Below the pieces are notes generated by a model. The model made no database searches, was not told the DNA's origin, and saw nothing but the letters and a program-made list of their open reading frames with translations. Below are positions 1 to 64,000 of a DNA stretch of 64,000 nucleotides, piece by piece (position 1 is the first letter of the stretch; every line of letters starts with the position of its first letter). Origin of the DNA: a virus; IMG/VR virus record IMGVR_UViG_3300010354_000076, positions 1 to 64,000 of that record; one strand, 5' to 3'. The translations under genes were made by a program, and so were the position numbers.

Positions 1-578
1 CCCCCGCTGAGATCCAGCGTATGATCAAGGAACTTACTGAGCCCAAGATGAATTGGCGTGAAATCCTGCGCCAACAAATCCAAAGCATCATTAAGAATGA
101 CTATACCTTTATGCGCCCAAACCGCAAGGCTTGGCATATGAGTGCCATCCTTCCTGGTACTAACTATGATGAAACCATTGACATCGTTATTGGTATTGAT
201 ATGAGTGGTTCAATTGGTGACGACCAGGCTAAAGACTTTATCAGTGAAGTCAAGGGTATTATGGACGAGTACAAAGACTACAAGATTAAACTTTGGTGCT
301 TTGATACCAGAGTCTATAATGAAAAAGACTTTGACGGCTACGGTGATGATATCATGGATTATGAAATCAAAGGTGGCGGTGGTACCGAGTTCATGTGTAA
401 CTGGGATTACATGAAAGAACATGACATTAACCCTAAGAAGTTCATCATGTTCACTGATGGATATCCGTTTGGATCATGGGGCGATGAAAACTACTGCGAT
501 ACATTCTTTGTAATTCACGGTAATAATACTATTGTACCCCCGTTTGGTGCTTATGCTTATTACGAGTTTAAGAATTAA
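1..578 (+). CDS. VWA-like domain protein (DUF2201-type), 3' end
   Basis: The reading frame is open from the left edge of the window (frame starting at position 3), so this is the C-terminal part of a longer protein. The visible part holds a von Willebrand factor A-like fold. A metal-site MIDAS motif DMSGS follows a hydrophobic strand (DIVIGI), and a later strand with a second acidic site reads FIMFTDGYP. This matches the C-terminal VWA-like half of the DUF2201 putative metallopeptidase family, which is often coded next to a MoxR-type AAA ATPase; the upstream partner would be outside the window. In phages the function is unknown; a chaperone or assembly role is inference. The stop codon overlaps the next start (TAATG), so the two are translationally coupled. 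Confidence 0.75.
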   Translation, partial: PAEIQRMIKELTEPKMNWREILRQQIQSIIKNDYTFMRPNRKAWHMSAILPGTNYDETIDIVIGIDMSGSIGDDQAKDFISEVKGIMDEYKDYKIKLWCFDTRVYNEKDFDGYGDDIMDYEIKGGGGTEFMCNWDYMKEHDINPKKFIMFTDGYPFGSWGDENYCDTFFVIHGNNTIVPPFGAYAYYEFKN

Positions 579-856
579 TGGCACTAAAAAACGGTAAAGT
601 AAATCCATTAAATGCTCTAGGCCTGAGGAAGGTAAACTTCCCGGCCTATCATTTCTTTTATACTACTCATCCCAAATATACAACAATAATTTTGTCCAAC
701 TTAGATAAATGGATTTACCAAAATCTAAACGGTCGTTATTATATTGGACAAAGCATCGATGTTATAGATAACACTGTTGTCTATACTACTAAAATTGGAT
801 TTGAGCAAGAAAAAGAACTAAGCTTTTTCAGACTTGCTTGTCCACATTTATCTTAA
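578..856 (+). CDS. hypothetical protein, 92 aa
   Basis: A small protein of 92 residues that I do not recognise. It is rich in aromatic residues (FPAYHFFYTTHPKY near residues 22-35) and has no signal peptide or membrane segment. Its start codon shares bases with the stop of the VWA gene (TAATG), which argues for coupled translation and for this being a real gene. Its own stop codon lies inside the -35 box of the promoter at 853-881, so it closes the first transcription unit of the window. Confidence 0.6.
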   Translation: MALKNGKVNPLNALGLRKVNFPAYHFFYTTHPKYTTIILSNLDKWIYQNLNGRYYIGQSIDVIDNTVVYTTKIGFEQEKELSFFRLACPHLS

Positions 857-881
857 CAGATAAATTATAAGGATATATAAT
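853..881 (+). promoter_or_regulatory. sigma-70-type promoter for the small-gene/thyX unit
   Basis: TTAACA at 853-858 and a perfect TATAAT at 876-881 are separated by 17 bp. The start codon at 899 follows 17 nt after the -10 box, with AAGGAG at 888-893 as ribosome binding site, so the leader would be very short. It should serve the genes from 899 to thyX (2977). Recognition by host sigma-70 is inferred from the match to consensus; that makes these genes early or middle rather than late. Confidence 0.7.
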
Positions 882-898
882 CAATATAAGGAGAACTT

Positions 899-1117
899 AT
901 GACTGAAGAAACCACCCAGCAACAAGAAGCACCGGCACAACCGGATTCTACTTCTTTAACACTTAATGACCTAGCATCTTTTAAAAGCATTATCGATGTT
1001 GCTAGTGCTAGAGGTGCCTTTAAGCCTAGTGAAATGATGGTAGTTGGACAAGCTTATAACAAACTAACTACATTTTTAGAAACAGCATCAAAGCAATCTC
1101 AAGGAGGAAAACAATGA
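899..1117 (+). CDS. small conserved phage protein, copy 1 of a tandem pair
   Basis: A 72-residue acidic protein with no recognised domain. After a Gln/Glu-rich, probably disordered N-terminus of about 22 residues comes a helical core (LTLNDLASF, RGAFKPSEM, VGQAYNKL). The next gene encodes the same core, so the two arose by tandem duplication. I have a general impression that proteins of this pattern occur in marine T4-like phages, but I cannot assign a function. The start has AAGGAG 5 nt upstream and lies directly behind the promoter at 853-881. Its 3' end overlaps the next gene by 4 nt (ATGA). Confidence 0.7.
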   Translation: MTEETTQQQEAPAQPDSTSLTLNDLASFKSIIDVASARGAFKPSEMMVVGQAYNKLTTFLETASKQSQGGKQ

Positions 1118-1338
1118 GTGAAGAACAAGCTACACAACAAGAAAAGCCAGTCGATCTAAATTTAAATGATTTAGTGGCTATGAGAAACATACTAGAGGTT
1201 GTAACACAACGCGGCGCTTTCAAAGCAAATGAATTATCTAGCGTAGGAACGTTATTCGATAAACTAAATTCCTTTTTAGGTGCGGCCCAAGCACAACAAG
1301 GTCAACCTAAAGTAGAAGAATCTACACAAGGAGTTTAA
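1114..1338 (+). CDS. small conserved phage protein, copy 2 of a tandem pair
   Basis: A 74-residue paralogue of the preceding protein. LNLNDLVAM, QRGAFKANEL and VGTLFDKLNSFL align with the core of its neighbour without gaps, while the Gln/Glu-rich tails differ. It has an ideal ribosome binding site, AAGGAGG at 1101-1107, inside the end of the upstream gene. No enzyme motif is visible; a small helical protein that may form oligomers is all that can be said. The following gene starts 1 nt after its stop. Confidence 0.7.
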   Translation: MSEEQATQQEKPVDLNLNDLVAMRNILEVVTQRGAFKANELSSVGTLFDKLNSFLGAAQAQQGQPKVEESTQGV

Positions 1339-1339
1339 T

Positions 1340-1990
1340 ATGGCAGATCTCAAACACGTAGGTCGAATTAGAGCTACAGGAAAAAAATGTCTAGTAGCAT
1401 TTAGAACATTGCCAGGTGACGCTTATAGCTGCCTCATTGTTCCAACTGAAAACTTAGAAGACGAAAAACACGATGCGCTAATTCAATTAGTCGAATCGAC
1501 ATCAGGACAAACAGTAAATGAATTTGCTGAAGCGCTCTCGAGAGCAAAGTTTCCTGATGGTAGTACCATGTTACCTAACTTACATGCTACTAGACGTCTA
1601 CTTAAAGTTCCTACTGATCAAGTAGAAATGACACCAAATTTTCAAGTGTCTATTTCGTTAGCCGAGCTTAATCAAATTATTGCTGAACAACGAGGAGTTG
1701 CAGTTGACGACCTCGCTATTAGAGAAGATCTGTCTGTTAAACAAAAAGATTTAGAAGTCGTCGAAGTTGCTCAAGTTAAAGATTTGACTGACAATAAAAA
1801 AACTAATGATGTAGCCAAAACTAGTTCTGCTAGTGTAAACGAGCCAGAACAACCATTAGACATCCCTTCTGGTTCACCAGAAGATACAGCTAAATTTTAT
1901 AGAAGTCAAGCTGATAAGTTAGCTAAACAAGCAGCTGAATTTAGAAGAAAAGCTGAAGAACTAGTACCGACGAAGAAGAAAAGTGGTTAA
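1340..1990 (+). CDS. hypothetical protein with C-terminal coiled coil, 216 aa
   Basis: A 216-residue protein that I do not recognise by function. Residues 1-125 look folded (GRIRATGKKCLVAFRTLPGD at the start, then a helix-rich part), residues 135-185 are charged and low in complexity, and residues 186-212 form a heptad-like basic helix (FYRSQADKLAKQAAEFRRKA). This suggests an assembly or scaffold-like protein, which is inference only. It is packed between the tandem small genes and the 105-aa gene, and its end overlaps the next GTG start by 8 nt. Confidence 0.65.
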   Translation: MADLKHVGRIRATGKKCLVAFRTLPGDAYSCLIVPTENLEDEKHDALIQLVESTSGQTVNEFAEALSRAKFPDGSTMLPNLHATRRLLKVPTDQVEMTPNFQVSISLAELNQIIAEQRGVAVDDLAIREDLSVKQKDLEVVEVAQVKDLTDNKKTNDVAKTSSASVNEPEQPLDIPSGSPEDTAKFYRSQADKLAKQAAEFRRKAEELVPTKKKSG

Positions 1991-2300
1991 TGGGAAGAGT
2001 CTTCCCAAAGAAATTATTGATCGCTGGCCCGAAGTGTTTGGTGAAATAACTTGTAATGTTGTTCCACTAAATTACCTCAACAGTATTAATATAACATTTA
2101 AAAACGGTAAAGTTTGGGAAATAAAAGTCAGTAAAAATAAAGTAGACGATTGGGATTCATTTGAATCCCAATTTAAAGAGATGGTCCACCAATATGAATC
2201 TGATATTGAAAATATAGACTTTCAGTTAGACACACAAAAAATTAAAAAAGATATTACAAAACACACTCAAAAATTTCTTAAAAATAAAAAGTTAAAATGA
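1983..2300 (+). CDS. hypothetical protein, 105 aa
   Basis: A 105-residue protein of unknown function. The N-terminal half is a compact alpha/beta stretch (PKEIIDRWPEVFGEI, then INITFKNGKVWEI), and the C-terminal 25 residues are highly basic (Lys-rich, ending KNKKLK), which could contact nucleic acid. The start is taken as GTG at 1983, inside the previous gene. The ATG at 1990 is in another frame and leads to a stop after about 19 codons, so it is not used. The C-terminus overlaps the thyX start by 4 nt (ATGA). Confidence 0.6.
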   Translation: MVNGKSLPKEIIDRWPEVFGEITCNVVPLNYLNSINITFKNGKVWEIKVSKNKVDDWDSFESQFKEMVHQYESDIENIDFQLDTQKIKKDITKHTQKFLKNKKLK

Positions 2301-2977
2301 AAATTAAACTTGTATCTTACAGTCAGCCAACAGAAGATTTCAAAAATCTTAACATTGAAGACGCATTAGATTTAGTTGCTTATTGTGCCAGAGTAAGTAA
2401 TCCTAGCAATCAATTTAACACAGAAACTTCAGAAAAACTAATCAAATATCTAATTAAGCACCAACATTGGTCACCTCTTGAAATGGTAAATGCCTGTATT
2501 GAAATTACCACTACTAGAGACATTGCTCGTCAAATCTTACGTCATCGTTCATTTAGTTTTCAAGAATTTAGTCAAAGGTACGCCGATCCTACTGCTGAAC
2601 TTGACGAGGCGTTTGTATTACGTGAAGCTCGATTCCAGGACACAAAGAATCGTCAAAACTCTGTAGAATTTGATATGACCGATGAGAAGCAAAAACTGCT
2701 AGCCTATGAATGGGAACGTGCTCAAAAACGTGTTTTATTTTCAGTTAAGCAAGAGTATAAATGGGCTATTGACAACGGTATTGCCAAAGAACAGGCTCGT
2801 GCTGTTTTACCCGAAGGACTTACTGTTAGTCGTATGTATATGAATGGAACTATACGTTCATGGATTCACTACATTGATTTACGTAGTGCTAATGGCACAC
2901 AAAAAGAACACATGGAAATTGCTCGGGCTTGCGGCAAAGTTATTTCAGAGATATTTCCATTATCTCAATCACTGTAA
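2297..2977 (+). CDS. thyX: FAD-dependent thymidylate synthase ThyX
   Basis: This flavoenzyme makes dTMP from dUMP using methylene-tetrahydrofolate and NADPH, supplying thymidine for phage DNA. The ThyX signature RHR-x7-S is complete (RHR at residues 82-84, Ser at 92, followed by QRY), and the length of 226 residues fits the family. A downstream RAVLPEGL stretch carries the conserved arginine region that binds dUMP. ThyX rather than T4-style ThyA (td) is common in marine T4-like phages. It is the last gene of its unit. It converges with the minus-strand operon and overlaps the end of the opposing gene by 13 bp, with no terminator visible between them. Confidence 0.95.
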   Translation: MKIKLVSYSQPTEDFKNLNIEDALDLVAYCARVSNPSNQFNTETSEKLIKYLIKHQHWSPLEMVNACIEITTTRDIARQILRHRSFSFQEFSQRYADPTAELDEAFVLREARFQDTKNRQNSVEFDMTDEKQKLLAYEWERAQKRVLFSVKQEYKWAIDNGIAKEQARAVLPEGLTVSRMYMNGTIRSWIHYIDLRSANGTQKEHMEIARACGKVISEIFPLSQSL

Positions 2978-3885
2978 TGTTTTACTGAATCAGATTTTCT
3001 AGTTATATTAAAATTAAATGTCTTAAACCATTTACTTTGAACTGGAGATAAAGGTTCGTCTATAGGGAGCTCATCTTTAATGAGATTCCCTATTTTTATG
3101 GCAAAATCTAAAGGATTGGTTCCGCTAACTTTGTCCTCAAAAAATTGATTTAAATAATCAAAATCCCTTACATTGACAAAATCCCAATTTGTAAAATGAG
3201 TCATGTAACATCCTTGTCTAGCACCGAGTATTGACCATAGCCCATTATCTGTGTCTGCTCCTACCATTGACCATATTCCTAATCTTTGATAATTACCAGG
3301 CCACACATCCTTGAGCTTGCTGACTCGTTCTCCTTGTTCTAAACTCATTTTGACGCCTTCTCTAAATCCCGCTCTCCAAGCTTGAAGAGGACTACCGTTA
3401 TTATGAATTTCACTAAAACATTTATCTAAAGGTAGATATGTAAGGTCCCAACAAAAGTCAATTTGACTTTTGACATTATCGGCGGGTGCGGCCTCGTGCG
3501 TTTTCATTCCTAATACTACATGCTTTGGCCAACACTTTATTCCACCATTGCCATACATTAAACCATTTATTATGTTATAGCTAGGCCAGCTGATAACACA
3601 GTTATCTAAATCAAAATTATCTTCTACTTCTATAACTTGATTTAAAAAATTACCGGTAAGAACATTATCACCGTCAACAGTAATAAATCTTTCTGTTTCA
3701 GATAAATTTGCTGCTGCTTTATGTGCAGCATCACTACCTTTTACACCATGTACTCTTTTAGCCCAGGGTATTTTAGAACAAAGATCTGCGTAATTACGAT
3801 CAGCGTTAGGTTCGTCGTAACTAATATAAATTACATCAAATTCATTTACTGTTATCTTTTTCATATTGTTCGTATAACCATTCAA
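2965..3885 (-). CDS. glycosyltransferase-like protein, 'SYDEPNA' family, copy 1
   Basis: A GT-A-like sugar transferase candidate. After a strand (FDVIYIS) come SYDEPNA, then PWAKRVHGVKGSDAAHKA, and a DGDN motif (residues 71-74) at the end of a hydrophobic strand. This is the usual place for the DxD motif that holds the metal and nucleotide-sugar in GT-A folds. Downstream lie MYGNGGIK and AWRAGFREGVKMSLEQG. Two relatives sit in the same operon: the gene at 26057-26950 and the C-terminal domain of the repeat protein just upstream. It is the last gene of the accessory operon. The longest ORF overlaps the upstream gene by 44 nt; an internal ATG at 3864 gives an N-terminus that matches the 26057 paralogue in length and may be the true start. 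Acceptor and donor are unknown. Confidence 0.65.
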   Translation of the reverse strand: MNGYTNNMKKITVNEFDVIYISYDEPNADRNYADLCSKIPWAKRVHGVKGSDAAHKAAANLSETERFITVDGDNVLTGNFLNQVIEVEDNFDLDNCVISWPSYNIINGLMYGNGGIKCWPKHVVLGMKTHEAAPADNVKSQIDFCWDLTYLPLDKCFSEIHNNGSPLQAWRAGFREGVKMSLEQGERVSKLKDVWPGNYQRLGIWSMVGADTDNGLWSILGARQGCYMTHFTNWDFVNVRDFDYLNQFFEDKVSGTNPLDFAIKIGNLIKDELPIDEPLSPVQSKWFKTFNFNITRKSDSVKHYSD

Positions 3886-6800
3886 AATCGTTTATCTTAA
3901 ATAAGTTTTCAGGTTGTTCTGTAGCAAACTTTCTACCAGCTTGAGCACCTTTGATAGCATATTCGCCATAAAGCTTATCTGCTCCTTGAGTACACCATAC
4001 ATTTAATCTTTCTTCTGTTTCAGCATCAACTTGTCTATCAATAGCTTTACCTGCTAACTTAGCACATTCGCGGAAGGCAGACTTCCATGTACTAAATTCG
4101 TCTGTGTTAAATGCTGTAATATTACTAATAACTTGTACAGGTTTAAAGTTTTTACTTATACTAGTTGTCATGTCAGGACGAGTCACATCCATGTTTAAAG
4201 TGAGTTGTTTAGGAAGTAACTTAACACCACCGTAACCGTATACTAGATTATTAATTGGGTTTCGGCTTCTCCAAACATGTACTGTATCTCTTTCCCAAAC
4301 AGGTATTTCGTAGTCAAAGTTAAAATCATCTACAATTTCAGCATCACCGTCTACTACCCAAAAGTTTTCTGTTTGAGACAATTCAGCAGCCTTTATATGT
4401 GCTTGATGGATTCCTTTAACACCGTGTACACGTTTAATTCTCGGATATAAATTCTTTAATTTTTCAAAAGTAGCATCAGCGTTAACTTCATTGTAACTAA
4501 TAAACACAATGTCATATGGTTTCATCTTACTAGCTACAACATCCCATTCTTTACGCTCAACAAGATATCTGTAATTAATTTCTTTTTCGCCAACAGGAAT
4601 AGATTTAGACATTAAACAAATACCGTTAAAGTTTTCTTCTCCTCTAAACAAATGTTTGAAACTATGATTAATAGTGCGGTCATACGTGTTATGATGCTGG
4701 AAATAAATATCAAATTTAAAATTGTCTATTGGTTCAACTTCACTAGGTATCATCCAAAACATTTCAGTTCTAGAGTTAGATAGTGCATTCTGATAATCTT
4801 GATATGTATCGACAACGAATTTATCATATTCGCATGGACCTGAAGCAACTATATCCCATTCTTTACGTTCTATAAGATAACGGAACGTGACTTCTTTTTC
4901 GCTAATAGGTTTGTTCTTACTTAATAGAAAAATTCCGTTATACAAATCTTCACCGTTAACTCTATGTATAAAGGCATGGTTCTCTCGGCGTTCATAAAAA
5001 TTATGATGGGATATGTACAAATCAAAATTGAAATCATCTGCTGGTTTTAAGTTAGCAGTGGTCATCCAGAACAAGTCAGTAGTTGACTTGTCCATTGCTT
5101 CTAAGTATTGCTGATACGTATCAATTTCAAAAATATCATATTTCTTAGGATAACTGATAATGTAATCGATTTCTTTTTTGTCATTAAAGAATCTATACTT
5201 AAATTCTTTTTCTGTGACTTTATGATATTTGCTGAATAAACAAACGCCGTCAAAATGTTCATCATTTCTAAATACATGAGTGATATGATAGTTATATTTA
5301 GGAACATAATAGTCGAAATCAAAATCTTCAACTATGTCAACATCTGGCCACACAGCCCAAAACATACCAGTAGTTGAGTTTTCACAGGCATCGAGGTAAT
5401 CTTGATAAGTTGTAATATTAAATTTATCAAACTTCTTAGGAAGACTTGCCAAAATATCATACTCTTTTCTATCAACAATAAATCCATAATCAAATTCACG
5501 CTGGCTAATATCTTTCGACTTGGGCATAAGCATTAGGCCATCATAGAATTCACTGTTTCTAAAGATATGTGTTATATTTCTATCGTAAACGTTGTCGTGA
5601 TCAAAATATAAATCAAACTTAAAGTCATCTAATACATTAATATTAGAATGTGTTACCCAGAACATTTCGGTACGTGACTTGGCTTTAGCTTCAAGGTATT
5701 GTTCATATGTATCTGCTACAAACTTATCGTACTGGCAAGGACCTGATGCTACAATATCCCATTCTTTACGTTCAACAATATAACGATGTTCGATTTCTTT
5801 CTTTGAAACTGTCTTATGTTTACTTAAAAGGAATATACCATTATAAAGTTTTTTATCATTTACCAAATGAACAAAGGCATGATTCTCTTGTCTTTCATAG
5901 GCATTGTGATGTGTAATGTACAGATCAAATTTAAAATCATTAACTGGCTGTAAATTAGGAGATGTCATCCAGAACAAGTCAGTAGTTGATTTGTCCATTG
6001 CTTCTAAGTATTGATCATATGTTTCAATTTCAAAGATATCATACTTCTTAGGATAGCTGATAATATAGTCAATTTCTTTTTTATCATTAAAGAATCTATA
6101 CTTAAATTCTTTTTCTGTGACTTTGTGGTATTTGCTGAACAAGCAAATACCGTCAAAGTAGTCACCATTTTTAAATACATGAGGAAGATGTTGATTGTAC
6201 CTAGGAACATAGTAATCAAAGTCAAAATCTTCAACTAACTCAACATCTGACCACACAGCCCAAAACATACCAGTAGTTGATTGTTCACAAGCATCAAGGT
6301 AGTCTTGATAAGTTGTAATATTAAATTTATCAAATTGTTTAGGCACGCTGGCTAATACATCGTATTCTTTCCTAGCTACAATGAACCCGTAATCAAATTC
6401 ACGCTGGCTAATTTCTCTATTTTTAGTAATCAACATTACACCATCATGAAATTCACTATTTCTAAAAATATGTGTCATCATTCTATCATAGATGTTGTTA
6501 TGTTCAAAATATAAATCAAACTTAAAGTCATCTAATACAGTAACACCGCTAGGAATAGCCCAGAACATTTCCGTACGAGATTTAGCTTTAGCTTCAACAT
6601 ATTGTTCATATGTATCAACAACAAATTTATCATATTCGCATGGTCCTGAAGCAACTATATCCCATTCTTTACGTTCCATAATGTATCGATTTTCAATTTC
6701 TCTTTTGCTAACAGGCTTTTTCTTACTAAGAAGAAACACACCGTTATACAATTTTTCTTCTTCGACTAAATGAACAAAGGCATGATTTTCTTGTCGCTCA

Positions 6801-9388
6801 TAGGCATTGTGATGTGTAATATAAAGATCAAAATTGAAATCATCTGCTGGTTTTAAGTTAGCAGTGGTCATCCAGAACAAGTCAGTAATTGACTTGTCCA
6901 TTGCTTCTAAATATTGTTCGTAAGTGTCAATTTCAAAGATATCATATTTCTTAGGATAGCTGATAACATAATCAACTTCTTTCTTCTCGCTAAAGAATCG
7001 ATAGTTAAATTCTTTTTCTGTGACTTTATGATCTTTACTAAACAAGCAAATTCCATCAAAGTGTATGTCATTCTTGAATATATGAGTAATATGTTGATTG
7101 TACCTAGGAACATAGTAATCAAAGTCAAAATCTTCAACCACTTCTACATCAGGCCAAACACACCAAAACATATTTGTTGTTGATGTTTCACATGCTTCTA
7201 AATATTCATTATAACTATTAATGTAGTAAACATCGAATTTAATTGGATCGCTAGCAATTGTTTCTTCTTCCATGCGAGCAAGAATAAATTTGTTATCAAA
7301 TTCTTTTTTAGAAATTTCAGCATGTTTTGTAATTAAAAACACACCGTCATAAAACGCACCGTTTAAATATGCGTGATGAACTGTTCTTTCAAATATTTTA
7401 TCATGCTGATAGTATACATCAAATTTAAAATCAGGGTGTAAGTTTACATCACTAGGAATAGCCCAGAACATTTCCGTACGAGATTTAGCTTTAGCTTCAA
7501 CATACTGTTCATATGTATCAACAATAAACTTATCGTACTGACAAGGGCCAGAAGCAACTATATCCCATTCTTTACGCTCAATAATATAGCGATGCTCTAT
7601 TTCTTTCTTAGTTATTGGCTTGTTTTTACTTAAAAGAAATACACCGTTATATAATCTTTCTTCTCCAACTAAGTGAATGAAAGTATGATTTTCACTTCTA
7701 TCATAAATCTTTTCATGACTAAAATAGACATCAAATTTAAAATCATCAGCTACTTTTAAGTTAGGACTAGTCATCCAAAACATTTCTGTTTTAGACATTT
7801 TCATTGCTTCTAGATATTGTTCATAAGTATCAATTTCAAAGACATCATATTGACAAGCTTCCGAAGCTACAATGTCCCATTCTTTACGCTCAATAATATA
7901 ACGATGTTCAATTTCTTTTTGTGTTACTGGTCTATGCTTACTTAAAAGAAAAATTCCATTATAAAGTTTTTCATCATTGACTAAATGAACAAAGGCATGA
8001 TTTTCAAATCTAGTACCCTGGAAGTTAAATTTAAAATCATCAGCTACTTTTAAGTTAGGACTAGTCATCCAAAATAAATCTGTATTAGAATTTTTAATTG
8101 CTTCTAAGTATTGATCATATGTTTCAATTTCAAAGATATCATATTTCTTTGGGTAACTGATAATATAGTCAATTTCTTTCTTGTCGCTAAAAAATCTATA
8201 TTTAAATTCTTTTTCTGTGACTTTGTGGTATTTGCTAAACAAGCAAACACCGTCAAAGTAATCACCGTTTCTAAATACGTGTGGGAGATGTCGATTGTAC
8301 CTCGGAACATAGTAATCGAAATCAAAATCTTCCACTAACTCAACATCTGACCAAATGGCCCAAAACATACCAGTAGTTGATGTCTCACAAGCATCAAGGT
8401 AGTCTTGATATGTTGTAATATTAAATTTATCGAACTTCTTAGGCAAACTAGCCAGCACATCATATTCTTTTTTATCAACTATAGAGCTATAATCAAATTC
8501 TTTTTTGCTAATTTCTTTTGACCTTGGTAATAACATTAACCCATCATAAAATTCACTGTTTTTAAAAATATGATTTATTTCTCGATCATAGATATTGTTA
8601 TGTTCAAAATACAAGTCGAACTTAAAATCATCTAATACTTTTACGTCACTAGCAATAACCCAGAACATTTCAGTACGTGACTTAGATTTAGCTTCGAGAT
8701 ACTGTTCATATGTATCGACAAGAAATTTATCATATTCGCACGGCCCAGAAGCTACAATGTCCCATTCTTTACGCTCAATAATATAACGATGTTCAATTTC
8801 TTTCTTTGAAACTGGTTTGTGTTTGCTTAAAAGAAAAATACCGTTATATAATTTTTCTCCATTAACTAAATGTACAAATGCGTGATTTTCTTGTCGCTCA
8901 TAGGCATTGTGATGTGTAATATATAAATCAAATTTAAAATCATCAGCTACTTTTAAATTAGGACTAGTCATCCAAAACATATCAGTAGTTGACTTGTCCA
9001 TTGCTTCTAAATATTGCTCATATGTCTCAATTTCAAAGACATCATATTTCTTAGGTTCACTAGCAACAAGGTCAATTTCTTTTTTGTCAGTAAAAAATCT
9101 ATATTTTACTTCTTTATCAGATATATGCTTATTTTTTGGTATAAGAGAAAGGCCATCATAGAAGTCAGCATTTTTCCAAACATGAACATATTCCTCGTCC
9201 CACTTAGGCAAATTAATAGTAAAATCAAAATCTTCTTTAAGATCAATGTCATCCCATACTGCCCAGAACATAGGAGTTAAAGATTTAGATTTTGCTTCTT
9301 TAAAATCTGTTGCTTTTTTTGCAAATGGGTACTTATTTTTAATTTTTTTCCAATTTAAATTATTACCAATTACAAAAATATCATACAT
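3842..9388 (-). CDS. 1848-aa repeat protein: 16 degenerate glycosyltransferase-like modules plus one intact-looking domain
   Basis: Sixteen consecutive modules of 97-112 residues (residues 1-1622) are followed by a 226-residue C-terminal domain. The C-terminal domain resembles the SYDEPNA family: YDIVFISYNEVNAD, then RVHGVKG, VVDGDAE, YGYGGVKLLPK and WKSAFRE. Each module keeps a reduced form of that core: a YDxF strand, an x(S/T)x-FW strand, (D/E)DFxFD, an H-x-(F/W) element, then NG/DG-x-x-L-x-K. In the modules the first Asp of the DxD site is replaced (FWMTSPN, FWAIWSD, FWAIPSD), so they are probably not catalytic. From module 2 on they follow an A-B-C order, four times in full. The function is unknown; a multivalent sugar-binding or scaffold protein is inference. 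No signal peptide or membrane segment is seen. Confidence 0.75.
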   Translation of the reverse strand: MYDIFVIGNNLNWKKIKNKYPFAKKATDFKEAKSKSLTPMFWAVWDDIDLKEDFDFTINLPKWDEEYVHVWKNADFYDGLSLIPKNKHISDKEVKYRFFTDKKEIDLVASEPKKYDVFEIETYEQYLEAMDKSTTDMFWMTSPNLKVADDFKFDLYITHHNAYERQENHAFVHLVNGEKLYNGIFLLSKHKPVSKKEIEHRYIIERKEWDIVASGPCEYDKFLVDTYEQYLEAKSKSRTEMFWVIASDVKVLDDFKFDLYFEHNNIYDREINHIFKNSEFYDGLMLLPRSKEISKKEFDYSSIVDKKEYDVLASLPKKFDKFNITTYQDYLDACETSTTGMFWAIWSDVELVEDFDFDYYVPRYNRHLPHVFRNGDYFDGVCLFSKYHKVTEKEFKYRFFSDKKEIDYIISYPKKYDIFEIETYDQYLEAIKNSNTDLFWMTSPNLKVADDFKFNFQGTRFENHAFVHLVNDEKLYNGIFLLSKHRPVTQKEIEHRYIIERKEWDIVASEACQYDVFEIDTYEQYLEAMKMSKTEMFWMTSPNLKVADDFKFDVYFSHEKIYDRSENHTFIHLVGEERLYNGVFLLSKNKPITKKEIEHRYIIERKEWDIVASGPCQYDKFIVDTYEQYVEAKAKSRTEMFWAIPSDVNLHPDFKFDVYYQHDKIFERTVHHAYLNGAFYDGVFLITKHAEISKKEFDNKFILARMEEETIASDPIKFDVYYINSYNEYLEACETSTTNMFWCVWPDVEVVEDFDFDYYVPRYNQHITHIFKNDIHFDGICLFSKDHKVTEKEFNYRFFSEKKEVDYVISYPKKYDIFEIDTYEQYLEAMDKSITDLFWMTTANLKPADDFNFDLYITHHNAYERQENHAFVHLVEEEKLYNGVFLLSKKKPVSKREIENRYIMERKEWDIVASGPCEYDKFVVDTYEQYVEAKAKSRTEMFWAIPSGVTVLDDFKFDLYFEHNNIYDRMMTHIFRNSEFHDGVMLITKNREISQREFDYGFIVARKEYDVLASVPKQFDKFNITTYQDYLDACEQSTTGMFWAVWSDVELVEDFDFDYYVPRYNQHLPHVFKNGDYFDGICLFSKYHKVTEKEFKYRFFNDKKEIDYIISYPKKYDIFEIETYDQYLEAMDKSTTDLFWMTSPNLQPVNDFKFDLYITHHNAYERQENHAFVHLVNDKKLYNGIFLLSKHKTVSKKEIEHRYIVERKEWDIVASGPCQYDKFVADTYEQYLEAKAKSRTEMFWVTHSNINVLDDFKFDLYFDHDNVYDRNITHIFRNSEFYDGLMLMPKSKDISQREFDYGFIVDRKEYDILASLPKKFDKFNITTYQDYLDACENSTTGMFWAVWPDVDIVEDFDFDYYVPKYNYHITHVFRNDEHFDGVCLFSKYHKVTEKEFKYRFFNDKKEIDYIISYPKKYDIFEIDTYQQYLEAMDKSTTDLFWMTTANLKPADDFNFDLYISHHNFYERRENHAFIHRVNGEDLYNGIFLLSKNKPISEKEVTFRYLIERKEWDIVASGPCEYDKFVVDTYQDYQNALSNSRTEMFWMIPSEVEPIDNFKFDIYFQHHNTYDRTINHSFKHLFRGEENFNGICLMSKSIPVGEKEINYRYLVERKEWDVVASKMKPYDIVFISYNEVNADATFEKLKNLYPRIKRVHGVKGIHQAHIKAAELSQTENFWVVDGDAEIVDDFNFDYEIPVWERDTVHVWRSRNPINNLVYGYGGVKLLPKQLTLNMDVTRPDMTTSISKNFKPVQVISNITAFNTDEFSTWKSAFRECAKLAGKAIDRQVDAETEERLNVWCTQGADKLYGEYAIKGAQAGRKFATEQPENLFKINDFEWLYEQYEKDNSK
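4523..9388 (-). repeat. tandem module array with a 903-bp higher-order period
   Basis: Module boundaries counted from the protein: 9388-9053 (M1), 9052-8741 (A), 8740-8441 (B), 8440-8150 (C), 8149-7856 (extra A), 7855-7544 (A), 7543-7244 (B), 7243-6953 (C), 6952-6641 (A), 6640-6341 (B), 6340-6050 (C), 6049-5738 (A), 5737-5438 (B), 5437-5147 (C), 5146-4835 (A), 4834-4523 (B-like). Every A-B-C triplet is 104+100+97 codons, that is 903 bp, in all four complete copies. Neighbouring triplets look about 85% identical at DNA level by eye, and some stretches are closer still. Confidence 0.9.
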
Positions 9389-9393
9389 AAAAT

Positions 9394-10125
9394 TTATTCC
9401 GTAATAAAATTATACAACTCTTCGGCGAAAAGTCGATGAGGTTCTTCTCCGTGATGCCAATATTGTGCTTTTAAATTTTCATATCCAGCGTTTTTATATT
9501 TCCAATAAAATGCTTCATCATTGTTATCATGATTTAGATACTTAGATTTATCTATCATATTTAAGAAAAATTCGGTATGCTTATCTCTATTAAACATGTG
9601 CATAGTATTAGACATTACATAGTTAATATTTTGAGACTTAAAAAACCACTGTAACTGTAAGACTAAATTAGCACTTAATATTTCTAAATATGTTAAATTA
9701 TCAGCAATAAATTTTTGATAAAAAGGTAATACACGTTTTTCATACCCGTCGCCACCTGGCCATCCTTGATTAATTCTAAAAAATCTAGCGTCATATGTTG
9801 ATAACCAATCAGCTGTTTTATTCGCACAAGAATAATCAGTTCCCTGGATACTAGGAATTTCTATTCTAGAGCTTTCTGTCCAAGACACAGATACAAATAC
9901 TTTCATAGTATTAGGATCATAATTTTGAGAAAACCACTCTAAAACTAATCTTGCTATAGTGGGGTTAGCAGCAGCACAACTAGAAATGTTAATGGGCCTA
10001 TATCCTAACTTTTCTGCTAAAATGTTTCCAAATGAATGATTTCTATTGTAAACACTATCTTGACTACCGTCTATTTCAGATCCAGCTGCGTGACTACACC
10101 CAGCTACTAACATGATTTTTTCCAT
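9394..10125 (-). CDS. SGNH/GDSL-like hydrolase, 243 aa
   Basis: A probable SGNH-fold esterase or deacylase. The block I nucleophile region reads GCSHAAG (Ser11), a conserved Asn-containing turn sits near residue 54 (AAANPTIARL), and the C-terminal block has HxxGEEPHRLFAEEL (His230), where the family carries its catalytic His. SGNH enzymes in polysaccharide loci commonly add or remove acyl groups on sugars, so trimming a glycan is a reasonable inference. It lies 2 nt after the stop of its upstream gene and 5 nt before the repeat-protein gene. A second SGNH protein is coded at 17998-18804, but the two are only distantly alike. Confidence 0.6.
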   Translation of the reverse strand: MEKIMLVAGCSHAAGSEIDGSQDSVYNRNHSFGNILAEKLGYRPINISSCAAANPTIARLVLEWFSQNYDPNTMKVFVSVSWTESSRIEIPSIQGTDYSCANKTADWLSTYDARFFRINQGWPGGDGYEKRVLPFYQKFIADNLTYLEILSANLVLQLQWFFKSQNINYVMSNTMHMFNRDKHTEFFLNMIDKSKYLNHDNNDEAFYWKYKNAGYENLKAQYWHHGEEPHRLFAEELYNFITE

Positions 10126-10127
10126 AA

Positions 10128-11366
10128 TTAAATATACAATTTTTGAACTTCTTTAAAAGGCGACTTTTCAACAAGTATATTATAATTATGCCTAAGAGTA
10201 GGCATCATTGCTTCATAAAGACTTTTACACTCTATCAACGACATAGATCCAATTTGTTTAATCAATTTTAAAATTTTAATCATCCGTTCTTCATGATTAA
10301 AACACAAATCATAATCTTCATTCCAAAATTCATTAAATGTTTTAAACCCGTATTCTTTAGCGTACTTTAAAGTTTCAGGCGGAGCTGCTACAATAAAAGG
10401 TGTCATATATCTAATAGGCTGAAATAATTTTTCGCTAAAATTACCAGTGTGTTGAGCGAATCTTGTTTCATTAACAATATCACAAAAAGTATTATTGTAA
10501 AAATTTTCTAAAATTTTATTTGTATTATTTCCCAATGCAGGATTATTATGACCAAAATATTTTACGCTCACAGGGTAATAAGCAGAACAGGAATCTGTTA
10601 CTTCAATTGGTTCAGCTTCGCTAATATCAAGTAATGAAGGACAGTTTTCATTTAAAATTTCTAATCCAGATTTAACTTGTTCGTATAACTCATGTTCTTG
10701 TAGTTTCCATTCGTTAAAATTAAACCACAAATCAGCATTTAAAGTTTCAAATGATGATTTAAAATACCAACTATAATAACTATTCTCGTTAGCTAAAAAA
10801 GATGTTATTATATGTCTATGCTTAGTATGCCTCCAATTTAAACAAATAAAGTGTTTTTTAAAATCCTTGTTTATATTTGTTTCAAACACAGAGTAATTTT
10901 TAAGAAATAAATCATCACATATTATTTTAAAACAATCTTTATATATTGGGAAAAAAATGTTGGCTTGGTAATCACATGTATGTACAACTACATTTGTTAA
11001 TCGATTACATTCGACGTAATTTTTTATAGACTCTAATTCTTCAGCTCGGACTAGATTAATATCTACATCAGTTAAAAATTCTGTATAAAAACCTCTATTA
11101 TGTCTTTTATCTTTTAAAAATTGACATAATGGTTCATATAAAAAAATATGTAGACCTTGTTCATTTAGGTATCTTATTTCAGTTTGACTGTGAGTAAAAG
11201 ATTCTAGTCCCTGTAAATAACCATTACCCATATGAATGATAATAGGAAATTTTTCCAATCCTGTTAATCTCATAGTTGAAATTAAAAAAGGATTAGACAA
11301 TGTTTCTTCTTTTGATTTTGTTTCAGGAAAATTAAACCAATGGGTGTTCTGTAAAGGATTGTTCAA
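10128..11366 (-). CDS. GT-B-like protein of an unnamed family (EK/SYD motif), copy 1
   Basis: One of three relatives in this operon. The shared features are a central (F)xxLNWRHTKHR-type block and a C-terminal block FSEKLFQPIRYMTPFIVAAP, followed by a GFKTFxxFWxEDYD ending. A Glu-Lys pair followed by a proline/hydrophobic stretch resembles the donor-binding region of retaining or fucosyltransferase-like GT-B enzymes, so a sugar transferase is inferred, not shown. At 412 residues this is the longest copy. It overlaps the upstream hydroxylase gene by 35 nt. AT content looks high even for this operon. I know of no characterised member. Confidence 0.5.
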   Translation of the reverse strand: MNNPLQNTHWFNFPETKSKEETLSNPFLISTMRLTGLEKFPIIIHMGNGYLQGLESFTHSQTEIRYLNEQGLHIFLYEPLCQFLKDKRHNRGFYTEFLTDVDINLVRAEELESIKNYVECNRLTNVVVHTCDYQANIFFPIYKDCFKIICDDLFLKNYSVFETNINKDFKKHFICLNWRHTKHRHIITSFLANENSYYSWYFKSSFETLNADLWFNFNEWKLQEHELYEQVKSGLEILNENCPSLLDISEAEPIEVTDSCSAYYPVSVKYFGHNNPALGNNTNKILENFYNNTFCDIVNETRFAQHTGNFSEKLFQPIRYMTPFIVAAPPETLKYAKEYGFKTFNEFWNEDYDLCFNHEERMIKILKLIKQIGSMSLIECKSLYEAMMPTLRHNYNILVEKSPFKEVQKLYI

Positions 11367-11859
11367 CTAGCTCTCCAGTTATTTGTAAAGTGTATCTAGG
11401 TGCTGTTCCGATATTGCTAGCAGCATGGGGAACATCATTGTTCCACATGAACCAGTCACCCTGCTTCCAATTTACATATCCTTTACCGTCTATTTCCAAG
11501 TAATGTCCAGATTTCCAGTCTTCTAACATTAATAAAACTCTACACACTTTAGAAGGATTAGCATTAAACAATTCTATATATCTAAGATATTTGTCTGAGT
11601 GTATAGGCATTATCTCTAAAGTCTTCATTAGATAAAAACAGTAAACTTGATTTTTTAATCCAAATTGATTAAACTTATCCAAGTATTCTGGCATAGGATT
11701 ACGATTATCATACATCCATCCTGTAAAACTTTTTACATAATCGTATCCTTGACTTTCCCAATCTTTAACCTCGTGATTAGTAATTGGCTGTTTTACATAA
11801 TTGAAACTTTTGTATGATTCGTCCCAAAACGGTTTAATATGACCAGTCTTAATTATCAT
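11332..11859 (-). CDS. 2OG-Fe(II) oxygenase, aspartyl/asparaginyl hydroxylase-like
   Basis: A 175-residue double-stranded beta-helix protein. The iron-binding pair is visible as HSD (His87, Asp89), the distal histidine as VPHAASN (His145), and the 2-oxoglutarate-binding arginine as Arg155 ten residues later. The spacing fits the aspartyl/asparaginyl beta-hydroxylase-like group. The reaction would be hydroxylation of a protein side chain or of a small metabolite in the pathway of the neighbouring enzymes; the substrate cannot be read. It overlaps the amidinotransferase gene by 4 nt, so the two are translated together. Phages often carry such oxygenases, usually without known substrates. Confidence 0.7.
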   Translation of the reverse strand: MIIKTGHIKPFWDESYKSFNYVKQPITNHEVKDWESQGYDYVKSFTGWMYDNRNPMPEYLDKFNQFGLKNQVYCFYLMKTLEIMPIHSDKYLRYIELFNANPSKVCRVLLMLEDWKSGHYLEIDGKGYVNWKQGDWFMWNNDVPHAASNIGTAPRYTLQITGELVEQSFTEHPLV

Positions 11860-12827
11860 CGTCTAACTATATCAAGTGTTACACAATGAAAGCCGCCACC
11901 TAATGTTCTTTGCTGTCTCATAGGTAGCATAGCACATTCTATTCCGTGTTTTTCTAGCTCAATACGTAAGGGGTGTTGGTTTTCTTCTAGCGCAACTAAC
12001 TTTGTATTTACGCTAAAAAGATTCATATTAATCCAAACACTGGCATTACAGTATCCCGGATGGTGCCCTATATCAACTGGTTCTGGGCACCAAATAACAT
12101 CCCAATTTTGTAAAGGCTTAGGTAGTTGCTTTATACTTTTAATTCTACTAGGATTAAGTAACATTAATCCTTCTCTAAGCAAACAAATAGTACTATCTAA
12201 GTGCATATAACTATATACACCTTCTATAGTCCATACTTTTTTATCTGGGCAAAGCTCTTGAAGATATTTTGCTCCTAGATTATTACCGCTGTTGCTAACA
12301 AGATAATATAGATTATCATTATCTCGTAAAATATTTGCTGCGTCAAACGCAGGTTCGGTTTCATTTAAGGCAAGTATATCAGGATTACCTACACAGAATG
12401 GATTGTATAAACTATTTGAGTGGCTACATGTTTTTACAGTTAAGTTTCCAAATTTACTTAAATGATGACTAATGGCATAGTATTCGTTACGACGAGCATA
12501 CAACGGATTAGGAGTTGCTAAAATTATATTGTCATGAACTAACACTATGTCTCTTGGACAATAATTATAGTAGCTAGGAATAAAATTAGGATCAGGTCTA
12601 AATACTTCAACTCCTTCGCCTAATAAAAAATTACAAAAATTTTCTAAATCTTCGTTAGCTTCTTCTATAACTTTTTTAGGATATTTTCCTGTTGGAATTT
12701 GGTCTACATTTTTTTCGCTAGCATAGTTTACTGTTCTTAGACTGATATCTAATCTAGGAATTGTAGCATCAGTAGCTGATCCAACAATTACTGTTTTAAG
12801 AGGATCCCATTCATTTTTACTTAACAT
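11856..12827 (-). CDS. amidinotransferase (glycine/inosamine amidinotransferase family)
   Basis: This enzyme is expected to transfer an amidino group from arginine to an amine acceptor. The catalytic triad of the family is intact: Asp162 in EPAFDAAN, His209 in YMHLDST, and Cys315 in GGFHCVTLD near the C-terminus. The length of 323 residues is a little short of eukaryotic GATM but fits bacterial members. It is coded directly after a DegT-type aminotransferase (11 nt overlap). That is the pairing used to make guanidino-cyclitols and guanidino-sugars in aminoglycoside pathways, where an aminotransferase first supplies the amine. That it makes a guanidinylated sugar here is inference. Confidence 0.85.
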   Translation of the reverse strand: MLSKNEWDPLKTVIVGSATDATIPRLDISLRTVNYASEKNVDQIPTGKYPKKVIEEANEDLENFCNFLLGEGVEVFRPDPNFIPSYYNYCPRDIVLVHDNIILATPNPLYARRNEYYAISHHLSKFGNLTVKTCSHSNSLYNPFCVGNPDILALNETEPAFDAANILRDNDNLYYLVSNSGNNLGAKYLQELCPDKKVWTIEGVYSYMHLDSTICLLREGLMLLNPSRIKSIKQLPKPLQNWDVIWCPEPVDIGHHPGYCNASVWINMNLFSVNTKLVALEENQHPLRIELEKHGIECAMLPMRQQRTLGGGFHCVTLDIVRR

Positions 12828-13410
12828 TAAATACCTTCATTTTACTTATATCAGGATAATCATGATTTGACCAATATTTAGGCTCAATATCTTTTACTTG
12901 ATGAAATTTTTTAATTCCTTCAGTAGCAACTTCAGGTGTCATATAATAATGATATCCGATCATATCAACATCTTGTTCTTTCCATAGCACGTCAGGAAGC
13001 CTACCGTCATAACTCATTTTTTTTAATTTTATAGCAGAACTCTTATCATCCGTTAAGATCATTCCTCCGCGACCTAAATTTAAATGTTTACGGAATTGAA
13101 AACTTAAACACATAAATGTACCTGCTTTATATCCATTTTGTTTCCAATATACAGCAGCATCTATAATATTAGTTTTACCTAAATAATAATAACTTTGCCA
13201 ATTAGTATCACTCCATTCGAACGGTATACCAAGTTTTATTAGTGTCATTGGAATACTCAAATAAGTATGTGTAGGACACACTGTCGAAGACGGCTTCGTA
13301 TATCTTAAACAAAGTTCTATTGCATGTGTACAACAATCTGTTGTTACTGCGTACGGAGCATTAAAATAATCAGCTATTAATTTTTCAAAGTCATTTATCG
13401 ACGACATCAA
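12817..13410 (-). CDS. short DegT/DnrJ/EryC1-type aminotransferase
   Basis: A PLP-dependent sugar aminotransferase-like protein of only 197 residues; family members are usually about 370. The large-domain core is present: TTDCCTHAIELCL, an IIDAA strand with the PLP-ring Asp84, and SFQFRKHLNLGRGG with the Schiff-base Lys108. The usual C-terminal small domain is missing or reduced to about 60 residues. It could be a minimal phage form that works as a dimer or needs a partner. No remnant of a longer gene is seen downstream, because the amidinotransferase begins within its last codons. It overlaps the B12-radical SAM gene by 20 nt. Confidence 0.75.
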   Translation of the reverse strand: MMSSINDFEKLIADYFNAPYAVTTDCCTHAIELCLRYTKPSSTVCPTHTYLSIPMTLIKLGIPFEWSDTNWQSYYYLGKTNIIDAAVYWKQNGYKAGTFMCLSFQFRKHLNLGRGGMILTDDKSSAIKLKKMSYDGRLPDVLWKEQDVDMIGYHYYMTPEVATEGIKKFHQVKDIEPKYWSNHDYPDISKMKVFNVK

Positions 13411-15646
13411 ACTTCCTTTTTATGCTAGTGATAGGAATAACAATATTAGAAAGGTGCATGTCTTGCTTTTCAGGAATGGCTTCCATATTAGACTTATTTG
13501 ATACTTTAACTTCGTAATCTTTGAAGTTACCCCAATTGCCCTTTCCTCTGTATCTAAATTGAAAGGTAAAATCAATTGTATTATTTAAAATATGCTCTTC
13601 TTCTAGCAATTCGCCGAAGTCAGATCCGTCGCGACCTGTTTCAATATCCCACGTAGGCTTTGCTAATTTTCTTGCTCTTTTAGCAGTATTACTCATCATT
13701 CTACTATAATCTTGAGCAAAGAACGGGCCTTTGCGGCCGACAGGAGGAGGTTCTCTAGTATCATAAGGGTTATCTATTTGATCAAATTTATATTTAAAAT
13801 CAGCTGTCCATTCTCCTGCATCATTAATTTTAAATTTAAACACAGCATTATACATACCAGGACCGTATTGACTTCCAAATTCTCTTAGATCAATGTCAGG
13901 ATTAAATAATACTTCTGCTTCATATCCGCCCCTAGTTCTCCATAACATTCTAAAGAAAGGCCACATTTCGTTTACAAGAGTATCGGCAAAAGGATTAATA
14001 TTTGCTTTGATTATTTCATAATCAAATTTTTCATATTCAATTTCTTTTATTGTAGTTGGATTATCTAATTTTATTTTATAATGTTCTTTAGCTAAACTAA
14101 ATCTTATAGGGTAACCAAAAGGAATTTCAGTACAGCCAGTCATGAAATCAAGAAACATATGAAAAGTTTTTACTCGTGTCATTACATGAGTGCCACCTTT
14201 CTTAAAATCTCTAGTAATCCAATGATTTTGATACTTATGCCAACTGATATTAAATTTATGTGGATTTTGTCCTACAATTGTTTCAGGGCCTAGTCCATAC
14301 CCTACACCAGCACCAACATTATTAATATTCATATTACGCATACGCCATAAGAATGTCATACTGTCAGCAAAGTCTTGTAATGTTTCGGTAGGAAACCCTA
14401 CTATCCAATTAGTAGCAGCAAAAATACCAACTTTTTTACCATCTATAAAATTTTGTTCCATCTCTGCGATAGTAACACCCTTGGCCATATCATCTAGTAC
14501 ATGTTGGCTACCACTTTCAATGCCGTAATTTAACATGATACAGCCGCCAGCTTTTAAGTCTTTAAAATACTCTAGATCCATGCGGCCATCACATCTTGAG
14601 TATCCTGTCCAATTAATTTTTAGACCCTTTGCTTCAACTGCTTTACAAAATGCTCGAAGTTCTTTTAAATTACCGTTAACTAGACTATCAATAAACCAAA
14701 CAACGTCTGTTCCCTTGTTATAGTACAGCCATTCAAGTTCGGTAACTAAATCCACCGCTTGTCGTTGTCGATATTTCCAAAAATGTGTTTCTTCGCAGAA
14801 TGTACATTTGGCTGTACATCCTCTACTAATTTCAGTATTAACTCCGTTTGGTAAATCATATAAACTAAAATCAATACTCTCGTAATCTGGCATTGGGAGG
14901 CCATTAATGTTTACTCTCTCGTCTTCGGGTTGCGACAGAATTACAGTTTCCGTATGTTCGTTTCCATTTTCAATATCTTCTAGGAGCCTTAATAAATTTA
15001 CTTCTCCTTCACCAACAACAACATAGTCATAATAAGTCTGTATGTTAAACCAACTTTTGTGTGCATTAGGTCCGCCTACTGCAATTTTAATATGCGGAGC
15101 ACGGCGTTTTAATTCTTGGCACATCCATTTTGTTGGCTCTTCAGAAATATAGTACATTGAAAATCCTACTACATGAGGATTTAACTCTATAATATCATCT
15201 ATAGCTTTAGTTAACAACGGTTCAAGTACTGGATGAATGTCTTTTAAGTAAGTGTCGCCTAACCAGTGCCAGCTGGCAGCAGGGTCCCATAATCTAAAAG
15301 GTAATTTTTTATTAGGAATCCAATCTTCTTGGTGCTGTCTGTATGCCTTAACATTTAAATCCATGATATGTGTTTCATACCCGGCACTCTTAGCTACTCC
15401 ACTTAATCTAGCTAAACTAAATGGAGGCATATAAGGACTCCATTCGGGACACAATGCCAGCACTAATTTTGTATTTCTTGTTTTATAATCTACATAGACT
15501 GGTGTTAAGTTTTTTTGTACAGTTGCTTTGGCATATGGCGCAATGGCTCTCATCATAGATAAATGACGTGCATCTGCCAGATCCTCAGGAGGCTTTTCAG
15601 GCAAAACAACTTCTTTTTTAGCCAATCCCTTTAAATTAAAATCCAA
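13391..15646 (-). CDS. cobalamin-domain radical SAM protein, 751 aa
   Basis: Residues 60-240 form a Rossmann-like cobalamin-binding domain (CPEWSPYMPPFSLARLSG, then HVVGFSMYYISEE, IAVGGPNAH and VVVGEGE). I do not see a DxHxxG motif, so cobalamin, if bound, would be without the lower-axial His. Residues 270-460 are a radical SAM barrel with the 4Fe-4S motif CTAKCTFC (Cys277, 281, 284) and a later GIESGSQ strand typical of this class. The last 270 residues are an uncharacterised extension. Members methylate or rearrange unactivated carbons. The gene has a strong ribosome binding site (TAGGAGAA) and one of the few gaps in the operon, with GTTAAATA 19 nt upstream. Confidence 0.85.
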   Translation of the reverse strand: MDFNLKGLAKKEVVLPEKPPEDLADARHLSMMRAIAPYAKATVQKNLTPVYVDYKTRNTKLVLALCPEWSPYMPPFSLARLSGVAKSAGYETHIMDLNVKAYRQHQEDWIPNKKLPFRLWDPAASWHWLGDTYLKDIHPVLEPLLTKAIDDIIELNPHVVGFSMYYISEEPTKWMCQELKRRAPHIKIAVGGPNAHKSWFNIQTYYDYVVVGEGEVNLLRLLEDIENGNEHTETVILSQPEDERVNINGLPMPDYESIDFSLYDLPNGVNTEISRGCTAKCTFCEETHFWKYRQRQAVDLVTELEWLYYNKGTDVVWFIDSLVNGNLKELRAFCKAVEAKGLKINWTGYSRCDGRMDLEYFKDLKAGGCIMLNYGIESGSQHVLDDMAKGVTIAEMEQNFIDGKKVGIFAATNWIVGFPTETLQDFADSMTFLWRMRNMNINNVGAGVGYGLGPETIVGQNPHKFNISWHKYQNHWITRDFKKGGTHVMTRVKTFHMFLDFMTGCTEIPFGYPIRFSLAKEHYKIKLDNPTTIKEIEYEKFDYEIIKANINPFADTLVNEMWPFFRMLWRTRGGYEAEVLFNPDIDLREFGSQYGPGMYNAVFKFKINDAGEWTADFKYKFDQIDNPYDTREPPPVGRKGPFFAQDYSRMMSNTAKRARKLAKPTWDIETGRDGSDFGELLEEEHILNNTIDFTFQFRYRGKGNWGNFKDYEVKVSNKSNMEAIPEKQDMHLSNIVIPITSIKRKFDVVDK

Positions 15647-15665
15647 AATTATTCTCCTAACAAAA

Positions 15666-15673
15666 TATTTAAC
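15666..15673 (-). promoter_or_regulatory. late-promoter-like GTTAAATA upstream of the B12-radical SAM gene
   Basis: The minus strand reads GTTAAATA, sharing TAAATA with the T4 late promoter TATAAATA. It sits 19 nt before the ATG at 15646. This is one of only two clear intergenic gaps inside the accessory operon, and the spacing matches that seen in front of the virion genes. It may allow part of the island to be transcribed late. AT-rich sequence makes a chance match possible. Confidence 0.4.
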
Positions 15674-15675
15674 TT

Positions 15676-16683
15676 TTATTTAATAATCCCAGAATTTTTA
15701 TTCATTAGAATCTTAAAATTATGATTAACTATGTCAATTATACCATGTTGCCATTCTGACCATTCTTTAGGAGAGAATGAACATAATCTTTCTACTTCTT
15801 TCCAAACTTCGTTAAATCTCTTATTATCATCTTCAATACTATCATATGATTCATTGATAAAAGGACTAAATGTTTTATAACCCAAATCTTCTAAATATTT
15901 AAGGCTATGGGTAGGAGCAACTAATATAAAAGGATGCTTGTGAATAATTGGCCTAAAAGTTTTTTCAGTTAAAAATATAGACTCACCTGCTTCTATATAG
16001 TCTTTATAAAATAAAGTTTCAGTTATTAAACTAAAATAAGAATCTGAATGATATATAAAATCGCCTTGACGGACATCAACTGGATTTTGACGCTCGTCTG
16101 ACATATTTAACATTAAGGGGAATATATCTTTATGTTGCTTAAAAGTATCAACGAGTTGTTTATCTCGAAAAGTTTGATTTATAATATCATGCCCGTATTG
16201 GAATGAAGAATAAGTTTTTTCTAGGAATCCGCTTTTTAATATATTATAGAATATATTAATCCTATGCTCTCTTGGCATCTTGTTAAAACAACAAAATAAT
16301 TTTGACTTTGGTGTTGGAGAATATTCAACATAACTAGAATTAGTAATTGAATTATAATATTCTAGATTTCCCTTCTGATGAACTTCAAATAGATTTGAAC
16401 ATTTAACTGTTAATATAGGGTTTATTTTATTCTTCTTACAGTAAGATTCATAAACATCTTGTCCGTTATACGCAGAGCAAAGATAGTAATATTCAATGTT
16501 AGGATTATCAAGTAATCGAATTATTTTGTGTATTTTTCTTATTATATCAAAATAGACTGCTTCATTTATATTATCAAAAATTACTTTTTTGTATCCTTTT
16601 GATATTTCTTGTTTGATATTGTTGACCATATTTACTGTGTCTAACATACAGAAATGCTGGCCACCATAGGTGCCAGCATACAC
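15676..16683 (-). CDS. GT-B-like protein of the EK/SYD family, copy 2 (5' end uncertain)
   Basis: The same family as the genes at 10128 and 18788: a central FCCFNKMPREHR block and a C-terminal FLTEKTFRPIIHKHPFI block followed by GYKTF and NESYD. The only canonical start is GTG at 16683. However, the frame remains open upstream to a stop at 16804-16806, and its translation looks protein-like (for example NLELTSDQIYGC, then VARNYVPNLDDEYIHV). No ATG, GTG or TTG lies in that stretch. The upstream dehydrogenase ends in a run of ten A at 16769-16778, and a -1 shift there would join the two proteins. Natural frameshifting, a recent mutation, or a homopolymer sequencing error are all possible. Confidence 0.55.
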   Translation of the reverse strand: MYAGTYGGQHFCMLDTVNMVNNIKQEISKGYKKVIFDNINEAVYFDIIRKIHKIIRLLDNPNIEYYYLCSAYNGQDVYESYCKKNKINPILTVKCSNLFEVHQKGNLEYYNSITNSSYVEYSPTPKSKLFCCFNKMPREHRINIFYNILKSGFLEKTYSSFQYGHDIINQTFRDKQLVDTFKQHKDIFPLMLNMSDERQNPVDVRQGDFIYHSDSYFSLITETLFYKDYIEAGESIFLTEKTFRPIIHKHPFILVAPTHSLKYLEDLGYKTFSPFINESYDSIEDDNKRFNEVWKEVERLCSFSPKEWSEWQHGIIDIVNHNFKILMNKNSGIIK

Positions 16684-16763
16684 ATGAATATACTCGTCAT
16701 CTAAATTTGGAACATAATTTCTAGCAACAAATTTACATCCGTAAATTTGATCACTAGTTAGTT

Positions 16764-17960
16764 CTAAATTTTTTTTTTGCGAGTATCGCCGTATCGAACT
16801 ATTTCATAAGTTTCGCCGGGCGCTATATCCTCAATTTTTCTCCACGGATCAATAATGGTACATCCAGATGGTAGTGCTGGCTTTACCCATTCATCCCAAT
16901 ATCCTATTAGATATACATCTGTCCAATCTTTTCTAATGTCAAGGTCATTTGTATTTGGATCATAGTAATGTACGTTTCCGCCTAATTCAGTAATATAATG
17001 TCCAACTAACAAACTCGGACTACCGATTGTATATGGAACTCCTGGCTTGTAGGCCTTGCCAAGGATTGTTACATTCTTTCCATATTCAAGGCACTTTTTT
17101 GCCATTCTCTTAGCTTGTAGCTCTCTAGCTTTCATTATAGAATCAAAAAGATCATAACCTAAATCAAGTCGATCTGCTAGATATCTTAATGCAATATTAT
17201 CTCTAGGATGGCATGCTCCACCGTCACCAAGGCCAGCATTCATATAAGCAGGACCCATGATTCGATATGTACTTCGCTTAAGAGCATTTGTTACAACATC
17301 AACATTAATATTACCGTTAATTTCAGCAACATCTTGAATCATGTTGACTAAAGCAAGTTTAGTACTAATAAACGTATTATAAAAAATCTTGATAGACTCT
17401 GCTTCATCCCAAGTTCCAACTTCATAACGAGGATTATTTTTCATAAATGGCTTATAAAAATTAATAAGCTCGTCGGCATCTCCTGTGATGCTACCATCTT
17501 CTGTTCCAATAATAACCATCTCAGGATTAACCATGTCCCATTTTACTGTACCCATAGCAATTAAATATGGATTGTATATAAAACGAGCATTTGTAATAAG
17601 AGGTTCAAGATGTGCCCGAACTGTGCCTGGAAGAACTGTACTAATCAATACTACTAATTGACGTTTATTGACATGCTTATTAACTTCTGTTAAAATTCCT
17701 TTAACAATAGTGTAGTCAAAGTCTTTATTTGGTAAGTGACTAGTTGGTGTTTCTCCACCGTAAACTGGATCGTGAGGAGTAGGAGCCGCAATGAAGATTA
17801 TGTCTCTATTATTAACTGCTTCTCCAATTGAGGCAGCCATTTTAAAATTAGCAGGATTTCGTGGTTCAACATCGTACCCAACAACATCGTAATGTTCTGC
17901 CATAACCTCGGCACAATCTTGTCCAAGTTTTCCTACACCTATCATCGCAACTTTTTTCAT
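16764..17960 (-). CDS. UDP-glucose/GDP-mannose dehydrogenase family protein
   Basis: An NAD-dependent nucleotide-sugar dehydrogenase, expected to oxidise UDP-glucose or a related sugar nucleotide twice to the uronic acid. The N-terminal NAD fold shows GVGKLG (residues 8-13) and STVLPGT. The central domain has SIKIFYNTFIS with the Lys/Asn pair, and the catalytic cysteine is Cys250 in GDGGACHPRD, a variant of the usual GGxCxPKD. The C-terminal Rossmann domain starts at GKAYKPG. The length of 398 residues is normal. The C-terminus reads RKKKI because of the A10 run discussed for the next gene. It has AGGACAG as ribosome binding site and ATTAAATA 21 nt before the start. It anchors the idea that the operon handles activated sugars. 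Confidence 0.85.
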   Translation of the reverse strand: MKKVAMIGVGKLGQDCAEVMAEHYDVVGYDVEPRNPANFKMAASIGEAVNNRDIIFIAAPTPHDPVYGGETPTSHLPNKDFDYTIVKGILTEVNKHVNKRQLVVLISTVLPGTVRAHLEPLITNARFIYNPYLIAMGTVKWDMVNPEMVIIGTEDGSITGDADELINFYKPFMKNNPRYEVGTWDEAESIKIFYNTFISTKLALVNMIQDVAEINGNINVDVVTNALKRSTYRIMGPAYMNAGLGDGGACHPRDNIALRYLADRLDLGYDLFDSIMKARELQAKRMAKKCLEYGKNVTILGKAYKPGVPYTIGSPSLLVGHYITELGGNVHYYDPNTNDLDIRKDWTDVYLIGYWDEWVKPALPSGCTIIDPWRKIEDIAPGETYEIVRYGDTRKKKI

Positions 17961-17981
17961 ATTCTGTCCTATGTAAATTTT

Positions 17982-17989
17982 TATTTAAT
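17982..17989 (-). promoter_or_regulatory. late-promoter-like ATTAAATA upstream of the dehydrogenase
   Basis: The minus strand reads ATTAAATA 21 nt before the start codon at 17960, in a 37-nt gap between genes. It shares TAAATA and spacing with the candidate late promoters in front of the virion genes. A single AT-rich site alone would not be convincing; the support comes from the recurrence. Confidence 0.4.
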
Positions 17990-17997
17990 ATTTTTCA

Positions 17998-18804
17998 TTA
18001 CCACCATTTCGAAAAATGGCCATCGCCGTGTTCGTTTGTATTAAACAAAGATAATATTTCATCTCTTGTTTTAGTACGATGTAACATACTAGTGGCTTCT
18101 TTAGCATACTTTTCAGATTTTTCTGTTAGATTAAACCCCAATTTTTCCAAATAACAACGATATCTCCACGGATTGGGATGATAATCGCCCACTTCGTTTT
18201 TGTTCCATATGTATACATGTCCGTTGTCCCATGTACCCTTCATTTCTAAATCAAATAGGCATTGAGGAGTTTGATTAATAGTTTCTTTAAAAGAATCAAG
18301 AATATCTTTTATGTCTGTTTCATCTTTCTTAGAATAATCAAAATCTTCATGTTGTTGATACCAATAAGGTGTTGAAGCTAGTGTTACAACTGTACATGGC
18401 AAAGATTTTAGATAAGATGTGGCTAAAGTAATTAAACTTAAATCTCTAATTAAATAACCTTTAGGATCAGCGAACTTTTTTACCCATTTTTCATCATATT
18501 CTTGTTGAGTAAAAATATTCCCAGGAGTATGCCAATAGTTATTGTAATAACGATCTTCTCGACAAAATGTCGACCACATTACAACAACTAAATCATCTTT
18601 ATTAAAATTAAATTTTAAATTAGCCTCTAATGCCCTACTAGAAATAAAAAGATTTCCTGCTCCGGATTTTCCGCAATTATAAAATTCAGCGTTTGGCATT
18701 TCTTTAGCAAGTATATCTGCCCATGTAGGCCAACAATATCCAGTAAAACTACAACCAAAAGCAAAAAATCTTTTATATTTAGAAAAATCAATATCTTGAA
18801 TCAT
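17998..18804 (-). CDS. SGNH/GDSL-like hydrolase, 268 aa
   Basis: The blocks of the SGNH fold are in order: FAFGCSFTGY with the nucleophile Ser19, GKSGAGN with the oxyanion Asn51, and VGDYHPNPW with Asp207/His209 as the acid-base pair. This is a cytosolic-type enzyme with no signal peptide. Family members are esterases or acyl-transfer enzymes on carbohydrates, and the setting among glycosyltransferase-like genes suggests sugar de-acylation (inference). The C-terminus (GHFSKWW) is unusual and aromatic. It overlaps the upstream gene by 17 nt and is followed by a 37-nt gap. Confidence 0.7.
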   Translation of the reverse strand: MIQDIDFSKYKRFFAFGCSFTGYCWPTWADILAKEMPNAEFYNCGKSGAGNLFISSRALEANLKFNFNKDDLVVVMWSTFCREDRYYNNYWHTPGNIFTQQEYDEKWVKKFADPKGYLIRDLSLITLATSYLKSLPCTVVTLASTPYWYQQHEDFDYSKKDETDIKDILDSFKETINQTPQCLFDLEMKGTWDNGHVYIWNKNEVGDYHPNPWRYRCYLEKLGFNLTEKSEKYAKEATSMLHRTKTRDEILSLFNTNEHGDGHFSKWW

Positions 18805-19948
18805 TTGTTATTTCCCTTACAAAATTTGTTTTACTCATTAACACTTGATAGTTATAATTACATATTGTTCTTGCTTTTTCTAAAAATGTTTCTAATTTAT
18901 TATCAGACAAATAACACAACCGTTTTGTTTCTTCTAACACCATCATCATACGAGTAACATCATCATTTTCATTATCATAAGATTCATCTATAATATTTTC
19001 AAAAGTTTTATATCCTAAATCTTTTAATAAAGAAAGTGTTTTAGGTCTACTAATAACAATAAAGGGATGCTTATGAGCTATTGGTTTAAAAATTTTTTCT
19101 GTTAAAAATACTGCAGGTTCTTCAGAATAAAAGAAATTAGTTTCGGACACTACACTGAAATAAGTATCACGATATAACTGCTCAGTTGATAACAATAAAT
19201 TAGCTCGGTTAATAGTTAAATCTTTTTGATCTAAATATAATTCTGGTATAGAAAATATTTTATCTTTATTGTCAAGCAACTTTTGTAACAGCGATAAATG
19301 ATGACTATGTGTATGTAGCATAGAATTCCACACAGATTCCCAGTCTCTCGAATCGTCAGATTTTGCTAAACTTACATAACCGAGATCTAAAATGTTTTCT
19401 AAAAATAAATGTGCTACAAAACAAGGACGCTGAGTTCTCCAACGCCTATTAAAATTTAAAAACTTCTTAACATATTTTTTATTTTCAAGCGTTATAAATT
19501 CTCGTTTACTATTTAATTTAAGGTGAGTAATATCATCTTTAGCCATTCGTTCAAACATGAATACATTAAAACACTTCAATATCTTTTTCTTATATTTTTT
19601 AGCTACGTTCGGTATTACTTGTTTAAGGGTTGGAGATTCTGTATAAATGTGAACAAATTCTTCCGGTATTCCTAGATCAATTACAGCATGTTTGTATATG
19701 GGATCAACTACATTAATAGATGCTTCGTGAGAATTATATAAACTTAAAATTAACTTTCCTTGTTTAATATCATCTAATATAGTTTCTGTTAAAACTTCAG
19801 GCAAGTGTTTAAGGGACTTGTCATTTCCGTATTCAACCCAATAGTAGTTATAATCTTTAAACTCGCTCATTTGAAAAATTGTATTTTGAGCTCTTTGTTC
19901 AATACCTTCATTATGTAAGTAAGGTATTACTCTATTAATTATTGGCAT
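18788..19948 (-). CDS. GT-B-like protein of the EK/SYD family, copy 3
   Basis: A 386-residue protein with the family blocks KFLNFNRRWRTQRP (around residue 160) and VFLTEKIFKPIAHKHPFI, followed by GYKTFENIIDESYD near the C-terminus. The latter block is closest to copy 2 (EKTFRPIIHKHPFI), so copies 2 and 3 are more closely related to each other than to copy 1. A sugar transferase is inferred from the motif shape and neighbourhood only. It starts immediately before the stop of the radical SAM gene upstream (no gap), and its tail overlaps the SGNH gene. Confidence 0.5.
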   Translation of the reverse strand: MPIINRVIPYLHNEGIEQRAQNTIFQMSEFKDYNYYWVEYGNDKSLKHLPEVLTETILDDIKQGKLILSLYNSHEASINVVDPIYKHAVIDLGIPEEFVHIYTESPTLKQVIPNVAKKYKKKILKCFNVFMFERMAKDDITHLKLNSKREFITLENKKYVKKFLNFNRRWRTQRPCFVAHLFLENILDLGYVSLAKSDDSRDWESVWNSMLHTHSHHLSLLQKLLDNKDKIFSIPELYLDQKDLTINRANLLLSTEQLYRDTYFSVVSETNFFYSEEPAVFLTEKIFKPIAHKHPFIVISRPKTLSLLKDLGYKTFENIIDESYDNENDDVTRMMMVLEETKRLCYLSDNKLETFLEKARTICNYNYQVLMSKTNFVREITNDSRY

Positions 19949-20914
19949 TTAGACCCTTTCAAATTTAGGAATAATAATGTCTGTTCCGCAATGACAATGT
20001 TCCTTACCACAAATAATTTGTTTAGGGCCTACTTTAGAAATATCATTTAAAATATGACCAACTCTATCACCTTGCCCGCAACTGGCTAAACTTACTTCTC
20101 CGGTAGGATTTATAAAAATACAATCTCCAACACTACATATCCATCCTTTAAAAAAGTTTTGTCCGTTTACGATGATTTCATTGCTATTGGTGGGAGATTT
20201 TGAGCCATCATCATATTTGTTCCAGCTTACTGCCTTGCTTTCTTTATAAGGCTTAGGAATAGTGAAATTCATTTCAACATTATGTTCGTTTATAAATTTC
20301 ATTTTTTCTTCATCTTTATATTTCCAAGGGCCGGCGTTAACACTCATTTCATCAAATAACGGAGTCCATTCTATAAAATAGTTAGGCATTACAGTTTTAA
20401 GATGATTGCCATATTCTACAATTTCCCAAAATCTTTCTTCGTGCATCAACATTTTGGTACAAAGATAATTTACTTTGTCGCAAAGAAAGATATTATTTTC
20501 TTTGTATTTTTCTTTGTCGGCAAATTCAACATGAAAGCTAGCTACTACATCATCAAACAATTGATAATGTTTTTCCCACCATGCTAACGGACGACTTAAA
20601 TTTGTATTAACAGCTAAAGTACAATTTGGTAATTTTTCTCGTAGCCATTCACAAATAGGAATAAAATTTTTCCAAGCAGTCGGCTCTCCTCCGCTAAAGA
20701 AAAATTTATAATGTTTGTATCCAACATTCTTGTATCTAGTAATAATGGTATCTAAATTTTTAAGATAAACATCTAGATTATCATCATTCCTGTGACTCCC
20801 TCCCCAATTACCAGGATTACAGTAACTACATTTGTAATTACAAAAATTATTAACCTGCCAGGTTACTGCTAGATAGGGTTCCGGAGCATATATTGAAATT
20901 AACTTTTTGCCCAT
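19949..20914 (-). CDS. radical SAM protein with C-terminal auxiliary-cluster cysteines
   Basis: A 321-residue radical SAM enzyme. The SAM-binding cluster motif is CNYKCSYC (Cys25, 29, 32), followed by GGEP at 75-78. The last 70 residues hold further cysteines (WICSVGDC, ASCGQG, CGKEHCHCG), suggesting one or two auxiliary iron-sulfur clusters of the SPASM/twitch kind. It lacks the N-terminal cysteine domain of its four upstream neighbours and looks closer to QueE/SPASM-like proteins. The substrate is unknown; peptide or sugar modification would both fit the class. It overlaps the upstream radical SAM gene by 16 nt. Confidence 0.85.
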   Translation of the reverse strand: MGKKLISIYAPEPYLAVTWQVNNFCNYKCSYCNPGNWGGSHRNDDNLDVYLKNLDTIITRYKNVGYKHYKFFFSGGEPTAWKNFIPICEWLREKLPNCTLAVNTNLSRPLAWWEKHYQLFDDVVASFHVEFADKEKYKENNIFLCDKVNYLCTKMLMHEERFWEIVEYGNHLKTVMPNYFIEWTPLFDEMSVNAGPWKYKDEEKMKFINEHNVEMNFTIPKPYKESKAVSWNKYDDGSKSPTNSNEIIVNGQNFFKGWICSVGDCIFINPTGEVSLASCGQGDRVGHILNDISKVGPKQIICGKEHCHCGTDIIIPKFERV

Positions 20915-22170
20915 CGATAAACCTCTTTTAATTCGGGAGCAACATCAATAATTTTTTCATTTCGTAAATTATCAAGCTCATCATTAAACTTGATAAACTC
21001 TTGAATTCCTCCTTTGTTAGGCTCCCCACTTTTTAAATTTTGCTGAACCATTTTAAAACCATCACTAATAGATTTATTATATGAATATTTGTGAATATAC
21101 TCTCTATATAATCTTGTTAATTTTTCTTTACTAAATTCAGGCAAAATCATTATATTAGCATACCACGGGCTAGTAGCAAGATTAAATCTAGGTGCTGTGT
21201 TTTTATCTATTAATTCATTGTCAATGAGATAATCAAAAAACTTAGGAAACTGATAAACATTCCAAATACTAATTGTAGGAGTAATTTGAAATCTAGCATG
21301 TGGTACTAATTCTTTAATATCTCTTAGATTCTTTTCTATTCTATCCCAGTCAGTACCTTTACGAATAAGTTCAGCATGTTTTCCCATACCATCTAAACTT
21401 GCCCATATAATTAACTTGGGAAATTTTTTCCAATACTCAATTAAATCTTTATCTTTGTATTTCAAACTACTGAAATTAGTAGTATACGTTAATTCAATAG
21501 TTTCATTTACGCCAGTCTCGATCCAATAATCAAGGCATTCGTAATGTTCAGGAGTAATAATAACTTCACCGCCGGCAAAATAAACCTCCACTACATCCTT
21601 TAAATACGGTTTTAATTTGGTCATAAAGACTTGATCTTCATTGTTTGATACTACCATTTTAGTCATATTAAAATGTTTGTTCAATACATCAACACCCTTA
21701 TGATCTATAAACTCTTGTGCCCACTGGCTTGAACAACTAGGTCCGCAACTTCGACATTTCATATTACATAAATTGCTAAACCGCATGTCCATATATCGAA
21801 GTTTAAACTCTTTTAAACTACCATCTTCATTGGTAACTTCTTTGACATATTCTGGAGTAACTCCGTTTCGACTTGGGCAATTAGCATTATGACTATTACG
21901 CATTGTAGTCGTTCCTAATGCTTCTAAATCGTAACAACGTTGACAAGTGCTAACAGGCTCATCGTTTAAAAATGCCAATCTCATTTGTTTGAATTTTTCA
22001 CTATTCATCATTTCTAAAATAGATTCATCTTCGTTAATATGAGAATAAACATCGTTGCTATTAGCAATACAACAAGGTAGTACTCTTTTATCAGGCCAAG
22101 CATGAAAGTGCATCCACGGAAGAATACAAAAGTGTTTTCCGTTTTTAATTAAATTGCCAACATCCTTCAT
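20899..22170 (-). CDS. N-terminal twitch radical SAM protein, copy 1
   Basis: One of four paralogues. The N-terminal twitch module has FCILPWMHFH (Cys15), PCC (33-34) and CQRC (76-79), which together can hold an auxiliary cluster. The radical SAM motif is CNMKCRSC (Cys135, 139, 142). The usual GGEP is GGEV here, a departure in the SAM-binding strand that may lower or change activity. At 423 residues it has the same architecture as its neighbours (the twitch domain-containing radical SAM family I know from marine phages and bacteria). No substrate has been established to my knowledge. It starts 1 nt from the end of the next upstream gene. Confidence 0.85.
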   Translation of the reverse strand: MKDVGNLIKNGKHFCILPWMHFHAWPDKRVLPCCIANSNDVYSHINEDESILEMMNSEKFKQMRLAFLNDEPVSTCQRCYDLEALGTTTMRNSHNANCPSRNGVTPEYVKEVTNEDGSLKEFKLRYMDMRFSNLCNMKCRSCGPSCSSQWAQEFIDHKGVDVLNKHFNMTKMVVSNNEDQVFMTKLKPYLKDVVEVYFAGGEVIITPEHYECLDYWIETGVNETIELTYTTNFSSLKYKDKDLIEYWKKFPKLIIWASLDGMGKHAELIRKGTDWDRIEKNLRDIKELVPHARFQITPTISIWNVYQFPKFFDYLIDNELIDKNTAPRFNLATSPWYANIMILPEFSKEKLTRLYREYIHKYSYNKSISDGFKMVQQNLKSGEPNKGGIQEFIKFNDELDNLRNEKIIDVAPELKEVYRWAKS

Positions 22171-22171
22171 T

Positions 22172-23407
22172 TTATTCCACCAAAATAGATAATTTGTTTA
22201 ATTCAGGAAAAGTTGTAAAAAAATCTTCTCCTCTAATTTTATCAGCAGAAAGTGTGTGCATAAAAAAAGTTTTTTTGTTATCTGCCCAAGTATGGCTTTC
22301 TGCGGCAAAATTCATTGCGTCAGTTGTTAGTGCGTTTAACAAAACCCATGACGGACCATTTTGCTCAACAAATTTTTTACATTTATTATACGCTGTTTCT
22401 TTTAATTCTTTAGGTAAACTTTTAGCACAGTAATAAGGCGGATGTACTGCTCTGTATAAACTATGATACCAATCATCAAGTCTTACAATATTTTTTTCTT
22501 TAAGGTAATTATAAAATTCTGGCAATGTAAGATAATTAAAAATGCTAAACACTGTATTAATCTGAAAATGTACTTGCTCTAAATCTCTAAAAGTTAACAA
22601 ATTACTTTCAACTTTTCCCCAATCTGTTCCGTGTCTTAGCCATTCGGCACGAGCACCATAATGATCAATTGAACAGCTTAATTCTACTCTCTTAAAATAT
22701 TTCCACAATTCTAAAATGTCATGATTTTTATATTTTATATTACTAGCATTTGTATTGTATCTTAAAGTGACATCTGTTCTTCCTTTACGAATCATTTCTT
22801 CTAAGATAGTATAATGTTCATCAGTAATAAGCGGTTCTCCGCCGGCAAAATAGGCAAGATCAATATGTTCAATATGAGTAAGTACTTCTTCTAATAACTG
22901 CCCTTGATTGTCGTCGGCATGGATAACAATTGGATGGTTCGGGTTATGATTTGCTCGCTGTTCTGCGGCCCACTGACTACTAAATTCTGCTCCGCAAGTT
23001 CTACACTTAAAATTACAAATATTACTAAATCTAATATCATAATATCGCATTTTAAATTCTGGCATAGTTCCATCGGGCTGCGTTTGAGGAACTAATTCGT
23101 CAAAGTTTTTAGACCAATGCTCTTTACTGTAATGACGAAAACTATGAATACTGTCTTTTTCATGCTTATAACAAAATTCACATATTTTACTTTCTTTTTC
23201 ATTGAGCATATTTAAACGAAGTTCTTTCATTTTATCGTTATTAAATGCTTCTTTAAGAGATGACTCTTTTACATTGCCGAACGGGGTAGTGTAATTATTG
23301 CTACAACAGGGATATATATCTCCTTTTGGAGTAACATTTAAGTGCATCCAAGGGAACATACAAAAAACTTTACTCTCTGTTAATAAAAATTCTTTATCTA
23401 AATTCAA
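22172..23407 (-). CDS. N-terminal twitch radical SAM protein, copy 2
   Basis: A 411-residue paralogue. Twitch cysteines are seen at Cys16 (VFCMFPWMHLN), Cys34-35 (PCC) and Cys76/79 (CEFC); the SAM cluster motif is CNFKCRTC (Cys131, 135, 138); GGEP is intact (AYFAGGEPLIT). Of the set it is closest to the copy at 23423, sharing DIRFSNICNFKCRTC and AYFAGGEPLIT, so these two look like the most recent duplicates. It is separated by only 15 nt from that gene. The C-terminal third is helical and less conserved, the likely place for substrate specificity. Confidence 0.85.
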   Translation of the reverse strand: MNLDKEFLLTESKVFCMFPWMHLNVTPKGDIYPCCSNNYTTPFGNVKESSLKEAFNNDKMKELRLNMLNEKESKICEFCYKHEKDSIHSFRHYSKEHWSKNFDELVPQTQPDGTMPEFKMRYYDIRFSNICNFKCRTCGAEFSSQWAAEQRANHNPNHPIVIHADDNQGQLLEEVLTHIEHIDLAYFAGGEPLITDEHYTILEEMIRKGRTDVTLRYNTNASNIKYKNHDILELWKYFKRVELSCSIDHYGARAEWLRHGTDWGKVESNLLTFRDLEQVHFQINTVFSIFNYLTLPEFYNYLKEKNIVRLDDWYHSLYRAVHPPYYCAKSLPKELKETAYNKCKKFVEQNGPSWVLLNALTTDAMNFAAESHTWADNKKTFFMHTLSADKIRGEDFFTTFPELNKLSILVE

Positions 23408-23422
23408 TCTAGTTCTCCAACA

Positions 23423-24688
23423 TTAAAAATCTAATAATTCGGCGTATTCTGGAAACACTTTTTCAAAGGACTCGCCACGTAACTTATCCAAACGTAATAC
23501 TTCGTTTCTAAAAAAATCTTTTTGTTCATTCCAGGTATTTAAAAGTAACGCCCAAGGTAAGGCATCTTTTAATTGTCCAAGGTGCCATGAATTAAAATGA
23601 TTTTTTTCTAACAATGATATTGCCGACTCTAAACTATTCTTTCCGATCATTTTAAATTTTTCTGGCAATACATGTGCTGTAAGATATTCAGGTCCAGACA
23701 TATTATACAATGTATAAACTCGATCTTTATTTGTGTACAAATTTTTATCTAAAAGGTATTGATAAAAATTACCTATAGTACAAAAATTAAAAATACTTAA
23801 CACAGTGTTCATTCTAAAATCAATAAATGGTTGTTTTTTAACAATCAATAAATTTTCTTCTATCTGAGCCCAATTGGTTCCATGCCGAATATATTCAGCA
23901 CGTTCTCCATAATGATCGATACTAGCATATACATTAATCGGGTGTTCAAATTGCTTCCATAAACTAAGCAAATCTTTATCTTTAAATTTTAAGTTACTCA
24001 AATTTGTGTTATATCTCAATATAACTTTAGTAGATTTTTTTCGAATCATTTCCTCTAACAAAACATAATGCTCTTCGGTAATAAGTGGTTCACCGCCGGC
24101 AAAATAAGCAGTTTTTAAATTTGAAATTTGATTCTTAACCTCTTCGAGAAAATTAGGATTATCGTTTTTAGGTATAGGTCTAGCCCAACTTACTTTTGAT
24201 TTTAAATCTTCTTGCTCCCACTGACTACTAAATCCCGACCCGCATGTCCTACATTTAAAATTACATATATTACTAAAGCGAATATCGTAATACCGCATTT
24301 TAAATTCTTTTAGGGATCCATCAGGATTAGTATTAGGAAGAACTTCATCAAAATATTCTTTATATTCATCTATAGTTGCGACTCTTGAACTTTGAATATT
24401 TTGTTTATCGTGCTGATAGCATTTTACACATTCTTTATTTTCTTTACTGCCTAACATGTCTAATCTGAGTTGTTTCATTTTATCAGAATTGACAAGTTCG
24501 ATTAATGACTGTGTTCGACTATTACCTACTCCAGTAGTTTCATTACAAGACTCTGCTATACAACATGGAGCTGCAGTGCCGTATGGTGTTGTATGTAAAT
24601 GAATCCAAGGCAACATACAAAAGACTTTGCTTTTTTTTAAAAAGAAATCTTTAATTTTTTGTTTATTTAATGAATCCATATTGCTCAT
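23423..24688 (-). CDS. N-terminal twitch radical SAM protein, copy 3
   Basis: A 421-residue paralogue. It has FCMLPWIHLH (Cys24), PCC (42-43) with an extra Cys48, CVKC (87-90), the SAM motif CNFKCRTC (Cys142, 146, 149) and an intact GGEP. It carries a longer N-terminus than copy 2; an internal Met (codon 4, MDSL) is an alternative start. The start lies 26 nt inside the upstream gene. Together with copies 1 and 2 it forms a run of three same-sized enzymes, which may act one after another or as hetero-oligomers on a shared substrate (inference). Confidence 0.85.
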   Translation of the reverse strand: MSNMDSLNKQKIKDFFLKKSKVFCMLPWIHLHTTPYGTAAPCCIAESCNETTGVGNSRTQSLIELVNSDKMKQLRLDMLGSKENKECVKCYQHDKQNIQSSRVATIDEYKEYFDEVLPNTNPDGSLKEFKMRYYDIRFSNICNFKCRTCGSGFSSQWEQEDLKSKVSWARPIPKNDNPNFLEEVKNQISNLKTAYFAGGEPLITEEHYVLLEEMIRKKSTKVILRYNTNLSNLKFKDKDLLSLWKQFEHPINVYASIDHYGERAEYIRHGTNWAQIEENLLIVKKQPFIDFRMNTVLSIFNFCTIGNFYQYLLDKNLYTNKDRVYTLYNMSGPEYLTAHVLPEKFKMIGKNSLESAISLLEKNHFNSWHLGQLKDALPWALLLNTWNEQKDFFRNEVLRLDKLRGESFEKVFPEYAELLDF

Positions 24689-26060
24689 TAGTTATCTCAC
24701 AAAGTTTATAAAATGCTTCCATTTCAGGAAAAGTATCGAGAAACTTTGTATCTCTACGAGTGTCTAGTGCGTTAAACCAATTAAAAAAATCTTTTCTTCC
24801 TTCAATTAATTTTTCTCTAGTATAGTTTGTAGAATCCATATAATCTACAACCCTTTTAAACTTTTCAAATTCTACAGAAGTAAATTTATCGCTGGCATTA
24901 TCATCAACATTATCTTCCATGAATTTTAAATGATCTCTCATGTATGGCATAAATTCTTGTTTAGGTAAAATATTCATATCATATTGAATTGGATCTCTTA
25001 GATACGGAGTATCAAATCTTACACGATGTTCTTTTTTATCTTCATACCACCCATATTGTTTTCTCCACTCTAACATCTTTTCTAATAAAGATCTAAAAGT
25101 AGTTACACTTAAAATATTAAATGTAATCATAAATGTAATTGGACTAGTAGTTTTTGTTAGATAAGTATGAAAATTTTCTTCCCATACAGACAAATCTAAC
25201 CCTGTTCTTATGTATTCTGCTCGAGGACCCCATGTGTCCATGCTAGTAAATAATTTAAAATTTCTAATTTTATTAGATGTTTTTAGTTCTTCTACTTCAG
25301 TGGCAAGTCTATCAACTAAAGAATTTTTAACACCGAGGTTGCTATTAACATTTAATTCCAGCCAAGGCATTGGATCTTTATTAATTTTTTCTAACAATCT
25401 CCAAGTGCTAACATGCATCAAAGGTTCGCCTCCAGTTACACGCATAATACTTAAAGTTTTACGCAAACTTGGCCACCATTTCCAAAAAGCATTTACATAA
25501 GGATTGTCTTCTTCTCTGCTATATAACTTCATCCAATCAATGTCGCATCTATGATTTTTAACTGTGGTTACTGGACCGTTTTCTTTAATTTCATTAAAAA
25601 ATCTAGAACTATATTTTGGATGACAATATCCACATTTAAAATTACACTCATTACCAAAATTGATTTCTATGTATTCTGGATTTACATTTTGATCCCATGG
25701 GCCAAACGCAGTTTGTTGAAATCTTTCTTCTGTGAAAATACTAGCATTACGAATATGTCTGTCGCTGATATAATCAGGTCCCATAGCTTCAATGTTCCAG
25801 CAATACTGACAGCCCGATGGCTTTTTGCTTTCGAGCATTTCTTTACGTTCTTGTTTTTTATGATCAGTGTTGTGGAGAGCGCTAGGGTTTTCAAGTACAT
25901 CTATTAACGGAATCTTATGAGGTGGCGGATGATAACAACTATGTGTTTCTCCTGTTTGAAGATACATTGTTACGTGATGCCATTTAGCTAAACAAAAGGT
26001 AGGCCCGACTTCATTTTCTACCTTTAGTTTAATAGTTTTAATTCTATCTTGTTCACTCAT
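24663..26060 (-). CDS. N-terminal twitch radical SAM protein, copy 4 (divergent)
   Basis: The most divergent and longest of the four (465 residues). The N-terminal module is altered: FCLAKWHHV (Cys23) and a single SCYHPPP (Cys42) where the others have PCC, then CQYC (84-87). The radical SAM motif is CNFKCGYC (Cys139, 143, 146) and GGEP is kept (VTGGEPLM). Loss of one auxiliary-cluster cysteine suggests the N-terminal cluster is bound differently or is absent. It overlaps the SYDEPNA gene upstream by 4 nt (ATGA). Confidence 0.8.
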   Translation of the reverse strand: MSEQDRIKTIKLKVENEVGPTFCLAKWHHVTMYLQTGETHSCYHPPPHKIPLIDVLENPSALHNTDHKKQERKEMLESKKPSGCQYCWNIEAMGPDYISDRHIRNASIFTEERFQQTAFGPWDQNVNPEYIEINFGNECNFKCGYCHPKYSSRFFNEIKENGPVTTVKNHRCDIDWMKLYSREEDNPYVNAFWKWWPSLRKTLSIMRVTGGEPLMHVSTWRLLEKINKDPMPWLELNVNSNLGVKNSLVDRLATEVEELKTSNKIRNFKLFTSMDTWGPRAEYIRTGLDLSVWEENFHTYLTKTTSPITFMITFNILSVTTFRSLLEKMLEWRKQYGWYEDKKEHRVRFDTPYLRDPIQYDMNILPKQEFMPYMRDHLKFMEDNVDDNASDKFTSVEFEKFKRVVDYMDSTNYTREKLIEGRKDFFNWFNALDTRRDTKFLDTFPEMEAFYKLCEITNEQYGFIK

Positions 26061-26950
26061 TTAAAGTACTTTCTCAATGTATCGTGCATTTTTTTATAGT
26101 ACACTGACCCGTCAGCAGATAAATCTGCTATCTCTAATCCATGTTGCTGTTTTAATTCTTTACCGTAATACCATAGTTTTTCTTGAGGTATTTCATCGCC
26201 GACAGTTTCCCAATGTTCTTTCCAATAATTAGTTAGGTATTCAAAATCCCTAACATTGGCATAATCCCAATCAGTACAGTTGGTTAAATAGCACCCTTCA
26301 CGAGCACCTAGCATACTCCAATAACCATTTTCTACATCTCTACCAACATTACACCAAGTAATTAATCGATAATAGTTTTCCCACCATACTTGTTTTTTCA
26401 TATCTGTAACTTTGGCACCTTGATCTAGGCTCATTTTTACGCCTTCTCTAAATCCAGCTCTCCAGGCCTGAAATGGAGTGGCATTAGTATAAGTGGTGCT
26501 ATAGTTTACATCAAATTGATGGTATCTATGATCGAAACAAAATTCTACAAGACCTTTATGATCACTTGGATCGCTGTTTTCGTGAGTTTTCATTTCGTTA
26601 ACAAACTTTCTAGTCCAAAGTTTTAATCCACCGTTACCGTACATTAAATTATTAACATGAACTTTTCCTTGCCAACTAAACACATAACTATCATCAAACC
26701 CTAACTCATCTAAATCAATAACAACACTAAAAAATTTAGGTTCAACTATGTTATCAGCATCTACTGTAACAAAATATTCTGTTTCACTCTTTGCGGCACA
26801 GGCCTTGTGAGCAGCATCACTACCTTTTACACCATGTACTCTTTTAGCCCAAGGAACTTTTTTTAACAAATCAGCATAATTTTTTTCAGCATTGGGTTCG
26901 TCGTAACTTAAAAACACAATATCTTGTTCGATGATTTTTATTTTACTCAT
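26057..26950 (-). CDS. glycosyltransferase-like protein, 'SYDEPNA' family, copy 2
   Basis: A 297-residue GT-A-like protein. DIVFLSYDEPNAE, PWAKRVHGVKGSDAAHKA and a DADN motif (residues 64-67) appear in the same order and spacing as in the protein coded at 2965-3885, and the later MYGNGGLKLW and AWRAGFREGVKMSLDQG also match. The two genes lie near opposite ends of the operon, yet share a 41-nt identical DNA stretch, so one copy arose from the other or they have exchanged sequence. A DxD-dependent sugar transferase is inferred. It is coupled by 4-nt overlaps on both sides. Confidence 0.65.
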   Translation of the reverse strand: MSKIKIIEQDIVFLSYDEPNAEKNYADLLKKVPWAKRVHGVKGSDAAHKACAAKSETEYFVTVDADNIVEPKFFSVVIDLDELGFDDSYVFSWQGKVHVNNLMYGNGGLKLWTRKFVNEMKTHENSDPSDHKGLVEFCFDHRYHQFDVNYSTTYTNATPFQAWRAGFREGVKMSLDQGAKVTDMKKQVWWENYYRLITWCNVGRDVENGYWSMLGAREGCYLTNCTDWDYANVRDFEYLTNYWKEHWETVGDEIPQEKLWYYGKELKQQHGLEIADLSADGSVYYKKMHDTLRKYFK

Positions 26951-27525
26951 AGTTTTTCCTTAACACCATATTTTGAAAATCTTTTAATAGACGCTATGCT
27001 AATAACATCTAAATTTTCTTCAATATCACTAGTAAATTTCACTTTAACAGATTCATTTTTTAATTGATCACTAGTAATTGTGAACTGTCTGTATAAAAAG
27101 TGAGGATCATTTTTCTTACAAACGTAAAATGTAAGACCCGGAATAATATCAAGCTTTTCTTTTATTTTTTCATCAACACTAACTATCCATTCTTTTTCAT
27201 TAATATGATGACAAATAGTTACATCACTATCAACAGTTTGATTTATAATTGGAATAACTTGGAAAAGTATTCTTGAATATGGCACTGCCTCACTTTCATT
27301 TAAAATTATTCCTTTGCTTAAATTAAAGAAATACTCAATATTGTGTGCAGCACAACTTTTTTTGCCGGTAATATATTCTTCTACTAAAAATAAGTCAATT
27401 TCAAAATTTTTATATACACTGCTTTTAGTATTTGAAATTAGATGACAAAATCCTTCATCGTCGTAATGAATAAAAAGAGTAGAATAAGCCTTACCGTATC
27501 TTAAGATATGTTCGTCTTCTGACAT
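26947..27525 (-). CDS. hypothetical protein, 192 aa
   Basis: I do not recognise this protein. It is 192 residues, beta-rich and acidic, with no membrane segment or signal. Two His-containing stretches (ICHHINEKEW, DPHFLYRQF) and scattered cysteines are not arranged as a known metal site. A small beta-sandwich or jelly-roll is conceivable. It sits between a GT8-like gene (overlap 25 nt) and the SYDEPNA glycosyltransferase-like gene (overlap 4 nt), so it is probably part of the same pathway. Confidence 0.6.
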   Translation of the reverse strand: MSEDEHILRYGKAYSTLFIHYDDEGFCHLISNTKSSVYKNFEIDLFLVEEYITGKKSCAAHNIEYFFNLSKGIILNESEAVPYSRILFQVIPIINQTVDSDVTICHHINEKEWIVSVDEKIKEKLDIIPGLTFYVCKKNDPHFLYRQFTITSDQLKNESVKVKFTSDIEENLDVISIASIKRFSKYGVKEKL

Positions 27526-28349
27526 AATAACCTCAACTTATTAACGATTTCATCAGTTAAAAACTCATCTTCAACATAATGAAATAAACCATGTTGTTGA
27601 TAATTGCCTACTTTTAAATTACCGTTATCATCAAAAAATGAAGTAACATAACTTGTCCATGTAGGAGGATTAGTATTCCAACCTTGTATGGCAGGCTTCA
27701 TATGAACAAAACTAGGCAAATGTGTATTTGTAATAACATCTTCTTCACATCCCATAAACTTAATTGCTAACGCAGCACTAACATCAATACTACAAAAAGT
27801 TTGTGGTTGTTTTTTTAAAAAATGCGAATAAAAACTTTTCCAATTATCTACAATAATTTCAACCCATTTAAAAAATTCATATGAACGATCTACTTTTTTA
27901 AAGTAAAATGCTCCTGTATAAACATTGGCAAGATTATTAGCTGTAAATGTTTTTCGATAAAAATCACTAGAAATAATTTCATTCCTGTAGTTAAAAACAT
28001 TAGATGTAAAAAATAAATCTCGCTGTTCTAAATATTTCCACCAATGATCATTACTATTCAGTAATATCATGTCTGTGTCATATACAATATTTTCTTTAAA
28101 TGGACTAGCATAAATTACTTTCCATCTATTTTGTACTTTCCACGGACTACCTTCGGCTTTGTCTCCCCAAGGAATAGCTACAATATGGTCAAACGCATGT
28201 TTATATTCTTCGGGAACAGGATCATTTGTAATAAGACATGTATCTTTATATAATTTATTATGTGCCTTAATACTTAAAGCCAACGCATAGGCTTGCCTAA
28301 TGTAATTTACATCAGAATTTTGAGCTACAAAAACATGACCATTAGACAT
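27501..28349 (-). CDS. GT8-like glycosyltransferase, copy 1
   Basis: A 282-residue GT-A-fold sugar transferase candidate. The N-terminal strand-helix unit (HVFVAQNSDVNYIRQAYALA) is typical of nucleotide-sugar-binding proteins, and the DxD motif is DTD (residues 91-93) at the end of strand IVY, followed by MILL. A later GAFYFKK strand and a distal FVHMKP region fit the GT8 layout. The adjacent gene encodes a distant relative with the same MSNG start. Donor and acceptor are unknown. It overlaps its upstream neighbour by 8 nt and the next gene by 25 nt. Confidence 0.65.
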   Translation of the reverse strand: MSNGHVFVAQNSDVNYIRQAYALALSIKAHNKLYKDTCLITNDPVPEEYKHAFDHIVAIPWGDKAEGSPWKVQNRWKVIYASPFKENIVYDTDMILLNSNDHWWKYLEQRDLFFTSNVFNYRNEIISSDFYRKTFTANNLANVYTGAFYFKKVDRSYEFFKWVEIIVDNWKSFYSHFLKKQPQTFCSIDVSAALAIKFMGCEEDVITNTHLPSFVHMKPAIQGWNTNPPTWTSYVTSFFDDNGNLKVGNYQQHGLFHYVEDEFLTDEIVNKLRLLCQKTNIS

Positions 28350-29178
28350 TTTCTACCTGCCTTAACAAACTATATTTGTTCATAACATGAACATCAACTG
28401 TTGAAGTCTTTATTGGAGTAAAATCTAGTGTAGAATCTTTTTTCTGTACTAAAAAGTTCATTACACTATTATCAATTTTATACAAAACGTCGTTATCTCT
28501 AGTATAAAAAAGTTTTCCAGGCAACTTATGAACAAACGTACTCCTACCAAATCCATTAAGCATATGGATAGCGATACTAAATGCTATGTCATTTCTAAAG
28601 TTTGAACTATGAACTTGATAAACTATTTTATAATATGTCCAATTTTCTTTAATGTGGTTAACTAAAGAAAAGAACATTTCTGTATTTTCGTTTTTTCTAA
28701 AGAAAAAAACTGTAGCCCAATAAAAATCAATTCCGTTTTCACCCACTCGAGTAAATTCATCGACGTTTCTCCATCGAGCTAGATCAAATCCTTGCTGATA
28801 AATTAAGAAATCATGTGGCTGATTCCAACAATAATTTAATGTTGTCGAATTTACAACATAATCAACATCCATTACTAAAGTATTATCATAAGGAGTTAAA
28901 TTGAAAGCAGAATGCCTAGTAGTGTTTTTCCACTCTAAGTGAGCAGTATAACTGCTTCCGTCATTGAAATATTTTTTGTTTTTTAATCCACTACTATCAA
29001 CAATTAAAATTTGGTCTAGATCAGTTTTATCTAGATCATCAAAAATACCAGCATCATCTGTTACAACGCTAACAGGAACATTTAAAAATTTTTTTACCCT
29101 AGAAGCAGCAAACACAGCCAATTTAGCGTAGTTTATTTCACTGTTATTGTGGGCAAAAAGTAAAACCCCATTACTCAT
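28342..29178 (-). CDS. GT8-like glycosyltransferase, copy 2
   Basis: A 278-residue protein with a GT-A-like start (MSNGVLLFAHNNSEINYAKLA) and a DVD motif (Asp104, Asp106) in LVMDVDYVV, the expected metal/nucleotide-sugar site. It also has a DFYWATVFFFRK strand matching the GAFYFKK part of the next gene. It is probably a paired or duplicated glycosyltransferase with its downstream neighbour, although overall identity is low. It is coupled to the upstream 115-aa gene by a 4-nt overlap, making it the second gene behind the promoter at 29546-29574. Confidence 0.65.
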   Translation of the reverse strand: MSNGVLLFAHNNSEINYAKLAVFAASRVKKFLNVPVSVVTDDAGIFDDLDKTDLDQILIVDSSGLKNKKYFNDGSSYTAHLEWKNTTRHSAFNLTPYDNTLVMDVDYVVNSTTLNYCWNQPHDFLIYQQGFDLARWRNVDEFTRVGENGIDFYWATVFFFRKNENTEMFFSLVNHIKENWTYYKIVYQVHSSNFRNDIAFSIAIHMLNGFGRSTFVHKLPGKLFYTRDNDVLYKIDNSVMNFLVQKKDSTLDFTPIKTSTVDVHVMNKYSLLRQVENV

Positions 29179-29522
29179 TTAACTAATGACTCCACTGTTC
29201 TACTAGTTTTCAATTGAGAATATTTTGTATAGTATTCATTTACTGAACTACTATAGATAGCAACTAATGTATGTAAGAAAGATGTAGCGTCGTCAATGCT
29301 AATTGGAGTGTGATTATCGTCAACTAGGATAATATCTTCAGTATGATCTAGATCAATTAATGTTTTTACGAAATTGATTAGTTCTCGAGTAACTGTAAAC
29401 GTACCACCGTTTTGATAATGAATTAGATTTTGAAGAAATTCTTCTTTTAAGATTTGTTTTTGATTTGACAACGTAGTCATATAATTGGCTACGTCGAAAG
29501 CTTTTTGAACAATTGAATCCAT
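29175..29522 (-). CDS. first gene of the accessory operon, hypothetical 115 aa
   Basis: A small helical protein (115 residues). It has a central segment GGTFTVTRELINFVKTLIDL followed by an acidic turn (LVDDNHTPISIDDATSFL), and no catalytic motif. I believe similar small proteins exist in marine T4-like phages, but know no function. Its ribosome binding site AGGAG lies inside the inverted repeat at 29527-29569, 17-25 nt or less from the predicted transcription start. It is therefore the gene most directly controlled by that element. Confidence 0.65.
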   Translation of the reverse strand: MDSIVQKAFDVANYMTTLSNQKQILKEEFLQNLIHYQNGGTFTVTRELINFVKTLIDLDHTEDIILVDDNHTPISIDDATSFLHTLVAIYSSSVNEYYTKYSQLKTSRTVESLVK

Positions 29523-29526
29523 AACG

Positions 29527-29569
29527 ACTCCTAAGATAATAGTGTATTATACTATTTTATCTTAGGAGT
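29527..29569 (-). promoter_or_regulatory. 12-bp inverted repeat overlapping promoter spacer and ribosome binding site
   Basis: The arms at 29527-29538 and 29558-29569 are perfectly complementary over 12 bp, and an inner 5-bp pairing (29539-29543 with 29551-29555) extends the stem. The upstream arm lies in the promoter spacer, and the downstream arm is the leader and contains AGGAG. RNA reading through from the virion genes would contain both arms and hide the ribosome binding site; RNA from the local promoter would contain only one arm. It lacks a U-run, so it is not a standard terminator. An operator for a DNA-binding protein is the alternative reading. Confidence 0.75.
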
Positions 29570-29574
29570 GTCAA
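29546..29574 (-). promoter_or_regulatory. consensus sigma-70 promoter of the accessory operon
   Basis: Reading the minus strand, TTGACA (29574-29569) and TATAAT (29551-29546) are separated by exactly 17 bp: a 12-of-12 match to the bacterial sigma-70 consensus. Transcription should begin near 29539, leaving about 17 nt of leader before the ATG at 29522. It separates the virion genes (upstream) from the radical SAM/glycosyltransferase operon (downstream), which has no gap longer than 40 nt other than the unclear 5' end of the gene at 15676. Confidence 0.85.
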
Positions 29575-29593
29575 TAAAGTGAGTAGATATGGC

Positions 29594-30673
29594 TTAAGCT
29601 ATAGCGGTTGATGATGCAGTTGGTAGTTGACCGCTGAAATCAACGTTTACTCCAGATGGATATGTAATATAGCAATAGCTGTGTAATGTTCCAGTCACAG
29701 CTTCATCAACTGCTGGTCCGCCAGGAGGTACAGGGTTTTGTTGATCGCCAGTATCATTATCTTGCCAAGATATATTAAAAATGATTTGATTAGAAGTTTT
29801 ATAACCGGTGACTATATATCTGTTTTCAGCATACTGGCTTGTGCCACCTTGAATTAGAAATGTTGTTGGACTACCAGAATTTGATGACATAGTATTCCAG
29901 CCAGTACTGCTTGGAATAGAAAATCCTGTGCTTCCTGTTCCTCTTAGTATGCCTGTAATGCTACATGAGCTATGATCAATAATTAAATCTCCAACTCCAC
30001 TGTTAGCAGTAGCAGCATCCCCTAACATGGCTGTCCATTCAGTGTCTTTTGATGTTGCAGCCGCACCAGATCTTGAAGTCCTAATATGAACTCTACCTCC
30101 AGCATTAAAGAAACAGCGCATAGCATCAGCAGCAGAAGCTACTACTGTCTCTGTTGCTGACGATTTTGTATAGGTATTAAACGTAACAGTAATTGTATGA
30201 CTTAATGTTGCTGGAGTTGATCCGGATGTTTGACCCCATGCTCCAGCTCGCGTTTGGCTAGTTAATGCTCCGCTAGTAGAAGGCCAACCACTTGGTGCTG
30301 TTCTTTGAGCAGGATCACATAGTAGTCTATTGTTATTGATACCAAGATTAGCAAAATTCTGATACTGAGTTAAAATTGCTGTAGATACTACAGTTGTTGG
30401 AGTAACATCAAACAACGAATCATAGGAAACTCCAGTTACACCCGAGGTTGCTGCAGTGGTATTAGTCTGAACAGTAATATTCGTTTGATGCTGTCTCGCT
30501 TTAGTCATATCTGCTCGAAGATTATCCCACTGAGTAGATGTAATTGAAGCACCCGATTGTACTGATGAGCTTACCATAGGTTGCCCGTATCCTTGCGACC
30601 CGCTGCCAATACCTAGTACAGCTCTTGCCGTATTGTAAATAGCATTATATTCTGCTGCTGTTACTTCTGCCAT
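29594..30673 (-). CDS. probable virion protein, 359 aa
   Basis: A 359-residue Ser/Thr/Gly-rich protein that starts with a short helical segment (VTAAEYNAIYNTARAVLGIG, then ITSTQWDNLRADM) and continues as beta-rich sequence ending in LPTASSTAIA. The composition and the position, directly after three tail-fibre-like genes on the same strand, point to a structural or fibre-associated protein. I recognise no catalytic domain. It is the last gene of the virion block: the accessory promoter follows its stop. The ribosome binding site is AAGGAAA. Confidence 0.6.
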   Translation of the reverse strand: MAEVTAAEYNAIYNTARAVLGIGSGSQGYGQPMVSSSVQSGASITSTQWDNLRADMTKARQHQTNITVQTNTTAATSGVTGVSYDSLFDVTPTTVVSTAILTQYQNFANLGINNNRLLCDPAQRTAPSGWPSTSGALTSQTRAGAWGQTSGSTPATLSHTITVTFNTYTKSSATETVVASAADAMRCFFNAGGRVHIRTSRSGAAATSKDTEWTAMLGDAATANSGVGDLIIDHSSCSITGILRGTGSTGFSIPSSTGWNTMSSNSGSPTTFLIQGGTSQYAENRYIVTGYKTSNQIIFNISWQDNDTGDQQNPVPPGGPAVDEAVTGTLHSYCYITYPSGVNVDFSGQLPTASSTAIA

Positions 30674-30684
30674 GATATTTTTCC

Positions 30685-32457
30685 TTACAATATAATTGAT
30701 TCTACTAGTTTGACACCTTCGTCGTCGCTGTTTTCTAATGCTATAGCGAATGTATCGGGAAACGTAGCAGCTCTAACTGCCATGTTCTTCATAACTCTTT
30801 CAGCAACTGCTGCACAGCCGTTGCTAGATGCCATTAAACGGTCACCCTTACGTACTTGACCTACTACCTTTACCGGAACTCTGCCTTTTAAGGCTATATA
30901 AGTTCCGCCTTCTAATCCCGAATTCATCATATAAGCAGGATTAGCTGAAACTGCTCCAAATGCTCTGTCGCCGGCTTGACAAGCAGTTACTTCTGCTGAT
31001 CCTCCAACTGACACTACAGTTCCGACTTCGTAGTCCTGATCGCAAAGGTATTTTTCTGCTAAGTCAGCAAAATAAGCTGATGTAGCAGTTCCTACGAAAA
31101 AGTTGCCTTTTACTGATCCAGGAGTAATTGTAATTCCATTAATAACTTGTGACACTGATGTTCTCGCTACGATAGTTCCAACCGAAATCTCTTCATTGGC
31201 TGTTCTATAATCTAATCCGGAACCAACTTTTAAATTGTCTGAATTAGTAGCACTGCCTGCCGAAGTTGCTGTAGTAGCATTACCTAAAAACTCTGCGGCA
31301 CATAATCTTCCTGCTGCATCTCTTACAGCAACGCTATTGAATGTTCCTAAACCAGCAGAATCTACTGTAGCAGATCTATAATCAGGACCAACTTTCAATT
31401 TATCTGCTTGATCAGCAGTGCCTTTAAAAAGATTTCCGTATACTATATTAAATTTAGCTCCAGGAAGTCCTAAATTAGTATTACCGGCTGGATCCCCCAC
31501 TAGTGTCGGAGCAAGAACTGCTCCAACTCCGCCTGTGCTAAAAGCTTCGGCACTAGTTATAAAACGTAATTGAGTTGAATTCCCTGTTTGATTTCCGTCG
31601 GTTAATTTGAATATTAGTCCTTTGTCTAGAGTTTGTCTTTGAAAAACAACATTATCTCCATCGACTTCAACTAATAAATCGTCATCGTCACCTAAGGTAT
31701 ATCCTAGATCAGAAAATTTAATTAGGCCAGTAAATGGCTCACCTTTTAAAACAAACTCGCTAAGATTTTTACCGTCTAATTTTTTAGCATTACTCACAGT
31801 ACCCCAAAAAATTCTACCACTACCTATATTAGTAATACCATCAGAATTATTTGTGTTTACTAAAGTAATACCTGCTTTTATTTGACCATAGGCATTTGAT
31901 CCGCCAAGTAATGTTTGACTAGCAGTACTTAATACAAAAGGATCAGCACTGACAACAAACATTACTTCTCCATCTACATAAGCAGCAACTATAGCATGTT
32001 CATTAGCAGGAACTTGATTGTCTGTAACTTTTATTGATTTTAATTGAGTAGTGCCTGCTCCAGAAATTCCCTGAGGGCCTACTAATACAAATTGTGTACT
32101 GTCATAAACATAAAGTTGTTTGTTTGCGGTGTCAAACCAAAAATCACCTTCTGATAAATTAGCTGGTGCCGAAACACTTGCTTCAGACCCGCCTGCTGTT
32201 TTCCATTTAGTTGTAGTAGCATCGTAAAATTTAAGTTTTTTTGCGCTACTATCGTACCATATTTGTCCAGTAATAGGTCTAGGAGGGGCTGCTGCTCCGG
32301 CAAAATTTTCTAGTAACCAAACAAAATTTTCATTTTGAGCTTCACCGTAACCAGCATAGTTTTTCCCAATCAGTTTGAGATCAAGGGTACTGTCAATTGT
32401 ACCGTCTTCTATTATGGCTACAGTTAAGCCGTTAAATTTATCAATCGTATAAGCCAT
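30685..32457 (-). CDS. tail-fibre-like structural protein, 590 aa
   Basis: The first ~90 residues (IGKNYAGYGE, ENFVWLLENFA, ITGQIWYD, KFYD) are shared with the next two upstream proteins and probably form a common attachment domain. The middle is a beta-rich shaft with 'GNATTATSAGSATNSDNLKVG'-like low-complexity stretches (quoted in part). The C-terminus (AEKYLCDQDYEVGTVV, GDRAFGAVS, ALKGRVPVKVVG, GDRLM) is a domain often found at the tips of phage fibres. It likely contributes to host recognition. It has its own candidate late promoter, CATAAATA, 24 nt upstream, and the ribosome binding site GAGAGG. Confidence 0.75.
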   Translation of the reverse strand: MAYTIDKFNGLTVAIIEDGTIDSTLDLKLIGKNYAGYGEAQNENFVWLLENFAGAAAPPRPITGQIWYDSSAKKLKFYDATTTKWKTAGGSEASVSAPANLSEGDFWFDTANKQLYVYDSTQFVLVGPQGISGAGTTQLKSIKVTDNQVPANEHAIVAAYVDGEVMFVVSADPFVLSTASQTLLGGSNAYGQIKAGITLVNTNNSDGITNIGSGRIFWGTVSNAKKLDGKNLSEFVLKGEPFTGLIKFSDLGYTLGDDDDLLVEVDGDNVVFQRQTLDKGLIFKLTDGNQTGNSTQLRFITSAEAFSTGGVGAVLAPTLVGDPAGNTNLGLPGAKFNIVYGNLFKGTADQADKLKVGPDYRSATVDSAGLGTFNSVAVRDAAGRLCAAEFLGNATTATSAGSATNSDNLKVGSGLDYRTANEEISVGTIVARTSVSQVINGITITPGSVKGNFFVGTATSAYFADLAEKYLCDQDYEVGTVVSVGGSAEVTACQAGDRAFGAVSANPAYMMNSGLEGGTYIALKGRVPVKVVGQVRKGDRLMASSNGCAAVAERVMKNMAVRAATFPDTFAIALENSDDEGVKLVESIIL

Positions 32458-32481
32458 GCTTATAAACCTCTCATCTTAATA

Positions 32482-32489
32482 TATTTATG
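32482..32489 (-). promoter_or_regulatory. late-promoter-like CATAAATA
   Basis: The minus strand reads CATAAATA, 7 of 8 with the T4 late promoter TATAAATA, 24 nt before the start codon at 32457. It occupies the 33-nt gap between two fibre genes. It is part of the recurring TAAATA set, with a spacing of 19-24 nt. Confidence 0.55.
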
Positions 32490-32490
32490 T

Positions 32491-35400
32491 CTAATGTAAA
32501 TCTACCCAACCGTCGACACCTGGACTGGTACCGTCTTCAACGTAGGCTTGCATCTTTTTAGCAGTAACATTGTAAATTATTTCACCTCTATTTAACAAAG
32601 TTAGTGTTCTAGCTGCTAATTCTACTGCTGTATAATGTGGTAATCTAAAGCTCGATCCGTTTACATTAGCTGAAGTAACGTTGTTAACTACTACGTCACC
32701 GAATAAGTTAACTGTAGGTCTAAGAGCAGCATTCGTAGCAGGAGTTAATTGAACAGCATACTGATTTTGTGTCGAAGTATTATCAAATCCTGATAAAATA
32801 AACCCGTTGGCGCCCGCTCTTAATGCTATAGCTCCTGTACCAGAAGTTAAATTTAAGGTATTTGTACCGTTTACGTTCAATGTAGTATTACTAATATTAC
32901 CTGTTACATTACCTGTTACATTGCCGCTTAGGCTTCCTGTTATAGTTCCACTTACACTTAAACTTGTTAACGTACCTAAACTAGTAATATTTGGCTGTGC
33001 TGCAGTTAAAATGTTACCGGTGACATTACCGTTAACATTGCCGTTTAAGTTACCAGTAACATCGCCGCTGTAAGTAGCTGTAATTCCACTGGTATTTAAA
33101 ACTACAAGACCAGTGGCTGTAGACTTAACATCTCCCGTAATATCGCCTTGTAAATCAGCAACTAATATTGGCGGTAAAACTGCGTTTTCAGAATATTTCC
33201 AACCGTTTGCAAATCCGGCATAATATAAACCAAACGATGCATCTGGATCATTAACCAATAAATCATCGTCAACGCTGGAAATATTAGACTGTAATAGTGT
33301 TAAAACTAGGTCATTTGTTGGACTGGTCCCACCAAGTAGCGTTCCAGGAACTGTTACAGTGTCACCATTAGAATAACCAAAACCATGATTTAGAACTGTG
33401 ACTGTGGTGTTGCTTGGGGTATAAGCTGCTGCTGGACCGGTGATTACTACACTAACTGTTAGTCCTGTACCTGTACCTGATGTTGTTGTAGGGATGCCAT
33501 TTATAGTTACGTTTGAAACATTTCCTACTGTAGGAGCCGACAACGTTGCTGCATTACCTACCACTTTGTAAATAACTGTGGTTAAATTTGTTACAGAAAC
33601 TACTCTACAACTTAATGCTGCTCCAGTAAACAGCGCTCCTGTTCCCGGCGTAGCGAAAATTTCCGAACCTTCGGCTAGTGCTGCTGTTGAAGTTAAACCT
33701 GTTAATGTGGCCGTATAGCTTACTACACCTGGAGACACTACAGTCATCGATGGAGCAGCTACCGTGCCAGAAACACTGATTATAGCCGACGCAAAAGTTC
33801 CGGCGCCCGCAGATGTTCCAGTGTATGTAGGATCAAACTTTCTATATCTTACCAGTTGAAGCGGGGCAGTGTCAAACGTTCCTCTAAGATCTGCTATACG
33901 AATCATTTGTCCAAGAGCAAGGCTATCAGTGTTTGGTAAAACAAGTCTAATAGAGCCAGCGCTGGTATCCGCTAAGACCTTGTCCTGAATGGACATATTA
34001 TAATATATTGTTTTAGTTTGCCATGGAGAGCCAAATGTTGCGTCTACATAGCCCCTATTAGCTGCATCTTTTTCGAATCCAGGACCTGGACGAGGATCTA
34101 AAACATTACTAATGTTGCTATTACTAACATTTATAGTGCCAGTGCCTTTAGGATTTAATATTAAATCAACATTGGCCAACGTACCTTGAGATGAAATTAC
34201 GTTATCAGTAATATTAGTAATTAAAGAACCAGTTGAAACATTTAACGTCAGTAATGTGCCTACTGAAGTTAAGTTTGAGGTCGTAATAGAAGTTCCAAGA
34301 CTTAATTCGTCAATGACTTTAACATTATTAATTCTGTATTCTTTACCAAATGGTAAATTTATGTGCTCGGAAAAATTCCAACTGTCATAAGTATTATTCC
34401 AAAGAATTGTATGATCTGTAGTACCCAATAGTCTAATACCGCCGCCGTCAGCACCTAAATCAGTTGGAAGAGCTGGTAAATCTACTTTTCCTAAATCAAT
34501 TAATTTATCTTGAATTTCTAAATTTGTGGTGCTGATAGTAGTTGTTGAGCCTTCGACTAATAAATTTCCTGCTATCTTAACACTGCCATTAACATCTAAA
34601 GTATAATTTGAATCGGGATTATTATTAAAAATACCTATTGTATTAGAACTAGCCTTGGCAAAAATTGCCGGGTCAGTTGCTCCTATTGGATGTATAAACA
34701 GTTTAAAGTCTTGATTAATTCTAGTAGTACTTAAACTATATTCTGCTGGTGAAACTTTAACTTCAACTTCGCCGGATGGTCCTAATACTGCTTGGAGTCC
34801 AGCGGGCTGTTTAACAGCATCAACCATAACAGTTAATACATCTGTTAACGTATTTGGATTGTCAATTTGAACTAAGTCATCAGTGGTTAGCAATTCGCCA
34901 TCTGGGTTCGCTAAAGCATCGGCGCTAGCTGCTCTAGTATGAAACTTAAAATCACTAAGCGTACTTGGATTAAAACCTGGTTTAATTGTTCCTGTAAAAT
35001 CAGAACTAATCGATGATTGCGGAGTAAATTCTGGATGTGAACTGAACACTCCTAATAATTTTCCGCCGTTATGTAATCGTGTGATTGTTTTAGTATTACC
35101 AAAAGAATCTTTAATCGATGCTACAATAAATCCTGACACTCCTTGAGAATTATTATATGCTTTACTAGCTGGCTGGGCTCCAGTTATACCATCGTAAAAA
35201 TAGAGTCTACCTTCTTGAGTGTCAATCCAAAAATCCCCTTGTTGTGGGTCTAACGGAGGTGTTGATTGTACAATCGGTCCTGCTCCAATTCTAAACACGG
35301 TGCCGTCATAAACTTTTAATCTGTTTTCTGCTACATCAAACCACAATTGTCCAGTAATAGGATTATTAGGTTCACTGGTACTGGCAAAATTTTCTAATAA

Positions 35401-35544
35401 CTTTACAAAATTTTCATTGATATATTCGCCGTAGCCAGTTACATTTTTACCTATTAGAATAATGTCAGTGGCACTTCTATCTATAGCACTGTCAAGGATA
35501 GTTACTAATAAACTACCGTCTGTTTTATTAATATCGTAGGCCAT
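32491..35544 (-). CDS. tail-fibre-like structural protein, 1017 aa
   Basis: This protein starts with the shared attachment domain (LIGKNVTGYGE, NENFVKLLENFA, ITGQLWFD). Residues 320-420 contain a fibre segment (LDVNGSVKIAGNLLVEGST), the middle is Gly/Thr-rich, and residues ~830-900 hold a GNV(T/N)GN repeat (for example LNGNVNGNVTGN, SGNVTGNVTGN), which would form a regular beta-structured shaft. The C-terminus (ELAARTLTLLNRGEIIYN) looks like a fibre tip. A host-recognition or fibre-shaft role is inferred. It starts in the stop codon of the upstream gene (TAATG), so the fibre genes are translationally coupled. Confidence 0.7.
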   Translation of the reverse strand: MAYDINKTDGSLLVTILDSAIDRSATDIILIGKNVTGYGEYINENFVKLLENFASTSEPNNPITGQLWFDVAENRLKVYDGTVFRIGAGPIVQSTPPLDPQQGDFWIDTQEGRLYFYDGITGAQPASKAYNNSQGVSGFIVASIKDSFGNTKTITRLHNGGKLLGVFSSHPEFTPQSSISSDFTGTIKPGFNPSTLSDFKFHTRAASADALANPDGELLTTDDLVQIDNPNTLTDVLTVMVDAVKQPAGLQAVLGPSGEVEVKVSPAEYSLSTTRINQDFKLFIHPIGATDPAIFAKASSNTIGIFNNNPDSNYTLDVNGSVKIAGNLLVEGSTTTISTTNLEIQDKLIDLGKVDLPALPTDLGADGGGIRLLGTTDHTILWNNTYDSWNFSEHINLPFGKEYRINNVKVIDELSLGTSITTSNLTSVGTLLTLNVSTGSLITNITDNVISSQGTLANVDLILNPKGTGTINVSNSNISNVLDPRPGPGFEKDAANRGYVDATFGSPWQTKTIYYNMSIQDKVLADTSAGSIRLVLPNTDSLALGQMIRIADLRGTFDTAPLQLVRYRKFDPTYTGTSAGAGTFASAIISVSGTVAAPSMTVVSPGVVSYTATLTGLTSTAALAEGSEIFATPGTGALFTGAALSCRVVSVTNLTTVIYKVVGNAATLSAPTVGNVSNVTINGIPTTTSGTGTGLTVSVVITGPAAAYTPSNTTVTVLNHGFGYSNGDTVTVPGTLLGGTSPTNDLVLTLLQSNISSVDDDLLVNDPDASFGLYYAGFANGWKYSENAVLPPILVADLQGDITGDVKSTATGLVVLNTSGITATYSGDVTGNLNGNVNGNVTGNILTAAQPNITSLGTLTSLSVSGTITGSLSGNVTGNVTGNISNTTLNVNGTNTLNLTSGTGAIALRAGANGFILSGFDNTSTQNQYAVQLTPATNAALRPTVNLFGDVVVNNVTSANVNGSSFRLPHYTAVELAARTLTLLNRGEIIYNVTAKKMQAYVEDGTSPGVDGWVDLH

Positions 35545-38276
35545 TATGAAGGTTTCCCAGTAAAGATGATATAGTTTATAGCCTGATATGGATTTGTAAT
35601 ATCAATCGGCTGACCGACTGCGCCGGTAACATTTATATTTCCAGAATTTGGTAATAGATGTGCTCCTTGACCAATCTGATGTAGAAAAGTGCTAGTTGCG
35701 CCAGTGTCTGCTGGAACACCGGTAGCATATCTATAAGCGTAATATTGGTTACCGGCGCTGCCTTTTAAATTATGACTATGTTGAGGCAATTGATTTACTG
35801 TCAAAGTTTTTGAGCTCTGGCCGCCTACAATACCTAATCCGGAAGCCGACGGTGTCCTAGGAGGTGTAGGTAGACCACCCCCACCATCAATGACACCAAC
35901 ACTTCGTATTATTAATCCGCTTTGAGCAGGAGATGTGTTATATTGAGTAGGCATACTAACAGTAATCGTTGTATAACCAGCAATCGGTGTATTGTTTGCC
36001 ACTCCGGTTATAACAACCGGTTGCTGTGGTGCAGGTGGAGGAGGTATTACAAGTCCACCGGGCGGATTACCGCTGGCATCAGTTAATGTTTGTCCTATCT
36101 GAAATGGCGCATTTGTAATAAAATTATTGTCAACAATAAACGTAGTCGAAATAGCACCAATGGTAGTAATGGCAGCTCTAGTAGCACCTGTGGCTATTGT
36201 TTCTATTGGAACAGTATTACCGTTATCCATGCCCTCTATACCTATAGGGAATCTTCCTCTTAAATCAGGTAATGCAAATGTATTAAAACCAGTTAGCTGA
36301 GATAGAGCTTTATAAGTATATCCAAGAACACTGTACAACTCGGGATAGCTAGTTATGAATTGTTCGCTGCCGTCGCATAGCAAATAACCAACAGGTGGTG
36401 TTACTCCAGCGTAGGGGAATATAGCACCGGTCGGAACAAATCCAGCAGTAGAAAACAGTGTAGCTTTGTTGATTTTTCTTAAACCAGGACTAAGACTGGC
36501 CCTATACATTAAGAAAAAATCACTATCTAAACTATCTACAACTGCTTGTTTATCAGCAATAATGTTATCACTAAGTGTAGTAACAAACTGTCCACCAGGT
36601 TTTGCGATTGCTGTTCCTGGAGCATTAACTAGAGATATAGATCCAGATGTAGAAGTAGAATATTCAAACCAATAACCATTGCCGCCGGAGTCAAAACCAA
36701 TTTGAGTTACTGGCTGGCTAACCACAGTTAGTAACGGCTGAGAAGCAATGTTGACATCCACAAACCAGTTAATTTGAAATTGATGATCTACTGCTCCTGT
36801 GTATACCCTAGCTGTAGTTCCAGTTCTTTGAGCTTTAGTAATTGTACGATCTGGTACAGGTTTAGCTCCATTAAATTGAACTATAGAACTGCTGACGTCT
36901 CCGGATATTTTGAAAATTGTATTTGCTGCCAGACTACCTGCAGATCCTGTTACGCTACCAGTTACATTACCAAAAAAGCTCCCAGTAAATGTAGATCCTT
37001 TAAAATCTTTAGCATAAACAGCTCTAAATCTCTTATTCGTTATTGATACAGCAGGATCAGCACCAATGTCATGTGCTTCATTAGTTCTAGGATTAATTAC
37101 TAGACCGCCGCCTAATGTTCCAAGTGTAACATGTCCACCGACATCTATGTCTCCACCTATATAAGCATTTTTTGCTATGCCTATGCCGCCCGCTAATTGA
37201 ACGCTACCGGTAGTATAACTTGTAGACTGTGTATCAAGTGTGCTTTTAATTATACCGTCAGTTCTAAAATTACCGTCAAGGTCTAAATGAACTGGTGAGC
37301 TGTCTGGGAGCAGACCCGGACTTTTGTTTATACCAACTTGGCCATTACCTGTTACAGTAACTACATCAACTGGAGTTGATAAATTATCTGAAGGTCTTAA
37401 ATAAATTGTACTGTTAGCAGTTTTATTGTAAAATACTGAAGTATTAGTTACTGAACTAGATAAAATTTGTGTTTCTAAACTTTCGCCAATTCTTAATCCA
37501 GAAGAGCTACGAATATTTAAAGCGTAATTAGTAGTGCTTACTACATCACCACGCAAAAAGTTAGCTGCTGGTACAACATCGTTACCTACAACTAAAGATT
37601 CGGCCTTTTCACTTGTGCCCCAAAATTTATTCAACATCAACCCATCGGCATCAAAATCTAAATTAGATAATGTTATTCCTTGATAGATCTTAGGAAACCC
37701 TTCAATAGTTGATTTTGGGAAAAACTCCTCCTTGCTGAAGATAGCAACTCTTGCTCCGGCTACATACGCTGTTAGTACAGTTTTTTCAATATCAGTGCTT
37801 CTATCGACTATTTGATCTGCTCTTACACCAGAGTCTGAACCAGCATTGTATTGTGGACCTACTAGTACCCACGATGATCCATTAAACAAATATAATTGTT
37901 GATTTGATAAGTCAGCCCAAAGATCCCCAGGCAAACTATTTTCCGCGGCCGGTGCTGATGTGCCTTTTTGAGTTCCGCTTATATCAATCCATTTAGTACC
38001 GTCATAAACTTTTAACAAAGGTCTGGCAGGTATTGAATCAATATCAGTGTCGTACCATATTTGTCCTTTTACAGGGTTAGATGGCGGAAACTTGCTGGCA
38101 AAATTTTCTAAAAGATGTAGAAAGTTTTTACCTATTGGTACAGAGAAGTCCGGAAAATTTTTACCTATAAAAGTTAAACTTGTAGTTGTAGCATTTACAC
38201 TATTATCTTCAACTCTAATACCGTTAGGCAATTCAGGATGTTCATTAGGATCTGAAAAAGGTACATTGTATGCCAT
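35544..38276 (-). CDS. tail fibre protein with phage tail collar domain, 910 aa
   Basis: The N-terminal attachment domain is shared with the two following genes (FIGKNFPDFSV, GKNFLHLLENFAS, VKGQIWYD), with a 10-residue longer lead. The middle is a beta-rich shaft (LDGNFRTDGIIKST, GSVQLAGGIGIAKNA). Residues ~640-700 are a tail collar domain: GAIFPYAG, PPVGYLLCDG, YPELYSVLGYTY and FALPDLRGRFPIG are its hallmark steps. The C-terminal QLPQHSHNLKG and PYQAINYIIF also fit fibres of this type. It is likely an adhesin or fibre that contacts the host. Start and stop codons overlap both neighbours (TAATG). Confidence 0.85.
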   Translation of the reverse strand: MAYNVPFSDPNEHPELPNGIRVEDNSVNATTTSLTFIGKNFPDFSVPIGKNFLHLLENFASKFPPSNPVKGQIWYDTDIDSIPARPLLKVYDGTKWIDISGTQKGTSAPAAENSLPGDLWADLSNQQLYLFNGSSWVLVGPQYNAGSDSGVRADQIVDRSTDIEKTVLTAYVAGARVAIFSKEEFFPKSTIEGFPKIYQGITLSNLDFDADGLMLNKFWGTSEKAESLVVGNDVVPAANFLRGDVVSTTNYALNIRSSSGLRIGESLETQILSSSVTNTSVFYNKTANSTIYLRPSDNLSTPVDVVTVTGNGQVGINKSPGLLPDSSPVHLDLDGNFRTDGIIKSTLDTQSTSYTTGSVQLAGGIGIAKNAYIGGDIDVGGHVTLGTLGGGLVINPRTNEAHDIGADPAVSITNKRFRAVYAKDFKGSTFTGSFFGNVTGSVTGSAGSLAANTIFKISGDVSSSIVQFNGAKPVPDRTITKAQRTGTTARVYTGAVDHQFQINWFVDVNIASQPLLTVVSQPVTQIGFDSGGNGYWFEYSTSTSGSISLVNAPGTAIAKPGGQFVTTLSDNIIADKQAVVDSLDSDFFLMYRASLSPGLRKINKATLFSTAGFVPTGAIFPYAGVTPPVGYLLCDGSEQFITSYPELYSVLGYTYKALSQLTGFNTFALPDLRGRFPIGIEGMDNGNTVPIETIATGATRAAITTIGAISTTFIVDNNFITNAPFQIGQTLTDASGNPPGGLVIPPPPAPQQPVVITGVANNTPIAGYTTITVSMPTQYNTSPAQSGLIIRSVGVIDGGGGLPTPPRTPSASGLGIVGGQSSKTLTVNQLPQHSHNLKGSAGNQYYAYRYATGVPADTGATSTFLHQIGQGAHLLPNSGNINVTGAVGQPIDITNPYQAINYIIFTGKPS

Positions 38277-38896
38277 TATACTACCTCACCTAAACCTGTA
38301 AGACTTTGAATACGAACAGTATAATCAATTTGAATTAATCTGTTTAAGGACTTTTGTACTGGATGAAAAATTACATGAGTAATTAATCTACCTAATCCAT
38401 TACTATCACTAGGATCATATCCTATCAGTCCTAGTTCATCAAAGACAAAATCGCTGTCATTATCATTAGTATTATCAAATGCTTCCTGGCCTGCTGGTTC
38501 ACCGTAGTCTAACAAACAAGTTACAAAAACATCAGTATAGTATTTTCCAGATACATGTCGTGTCTCGATTCTATTTCTAGTAGGATCTAAATTAGCAGAA
38601 GACCTATCATCTACAACTTTATAATATGTTTTGTTATATAAGCTAGCGTTAGTTCCGATAGAATTAGGTGTAAGATATGTAATAATACCTGTTGGATCAA
38701 CTGTAGTTCCGCCATTGCCAAATGCCATTGCGTAGATAAAGCCTTTACCAGCATTCCCTAAACTTTCGGCAAGAGAAATACTCATATTTTCATAATGAAT
38801 AGCATTGCGCTTGTCAATGTAAATTTCTTTTGATAGAGGATCATAAATTTTTATATGTCCTTCTACATGAATTCCTAATAAATCTTTGCCGTGCAT
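38276..38896 (-). CDS. baseplate/tail-associated hypothetical protein, 206 aa
   Basis: A 206-residue protein with a beta-rich fold (HIKIYDPLSKEIYI at the start, ETRHVSGKYYTDVFVTCLLD in the middle, VIFHPVQKSLNRLIQIDYTVR at the end). I do not recognise a named domain. It is the first gene after the terminator that ends the giant-gene transcript, and is coupled (TAATG) to the collar-domain fibre gene. It may connect fibres to the baseplate; that is inference from order. A candidate late promoter, ACTAAATA, lies 19 nt upstream. Confidence 0.6.
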   Translation of the reverse strand: MHGKDLLGIHVEGHIKIYDPLSKEIYIDKRNAIHYENMSISLAESLGNAGKGFIYAMAFGNGGTTVDPTGIITYLTPNSIGTNASLYNKTYYKVVDDRSSANLDPTRNRIETRHVSGKYYTDVFVTCLLDYGEPAGQEAFDNTNDNDSDFVFDELGLIGYDPSDSNGLGRLITHVIFHPVQKSLNRLIQIDYTVRIQSLTGLGEVV

Positions 38897-38915
38897 ATTT
38901 TTCTCTTCTATTTTG

Positions 38916-38923
38916 TATTTAGT
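38916..38923 (-). promoter_or_regulatory. late-promoter-like ACTAAATA upstream of the fibre block
   Basis: The minus strand reads ACTAAATA, 19 nt before the start at 38896 and directly downstream of the terminator at 38931-38967. Terminator then promoter is the expected order for the start of a new transcription unit. The same 8-mer at the same spacing occurs in front of the gene at 62817. Confidence 0.55.
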
Positions 38924-38930
38924 TAAATTA

Positions 38931-38967
38931 AAAAACCAAGTTTTTCTAATGGAAAAACCTAGTTTTT
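38931..38967 (-). terminator. intrinsic terminator, probably bidirectional
   Basis: Two 16-nt arms (38931-38946 and 38952-38967) pair along their whole length with two G-U wobbles, around a 5-nt loop. T-rich and A-rich ends give a U-run in either direction. It lies 8 nt behind the stop codon of the 4781-residue gene and ends the baseplate/giant-gene transcript before the fibre genes begin. Confidence 0.85.
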
Positions 38968-38975
38968 AACCCGTT

Positions 38976-41900
38976 TCAATATTTATCTAGCTGCTTATTT
39001 GGCCAAACTGTGGGAGTGTTCTTTAAAAAATTAGCAATTAGATTATCACTTTTTGCTAATCGTTTTCCTAAATCATTCCAAAGTTTACCCTGTTTCCTTA
39101 CTACTACTAGTTTTGCTCCTGGCCTAAACCATCCTTTTTCTTCTAGTTCTAATACGTTTAATTGAATACCATAGGTGTTAGAAGGATCTAGTTCAAATTC
39201 AGGTAATTGAAGTTCATCTCCCTCGGGGCTATATGGATATACGTCATTAAAATATAACGAATATTCTGATTTTTTCAATCTTCTGCCACCTAAAAATACT
39301 TCTATTTCGTTAACTCTAGGTATAAAATCTAACTGAACTTTACCGTTGTCGCCGGTGATTATTGTTCTAGATGTAACAGTTTGAACGTCGTTATATGGGA
39401 TAGTTTCACTTCTTCCGATGCCCTGAACAACACTTTCAGCGGCATGATACTTAGGCAAGCCAGTGCCCAATGTGCCGCGTCTTAGTTGACTTAATGTATT
39501 TCCTATTTTGACAAAATACTCTATGCGTTCTCCATTAATTTCTATAATACCCGGTGTGTTTCTACTAGGATCTGGAGTATCTAATACACTAGCATCTTTA
39601 ACATTGATATCTTTATCGTTTTGGTGTAAGTCTGTAACAAGGACAGTGGCCTTTGCGGCATTTAATCTCTTATAATGAGTTCGATTTAACATGTCCTTAA
39701 ATTGCATATACCCAAAACTATCATGGACTACTGTGTTAGTAAACGCAATAATCTGAACTATATCATTTTCGTACAGATAGTCTTTAAGTTTTAATGTTAT
39801 CAAATCAGATTCTAAATAATAATCAATATTTGCTACTAACAATTCTCCGTTTTTAATTACCCAAACAAAATTACTATTAGTTACAGTATTTCTAAGCGTA
39901 AATGTACCACCTAATTTATTTGACAATTCGTGATATTCTACTGTACCAGCTGTTATTGAAGTATTAAAAATTAAATCATCGACAGTTCGTTCAATACCTA
40001 AAACATTATGATTATAGAAACTAATAATTTCAAACTTAGTTCCGTTAGGATAAGTGTTTAAAAATTTTATTCCATTTTCACTAGTAATTAGATAATCGGC
40101 ATCAGTATTAACCACTATAGCAATAGTAGCGTTATCGATGTAACGTGCGTCATCAATAGTTACTGTAATATTAGCAGGATCTTCATTAGTTATAAATGAA
40201 GCATTAATTGTTCCGCCGGTTCCAGTTCCGCCCGTAAATCCCATTGGGCTAGACGGTGGAGTAATATACAGGCCTGTTGAAATTAAATCAAGTAATTGTA
40301 TAGCCCCAGTTACTGGATTAATTTGAGTTACTTCAAATTTAGCTGGACTACCATAAACACCTATGTCGCCTCCAGCTACGTCTAGTGTATCACCTAAAGT
40401 GTAACCTGTGCCAAAATTATCTAAAGTAACAGTTTCACTATCGATAGAATAAGTTACTTCATCAAATTTTAAATTAACATGATAATCTGCTCCGTAGGAT
40501 AATAACTCATGATTAACAAAAACTTTTATTTCTGAAACATCTATACTGTACAAATCATATTTGTAATCTCTTAATGTAAATATTTTTTGATTGTCACGCA
40601 TTGTAAAATAATTAGCACTAGGTGGTCTTAAAATAGTTTGGCCAGTTTTTACTAATACATTTTGATCATAAGGAATAGATTCACCTACTTTATTTGTTAA
40701 TTCATAAGAATCTATTCCAGTTTGATAGGTAATTTCTTCGCTTTTAACAATACTAGCATTTTGCTCAAGATTTCCTGCATCAATTATATAGGTAATAATT
40801 GCCCCCACAGCTGGAGGTTCTACAAATCTAATACCTACTCTAGATCTCCAAGTTTGATCTAACTCTTCAGTGTATTCTTCATCTGTGCTGAATAAAGAAT
40901 ATTCTGGCACCATGCCATTCACAAGAACTGTTGCTGTCAAAGTAGGTAGCCATGCTGCTTTGGTAATAAATTCTAAAGTTTCTCCGTTGCCAACAAAATT
41001 ATCAATATCTAAAACATTAGAGCTATTAAAACTCATACTTAGAATATCAACTCTAGATCCTTGCTGAGGAGGTAAAACAAACTTAATATTATTGTTTTGA
41101 TAATCTATAGAATAATCTGCTAGAATAGTTTTAATTTGATTGTCAACTTTAACTATAACACTTCTTTCATTAGGAAAATATTGTCCAATAAGAAAATCAG
41201 TATCAGACCCGTTAGCTATATGATTTTTAAACACAATGTTAGGACAGCCACCACTTGGTCTATGATACACTTTAATAGCAAAAGTATCTAAAACATGTCC
41301 AGGAACAAACTCTTCTGGGCCACTATTAGCTGGACTAATAAATTCTTCGCCGTCTAAAATAATATCATCAGGAGCTAATCCTGTAGCACTTAGTAAAGTT
41401 GTTCCATTAAATGATCCTCCAGACAATTGTGTATCATATGAGTCTTGCTCTAGAGGATAAGATCCATCGCTGTCTAGTTTTCTAAAAATAACTCTATCAG
41501 CATAATAGTTTCCACTAGCTAGAGGATATTCAACTTGTTGTAAATTAGCCGTCAACGGCAAAGTAAGAATATCAACTTCGCCATCTCCAACATAGGTAGT
41601 CATTAATGCTGATTCATTCGTTTGATTTATAGTTTGATAATTAGGATCATCAATGCGTACAGCTTCCCAATAGTCGCCAACATATACTCCTTGATCGACC
41701 CAACGAACTCCGTTATATTCCCAAACGTGTCCGTCATCTAATGTTTTACGTACATCACCTACTGAGGAAGTAGGAGGCAACGCAGCATAGGTAGCTGCTC
41801 TAGGAATATATCTAGAAACATAGATGTTAATTTGTTGATTAACTTTTGGAACATACGGTAGTTTAAAACTATAGTCTGTTCCGTTATAATAGGTAACAAA

Positions 41901-44900
41901 ATCTATAAAACTTTCATTGAAGTTGTCCCATCCTTCGGAACCCCAACCTTTGGCATTCCATCCATAAGTTACTCCAAAATCAACACCGGTAATATTAACA
42001 CCACCAAAGTCAATACCTGTCATTAACTGAGCAGGATCTTTACCAATCTGTCCTGACGTAGGATTGTAGAAAAAGTTGATTCTATCAACAGCATGTAAAT
42101 GATCAAAGTTTTTATTATATTCAATAGTTATAGTACTTCCTTTGATTGGTGCTTCTCTAAAAGTCAAAAGTCCTGAGTAACTAGTAAATCCCTTAGTAGT
42201 TGAAGTAACTGTGGTTAATTGGTATTCACTACGCAACATAGGTATACCGTTTACAGTTACATAAGATGTTCCGTAATTAATATCTGGGCTCCATCTTAAT
42301 GGAAATTGTGTGCGAGATCCGGATACAATATCACCGCTAAAACTTTCATTTTCAGTTAACTGAGTAATTTCATACGTTCCCGATACTCGATCAAATTTTA
42401 CTTTAACTAATGTAGACTTTAATAGTGGATCTCCTATTATTGCTACTGCTTTTGCTGCTACTCCAGTTGGCGACAATCCTCCTTCAAATATTACTCTAGG
42501 AGCCTTAAACCAATTTGGGCCGCCGTCTCCAATTATTTCTATTCTATTGACTTTACCTTTAGCAATGTAGGCTTTTAATTTAATTTCGTCAGACTCTTCA
42601 TGCTGATTAGTTAATCTAGAATTTTCTAAAGTTACCACAGGAGCAGTTACATATCCACTACCTTGATCTACAATTTTTATCGCTAGTAATTTAAATCCTA
42701 AACGCTGAGCTACGTATTTGTCAGCGAACGATGCATCATTAATACTGCCAAAGTTTGTAAATATGTTTCCTGAATCATCAATTTCAAAATTTTTATTTTG
42801 AATTTGAAAGTTTTCATTAACTATAGGGATTAAATCAAAATCTGTTACAAAGGACCTACTTGGTTCTAAACTAGAATAATTACTTACAAATTCTCTAATT
42901 TTTGTACGATAAGGTTTTACTTCTTTAATGTAATCTTCAAAGAATTGAAGATTATCGTTATTGTAAGTGACTTTTTGTTTTAGTTCTCCGACATTATGTT
43001 GACTCTTAATAAAGCTTGTTTTAAATGCCCAGTCGACAAATATTTGTTCATGTAAGGCATATCGAACACCAGCAAAAAATAAATTCAAGTAATCAACATA
43101 TAATTCATCAGTAAAGATTTTATTTTTTATTGTATTAAGAATAATTCGTAATTCGTTATCAGGGCTTCCGTCAAACGAATTAGAATCAAATAATGGACCG
43201 TCATAACCTAAAGCGTTACTAGAGAAAACATATAAAGTTTCTAAGAATTTAATTGTACCATTTTCTCTGCCTATTACGGCATAATTATCTTCAGTATAAA
43301 GAGGAGCATTCTTAATTTTTTTAACTAGCATCCAACCGCCAGACCCTACATTTTTAACTTTGATAATGCTGTTAATTGGAATATCTGTAGTTAATAATTC
43401 ATTAGTATTTTCAACTAGATAGTCAATTTTTGTAAACTGATTATATTGTGTTTCAATATTAGTATCTGCATCTATGTATGTAGAATACCAATCAATGTAC
43501 TTCCAAAATTTACGAACATCATAACTTTGTGATTGTATTCTACTCCATAATTTAGTTTCATAATCTAAAGTATAGATACTCCACACATTATTGTTTGAAG
43601 TATCGCTAGTGACTAAGACACTGTAATTTCTAATAGTTAAAATTGTAGAATCTTGTTTGTATCCTTCGCCTGCATTAATAATGATAGTATCAACTATTTT
43701 TCCAGTCTGGTCAATAAGAGTTTTAATTTCTGCTCCTCGACCAGCACCAGTAACATTAATGTCAGGTCCGTACCATAGTATTGGATCATTATTAATATCT
43801 ACTTGATATACTCTATTTTTGCCAAATCCTTGTCCAGGATTTAGTATATCAATCCGTTTGATTCTTCCCTTTTCTATTAAAGGAATCATACTTGGTTTTA
43901 ATATACCAGTAGTAGATACAAATCTTAGTTCTTGATCGGTATCTATTTGAACGTCCCATAAACCAGTGACGTTAGTAGGTAAAGGATCAAAACTATTTAA
44001 ATCTGAAATATCATAATCATCTACAATTAATTTACCTTTAAGCACAGAATTGACTCTTTCGATAAATTGTTTTAATGCTTCAATTCTATTAACAAACATG
44101 CTTTGTAACGGTCTAAACTCGATTCCGTATCTTTGTTTTAAAGGTAACCTTAAATCTGGAACTTGAGACCCGTTAGCATCTTTGCCTATTAAGCTTTGAA
44201 ACCATTTAGTTTCAATTGCTTCAGGAATAACTGTATTTCTATTAGAGCTAAGAAGCTTCCATTGACTATGATAATTTGTTTCTTTCTTAGTTGATGTCCA
44301 AAATTGAACACTTAAAACTACATCACTAGACTCTAGATATTTTTTACAATTAATAAAACTTAAACTATTGGCACCAGTAAAGGCCAAACAACTATATCCG
44401 TATAACTCAGGATTAGATATTAGTTGAGCAACATCGAATGCGCTGATAAAACGTCCCTCAACTCGCGGAAGCACAGTTTTATTTTTTACCCAATAATAGT
44501 ATGTTTCTTTAAAAGTTTTACTAATATTGTCATATTGTTTGTTAATACTGTATACATCATCACCGTAGCGAGTTTGACCACTTACGCCCTGTGCTATTCC
44601 TTTTTCGGTATCTGCTAGTTTATTCCATTGGCTTGGTAATAATGTAGATTCTACCCATTCATAAACATCTATGCTAGCAAAGGGAAATAATGAATTCCAA
44701 TTTCTAGCTCTATAAGATGCATCGCCGGCCTGTGATTCTACAAAACGTGCGGTGGTCAAATCCCACCACAACATTCCAACTTGAGCTTTAGTCCAATTAG
44801 ATCCATCATCAACAATAACTGTCGAAGTTCCTTTACTATAAATTGCCGGATCAAAATAAGTTTTAAATTTAATTTCTTGATCTGCTACGCCTGGAATTTT

Positions 44901-47900
44901 ACCTTGTGTTGGATCTACTACATCTAAGTAAGAAACTATAGAATTTGTTTTTCTATTATAGAGATACGCCTTTTTAATTTCTTTTACATTAGGCTTCTCA
45001 ACTTGTTCGTACAAAATATTCCAACTTCTTCTGTTAACTGGTTTAACATAAGAATATACTATTCCAGCATTAATGACAACACCATCTTCTTCATTTTCAG
45101 CCGAAACTAACACACAATTATTTCCAACAGCTAACTGATTTCCGTACCCACTTTTAAACGTGCTTACATTTTCTAAGCTTTCACCGTAAATATAATTTTC
45201 ATTAAATCTGTCAAAAACATCAACTCTTCCTCTATCTAATATAATATCAACTATGCTTAACGAGTCTGAATCAAAAGAAGTACTTTGGTCTTTTAACGGA
45301 CTTTGAGGATCGTTAACATAGTTAGATGTTGATGGATTTCCTACATAATCTATTATAGGGTAATTTGGTATTGTTTGAGAATAAGTGTCAAATGTTGCCT
45401 TTTGATAAATGTCTCCATTTAATGCAAAAACAACAAGACTAGAATCATCGTTCATAAATTCTAATTTATGTCCAAACTTTTCAACTTTCTCTCGCTTGGG
45501 GCTACTAATTGTTTGAATAGGATTTATACCAAAATTAGTTCCGTTAAATTTGTAAATAAAAACCTGCCCAGCATCTTGTGTTCTAGGTAAATCCATCAAC
45601 GGACTACCTACTGCTAGATAACTGCCTGAAGAACTTATAGCTATACTTCCACCGAATCTCTCAGAATCACTCGGTTCATTTCTAGACAATGTTTGAAGAT
45701 AGCTGTAATTAGTTCCATTGTATTTGTAAACATAAACTTCTCCAGAAATCGTGTTTACGTCAGGTGCAGAAACTACTAAGAATTGTCCGTCATTACTTAA
45801 CGCAACATCAGTTCCAAATCCGGCAGCAGCATTAGATATAGTACTTTCAAGAGACCAAACATTTTCTATTGCTTGAAAAATATAAACTTTGTTTTGAACT
45901 CCTACTGCTAGGATATAAGCATTCGGCGCTTTAGCCAATGCTATAGCTGATCCAAATTTTTCCCCCAGTGTTGGAATATTGCTTTCAATAATTTCTTCAT
46001 TATTATATTCGCCAGAACTTAATGACAAATACATTTGAATTCTTCCTGTGTCATTGTTATATTCTGGATGTGCTAATGCTAGCCAACGACCGTCTCGACT
46101 AAATTTCAAACCTGTGGCAATTTCATCAATTCTATCAGTTAATGACCAACTGATAGAATCAGTTGCTTTTTTGTAAATGTGTACACGTAAATCATCGGCT
46201 ATAGCAGTAACATTTCCGTTACCTGTAATAGCTACTGCTTTACCAAAATTTATATCTGCTTGAACTATTCCTATAGCTGCTACAGTCGACACATCAGGGC
46301 CACTGTTATTAAATGTAAATGTTTTAGGTCCTGTAATTGTTACAGTAACCGAAGCAGTATTAAACGATGCGTTACTACAATTTGATATAATCACTTTATC
46401 ATATGGAGATAGTCCGTGATTAAACACTGTAGTAATTGTTGCTACATTAGATAATCTAGATACAGTTGCTATTTCTCCATGGTCTCTTGTTTCTTCTAAC
46501 GTTTTAATACGAGAAGATCTATATGCCGGATTGTTTATATAAACTGCAAATTTGTTATTTTCGTTTTTGTCTGTCCATAAAAGTTCATTATTTTTTAATA
46601 AAGAAGGAATATACTGATTGGCATTGTCAATAGTAGGACTGCGCTGACTTGTAAATTCAAATAATGATATTGTTAAAGCATCAGTAAACGACTGCCATGC
46701 CTGAACATCTTTAATAAATTTAATTTGATTTTCGGTAACGCTAGTAATTTTAGCAAAACCTCCTAGTTTTTCACTGCCAGTAATGCCAATTATATCTCCA
46801 ACCGATATGTCAGTTGTTTTGTTTAATGTTAAAGTAACCGTTTTTGTAGGATTAGCATATTCGGCATTGATAATTTTGTAAGTTGATTTACTAAATCTAT
46901 ATACATTCCAACTTCTTCCTTCAAAGCCACACCAGACATAATCGCCTAGTTTAAACTCAGCAATATTGAGATTTGTAATAGACGCCGAAGAATCGAGAAT
47001 AAATTTTACATCATCTGCTCTTACATATCCAGCACTTCGTAAGTATTGTTCAGATTCATTAATTGGCCATACGTTTAACGAATTGTTTTTAGGCTTGACA
47101 TATATGTCCGACGGCAATTGTCTGTAGACAAAATCATTAGCATTAACATTTATAGAATTAACCAATTCTAGTGGCTGTGGTTCTATTTTAAATTCGTCTT
47201 CATTTAATACTAATTCAATTTCGTCGTAGGTATCTACTGCCCCGTATTCGCCGACACGGATCGCCCATTCTTCGTCAAAGGTTAAACTTTCTTGGTCGGC
47301 AGCGCTTAAAACATCAAATAACTTGTTAAGAACATTCTGCGTACCTTTTTCAATAATCATACCCTGATAAAACTTGTACTGACTAACATCATTTTGAATA
47401 ATGTTCTCAAGGTACTGGCGCTTTTGGTATCCTATTAGATGTTGTGCTATTTTTTGTTGGCCCGCATCAAGATTATCTGTATCTAAATCATAAAAGTCAG
47501 TAAACTGTTCAACTTTATAATCCCAGTTTGGTAACAACTGGCTAGTAGGTTTGTCTTCTAGCAGCACCCAATCATTGCTGTTAAATGTTTCTACTCCAAT
47601 AAGTTTTGATTTAGCCGCATAATAAAATTCTTTATGCTTGACAATATCTCCAAGGTTATAATCTATCCAAGGTTCCCATAATTGAATCTTTGCTTGGTCG
47701 TATACGAAACCTCTTACTTCGAACCCTCCGTTCCAATTACTTGAAGTGTATCCTACAACTTTTATTCGTTCTTGATGAAATCCTGCTTCAAGATCATAAA
47801 TTGTATCATTAAACAATGTCTGATTATCTATAACAACTACGTGTTCTTTTTGTACAAGATATAAAGTTAAACCATATATTCCATAAGGTGTATTTTCTGG

Positions 47901-50900
47901 CTGAATAATGAAATCATTTTCATTTCGATATACTTGAATAAATTCTGGGTCAAGTTTTTGCCCATCTACTCTATATACATTATAACCATAAAACGAATCC
48001 AATAAACTTTCTACAATTACCATAGAACCTTTATAGATAATTTTATCAGATGCTGGACTTAAACTGATGGCAGAACCTTCATTCCATCCTTGTGTAGACC
48101 AAAACGCAAATTCTTTGGCACTGGTTTCCCAATTTGTAATAACTCCCAAAGCATTATTAAAATCATCGAATACAAATCCCTGTTCTTCTAAGTATGCTCC
48201 GTAGCCTAAAATAACATCTACAACATCTTGTACTGTTGATAATTTTACTCCATATGCTAGTGTATAAGCGTCAGATTTTTTAAAATTAGATTTAATTAAA
48301 ATTTCTCTTCCGCCGAGGATTGGTAATTCAGCTAAACGAACAAATTTATCTTCGTCAAAATCTGAGTCACTAGTATGAGTAATTTTTGTTCTATAATAGA
48401 CATTATTATATCGTACAACTTTGCCCATTACATAAAGTTTAGAACTTTCCCATTCTACAAAACTTTCGCTAATACCGCCTACTTTAAAGACTCTATCAAC
48501 TGTTCTGCCTGGATAAACAGTAAAGAATGGATTATCAAAATCATAGCCTCTAATTTCAAATCCGTCGGGATATTTTGTAACAATAATACCGCTATATACC
48601 ACTTTCTTAATAGCACTAGAAGTGTTTAATGCTACTATATAATTTTCTTCTGGCACAAATACTCCGCCAGTCGAAGTTGGTGTTTTACTATCTAATAATA
48701 TTTTATATTTTTCTTTATTAGTATAACCGCCCAGACGATTAGTCATCTTATTGGTTAGTTTTTTAAGATCATTTTTATATTTTTTTATGCGATCAGTATT
48801 TTTTGAAGTTAGATAATCAACTACATAGTTGATTAATCCTGCTGTATAAATTCTGTCTTCAACTTCATCTTCTGCTACTGATGGAACTTTAATATCTTCT
48901 AATCTTAAACGTTTGTACGTGTCTTTATATACTAATTGCCCTACTTTGTTTTTAATAATCCTACTTCTATCTATACAACGACCAATTGTATCATTTGGTC
49001 GCATTAATAATATTGTTTGTAATATAGCGAATGGATAGAAACTACTTTGTCTCCATGCGTATTCTACAGGAGAACAATCTCCAAATTGATAATAACCTTC
49101 GGTGAGAGGTAAAGTTCCTAACGCATACCCAGCCTGTAATGGACTTAACAAGCTGCCGTATTCGTCAACAGGAGCACCTTGAATTAATATTTCTTTAGCA
49201 AATCTTGGATTAATATAAACAGGCTGTCCTGGTTCTCTTATCGTTCCTGTTCGAATATCATCCCACATTACTAAGTTATCTCTTGTATACGGGGCAGGGC
49301 CATATGTATCTTCCCACCATAATGGTTTAATACTGAATCCTAGACATTCCCATGGTCTCATATGAGGCTGATCAGTATCTAACATCCAATAATAAATGCC
49401 TCTCCAAAATGCCGGTATTGGTCTGTTATCAGGAGAAAATTGATCTCTATAATTAAAGCTAAAAGAATTATCTAAATCTAGAGGATACCCTTTAGTATAA
49501 TCTTGATTAATGTTTGTTGTCCACTGATAGAAAAATCTAGAAAGTATTTTGTTATACTCGTCTACTGAATAATCTGCAGAACGACTATATCCCGGAATAT
49601 GCTCATAAATATCAAATATTGTCGGATCGTATTTTACTTTTACATTATTAAAAATTCTTCTTTCAAATTCAAGTATACATTGATCTCTATAATCATCAAA
49701 GGTAAACATTGAACTTCCGTCATGTCCTCTAATTTTAGTATCGGGTATGTAAATTTCAATTAAAGAATTTTTATCTAATACTGTGTCAAATTCTATGATA
49801 GCAGACTCTGAATCTTCAGTGATCGTGTAATCTGTGTCATACTCTTTTTGTATGCCATTAACAAAAATTTTAATTAGATAATCTTCAATTACACTATTAT
49901 ACTTGTCAATACGTACTATTTTAGTTACTTCAGGTACTACATCCGGAACTCTAAATGAGATGGGATTAGCAATGTATGTGTCATCAATAAAAATTTCCGG
50001 CTCATACAATGGATACATTCCTAATTTACTAGGAGTCGGAGGAATAAAACAACCGTCAGTTGTATCATATTCATAAACTTCTAATATATCATCTTCTTGA
50101 AGAGGTCTTAATATAGTGAAGAAATTTTCTTCGTTAAAGACATAATCTCTACCATGTAATAACTGTATACCATTATGATAAATTAAAACAGATTTATTGC
50201 TTAGACTGTTTAAGTTAAACGGTCTAGTCATTCCATATGTTTTATTATCTTCATCTAACACGATATGCTCGATTCTGTTAAAAGCAGAATAACCCAACAT
50301 ATCACTTAGATAATAAGGCGTGGCTTTTGGTCTAGATTCAAACATCTGCCTTAATGCTTCATTAACCATTACCAAAGGATCAGCATCTATACCTAAATCT
50401 GACAGCTTGTTTACGAATGAACGTTTAAATGTTCCATAATCATTTGAAGCTTTTTCTAATCCTTTGAATAAATTTGAACTTTTATCTCCTAGATGGTACA
50501 AAGATAAATTTACAGGACCTACATGCTGAATAAATCTTCTTCCATATTTTGAAATATTACCTAAGTCTCTCAAGTTACCATTGCCTGGATATTCGCCGGT
50601 GAAATTAGGTAACAGTCTTGTAATCATGTCAACATGATTAATAACTTCTCCTAAGGTAAATTGTCCTATATTGTTGTTTAGAGGATTGTTTTCAAGATTT
50701 ATAGGTAACTTGTAAAATCCTTTTTTATTTTTTGGCCAATCAGCTGTTGTCTCTATTGTAACTACTGTTTCAAGATCTGTAATATCCTGTGTTAATACAA
50801 CTTTTCTATAATTAATATCTTGTACAATTGTGTACTTTGACGGATGTAATCTAACTCCATTAAGGTAAACATTCACTATTAAATCAATGTCTAATGGTAA

Positions 50901-53321
50901 ATTATCATAAACATCTAAAAGAAAATTGTTAGTCAATGACGATGTTACAGTTTCTCTGTTAACCTTTTTTGTAATTGTTTCGTTTTTATATTCTCTAACA
51001 ACTGGCTGGATTGATATTTCATTTGCTTGTTCAACTGTTGTAAAATCGTATTTTTTAGATGTCCAACCGTTTTCAAAAGTAATTCTATCTAAGTCTTCAA
51101 TAATTTTTAAAAAACCAATATCACTGTTTTTTCCCACTTGTGTTTCGCCTTCTTTATAGAAAAAATCAGGATCAGATAGTAAATTAAAATCGAAAACTAT
51201 ATCACCAATATTATTAATATTTCTATACGACAGCGGAAACCCTAATATCGAATCATTTGCTCCTGTTCCTACGGCATAACTAAAAATTTTATTTCCAGAA
51301 AAATTTGAGCCTTGATAAAAACTTAAATCAGAATAGCTATACCCCTCTGCATCAAAAATATCAAACAACGGTGGTTGATTGACTTTAGTTTTTTCTTGAG
51401 CAGGTAGCCAATTAGTACCGTCATACCAATATGTTAACCCTTGATTCTTTGTTCCTCGATTTACACTAACAGTCTCGTATCTAATAGGATCATGATCATT
51501 AGCAGGTGACAGATATATCTGATTCCTTGGTTGTGTATATGTTTCAAATTGATGAATACCGGTACTGGTGCTAGTAATATTAACTTTTTGTGATAGATCA
51601 GCTCTAGCGTATAGTTGTATAGTAAATGTGTCAATTACATTAACATAATAAATTTGTCTATTTAATAATCCGCCAATTAGTGTGTTTCCTTCAGATGTGT
51701 AGACTATTCTAGTTCTTGTAGTTAAGTTATGACGTTCTGTAAAAGTGATTGTGTCATTGTCTGGATTAACTGCTGTTGCTGCGTCAAAAGATAAAGTTTT
51801 AACTGGAGGAGTTACAGTAATAAAATTTACATCATAAATTTTATTTTTAACTGTGATATCTGTATCGCCAGTAAACAATATTCTCATACCGTTGACGAGG
51901 TCAATACCGTCTACATTGTATCCTAAACTTCCCTCAATGGTGCTAAAAACATCTTTAGTAAAAGTATCAATTACATCTACACTTTTTTTAGATCTGTGTC
52001 CGTAATTAAAAAGTTTAATTCCTGAATGAAATTCAATAATTGGACGTTTAGCTCTCCCTGTTTGATCAAGTTCGGTGGTCCTTTTCATTATAGTGGCACT
52101 AAGTTCAATAACATCTTTATGGAACCAGCGATTATATCTTGACCAAGGATTTAAGTCTGGACTACCTCTGTTAATTGTAATGTAGTCTTGATCTACGGGA
52201 AACGTACCAGTTTCACTAAATGGTAATCTATCAAAAGGCACATCGTCAAATAATAAACTAGTGTCTGCCGAATACGAAGATCTAATTTCAAGATCAGTTT
52301 CTGCAATTAGTTTAATAGCAGACCCTACTCCCTCAACATACCAATAACCAGTAGCATATTTTTCAGGTGTAACTTGACCTTTAAATTCTAGTTTCATTCC
52401 ATTGCTTAGTGCGATAGATTTTCCAGGGCCGTTTGGAATTTGATATGTTTTCTTTCCGATAATTTCGTTTTCTACATCAATGGCTGTATTTTCTTCTATG
52501 TCTAATACATGAAAAACGCCACCAGTGTCAACAGCATTTTCACTTACATAGAATAAAACATTTGGGGCATCTTGAGGAACTGTAAAAGTTAACGTTCCTT
52601 TTTCTACAGCTACACTATCAACTTCTTTAGTATATCTGTCTAACGATCCAGCTGTTCTTAACTTTTTAATACTAAAAGGATGTCCTGGGGCATCAATTTC
52701 AAACTTGTAAGTTTGGCCTCTAAATAATTTTACTTTAGGGTTTCTAGTTAAACCATTAGGTGTAAACAAATAAGCAACATTGTCTTCTTCATTAACTCCT
52801 TTAACAGTATAGGTACTAGTAATTTCTAATTGTTGTCCAAAAACTGAGATAGGCTCGGGGCCAAAAGGCATCCAGTAATATTGCTGGTAGTTAACAAATT
52901 TGTCCCAGTCTATATGAGAATTCCAAGCATAGTATTCTTCTTTATTAATTCTAGCATGGTTGCTTGTAATGCCACCATTAGTGTTAATATGATTAATATG
53001 ATCAATATAATCTTTAAAAAAAGTTACATTACCTAAATCATCTTGTATTACTGCACCTGGTTCAAATTGATAATCTTGTCTTATTTTTTCAGCTGCATCA
53101 ATATATACATCTGAAGTCTTAACTGCTTTTGCGGATTTTCTTCCTACAAAACCATTTAATTTTTTTACAGTGCCAGGCTGAATTAATTGATCTAACGTAG
53201 CTTGTAAAAACTTTTTGTTGTTATTTGTTCTAAAATAACGAGGCAAAAGATCAGAACTATTTCTTTTAAAAGACTTATTAGTTGGCAATTTTGGTTCGTC
53301 TTGACTGTTATCGAATGCCAT
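38976..53321 (-). CDS. giant virion-associated protein, 4781 aa
   Basis: A 14.3-kb gene between gp6 and the fibre genes, so probably a very long baseplate-attached or tail protein. In order: a conserved-looking N-terminus (residues 1-190, YYWMPFGPEPI near its end); a cupredoxin-like segment at about 195-275 (LFRGQTYKFEI, GHPFSIKKL, TVPQDAPNVLFYV) without copper ligands; long beta-rich stretches; at about 2350-2640, a set of FG-GAP-like beta-propeller blades (FGSAIALA, FGTDVALS, RFGGSIAISSSG, KFGHKLEF); and, spread over the protein, nine or so modules of the form V-x-V-N-G-x-x-L-x(4)-DY. The last 100 residues end in NFLKNTPTVWPNKQLDKY. It starts in the gp6 stop codon (TAATG). An adhesion or host-contact role is inference; I cannot tie it to a T4 protein. 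Confidence 0.75.
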   Translation of the reverse strand: MAFDNSQDEPKLPTNKSFKRNSSDLLPRYFRTNNNKKFLQATLDQLIQPGTVKKLNGFVGRKSAKAVKTSDVYIDAAEKIRQDYQFEPGAVIQDDLGNVTFFKDYIDHINHINTNGGITSNHARINKEEYYAWNSHIDWDKFVNYQQYYWMPFGPEPISVFGQQLEITSTYTVKGVNEEDNVAYLFTPNGLTRNPKVKLFRGQTYKFEIDAPGHPFSIKKLRTAGSLDRYTKEVDSVAVEKGTLTFTVPQDAPNVLFYVSENAVDTGGVFHVLDIEENTAIDVENEIIGKKTYQIPNGPGKSIALSNGMKLEFKGQVTPEKYATGYWYVEGVGSAIKLIAETDLEIRSSYSADTSLLFDDVPFDRLPFSETGTFPVDQDYITINRGSPDLNPWSRYNRWFHKDVIELSATIMKRTTELDQTGRAKRPIIEFHSGIKLFNYGHRSKKSVDVIDTFTKDVFSTIEGSLGYNVDGIDLVNGMRILFTGDTDITVKNKIYDVNFITVTPPVKTLSFDAATAVNPDNDTITFTERHNLTTRTRIVYTSEGNTLIGGLLNRQIYYVNVIDTFTIQLYARADLSQKVNITSTSTGIHQFETYTQPRNQIYLSPANDHDPIRYETVSVNRGTKNQGLTYWYDGTNWLPAQEKTKVNQPPLFDIFDAEGYSYSDLSFYQGSNFSGNKIFSYAVGTGANDSILGFPLSYRNINNIGDIVFDFNLLSDPDFFYKEGETQVGKNSDIGFLKIIEDLDRITFENGWTSKKYDFTTVEQANEISIQPVVREYKNETITKKVNRETVTSSLTNNFLLDVYDNLPLDIDLIVNVYLNGVRLHPSKYTIVQDINYRKVVLTQDITDLETVVTIETTADWPKNKKGFYKLPINLENNPLNNNIGQFTLGEVINHVDMITRLLPNFTGEYPGNGNLRDLGNISKYGRRFIQHVGPVNLSLYHLGDKSSNLFKGLEKASNDYGTFKRSFVNKLSDLGIDADPLVMVNEALRQMFESRPKATPYYLSDMLGYSAFNRIEHIVLDEDNKTYGMTRPFNLNSLSNKSVLIYHNGIQLLHGRDYVFNEENFFTILRPLQEDDILEVYEYDTTDGCFIPPTPSKLGMYPLYEPEIFIDDTYIANPISFRVPDVVPEVTKIVRIDKYNSVIEDYLIKIFVNGIQKEYDTDYTITEDSESAIIEFDTVLDKNSLIEIYIPDTKIRGHDGSSMFTFDDYRDQCILEFERRIFNNVKVKYDPTIFDIYEHIPGYSRSADYSVDEYNKILSRFFYQWTTNINQDYTKGYPLDLDNSFSFNYRDQFSPDNRPIPAFWRGIYYWMLDTDQPHMRPWECLGFSIKPLWWEDTYGPAPYTRDNLVMWDDIRTGTIREPGQPVYINPRFAKEILIQGAPVDEYGSLLSPLQAGYALGTLPLTEGYYQFGDCSPVEYAWRQSSFYPFAILQTILLMRPNDTIGRCIDRSRIIKNKVGQLVYKDTYKRLRLEDIKVPSVAEDEVEDRIYTAGLINYVVDYLTSKNTDRIKKYKNDLKKLTNKMTNRLGGYTNKEKYKILLDSKTPTSTGGVFVPEENYIVALNTSSAIKKVVYSGIIVTKYPDGFEIRGYDFDNPFFTVYPGRTVDRVFKVGGISESFVEWESSKLYVMGKVVRYNNVYYRTKITHTSDSDFDEDKFVRLAELPILGGREILIKSNFKKSDAYTLAYGVKLSTVQDVVDVILGYGAYLEEQGFVFDDFNNALGVITNWETSAKEFAFWSTQGWNEGSAISLSPASDKIIYKGSMVIVESLLDSFYGYNVYRVDGQKLDPEFIQVYRNENDFIIQPENTPYGIYGLTLYLVQKEHVVVIDNQTLFNDTIYDLEAGFHQERIKVVGYTSSNWNGGFEVRGFVYDQAKIQLWEPWIDYNLGDIVKHKEFYYAAKSKLIGVETFNSNDWVLLEDKPTSQLLPNWDYKVEQFTDFYDLDTDNLDAGQQKIAQHLIGYQKRQYLENIIQNDVSQYKFYQGMIIEKGTQNVLNKLFDVLSAADQESLTFDEEWAIRVGEYGAVDTYDEIELVLNEDEFKIEPQPLELVNSINVNANDFVYRQLPSDIYVKPKNNSLNVWPINESEQYLRSAGYVRADDVKFILDSSASITNLNIAEFKLGDYVWCGFEGRSWNVYRFSKSTYKIINAEYANPTKTVTLTLNKTTDISVGDIIGITGSEKLGGFAKITSVTENQIKFIKDVQAWQSFTDALTISLFEFTSQRSPTIDNANQYIPSLLKNNELLWTDKNENNKFAVYINNPAYRSSRIKTLEETRDHGEIATVSRLSNVATITTVFNHGLSPYDKVIISNCSNASFNTASVTVTITGPKTFTFNNSGPDVSTVAAIGIVQADINFGKAVAITGNGNVTAIADDLRVHIYKKATDSISWSLTDRIDEIATGLKFSRDGRWLALAHPEYNNDTGRIQMYLSLSSGEYNNEEIIESNIPTLGEKFGSAIALAKAPNAYILAVGVQNKVYIFQAIENVWSLESTISNAAAGFGTDVALSNDGQFLVVSAPDVNTISGEVYVYKYNGTNYSYLQTLSRNEPSDSERFGGSIAISSSGSYLAVGSPLMDLPRTQDAGQVFIYKFNGTNFGINPIQTISSPKREKVEKFGHKLEFMNDDSSLVVFALNGDIYQKATFDTYSQTIPNYPIIDYVGNPSTSNYVNDPQSPLKDQSTSFDSDSLSIVDIILDRGRVDVFDRFNENYIYGESLENVSTFKSGYGNQLAVGNNCVLVSAENEEDGVVINAGIVYSYVKPVNRRSWNILYEQVEKPNVKEIKKAYLYNRKTNSIVSYLDVVDPTQGKIPGVADQEIKFKTYFDPAIYSKGTSTVIVDDGSNWTKAQVGMLWWDLTTARFVESQAGDASYRARNWNSLFPFASIDVYEWVESTLLPSQWNKLADTEKGIAQGVSGQTRYGDDVYSINKQYDNISKTFKETYYYWVKNKTVLPRVEGRFISAFDVAQLISNPELYGYSCLAFTGANSLSFINCKKYLESSDVVLSVQFWTSTKKETNYHSQWKLLSSNRNTVIPEAIETKWFQSLIGKDANGSQVPDLRLPLKQRYGIEFRPLQSMFVNRIEALKQFIERVNSVLKGKLIVDDYDISDLNSFDPLPTNVTGLWDVQIDTDQELRFVSTTGILKPSMIPLIEKGRIKRIDILNPGQGFGKNRVYQVDINNDPILWYGPDINVTGAGRGAEIKTLIDQTGKIVDTIIINAGEGYKQDSTILTIRNYSVLVTSDTSNNNVWSIYTLDYETKLWSRIQSQSYDVRKFWKYIDWYSTYIDADTNIETQYNQFTKIDYLVENTNELLTTDIPINSIIKVKNVGSGGWMLVKKIKNAPLYTEDNYAVIGRENGTIKFLETLYVFSSNALGYDGPLFDSNSFDGSPDNELRIILNTIKNKIFTDELYVDYLNLFFAGVRYALHEQIFVDWAFKTSFIKSQHNVGELKQKVTYNNDNLQFFEDYIKEVKPYRTKIREFVSNYSSLEPSRSFVTDFDLIPIVNENFQIQNKNFEIDDSGNIFTNFGSINDASFADKYVAQRLGFKLLAIKIVDQGSGYVTAPVVTLENSRLTNQHEESDEIKLKAYIAKGKVNRIEIIGDGGPNWFKAPRVIFEGGLSPTGVAAKAVAIIGDPLLKSTLVKVKFDRVSGTYEITQLTENESFSGDIVSGSRTQFPLRWSPDINYGTSYVTVNGIPMLRSEYQLTTVTSTTKGFTSYSGLLTFREAPIKGSTITIEYNKNFDHLHAVDRINFFYNPTSGQIGKDPAQLMTGIDFGGVNITGVDFGVTYGWNAKGWGSEGWDNFNESFIDFVTYYNGTDYSFKLPYVPKVNQQINIYVSRYIPRAATYAALPPTSSVGDVRKTLDDGHVWEYNGVRWVDQGVYVGDYWEAVRIDDPNYQTINQTNESALMTTYVGDGEVDILTLPLTANLQQVEYPLASGNYYADRVIFRKLDSDGSYPLEQDSYDTQLSGGSFNGTTLLSATGLAPDDIILDGEEFISPANSGPEEFVPGHVLDTFAIKVYHRPSGGCPNIVFKNHIANGSDTDFLIGQYFPNERSVIVKVDNQIKTILADYSIDYQNNNIKFVLPPQQGSRVDILSMSFNSSNVLDIDNFVGNGETLEFITKAAWLPTLTATVLVNGMVPEYSLFSTDEEYTEELDQTWRSRVGIRFVEPPAVGAIITYIIDAGNLEQNASIVKSEEITYQTGIDSYELTNKVGESIPYDQNVLVKTGQTILRPPSANYFTMRDNQKIFTLRDYKYDLYSIDVSEIKVFVNHELLSYGADYHVNLKFDEVTYSIDSETVTLDNFGTGYTLGDTLDVAGGDIGVYGSPAKFEVTQINPVTGAIQLLDLISTGLYITPPSSPMGFTGGTGTGGTINASFITNEDPANITVTIDDARYIDNATIAIVVNTDADYLITSENGIKFLNTYPNGTKFEIISFYNHNVLGIERTVDDLIFNTSITAGTVEYHELSNKLGGTFTLRNTVTNSNFVWVIKNGELLVANIDYYLESDLITLKLKDYLYENDIVQIIAFTNTVVHDSFGYMQFKDMLNRTHYKRLNAAKATVLVTDLHQNDKDINVKDASVLDTPDPSRNTPGIIEINGERIEYFVKIGNTLSQLRRGTLGTGLPKYHAAESVVQGIGRSETIPYNDVQTVTSRTIITGDNGKVQLDFIPRVNEIEVFLGGRRLKKSEYSLYFNDVYPYSPEGDELQLPEFELDPSNTYGIQLNVLELEEKGWFRPGAKLVVVRKQGKLWNDLGKRLAKSDNLIANFLKNTPTVWPNKQLDKY

Positions 53322-56300
53322 TAGTTACTCCCTGCACTGGTTATGGATTGTTGATTTACTAAACGTTGCTTACTTTCAACTGCTCCGGCACTTTGAATTT
53401 TTGAAGCTGTTATTGCTGATATAATTTCTATATCTTCTATGGATGCACCGTTAATGAACAATTGATCTTTTTCACTTCTAATTTCAAACAAGCTACCAAA
53501 AGATAAATCGCCTTGTTTAGGAACAATAATAAAATTAACAATGTTCGGTGCTAGTCTATTCATCACATAAGTTGACAATTCACTAAAATAGAAATTATCT
53601 CCAAATTCCCAATTTTCTAAAGCAAAAAACTCGGCTATTGCTGTTAAAACTCTAGATTTAACATCATTGTCGCTGATTACTACTTCATCATTTTTAACTA
53701 CTTTAAATACAGCTCGAACATCTGCCGAAGCCTTATTACCAAATAAAACTTTATACTTCACAGGATGATATATAACTTCATCACTAATTGCTTTAATCTT
53801 ATTAAGATCTGGACTTAATAAGTTATACAAACTATCGCTGCTCGGTGGAAGAGGCTCATTAGTTCTTCCGCCAGATACCCATTGTCTATATTGGGTGTCG
53901 TATTCTCTCGTAAGAATATAGACATCAATTAAATTAGTAATACCAGGATCAATTCTTGCTTCGTAATCAGCATTATGAATATATTGAAATTTTAAATTAT
54001 CTCTACCATTATAGACTTTGTAATCTAAACTAACATCATAAGACAATCCAATGTTATATTGATACAGTAAGCCATCGTCGATAGAATAAAAATAATTACC
54101 AGCTACTTTTTTAGCACTAGGCACTAACGATTCATTTTGAGCAATATAGACTAAATTATCATTTTTAATATATCTATAATCTTCTAAACCTTGATTGATT
54201 GAATATTTTTCTAAAATAATATAACTGTCATTGGCTACTATTTCATCAAACAAGTTTGGATCGTCAACAACACCGTCGTCGTCTATATCACTAAAAGTAA
54301 TTTCAATCTTTTTAGAATCAACATATCCATCTATGCCTTTATATTCTTCAAGAATTTCCCAATTTCTGTCAAAGGTAAATGGAGTAGTATTACCGGGTAT
54401 AGACGGATCAATATTAATACTCAATATTTTTATTTGATCTTTGACCACAGTATTATTTCTTGTATCATAAATTTTATCACTTGAATCAAAAAAGAATCTA
54501 ATTTGTTTATCGCTTTCGAAGATATATCTAGAAAGACGAGAAGTAACTGTATAATTTTCTGTGTCAGTGGTAAACAATAATAACCAACTACGATCAACTT
54601 TTTGATTTGTTATATCCCCTTGCCTACCTAAACTAAAAGCGCCATTAACATTTAAGTTACTTTCTAAAATAATCTTCCATGATCTAGTACTTGTATCATA
54701 TCTTAAACCAAACGGTTTATTATCAAAAATTAAATCAACCATCGATGACACTGTGTCAGTAGATAATGAAGTTTTCCACGCAGGAATTATTTCAGACAAT
54801 GTAGGTTGTAAAGTAGAAGTGCTTGGAACGATATCATTTAAAAGAACTGTGCCTGTTACACCGTCTGGCAATAGACCTGTTCCATTATTAGTTCCGTCTC
54901 CGTACACATTTACAACTTTACACCAAATAAAATTTGAAGAACCTGCTGGTAGAGGATTAGTACTTAAAGTAATTGCATTATTATTGTTTTTATCGAAATG
55001 ATATCCTGTAGGCGCTGTAAATTTTACCAGCGCTCCAACTGTAAAAAATCTTAAAAGACTAGAAGTGTATGTTCCTAACTTTTGAACAGTTAAAATGTTT
55101 GTGTCTTTGAGATATCCAGAACTTTGATTAGTATCTGTTGTTTGATTAAACCATTTAATACCTGGCAAGGTAAGTTCAATATTTTCTCTATTAAAGTTAT
55201 CATAGTAAAAATGTTTTAAATTTAATTTTTTTAAAACATCAGTGACTTGATTATAGATCACAGCTTCAATGTCTGTTCTTGTTGAATAGTTAAATTTAAA
55301 ACTGTCAGTGTATTCTTGTTTATAAACAATACCGTCATCGGCAAATAGATTTGTCTTACTATACTTTCCTGTTGGATCTACTAAATCAAAAAATCTGCTA
55401 ATACCGCTAGCACTTCTATTAACTGCTTTAATTTTTGCTATTTCTTGATTTACACTTAAAGGACTAATATTATAATCCTCTGCGGTAATCATTCTGTTTT
55501 GAGTATAGTAAGTAGCAGGAGCTCTTGCTTTAATAGAATCGTTTGATTCAGTAGGTGAACTATTACTAACACTAGATTGTAAACTTAGAGTAATCGTTAA
55601 AGTTTCGGCCTGACCGGTACTGCTAATATAAGGAATATCAATTGTAACGTTTTTAATATCTCTAGGATTTATTGTATAATTAAGTCCATTACTAACTCTA
55701 TAATATACTCTAAAATTTCCTAACGGTAAATTTCCAAAAACACCATCGCTAAAAATTAAACTGACTCTATCTTCTGCTCGGGTAACAACACCGTATATAT
55801 TTCTTATGCTTTTGTTAAGGCTGTTATAGATAATATTATTACCTTCGAAACTTGGTACTTGTGCCCAGTATTCTGATTCTAGTCCGTTTTGATCTAATCT
55901 ATATAACCATATATCAGAATTGTTAATGTTTACAGCATCCACATCAACTGTTTCATCTGTAGCAGGTTGTGAAATATTAAATGTTCCTTGATTTAATAGA
56001 CCTTCTTTAAACATTAAAAAGAATCCAGTATTAGAACTGTTATTGCCTTTACCGTCGTCTCTATAAACAAAACTCAATCTATTAGCAATACTAGGCGGCT
56101 CTTCATAAATTTCAGATTTGCCGCTAAATGATGTGCTTACAACTTCAAAGTTCATTTGTCTACCGTCAACTGTTTTATTAAAACTATAGATCGGAACATC
56201 ATTATTGATCGCTTGGAATCTATACTGTTCGGTAGGAATTCCGTAAATGTTATCCTTTGCATCAGGATTTCCAAATTGCCTTCCGGAAGGCAGTGCTGAA

Positions 56301-56782
56301 TTTAAAACTTTTATAAACTGGTCATACCAATTTAAATTAGCAGGATCATTCCAAATAACAGTTTGTCCGCTAAGATTTCTGCCGTTGCTATCATAAACAT
56401 TTTGAGTAGTTTGAATTGCTGCAAATTTTAACAATCCGCTGGCAGCTATGTTTCTTTTAGCTTTATAACTTAAAAGCCTAGATAATCTTAAAACGCTTTC
56501 TCTGCGTTCTGCTAATTCTAAAAAATTCTCACGAGCATTTAAATCAGCTCTAAAACTGATATTTTGTCCTAAGAACGCTATAAGATCAATTAACGCTAGA
56601 TACTCAGAACTTTCAATATAGTCATTAAAATCTTCTGGATAATTTTCTCTGATGTAAGAAATCATAACACGACGAAGATTTTCAAAATCATAACTTTGAA
56701 AGTCGGCGTTACGAAAACTTTGATAAATTCGTTTCCAGTCTTCGGCTACTAATAATCTATTTTGACGGTCTGTTGCTGACAT
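53321..56782 (-). CDS. gp6: baseplate wedge protein gp6, enlarged
   Basis: gp6 forms the dimeric ring of wedges of the T4 baseplate. The N-terminus (AEDWKRIYQSFRNADFQSYD, ENYPEDFNDYIESSEYLALIDLIAFLGQ, RADLNARENFLELAERRESV) and the C-terminal part (SDNDVKSRVLTAIAEFF, NWEFGDNFYFSELSTYV) match the T4 gp6 / baseplate J-type pattern. At 1153 residues it is much longer than T4 gp6 (660). The extra length is in the middle, rich in beta-strands. It has the ribosome binding site AGGAAG (56788-56793) and a candidate late promoter, AATAAATA, 21 nt upstream. It is translationally coupled to the giant gene downstream. Confidence 0.85.
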   Translation of the reverse strand: MSATDRQNRLLVAEDWKRIYQSFRNADFQSYDFENLRRVMISYIRENYPEDFNDYIESSEYLALIDLIAFLGQNISFRADLNARENFLELAERRESVLRLSRLLSYKAKRNIAASGLLKFAAIQTTQNVYDSNGRNLSGQTVIWNDPANLNWYDQFIKVLNSALPSGRQFGNPDAKDNIYGIPTEQYRFQAINNDVPIYSFNKTVDGRQMNFEVVSTSFSGKSEIYEEPPSIANRLSFVYRDDGKGNNSSNTGFFLMFKEGLLNQGTFNISQPATDETVDVDAVNINNSDIWLYRLDQNGLESEYWAQVPSFEGNNIIYNSLNKSIRNIYGVVTRAEDRVSLIFSDGVFGNLPLGNFRVYYRVSNGLNYTINPRDIKNVTIDIPYISSTGQAETLTITLSLQSSVSNSSPTESNDSIKARAPATYYTQNRMITAEDYNISPLSVNQEIAKIKAVNRSASGISRFFDLVDPTGKYSKTNLFADDGIVYKQEYTDSFKFNYSTRTDIEAVIYNQVTDVLKKLNLKHFYYDNFNRENIELTLPGIKWFNQTTDTNQSSGYLKDTNILTVQKLGTYTSSLLRFFTVGALVKFTAPTGYHFDKNNNNAITLSTNPLPAGSSNFIWCKVVNVYGDGTNNGTGLLPDGVTGTVLLNDIVPSTSTLQPTLSEIIPAWKTSLSTDTVSSMVDLIFDNKPFGLRYDTSTRSWKIILESNLNVNGAFSLGRQGDITNQKVDRSWLLLFTTDTENYTVTSRLSRYIFESDKQIRFFFDSSDKIYDTRNNTVVKDQIKILSINIDPSIPGNTTPFTFDRNWEILEEYKGIDGYVDSKKIEITFSDIDDDGVVDDPNLFDEIVANDSYIILEKYSINQGLEDYRYIKNDNLVYIAQNESLVPSAKKVAGNYFYSIDDGLLYQYNIGLSYDVSLDYKVYNGRDNLKFQYIHNADYEARIDPGITNLIDVYILTREYDTQYRQWVSGGRTNEPLPPSSDSLYNLLSPDLNKIKAISDEVIYHPVKYKVLFGNKASADVRAVFKVVKNDEVVISDNDVKSRVLTAIAEFFALENWEFGDNFYFSELSTYVMNRLAPNIVNFIIVPKQGDLSFGSLFEIRSEKDQLFINGASIEDIEIISAITASKIQSAGAVESKQRLVNQQSITSAGSN

Positions 56783-56803
56783 ATCTGCTTCCTATTATAC
56801 AGA

Positions 56804-56811
56804 TATTTATT
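56804..56811 (-). promoter_or_regulatory. late-promoter-like AATAAATA upstream of gp6
   Basis: The minus strand reads AATAAATA (7 of 8 with TATAAATA), 21 nt before the gp6 start, in the 53-nt gap between gp25 and gp6. The position leaves room for a leader carrying the AGGAAG ribosome binding site. It is one of the better late-promoter candidates in the window. Confidence 0.6.
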
Positions 56812-56835
56812 GAAATTTATTAAGTGGGTAGTTTA

Positions 56836-57276
56836 TTAACCTAGTAGGCCGTTAGCTTGATCGAACCTAAAAGTTAATGCTTCTTGAATATTGTAGGGCA
56901 AATATGTTAATTCGCATTCAATTTGTATTCCGCTTTCGTAAGTAGTTACTGTTACATTATTAGCTATTACACGCGGATCATAGTTTACAATATCTTCAAC
57001 ATTTTTAATAATAACACTTTTTAAATCTTCTGTTAAAGGCTCAAACAAAACATCCCAAATTATAGTGCCAAACGTTGGATCACTTAATTTTTCACCTTGT
57101 CTTATGTGAAAATGATTTAGTAAATCCTGTTTAATTAAATTAAAATCATACAGGCCAACATTTTTAGATCCAGAAATAGTGCTAAAACCTTTGTATGTTT
57201 TAGCTCCGGGTACATTGCTTCTACCTGCTGGGCCCGGTACAACAATTTTATCATATAATCTTTGGCTTGCTGTCAT
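56836..57276 (-). CDS. gp25: baseplate wedge protein gp25
   Basis: A 146-residue gp25/GPW-like protein, the sheath-initiation component of contractile tails (132 residues in T4). It shows the family's LLNHFHIRQGEKLSDPTFGT region, then WDVLFEPLTEDL and a YDPRV element that corresponds to the conserved E-P-R core motif. It sits between gp5 and gp6. AATAAATA at 57284-57291 lies only 7 nt before the start, too close for a promoter with a leader, so I do not list it as one. Confidence 0.9.
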   Translation of the reverse strand: MTASQRLYDKIVVPGPAGRSNVPGAKTYKGFSTISGSKNVGLYDFNLIKQDLLNHFHIRQGEKLSDPTFGTIIWDVLFEPLTEDLKSVIIKNVEDIVNYDPRVIANNVTVTTYESGIQIECELTYLPYNIQEALTFRFDQANGLLG

Positions 57277-57286
57277 AGTTTAATAT

Positions 57287-59032
57287 TTATTCTTCAGCTT
57301 CTTGGCTATCATCGCCCTTAATTTTAGCAAACGTATCGGTAATTGTTGTATACTTTTTAAAATATTCAGGTGTTACAAGAATACTATCACTGTTTTCTTC
57401 GTACCTGCCATCAATATCGCGATCTAATTGATCAGGTTTAAATTGAACAGGATCTAAATTTTCGTGATGCGGCCACGGTTCGTGAATTGGTAGCCTACGC
57501 ATAATGGTCTGAACTAATTCACTGCCTTCTTGGTCTGGAACACTATGAGTTTTTAATGGTAATGGTAGCTCAGCTTGACTAGCAGTCGACGCGGCCTCAG
57601 CTTCAGCAGCTCCAGGTCCATTCATATGAATAGCACTAGCTGTTTCAATATGTTGCCCTCCGCTTTTTAGATTAGTAGAGCCGCCTGCTGTTAGATTATT
57701 ATCTCCGCCGCTGTTCATAGACATTCCGCCGCCGGAACTAATTTTACTGTCTCCGCCAACACTTATATCAAGATTGCCGCCAACAGTGTGAATATAGTTA
57801 GAATCAAAATTAATATTAACATCTCCTTGGACATGATGTAAAAATTCAGTATCATACGTTACATCAACTTTTTGTTTTACATGAATTTTTTGATTACCGT
57901 CAATTATAATAATTTGATCTGCGCCAGTTTGAGTGTGCATTTCTTGCGCTACTTTAATGTTCAAATTTCTTCCAGCTTCAATGTTAATGTCTCTGTCAGC
58001 AAAAAAATTTAAATCTTGTTTAGTATGAACGCTAATACTATCTTCAGCAAAAATATCAATTTTGCCGTCGCTGCTTAGTTCTATCCACGCGGTTCCCCTA
58101 GCATTTCCAATATAAATTAAATCTTCTGAATTGTGTAATAGAATTTGATGTCCGGTTCTAGTACGCAATCTAATAAGTTCATTGTGTGGTATATGAACAT
58201 CACCTGTAGGTGTTTGTCCTTTTGACAACTGTTCTACTGCTTCATACTCAGGAGGTCCTTCGGAAGCATTAGTCATTCTAATAAATTTATCGTCACCGTC
58301 ATCCATGACAAAAGTAGACCCAGGTAATCTACTAACAAAAGTACCTAGTGCTAGACTTTCTACTTTACCCTGACTTGACCGTTTACCTTTTTTATCTTCT
58401 GGGCCAGGAGTTGAAATACCAAACACTGACGACGGAACTTCTCTTCTAGCACTACTAGTAGTAATACCACGTATATCATCTTCAAGTAAACCTTGATTGT
58501 CAAAAATTTCTTCTAGTGGACTAGCTGGCTTAGATATCATTGTAGTGTCGCCAGTTACATCTCTGGCTTTTTTGTTTATTTCAGCTACTGGTACACGTTC
58601 TTTGTCGGTCTTTTTGCTTTCTTCAGTAACGAATGATGTAGCAGCATGTCCTGGGACACTAAAATTCACTCCTTCATCTTGAATACAACCTATTACATAG
58701 GTCTTTTTTGGATCTCCGTCAATAGAAACTACAATAACAAATGTGCCTACTGTGGGAGGTATTCCCCACATTCCAAAAGCTTTTTGAGTATTATCGTAAT
58801 CATCAGGATCTTTACCGTTAAAATCAATGTTAGTATATCCAAAATACGGACTAGAATAATAAGCATATCGCAATTCAGTTGAACTAGCTGGATTATTACC
58901 CACTTCTCGCATTATTTGTACTTGTAATCGACCCATGTAATCAGGATCCACATAACTAACAATTTTTGCTAAGTGGGGTCCTGGACTAACTTCTGGCTCA
59001 GTGCCTTGAGCATATCTAGTATCTTCTGACAT
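57287..59032 (-). CDS. gp5: baseplate hub/needle protein gp5-like, no lysozyme domain
   Basis: The central spike of the baseplate. Residues ~15-125 are the OB-fold (PHLAKIVSYVDPDYMGRLQVQI, MWGIPPTVGTFVIVVSIDGD, YVIGCIQDEG). From ~290 to 470 runs a beta-helical needle with 8-residue periodicity and many glycines (for example GGNLDISVGGDSKISSGGG). T4 gp5 (575 residues) carries a lysozyme domain between these parts; none is recognisable here, although the length is similar (581). The intervening 130-280 region has no E-x(8)-D-x(5)-T lysozyme pattern. The C-terminal 80 residues are an acidic tail ending in DSQEAEE. Confidence 0.85.
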   Translation of the reverse strand: MSEDTRYAQGTEPEVSPGPHLAKIVSYVDPDYMGRLQVQIMREVGNNPASSTELRYAYYSSPYFGYTNIDFNGKDPDDYDNTQKAFGMWGIPPTVGTFVIVVSIDGDPKKTYVIGCIQDEGVNFSVPGHAATSFVTEESKKTDKERVPVAEINKKARDVTGDTTMISKPASPLEEIFDNQGLLEDDIRGITTSSARREVPSSVFGISTPGPEDKKGKRSSQGKVESLALGTFVSRLPGSTFVMDDGDDKFIRMTNASEGPPEYEAVEQLSKGQTPTGDVHIPHNELIRLRTRTGHQILLHNSEDLIYIGNARGTAWIELSSDGKIDIFAEDSISVHTKQDLNFFADRDINIEAGRNLNIKVAQEMHTQTGADQIIIIDGNQKIHVKQKVDVTYDTEFLHHVQGDVNINFDSNYIHTVGGNLDISVGGDSKISSGGGMSMNSGGDNNLTAGGSTNLKSGGQHIETASAIHMNGPGAAEAEAASTASQAELPLPLKTHSVPDQEGSELVQTIMRRLPIHEPWPHHENLDPVQFKPDQLDRDIDGRYEENSDSILVTPEYFKKYTTITDTFAKIKGDDSQEAEE

Positions 59033-59034
59033 AA

Positions 59035-61470
59035 TTATCCTGATGCTGGTGTTGAAGTTACGCTGCCATCGGTGCCAACTGCTAGAGTTGATCCGTCATC
59101 AAACGTTTGTAATGTTGATCCGTCATCAAATACCTGTACTCCCGGAATAGAAAAACTACTGCCCGTTGCAATAACAGGTTTGTTAGGAGCAGGATTATTT
59201 TGATTGACCATTCTATATAATTGAAGTTGTTGTACAAATTTTCCTCTTGTAAAAGAAGATGTTACTTCTCTTACCTTGTACAAACCACTAAACAAACTTA
59301 AAGGAATTGTGGTCTGTAAGTCATACATGCCAGTTTTTTGATTAATATCAACTGGGCTTTTAAACATTACCTTAATGTAAACTTCACCTCTCTGCCAATC
59401 AAGTTTGCTATCTGCGTTTACAAAAGGATTATCAGTTTTAGCGGCAGAATAATTTCCCCAGCCGCTATCTCCTATATAATAAGGATCACCTAGAATGGTT
59501 AAATTTAAACCAATCATATCTGTTCCTGCTGTAATTGCATCATGAAACTGCCTTGCTGCTTGGCTAGCCTTGTCGTCTAGGCCGCCGCCACCTTTATGAG
59601 CAGTTCCAGTAATCACTCCATCTTTCATAACAATAGTAGGTAGCTCTTTTTTAGTTGGGGCTGCACCTTCAGGAGATGGGGCATGTGGAGCGTCTTTATC
59701 TGGTGCAGCACCAGCATTATTACTTTGTCTATCAACACCTTCATTATTTGCAGTACCATCGGCATTTAAAGATCTATAAAAGCTATTTCTAAATTCAATA
59801 TCCCAATCTATAATATCTGTATTTTGTCCTGTATAGATATATTCATACTCTTTTACAACATCTTTATCAATCTTTTTTACTCCGTCCGGAGCAGTGTTCG
59901 GCGGTAAAAACTGACTTTGACTAACTAAGTAGGGAATTACTCTGTATACAATTAATCTAGGTTTAATACCTGTTTTCTTTAAATTTTCATCTGAAGGTAT
60001 ATTATAGGTCTGTGCTTCTATTCTCCACCACTGTATCATACCATTTTTGACCTGCTGAAGTGCAGTCCTACCGTAATCACTCATTAATATAACTTGATTA
60101 ATTGTGTTAATAATGTCGCTACCTTGTTTAAATTGAAAAGCACTTTCCTTAGGATTAATAGACATGTTGCCTCTAACCCATACACCTTTATCTTGATCAA
60201 ATACAAAATTATCTTTAGCAAAGGGAGTAGTTCCTTTGTCAAATAAACTAAATCCTAAACCACTCTTGCCTATATCATTTACTGTTGTTTCGATTTGAAC
60301 TTGGGTAGTATTATACTTTCCTTTGTTGCCTTTAAGCCCCAACTTTCCATAAAAGTCGCCACCACTAGAAACTGTATTTGGATTAACAGTTGCTGAATTT
60401 GCAGGAGGTGGTGACACTGAATCTCCTGATTTAAGATCGTTAGGAAAACTAATTAAAATTTGATCAGGTACATTTACATCTTTACGTCGTTGTGCTTCTG
60501 CTAACCATCTGTTAAGATTATATTGTAAACTGTCTTCGCCGGTTTGTAACATTTCTATTACAGTTTTTCCTACTATGCTAACGTCACTTTTTAATCTACT
60601 GTAAACGCTGCCATATCCTTGCTCATTCCACGGATATGCTTGAACATCGTACTCGCAACCTTTCCCTGTAACTTTCATACCTACTGTCATTATTTTTAAA
60701 GGTATTCGCACATTAGCATTGTCTATTTGTACATTTTGTTGATTGGATCCTAAATGACCTTTAAATTCTATAGACAATAATATGGGAACTTGAGTGTAAT
60801 TAGGGTGACCTGCTTGAGCTGCGGCCGCCTGTAATGTTTCAAAGAATAGTCCCATACTATAAGGTTCAATCACTTTAAATGATATTGCAGTGGTATTTGT
60901 ATTTCCAGTAGCTTTTTCAAATCCGTATGCGCCTTTGAGTTCTAAGTTATCCATAAAGAATTCAAACCCGCCCTGTTTGTTGTAATCAGTTTTGTAACTT
61001 AAAGGAATTCTATCATCTGGATTGCCACTGCCGCTTTTTAAAATTATTGATCCAACTTGCCCTCTTCTGTATGTTTCGTTTGGAAAATTAATACTATAAT
61101 CATCTAAGACACTGAGAGTAAAAATATAATTGAAAGAACTATAATAATGTAATACATTAGGTAGTCTATCACCAGCAGCCAATCCTGAACTCTCTATTGT
61201 TACATTTTTTGTTGCGTTATCAAATAAATTTCCAAAATTAGTAATACTGCTTTTAGCATTTTCTAATGCACTTTGGATACCAGCAAGTCCAGGGATTGCC
61301 GAAGTAATGCTATTAAGTCCTGGGGGTATTCCGCTTTTAAATTGATTTACTGCTCCTGCCAATGATCCGGCTGCTGCGCTTAATCCTTGAGCAAGGCCGC
61401 TACTAGACAAAGTTTTATTTGCCACGCTAGTTAATGTTGTAGCAGCAGATTTAAAATCAAAAGAAGCCAT
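59035..61470 (-). CDS. baseplate hub-region structural protein, 811 aa
   Basis: Coded between the gp5 needle and gp53. Residues 1-95 are small-residue-rich and probably helical (SGLAQGLSAAAGSLAGAV). From 105 on it is beta-rich, with an LHYYSSFNYIFTLSVLDDY start and GCEYDVQAYPWNEQGYG. The middle is low-complexity with prolines, and residues ~560-620 hold a PDKDAPHAPSPEGAAP linker. The C-terminus carries a short direct repeat (FDDGSTLQTFDDGSTLAVG). Position suggests a hub protein such as the gp27 or gp54 equivalent, but I do not see diagnostic motifs for either. The start follows the end of gp53 by 1 nt. Confidence 0.6.
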   Translation of the reverse strand: MASFDFKSAATTLTSVANKTLSSSGLAQGLSAAAGSLAGAVNQFKSGIPPGLNSITSAIPGLAGIQSALENAKSSITNFGNLFDNATKNVTIESSGLAAGDRLPNVLHYYSSFNYIFTLSVLDDYSINFPNETYRRGQVGSIILKSGSGNPDDRIPLSYKTDYNKQGGFEFFMDNLELKGAYGFEKATGNTNTTAISFKVIEPYSMGLFFETLQAAAAQAGHPNYTQVPILLSIEFKGHLGSNQQNVQIDNANVRIPLKIMTVGMKVTGKGCEYDVQAYPWNEQGYGSVYSRLKSDVSIVGKTVIEMLQTGEDSLQYNLNRWLAEAQRRKDVNVPDQILISFPNDLKSGDSVSPPPANSATVNPNTVSSGGDFYGKLGLKGNKGKYNTTQVQIETTVNDIGKSGLGFSLFDKGTTPFAKDNFVFDQDKGVWVRGNMSINPKESAFQFKQGSDIINTINQVILMSDYGRTALQQVKNGMIQWWRIEAQTYNIPSDENLKKTGIKPRLIVYRVIPYLVSQSQFLPPNTAPDGVKKIDKDVVKEYEYIYTGQNTDIIDWDIEFRNSFYRSLNADGTANNEGVDRQSNNAGAAPDKDAPHAPSPEGAAPTKKELPTIVMKDGVITGTAHKGGGGLDDKASQAARQFHDAITAGTDMIGLNLTILGDPYYIGDSGWGNYSAAKTDNPFVNADSKLDWQRGEVYIKVMFKSPVDINQKTGMYDLQTTIPLSLFSGLYKVREVTSSFTRGKFVQQLQLYRMVNQNNPAPNKPVIATGSSFSIPGVQVFDDGSTLQTFDDGSTLAVGTDGSVTSTPASG

Positions 61471-61471
61471 A

Positions 61472-61771
61472 TTAAATTCCTAAAACTTTTAACAGGCCTG
61501 CTTTTTTTGGAATATAAATTTCCACTCCAGGCACAAAATCATAAATGGGATCTTGTAGTTTGTCTAAATTTCTTTGAATAAACACCCACCACAATCTATT
61601 TGTTCCATATAAATCATATGCTAACAAATCTGGTCTGTGAGTATATTGAGGTTCAATAGTATATACAAAATCATCAGCCTCGGCTGCTACAGGTCTGATA
61701 GTAAGTATATCTAAATAATTTTGAACAATGTTTGTATTAAACCAAGGACTAGAAGATGAATATGTAGCCAT
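61472..61771 (-). CDS. gp53: baseplate wedge protein gp53-like, short form
   Basis: A 99-residue protein with the gp53 signature: QYTHRPDLLAYDLYGTNRLWWVF, then DPIYDFVPGVEIYIPK, an element that also resembles LysM-type tail proteins of simple myoviruses. T4 gp53 is 196 residues, so this corresponds to about half. It probably clamps the baseplate wedge. Its start shares bases with the stop of the upstream gene, and the next gene begins directly after it. Confidence 0.85.
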   Translation of the reverse strand: MATYSSSSPWFNTNIVQNYLDILTIRPVAAEADDFVYTIEPQYTHRPDLLAYDLYGTNRLWWVFIQRNLDKLQDPIYDFVPGVEIYIPKKAGLLKVLGI

Positions 61772-62817
61772 TATACATAGCCTCCGTCTTTGACATATTT
61801 TCCGTTTACAAAATCTTGTAAACTAAACCTACGCATATTTTCTCTGCTGTATATAGGCTGAAGTGTTAATGTCATAGTGCTTTTTACTGGTACCCAACTA
61901 TTACCAGCAGGACCTAATGTAGCTTCTCCAGGTTTGCTAGTAAGTATATTTCCGATACCAGCAATAGCGCCGCCAACAGCTCCAACTTTACCCAATGTGT
62001 TAGCTAATTTATTATTTCCAACTGCGCCAGCTAGACCAGCTAATGCTGTGGCGCCCGAAGCAATACCAGCAATCGATGCTAATGGGCCTCCGCCAGATCC
62101 GGCACCTGTTTGCCCAGCTGATGCTGAACAGTTAATGTAACTAACATCCTGCGGCAAATCAATTGAAAAACTTTTTAAAACTACTGGTATATTCTTAAAA
62201 ACATAATCTCCGTATCCGTTTAATTTTAATATTGGGGGCGGATTACCTTGATTCTGACTAGCACCTGTAAACATTTTTGTACAGCTTCTTAACATATGAA
62301 CAGCAGCTAGCCAATAGGCTCCCTGAGCAGAATCTTCAACATGGAATGGCGCACTAATTTGTATTGTGTCTGCTCGACTGCTATTGTAATAGATGAAAGC
62401 ATAGTTCTGATGCGTCAATTGTTGTTCATCATAAATGGCGCTGCTTGATATAGATATAGATGGAGTATAAGGAAATATTAATCCACCAGCTTGTCTTAGG
62501 GGAGACAACACTGGGCTGCTTTTGAATACATCAGGCACATCTAATCTAACTCGCCAATCATTTGAAGCATCACTTCCGCTAAATGATGCGGTGGCACTAG
62601 CTGTACCAGCAGTTCCTCCTCCAGAGCTTACATTTTTGCTTCGTAATGCGGATATCAGCGCTGCGGGATTAGATAAATTACTAAGTGCGCTGGCAAGTTT
62701 GCCTGCTGTTTGAAAGGCGCTACTTGCTTGACCCAAAGCACCATTTACTGCTCCTAAAGCACTTCCGGCAACTTGAGTAGCTGTATTAACTGCGCTTTTT
62801 ACAATATCAATTGGCAT
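61771..62817 (-). CDS. gp48: baseplate tail-tube-cap protein gp48-like
   Basis: A 348-residue protein (T4 gp48 is 364). An Ala/Ser-rich N-terminus of ~85 residues precedes a beta-domain with WRVRLDVP, FPYTPSISI, YYNSSRADTIQISAPFHVEDSA (quoted in part), YWLAAVHMLRS, GNPPPILKLNGYGDYVF and VVLKSFSIDLP, the pattern of T4-type tube-cap proteins that start the tail tube on the baseplate. The gp48 assignment rests on order and motif memory; gp54 is the alternative. It is the first gene of the baseplate operon, with strong ribosome binding site AAAGGAGA and ACTAAATA 19 nt upstream. Confidence 0.65.
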   Translation of the reverse strand: MPIDIVKSAVNTATQVAGSALGAVNGALGQASSAFQTAGKLASALSNLSNPAALISALRSKNVSSGGGTAGTASATASFSGSDASNDWRVRLDVPDVFKSSPVLSPLRQAGGLIFPYTPSISISSSAIYDEQQLTHQNYAFIYYNSSRADTIQISAPFHVEDSAQGAYWLAAVHMLRSCTKMFTGASQNQGNPPPILKLNGYGDYVFKNIPVVLKSFSIDLPQDVSYINCSASAGQTGAGSGGGPLASIAGIASGATALAGLAGAVGNNKLANTLGKVGAVGGAIAGIGNILTSKPGEATLGPAGNSWVPVKSTMTLTLQPIYSRENMRRFSLQDFVNGKYVKDGGYV

Positions 62818-62836
62818 AAAATCTCCTTTGATATTC

Positions 62837-62844
62837 TATTTAGT
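62837..62844 (-). promoter_or_regulatory. late-promoter-like ACTAAATA at the head of the baseplate operon
   Basis: The minus strand reads ACTAAATA, 19 nt before the start at 62817; the same 8-mer and spacing as in front of 38896. Its upstream edge touches the -35 box of the gp55 promoter on the other strand, so the two promoters are back to back in a 73-bp gap. Confidence 0.55.
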
Positions 62845-62872
62845 TGACAAAATTATGTACATACATTATACT
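62844..62872 (+). promoter_or_regulatory. sigma-70-type promoter for gp55
   Basis: TTGACA at 62844-62849 and TATACT at 62867-62872 are separated by exactly 17 bp, matching 11 of 12 consensus positions. The gp55 start follows 18 nt after the -10 box, with AAGGA as ribosome binding site. Transcription by host holoenzyme would make the late sigma factor before late genes start, as expected for a T4-like programme. Confidence 0.8.
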
Positions 62873-62890
62873 ATGTAACCAAGGAATATT

Positions 62891-63712
62891 ATGAAAGTTA
62901 ACTACTTAAACAACAAGGATTTACTAGAAGAAATACACAAAAGCAAGAACACATTTTGCTCTTTTGAACAACCATCATATCACCAATATGATATAATTCT
63001 TCCTAATTTAGAAAAAATAAACATAAGAACGATCGCTGAAGCAAAGCGTAATAGAGCCAAAAGATTAGGGCAAGAAGAATACGAACGTCGAAAATCAGCT
63101 GGTGAAAAAGTAAAACAAGCTGATTGCGAAGTTGATTACAAAAAAATCCTAAAAACTGATTTAGTGTTTCGAATTATGACATTTGATCATATTCCTCTTA
63201 ATAACACTAGAAAGAAAAATCCTAAAACTACAGCCGATCATAGAGACAAAGTTAATTTTCCGCCATTCCAACACTGGAAATTTAATGAGCAAGACATTAT
63301 AGAATGTGTAGGCAAAAGTCACTGGAAGGGCAGTTTAACCAAAGGAAAATTTTCAAAGGATCACGGAGAAATTACTCCTAATCTAGCTAGAATGTATATC
63401 AAACTATGTGAAAGATATGCAACGCGAGGTAACGTTCGTGGTTATACATACAATGATGAAATGAAAGGACAGGCCATTCTTCAACTTACACAAATTGGTC
63501 TTCAATTCGACGAAAGCAAATCTAATAATCCTTTCGCATATTTTACCGCAGCCGTTACTAACAGTTTTGTCAGAGTTATTAATATTGAAAAACGAAATCA
63601 AAACATTCGAGACGACTTGTTAGAAATTAACGGTATGAACCCAAGTTACACTAGAACAGGCGAAGGTGATTGGGCTAACTCAGTCAAAAGAAATGACAAT
63701 TCAGATGAATGA
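62891..63712 (+). CDS. gp55: late-transcription sigma factor gp55
   Basis: This small sigma-70 relative directs host RNA polymerase to TATAAATA-type late promoters together with the sliding clamp. The C-terminal half carries the conserved core: LCERYATRGNVRGYTYNDEM, then AILQLTQIGLQFDESKSNNP and FAYFTAAVTNSFVRVINIEKR (quoted in part), corresponding to the region-2-like part that binds polymerase and melts the -10 element. At 273 residues it is longer than T4 gp55 (185) through a basic N-terminal extension of about 90 residues. It is followed 30 nt later by gp47, and its own promoter is host-type. Confidence 0.9.
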   Translation: MKVNYLNNKDLLEEIHKSKNTFCSFEQPSYHQYDIILPNLEKINIRTIAEAKRNRAKRLGQEEYERRKSAGEKVKQADCEVDYKKILKTDLVFRIMTFDHIPLNNTRKKNPKTTADHRDKVNFPPFQHWKFNEQDIIECVGKSHWKGSLTKGKFSKDHGEITPNLARMYIKLCERYATRGNVRGYTYNDEMKGQAILQLTQIGLQFDESKSNNPFAYFTAAVTNSFVRVINIEKRNQNIRDDLLEINGMNPSYTRTGEGDWANSVKRNDNSDE

Positions 63713-63742
63713 TCATACTATACATCAGTAAGGGGACACACA

Positions 63743-64000
63743 TTGAGTTTATTTAAAAAAGCAGCATTTTTTACTGATATACATTTTGGACTAAAGAGTA
63801 ACAGTCACGTACACAATCAAGATTGCGAAGATTTTGTAGATTGGTTTATTCTTGAAGCTAAAAAGGCTGGATGTGACACAGGATTTTTTCTCGGAGACTG
63901 GCATCATAATCGTAATTCATTAAACATTACCACTATGGATTACAGTCTCCGAGCACTGGAAAAGCTCGGTAAAGCCTTTAATCAATTCTTTTTCTTCCCC
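63743..64000 (+). CDS. gp47: recombination nuclease subunit gp47 (SbcD/Mre11-like), 5' part
   Basis: The frame is open to the right edge. The first 86 codons show the metallophosphoesterase signature of the SbcD/Mre11 family: AAFFTDIHFG with the metal-binding Asp/His pair, and FFLGDWHHNR with GDxH. With gp46 it would process DNA ends for recombination-dependent replication. No ATG is available before the conserved strand; TTG at 63743 is taken as start because AAGGGG lies 7-8 nt upstream and the resulting N-terminus (SLFKKAAFFTDIHFG) fits the family. The rest of the gene, and probably gp46, lie beyond the window. Confidence 0.85.
   Translation, partial: MSLFKKAAFFTDIHFGLKSNSHVHNQDCEDFVDWFILEAKKAGCDTGFFLGDWHHNRNSLNITTMDYSLRALEKLGKAFNQFFFFP

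Follow-up and report, generated by a model that had tools for sequence, protein, structure and literature searches.

We have identified, in a window of 64,000 nucleotides (positions 1 to 64,000 of the IMG/VR record IMGVR_UViG_3300010354_000076, a viral contig of 67 kb), a gene, from an uncultured giant phage, whose product joins sixteen shortened and apparently inactive copies of a glycosyltransferase (GT) core to a single GT domain with an intact active site. In this protein, the core of an enzyme has turned into a repeat unit, present in up to sixteen copies beside one live copy in the phages that carry it. The modules are under purifying selection and keep much of the former active-site cleft, which strongly supports the view that they are functional. 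Considering these features, we tentatively favour a reading in which the array serves as a rigid docking platform of pseudo-enzymes and keeps an acceptor near one GT2-like active site; we regard this reading as quite possible, if somewhat short of probable.

Architecture of the array gene

The array gene was read as one open reading frame on the minus strand (9388-3842), encoding a protein of 1848 amino acids. A reading of the DNA made without database searches, hereafter the sequence-only reading, had given these coordinates and this size correctly, while the strand was absent from it. The 17 FW sites of the protein, spaced by 97-132 residues, delimit 16 modules of 97-113 amino acids and a C-terminal domain beginning at residue 1625, in agreement with the sixteen modules and intact C-terminal domain previously proposed. 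Comparison of the modules across the array sorted them into types A, B and C, which had also been named before and proved to be real. Type A comprises modules 2 (residues 115-218; 8735-9046; FWMTSPN), 5 (416-513; 7850-8143; with a 6-aa deletion), 6 (514-617; 7538-7849), 9 (815-918; 6635-6946), 12 (1116-1219; 5732-6043) and 15 (1417-1520; 4829-5140), all on the minus strand, as are the other features of this gene. Type B comprises modules 3 (219-318; 8435-8734; FWVIASD), 7 (618-717; 7238-7537; a divergent member), 10 (919-1018; 6335-6634) and 13 (1220-1319; 5432-5731), and type C modules 4 (319-415; 8144-8434; FWAIWSD), 8 (718-814; 6947-7237), 11 (1019-1115; 6044-6334) and 14 (1320-1416; 5141-5431). 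Two modules diverge from all three types: module 1 (2-114; 9047-9385), which belongs to an N-cap class and shows FWAVWDD at the DxD site, and module 16 (1521-1624; 4517-4828), the last of the array.

Modules of types A, B and C in succession form a block of 301 amino acids that was duplicated as a whole. The four three-module blocks of the array share 71-83% identity in DNA, the pairwise nucleotide identity of three A-B-C blocks is 81-83%, and single modules reach up to 94% protein identity. The 16+1 architecture recurs in an independent metagenome contig (L001, 66% identity), and therefore the array is not an assembly artefact.

The C-terminal domain (residues 1625-1848, 224 residues; 3845-4516) is well supported as a GT2-like GT-A glycosyltransferase. 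It resembles GT2 enzymes (Glycos_transf_2, PF00535; GT-A fold) in the order of its elements, in the intact DxD motif (D1680-G-D1682; 4343-4351), in the Gly-Gly of the G-loop, and in an acidic residue that opens the following helix, D1739 (4172-4174), which alignment and predicted secondary structure mark as the putative xED catalytic base. However, this domain is too divergent for Pfam, scoring below the curated Glycos_transf_2 cut-off, and it differs from the GT2 family in the N-terminal array of dead half-domains added to it. One relative (L087) scores above the same cut-off (29.8 vs 23.3 bits).

Homology of the modules to the glycosyltransferase domain

A profile HMM built from modules 1-16 alone matched the C-terminal domain with an i-E of 3e-12 and matched no other protein of the cluster significantly. 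In profile-profile comparisons with hhalign, 46 inner modules aligned with 37 catalytic domains at 96.3% (E 2e-9), and the first modules, which form the cap class, aligned with the GT domain from the first strand to the G-loop at 99.3% (E 1.7e-20), whereas the control, an unrelated radical-SAM alignment, reached 0.1%. The inner-module profile matched 154 of 401 GT domains of the family and the cap profile 238 of 401; neither matched any of 2379 unrelated ORFs or 401 shuffled sequences. By these comparisons, the common ancestry of the modules and the GT domain is beyond chance, and the earlier description of the modules as glycosyltransferase cores is borne out.

We also found no known repeat family that matches the modules better, as the sequence-only reading would require. 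Searches of Pfam, PHROGs, NCBIfam and PDB sequence profiles returned weak, sub-threshold or short partial matches at most, the best of them being PHROG 16394 (function unknown; E 4e-8, best stretch 34 aa). Searches of PDB sequences with the GT, inner-module and cap profiles returned no credible relative. Three candidates from Pfam and NCBIfam searches with the whole protein (PTEN_C2, ERCC4 and aldose epimerase) were dropped, being far below the cut-offs.

Structures were predicted with AlphaFold2 on alignments of relatives, for modules 1-4 (pLDDT 95.1, pTM 0.83) and for modules 15-16 together with the GT domain (the capped model; pLDDT 91.5, pTM 0.80). The order of the modules relative to one another is confidently predicted, as indicated by the pTM of 0.83 over four modules. 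In the model of the GT domain, the elements run b-a-b-a-b (DxD), and then come the strand of the G-loop, helices and a long strand, which is the GT-A order. Module 1 shows the same order in its model, and modules 2-4, 15 and 16 lack one beta-alpha unit relative to the GT domain. Module 1 alone among the six modelled modules has the full nucleotide-binding b1-a1-b2-a2-b3; the remaining ten align without it.

When the capped model was compared with the PDB by Foldseek, GT-A enzymes were the best matches (E down to 3e-5, probability 1.00), among them ppGalNAc transferases, the K4 chondroitin polymerase (2z86), SunS/ThuS and WrtF. For the model of modules 1-4, the list was led by WrtF and the PBCV-1 capsid glycosyltransferase, and the leading matches were GT-A glycosyltransferases and related nucleotidyltransferases, with E values of 0.018 or worse and none below 0.001. 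The GT-A-like element order and the lead of GT-A enzymes in this list both agree with the GT-A fold previously proposed for the modules. The assignment of this fold rests on sequence homology, together with predicted-structure matches that are consistent with it but not significant by themselves.

Active site and selection

Every one of 300 distinct GT domains in the family keeps the DxD motif, as do all 37 of a smaller set. The C-terminal domain of the window carries FWVVDGD, and the first Asp of the motif is replaced in 16 of 16 modules, exactly as had been noted before. Across the family, this Asp is absent from 484 of 485 scorable modules, in which P, W, S or T usually stands in its place; the lone module that has it (FYADDPN) is without the last Asp. 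The DxD site, which had been described as lost, is thus only half gone, because the last position is mostly kept as D (226 modules), N (163) or E (54), together 443 of the 485 (91%). Other active-site positions are conserved still more strictly across 489 modules, namely the Gly of the G-loop and the His of the H-x-F strand (99% each), and a Glu that alignment and predicted secondary structure place at the position of the putative xED base (98%). The roles of DxD, the G-loop and xED in GT-A enzymes have been described, and all of these are positions of the cleft (PMC7185993). As far as the alignments tell, the catalytic set of the modules is broken in a specific way, and much of the cleft is kept. 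Since the modules have lost the first Asp of DxD and, except for the cap, one beta-alpha unit, they should be catalytically dead and should not transfer sugar.

Module 1 had been read as an intermediate between a full domain and a reduced module. Its nucleotide-binding lead-in is indeed kept; however, it is not a one-off intermediate, but a member of the N-cap class conserved across phages. In this class b1-a1-b2 is retained and the last Asp is nearly invariant. These features, and the D, N or E at the last DxD position of most modules, are what would be expected if the modules still bound nucleotide-sugar, as donor reservoirs or allosteric sensors. On the other hand, the non-cap modules are without the first Asp and without one beta-alpha unit of the nucleotide-binding half, and we consider this explanation very improbable.

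Pairwise comparison of modules of the same type gave dN/dS values of 0.06-0.28, which indicate strong purifying selection. For this reason "decayed", the word that the sequence-only reading applied to the modules, is wrong, and several active-site positions are kept besides. The same values bear on whether the array is the product of runaway duplication, that is, a set of functionless neutral repeats in a tolerant gene. The close identity in DNA of the three A-B-C blocks would fit such an origin, but neutral repeats would agree neither with this selection nor with the presence of equal module classes in many diverged phages, and we disfavour this explanation as extremely improbable. Given dN/dS and cleft positions that are 91-99% conserved, it is strongly supported by sequence that the modules are functional.

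Based on these results, we propose the following mechanism for the docking platform. The protein would have a single active site, that of the C-terminal 224 residues, which form a GT2-like GT-A domain with intact DxD and G-loop and a putative xED base; the N-terminal 1624 residues repeat the core half of this fold sixteen times. The array may fold as a rigid rod or superhelix, in which the former active-site clefts of the modules would bind a repetitive acceptor in a multivalent manner. A candidate for this acceptor is a growing glycan, or a repeated protein of the virion such as a tail fibre. In this case, the array would keep the acceptor close to the single catalytic domain. We favour this mechanism because the cleft positions are conserved, the modules are under purifying selection and their packing is confidently predicted, and also because changes in copy number are tolerated, the array is separable from the GT, and LH3 offers a precedent. 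The C-terminal place of the GT in complete fusions and the late-promoter-like element ahead of the gene run also agree with it. Against docking, the conserved polar residues of the modules could serve folding or contacts between modules, and bind no ligand.

Relatives in other phages

A scan of IMG/VR found 80 loci with arrays; hundreds more relatives were matched when the GT domain or the stand-alone GT served as query. The array loci are redundant, so that counts of architectures cannot be read as frequencies. Among uncultured aquatic phages, the array proteins have 1-16 modules each. Complete ORFs form a series from GT alone through one, two and three modules followed by GT to 16 modules followed by GT, and in complete fusions of modules and GT, the GT is at the C-terminal end. 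This set of extant proteins with 0, 1, 2, 3 and more modules is a natural series that allows one to ask how an enzyme fold turns into a binding repeat and whether the length of the array controls glycan synthesis.

A tree of 96 domains has one fully supported branch with the modules on one side and the GT domains on the other, which strongly supports a single origin of the modules. The first modules group together (support 90), and the N-cap is therefore an old positional class; finer forks of this tree, built on 96 columns, are uncertain. The module types recur across many diverged phages. In three of these (L101:5419-7672, L114:5362-7669 and L206:4430-6698), a gene of four modules overlaps at its end the start of a gene of one module and GT, so that most of the array is a gene of its own; the module-GT proteins of the three share 62-73% identity. 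Judging from these split genes, the array can act in trans.

Several relatives show other fusions. In L085, L087, L152 and L159, two GT domains are joined and both are live. Such proteins were rejected as ancestors of the module-GT proteins, as DxD is intact in both domains and the N-terminal domain resembles the long-GT kind more closely. A protein of 443 amino acids (L138:6347-7675) joins a degenerate long GT without DxD to an active short GT, and from its sequence it is apparently an independent fusion of a dead and a live domain. On a contig of an Oligoflexia bacterium, a radical SAM-SPASM domain is joined to a GT domain of the array family (L088:6747-8708). This fusion and the two-GT fusions suggest that the GT is tied to radical-SAM and GT partners.

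We also observed additions at the ends of some relatives. L159 (ORF 5993-9343) carries behind its two GT domains a C-terminal extension (residues ~620-860) with a short repeat of its own, LRKAVxExNLHSLFRLLGDEHE, and the array protein of L054 (ORF 4120-7455) has a weakly SCP2-like C-terminal extension (residues ~930-1000) that is below cut-off. In the long-array phages L006 and L021, the first ~160 residues form a very divergent extra unit (NGQDVLKNHFL...) ahead of the cap module, with marginal similarity to the GT profile.

Comparison with known proteins

A single dead GT domain joined to a live one is already known. The accessory (AC) domain of LH3, the collagen lysyl hydroxylase/glycosyltransferase, is a non-catalytic GT fold suggested to act in substrate recognition or partner binding (PMC6082870). 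LH3 resembles the phage protein in joining a dead GT-A-like fold to an active GT; however, it is an animal enzyme with one such domain, whereas the phages have 1-16 tandem shortened copies, and the likeness is one of arrangement alone, with no close sequence relation shown. The K4 chondroitin polymerase (2z86) likewise has multiple GT-A domains in a single chain. Both of its GT-A domains are active, whereas DxD is kept in one of the 17 domains of the phage protein. Jumbo cyanophages carry GT clusters for capsule modification (PMC7824862) and are similar in that several GT paralogues lie together in a phage glycan cluster, but the text describing them contains none of the words "radical SAM", "tandem" or "inactive".

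In a Foldseek search of BFVD with the model of modules 1-4, the top two matches were uncharacterised proteins of uncultured Caudovirales phages, A0A6J5LK21 (804 aa; E 2e-18) and A0A6J5L5L5 (1076 aa; E 2e-16), and the rest were mostly glycosyltransferases. From these structural matches, both proteins are probably members of the array family; they are deposited as uncharacterized, and we found no description of them. With the whole protein, its C-terminal quarter, the stand-alone GT and a short relative as queries, no match was found among ~50,700 annotated phage genomes, a silence that is odd at E 10. Open-access literature on tandem inactive GT domains in phages yielded nothing relevant. In the libraries, structure databases and papers searched, we found no description of a phage protein with dead GT domains in series. 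The sequence-only reading knew of no described phage protein made of serial decayed glycosyltransferases; this holds for descriptions, but environmental data contain many relatives, and BFVD has two.

Pseudo-enzymes are usually single dead paralogues. The phage arrays may constitute a new class of repeat protein, in which a catalytic domain has been trimmed, disarmed and multiplied in tandem into a rigid multivalent binding scaffold for its own active relative, and in which the number of copies (1-16) would tune the processivity of phage glycan synthesis or the length of its product; we consider this wider proposal possible but doubtful. The present analysis also exposes a widespread, unannotated glycosyltransferase family, often near radical-SAM genes, in uncultured aquatic phages.

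Genomic context

The array gene belongs to a run of glycan and radical-SAM genes that share one orientation, and stands close to the end of this run. The cluster at 9394-29178 (minus strand) includes a UDP-sugar dehydrogenase, a DegT fragment, an Asp/Asn hydroxylase-like gene and other GT-like genes, and its radical-SAM genes comprise a B12 radical SAM, one further gene and four of the twitch/SPASM type. The latter four are paralogous and stand in succession (20899-26060, minus strand); three matched the NCBIfam twitch-domain radical SAM, and the fourth is a homologue. The gene at 2965-3885 (minus strand), which overlaps the array gene and comes after it in the run, encodes a long stand-alone GT of 306 amino acids that is a full-length homologue of the C-terminal domain (blastp E 5e-33). 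Another long stand-alone GT belonging to this family is encoded at 26057-26950 (minus strand; blastp E 7e-27), and its match to Pfam Glycos_transf_2 (E 0.0079) is below the cut-off.

Since the GT domain of the array itself matches the long-GT query, long-GT neighbours were counted from an adjacency list; of 32 representative array loci, 10 have a long-GT gene directly beside the array gene or overlapping it. About half of the representative loci have radical-SAM genes in the vicinity of the array. This proximity, together with the joint work suggested by the fusions in L085, L087, L152, L159 and L088, argues for an assembly scaffold, whose modules would bind no glycan but partner enzymes (the overlapping long GT, radical-SAM proteins and other GTs) and arrange them by the active GT. 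However, no adjoining long-GT gene was found in the other 22 loci, some of which are on short contigs, and the number of partners shows no obvious shift as the copy number ranges from 1 to 16. Moreover, docking of proteins alone does not predict near-invariant positions in the GT cleft. We therefore rate the scaffold as unlikely, and retain the docking of an acceptor as the preferred reading.

The gene at 15646-13391 heads the gene run that contains the array gene, and a TAAATA element resembling a late promoter lies 20 nt upstream of it (15666-15671, minus strand). On the minus strand of the window, TAAATA occurs at 15666, 17982, 32482, 38916, 56804, 57284 and 62837, and six of these seven elements precede the start of a minus-strand gene by 20-25 nt. 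In the window overall, no hexamer is more depleted than TAAATA, and TATAAATA is absent, against 15.5 expected from dinucleotide shuffles. In non-coding DNA, seven are found where 0.4 are expected (P ~2e-7, uncorrected for the AT-rich intergenic composition). These counts suggest that TAAATA is a T4-type late promoter avoided elsewhere in the window, and its position suggests that the run with the array gene may be expressed late.

The array gene is downstream of, and co-directional with, tail genes. This gene order and the late-promoter-like element would suit a spacer or stalk, a rigid rod, perhaps on the virion, that places the terminal GT by its length, while the chemistry of the modules is irrelevant; the confidently predicted order between modules and the variable array length fit it as well. 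Such a role is quite unlikely in our view, considering that module types recur across diverged phages, that the cleft is conserved beyond the need of a neutral spacer, and that the array is mostly split from the GT protein in three phages.

Among the structural genes, the baseplate wedge protein is closest (35-37%) to those of jumbo phages such as Atu_ph07, Phosso, SCTP-2 and RaK2, and a giant protein of 4781 amino acids is encoded between the baseplate and tail-fibre genes (38976-53321, minus strand).
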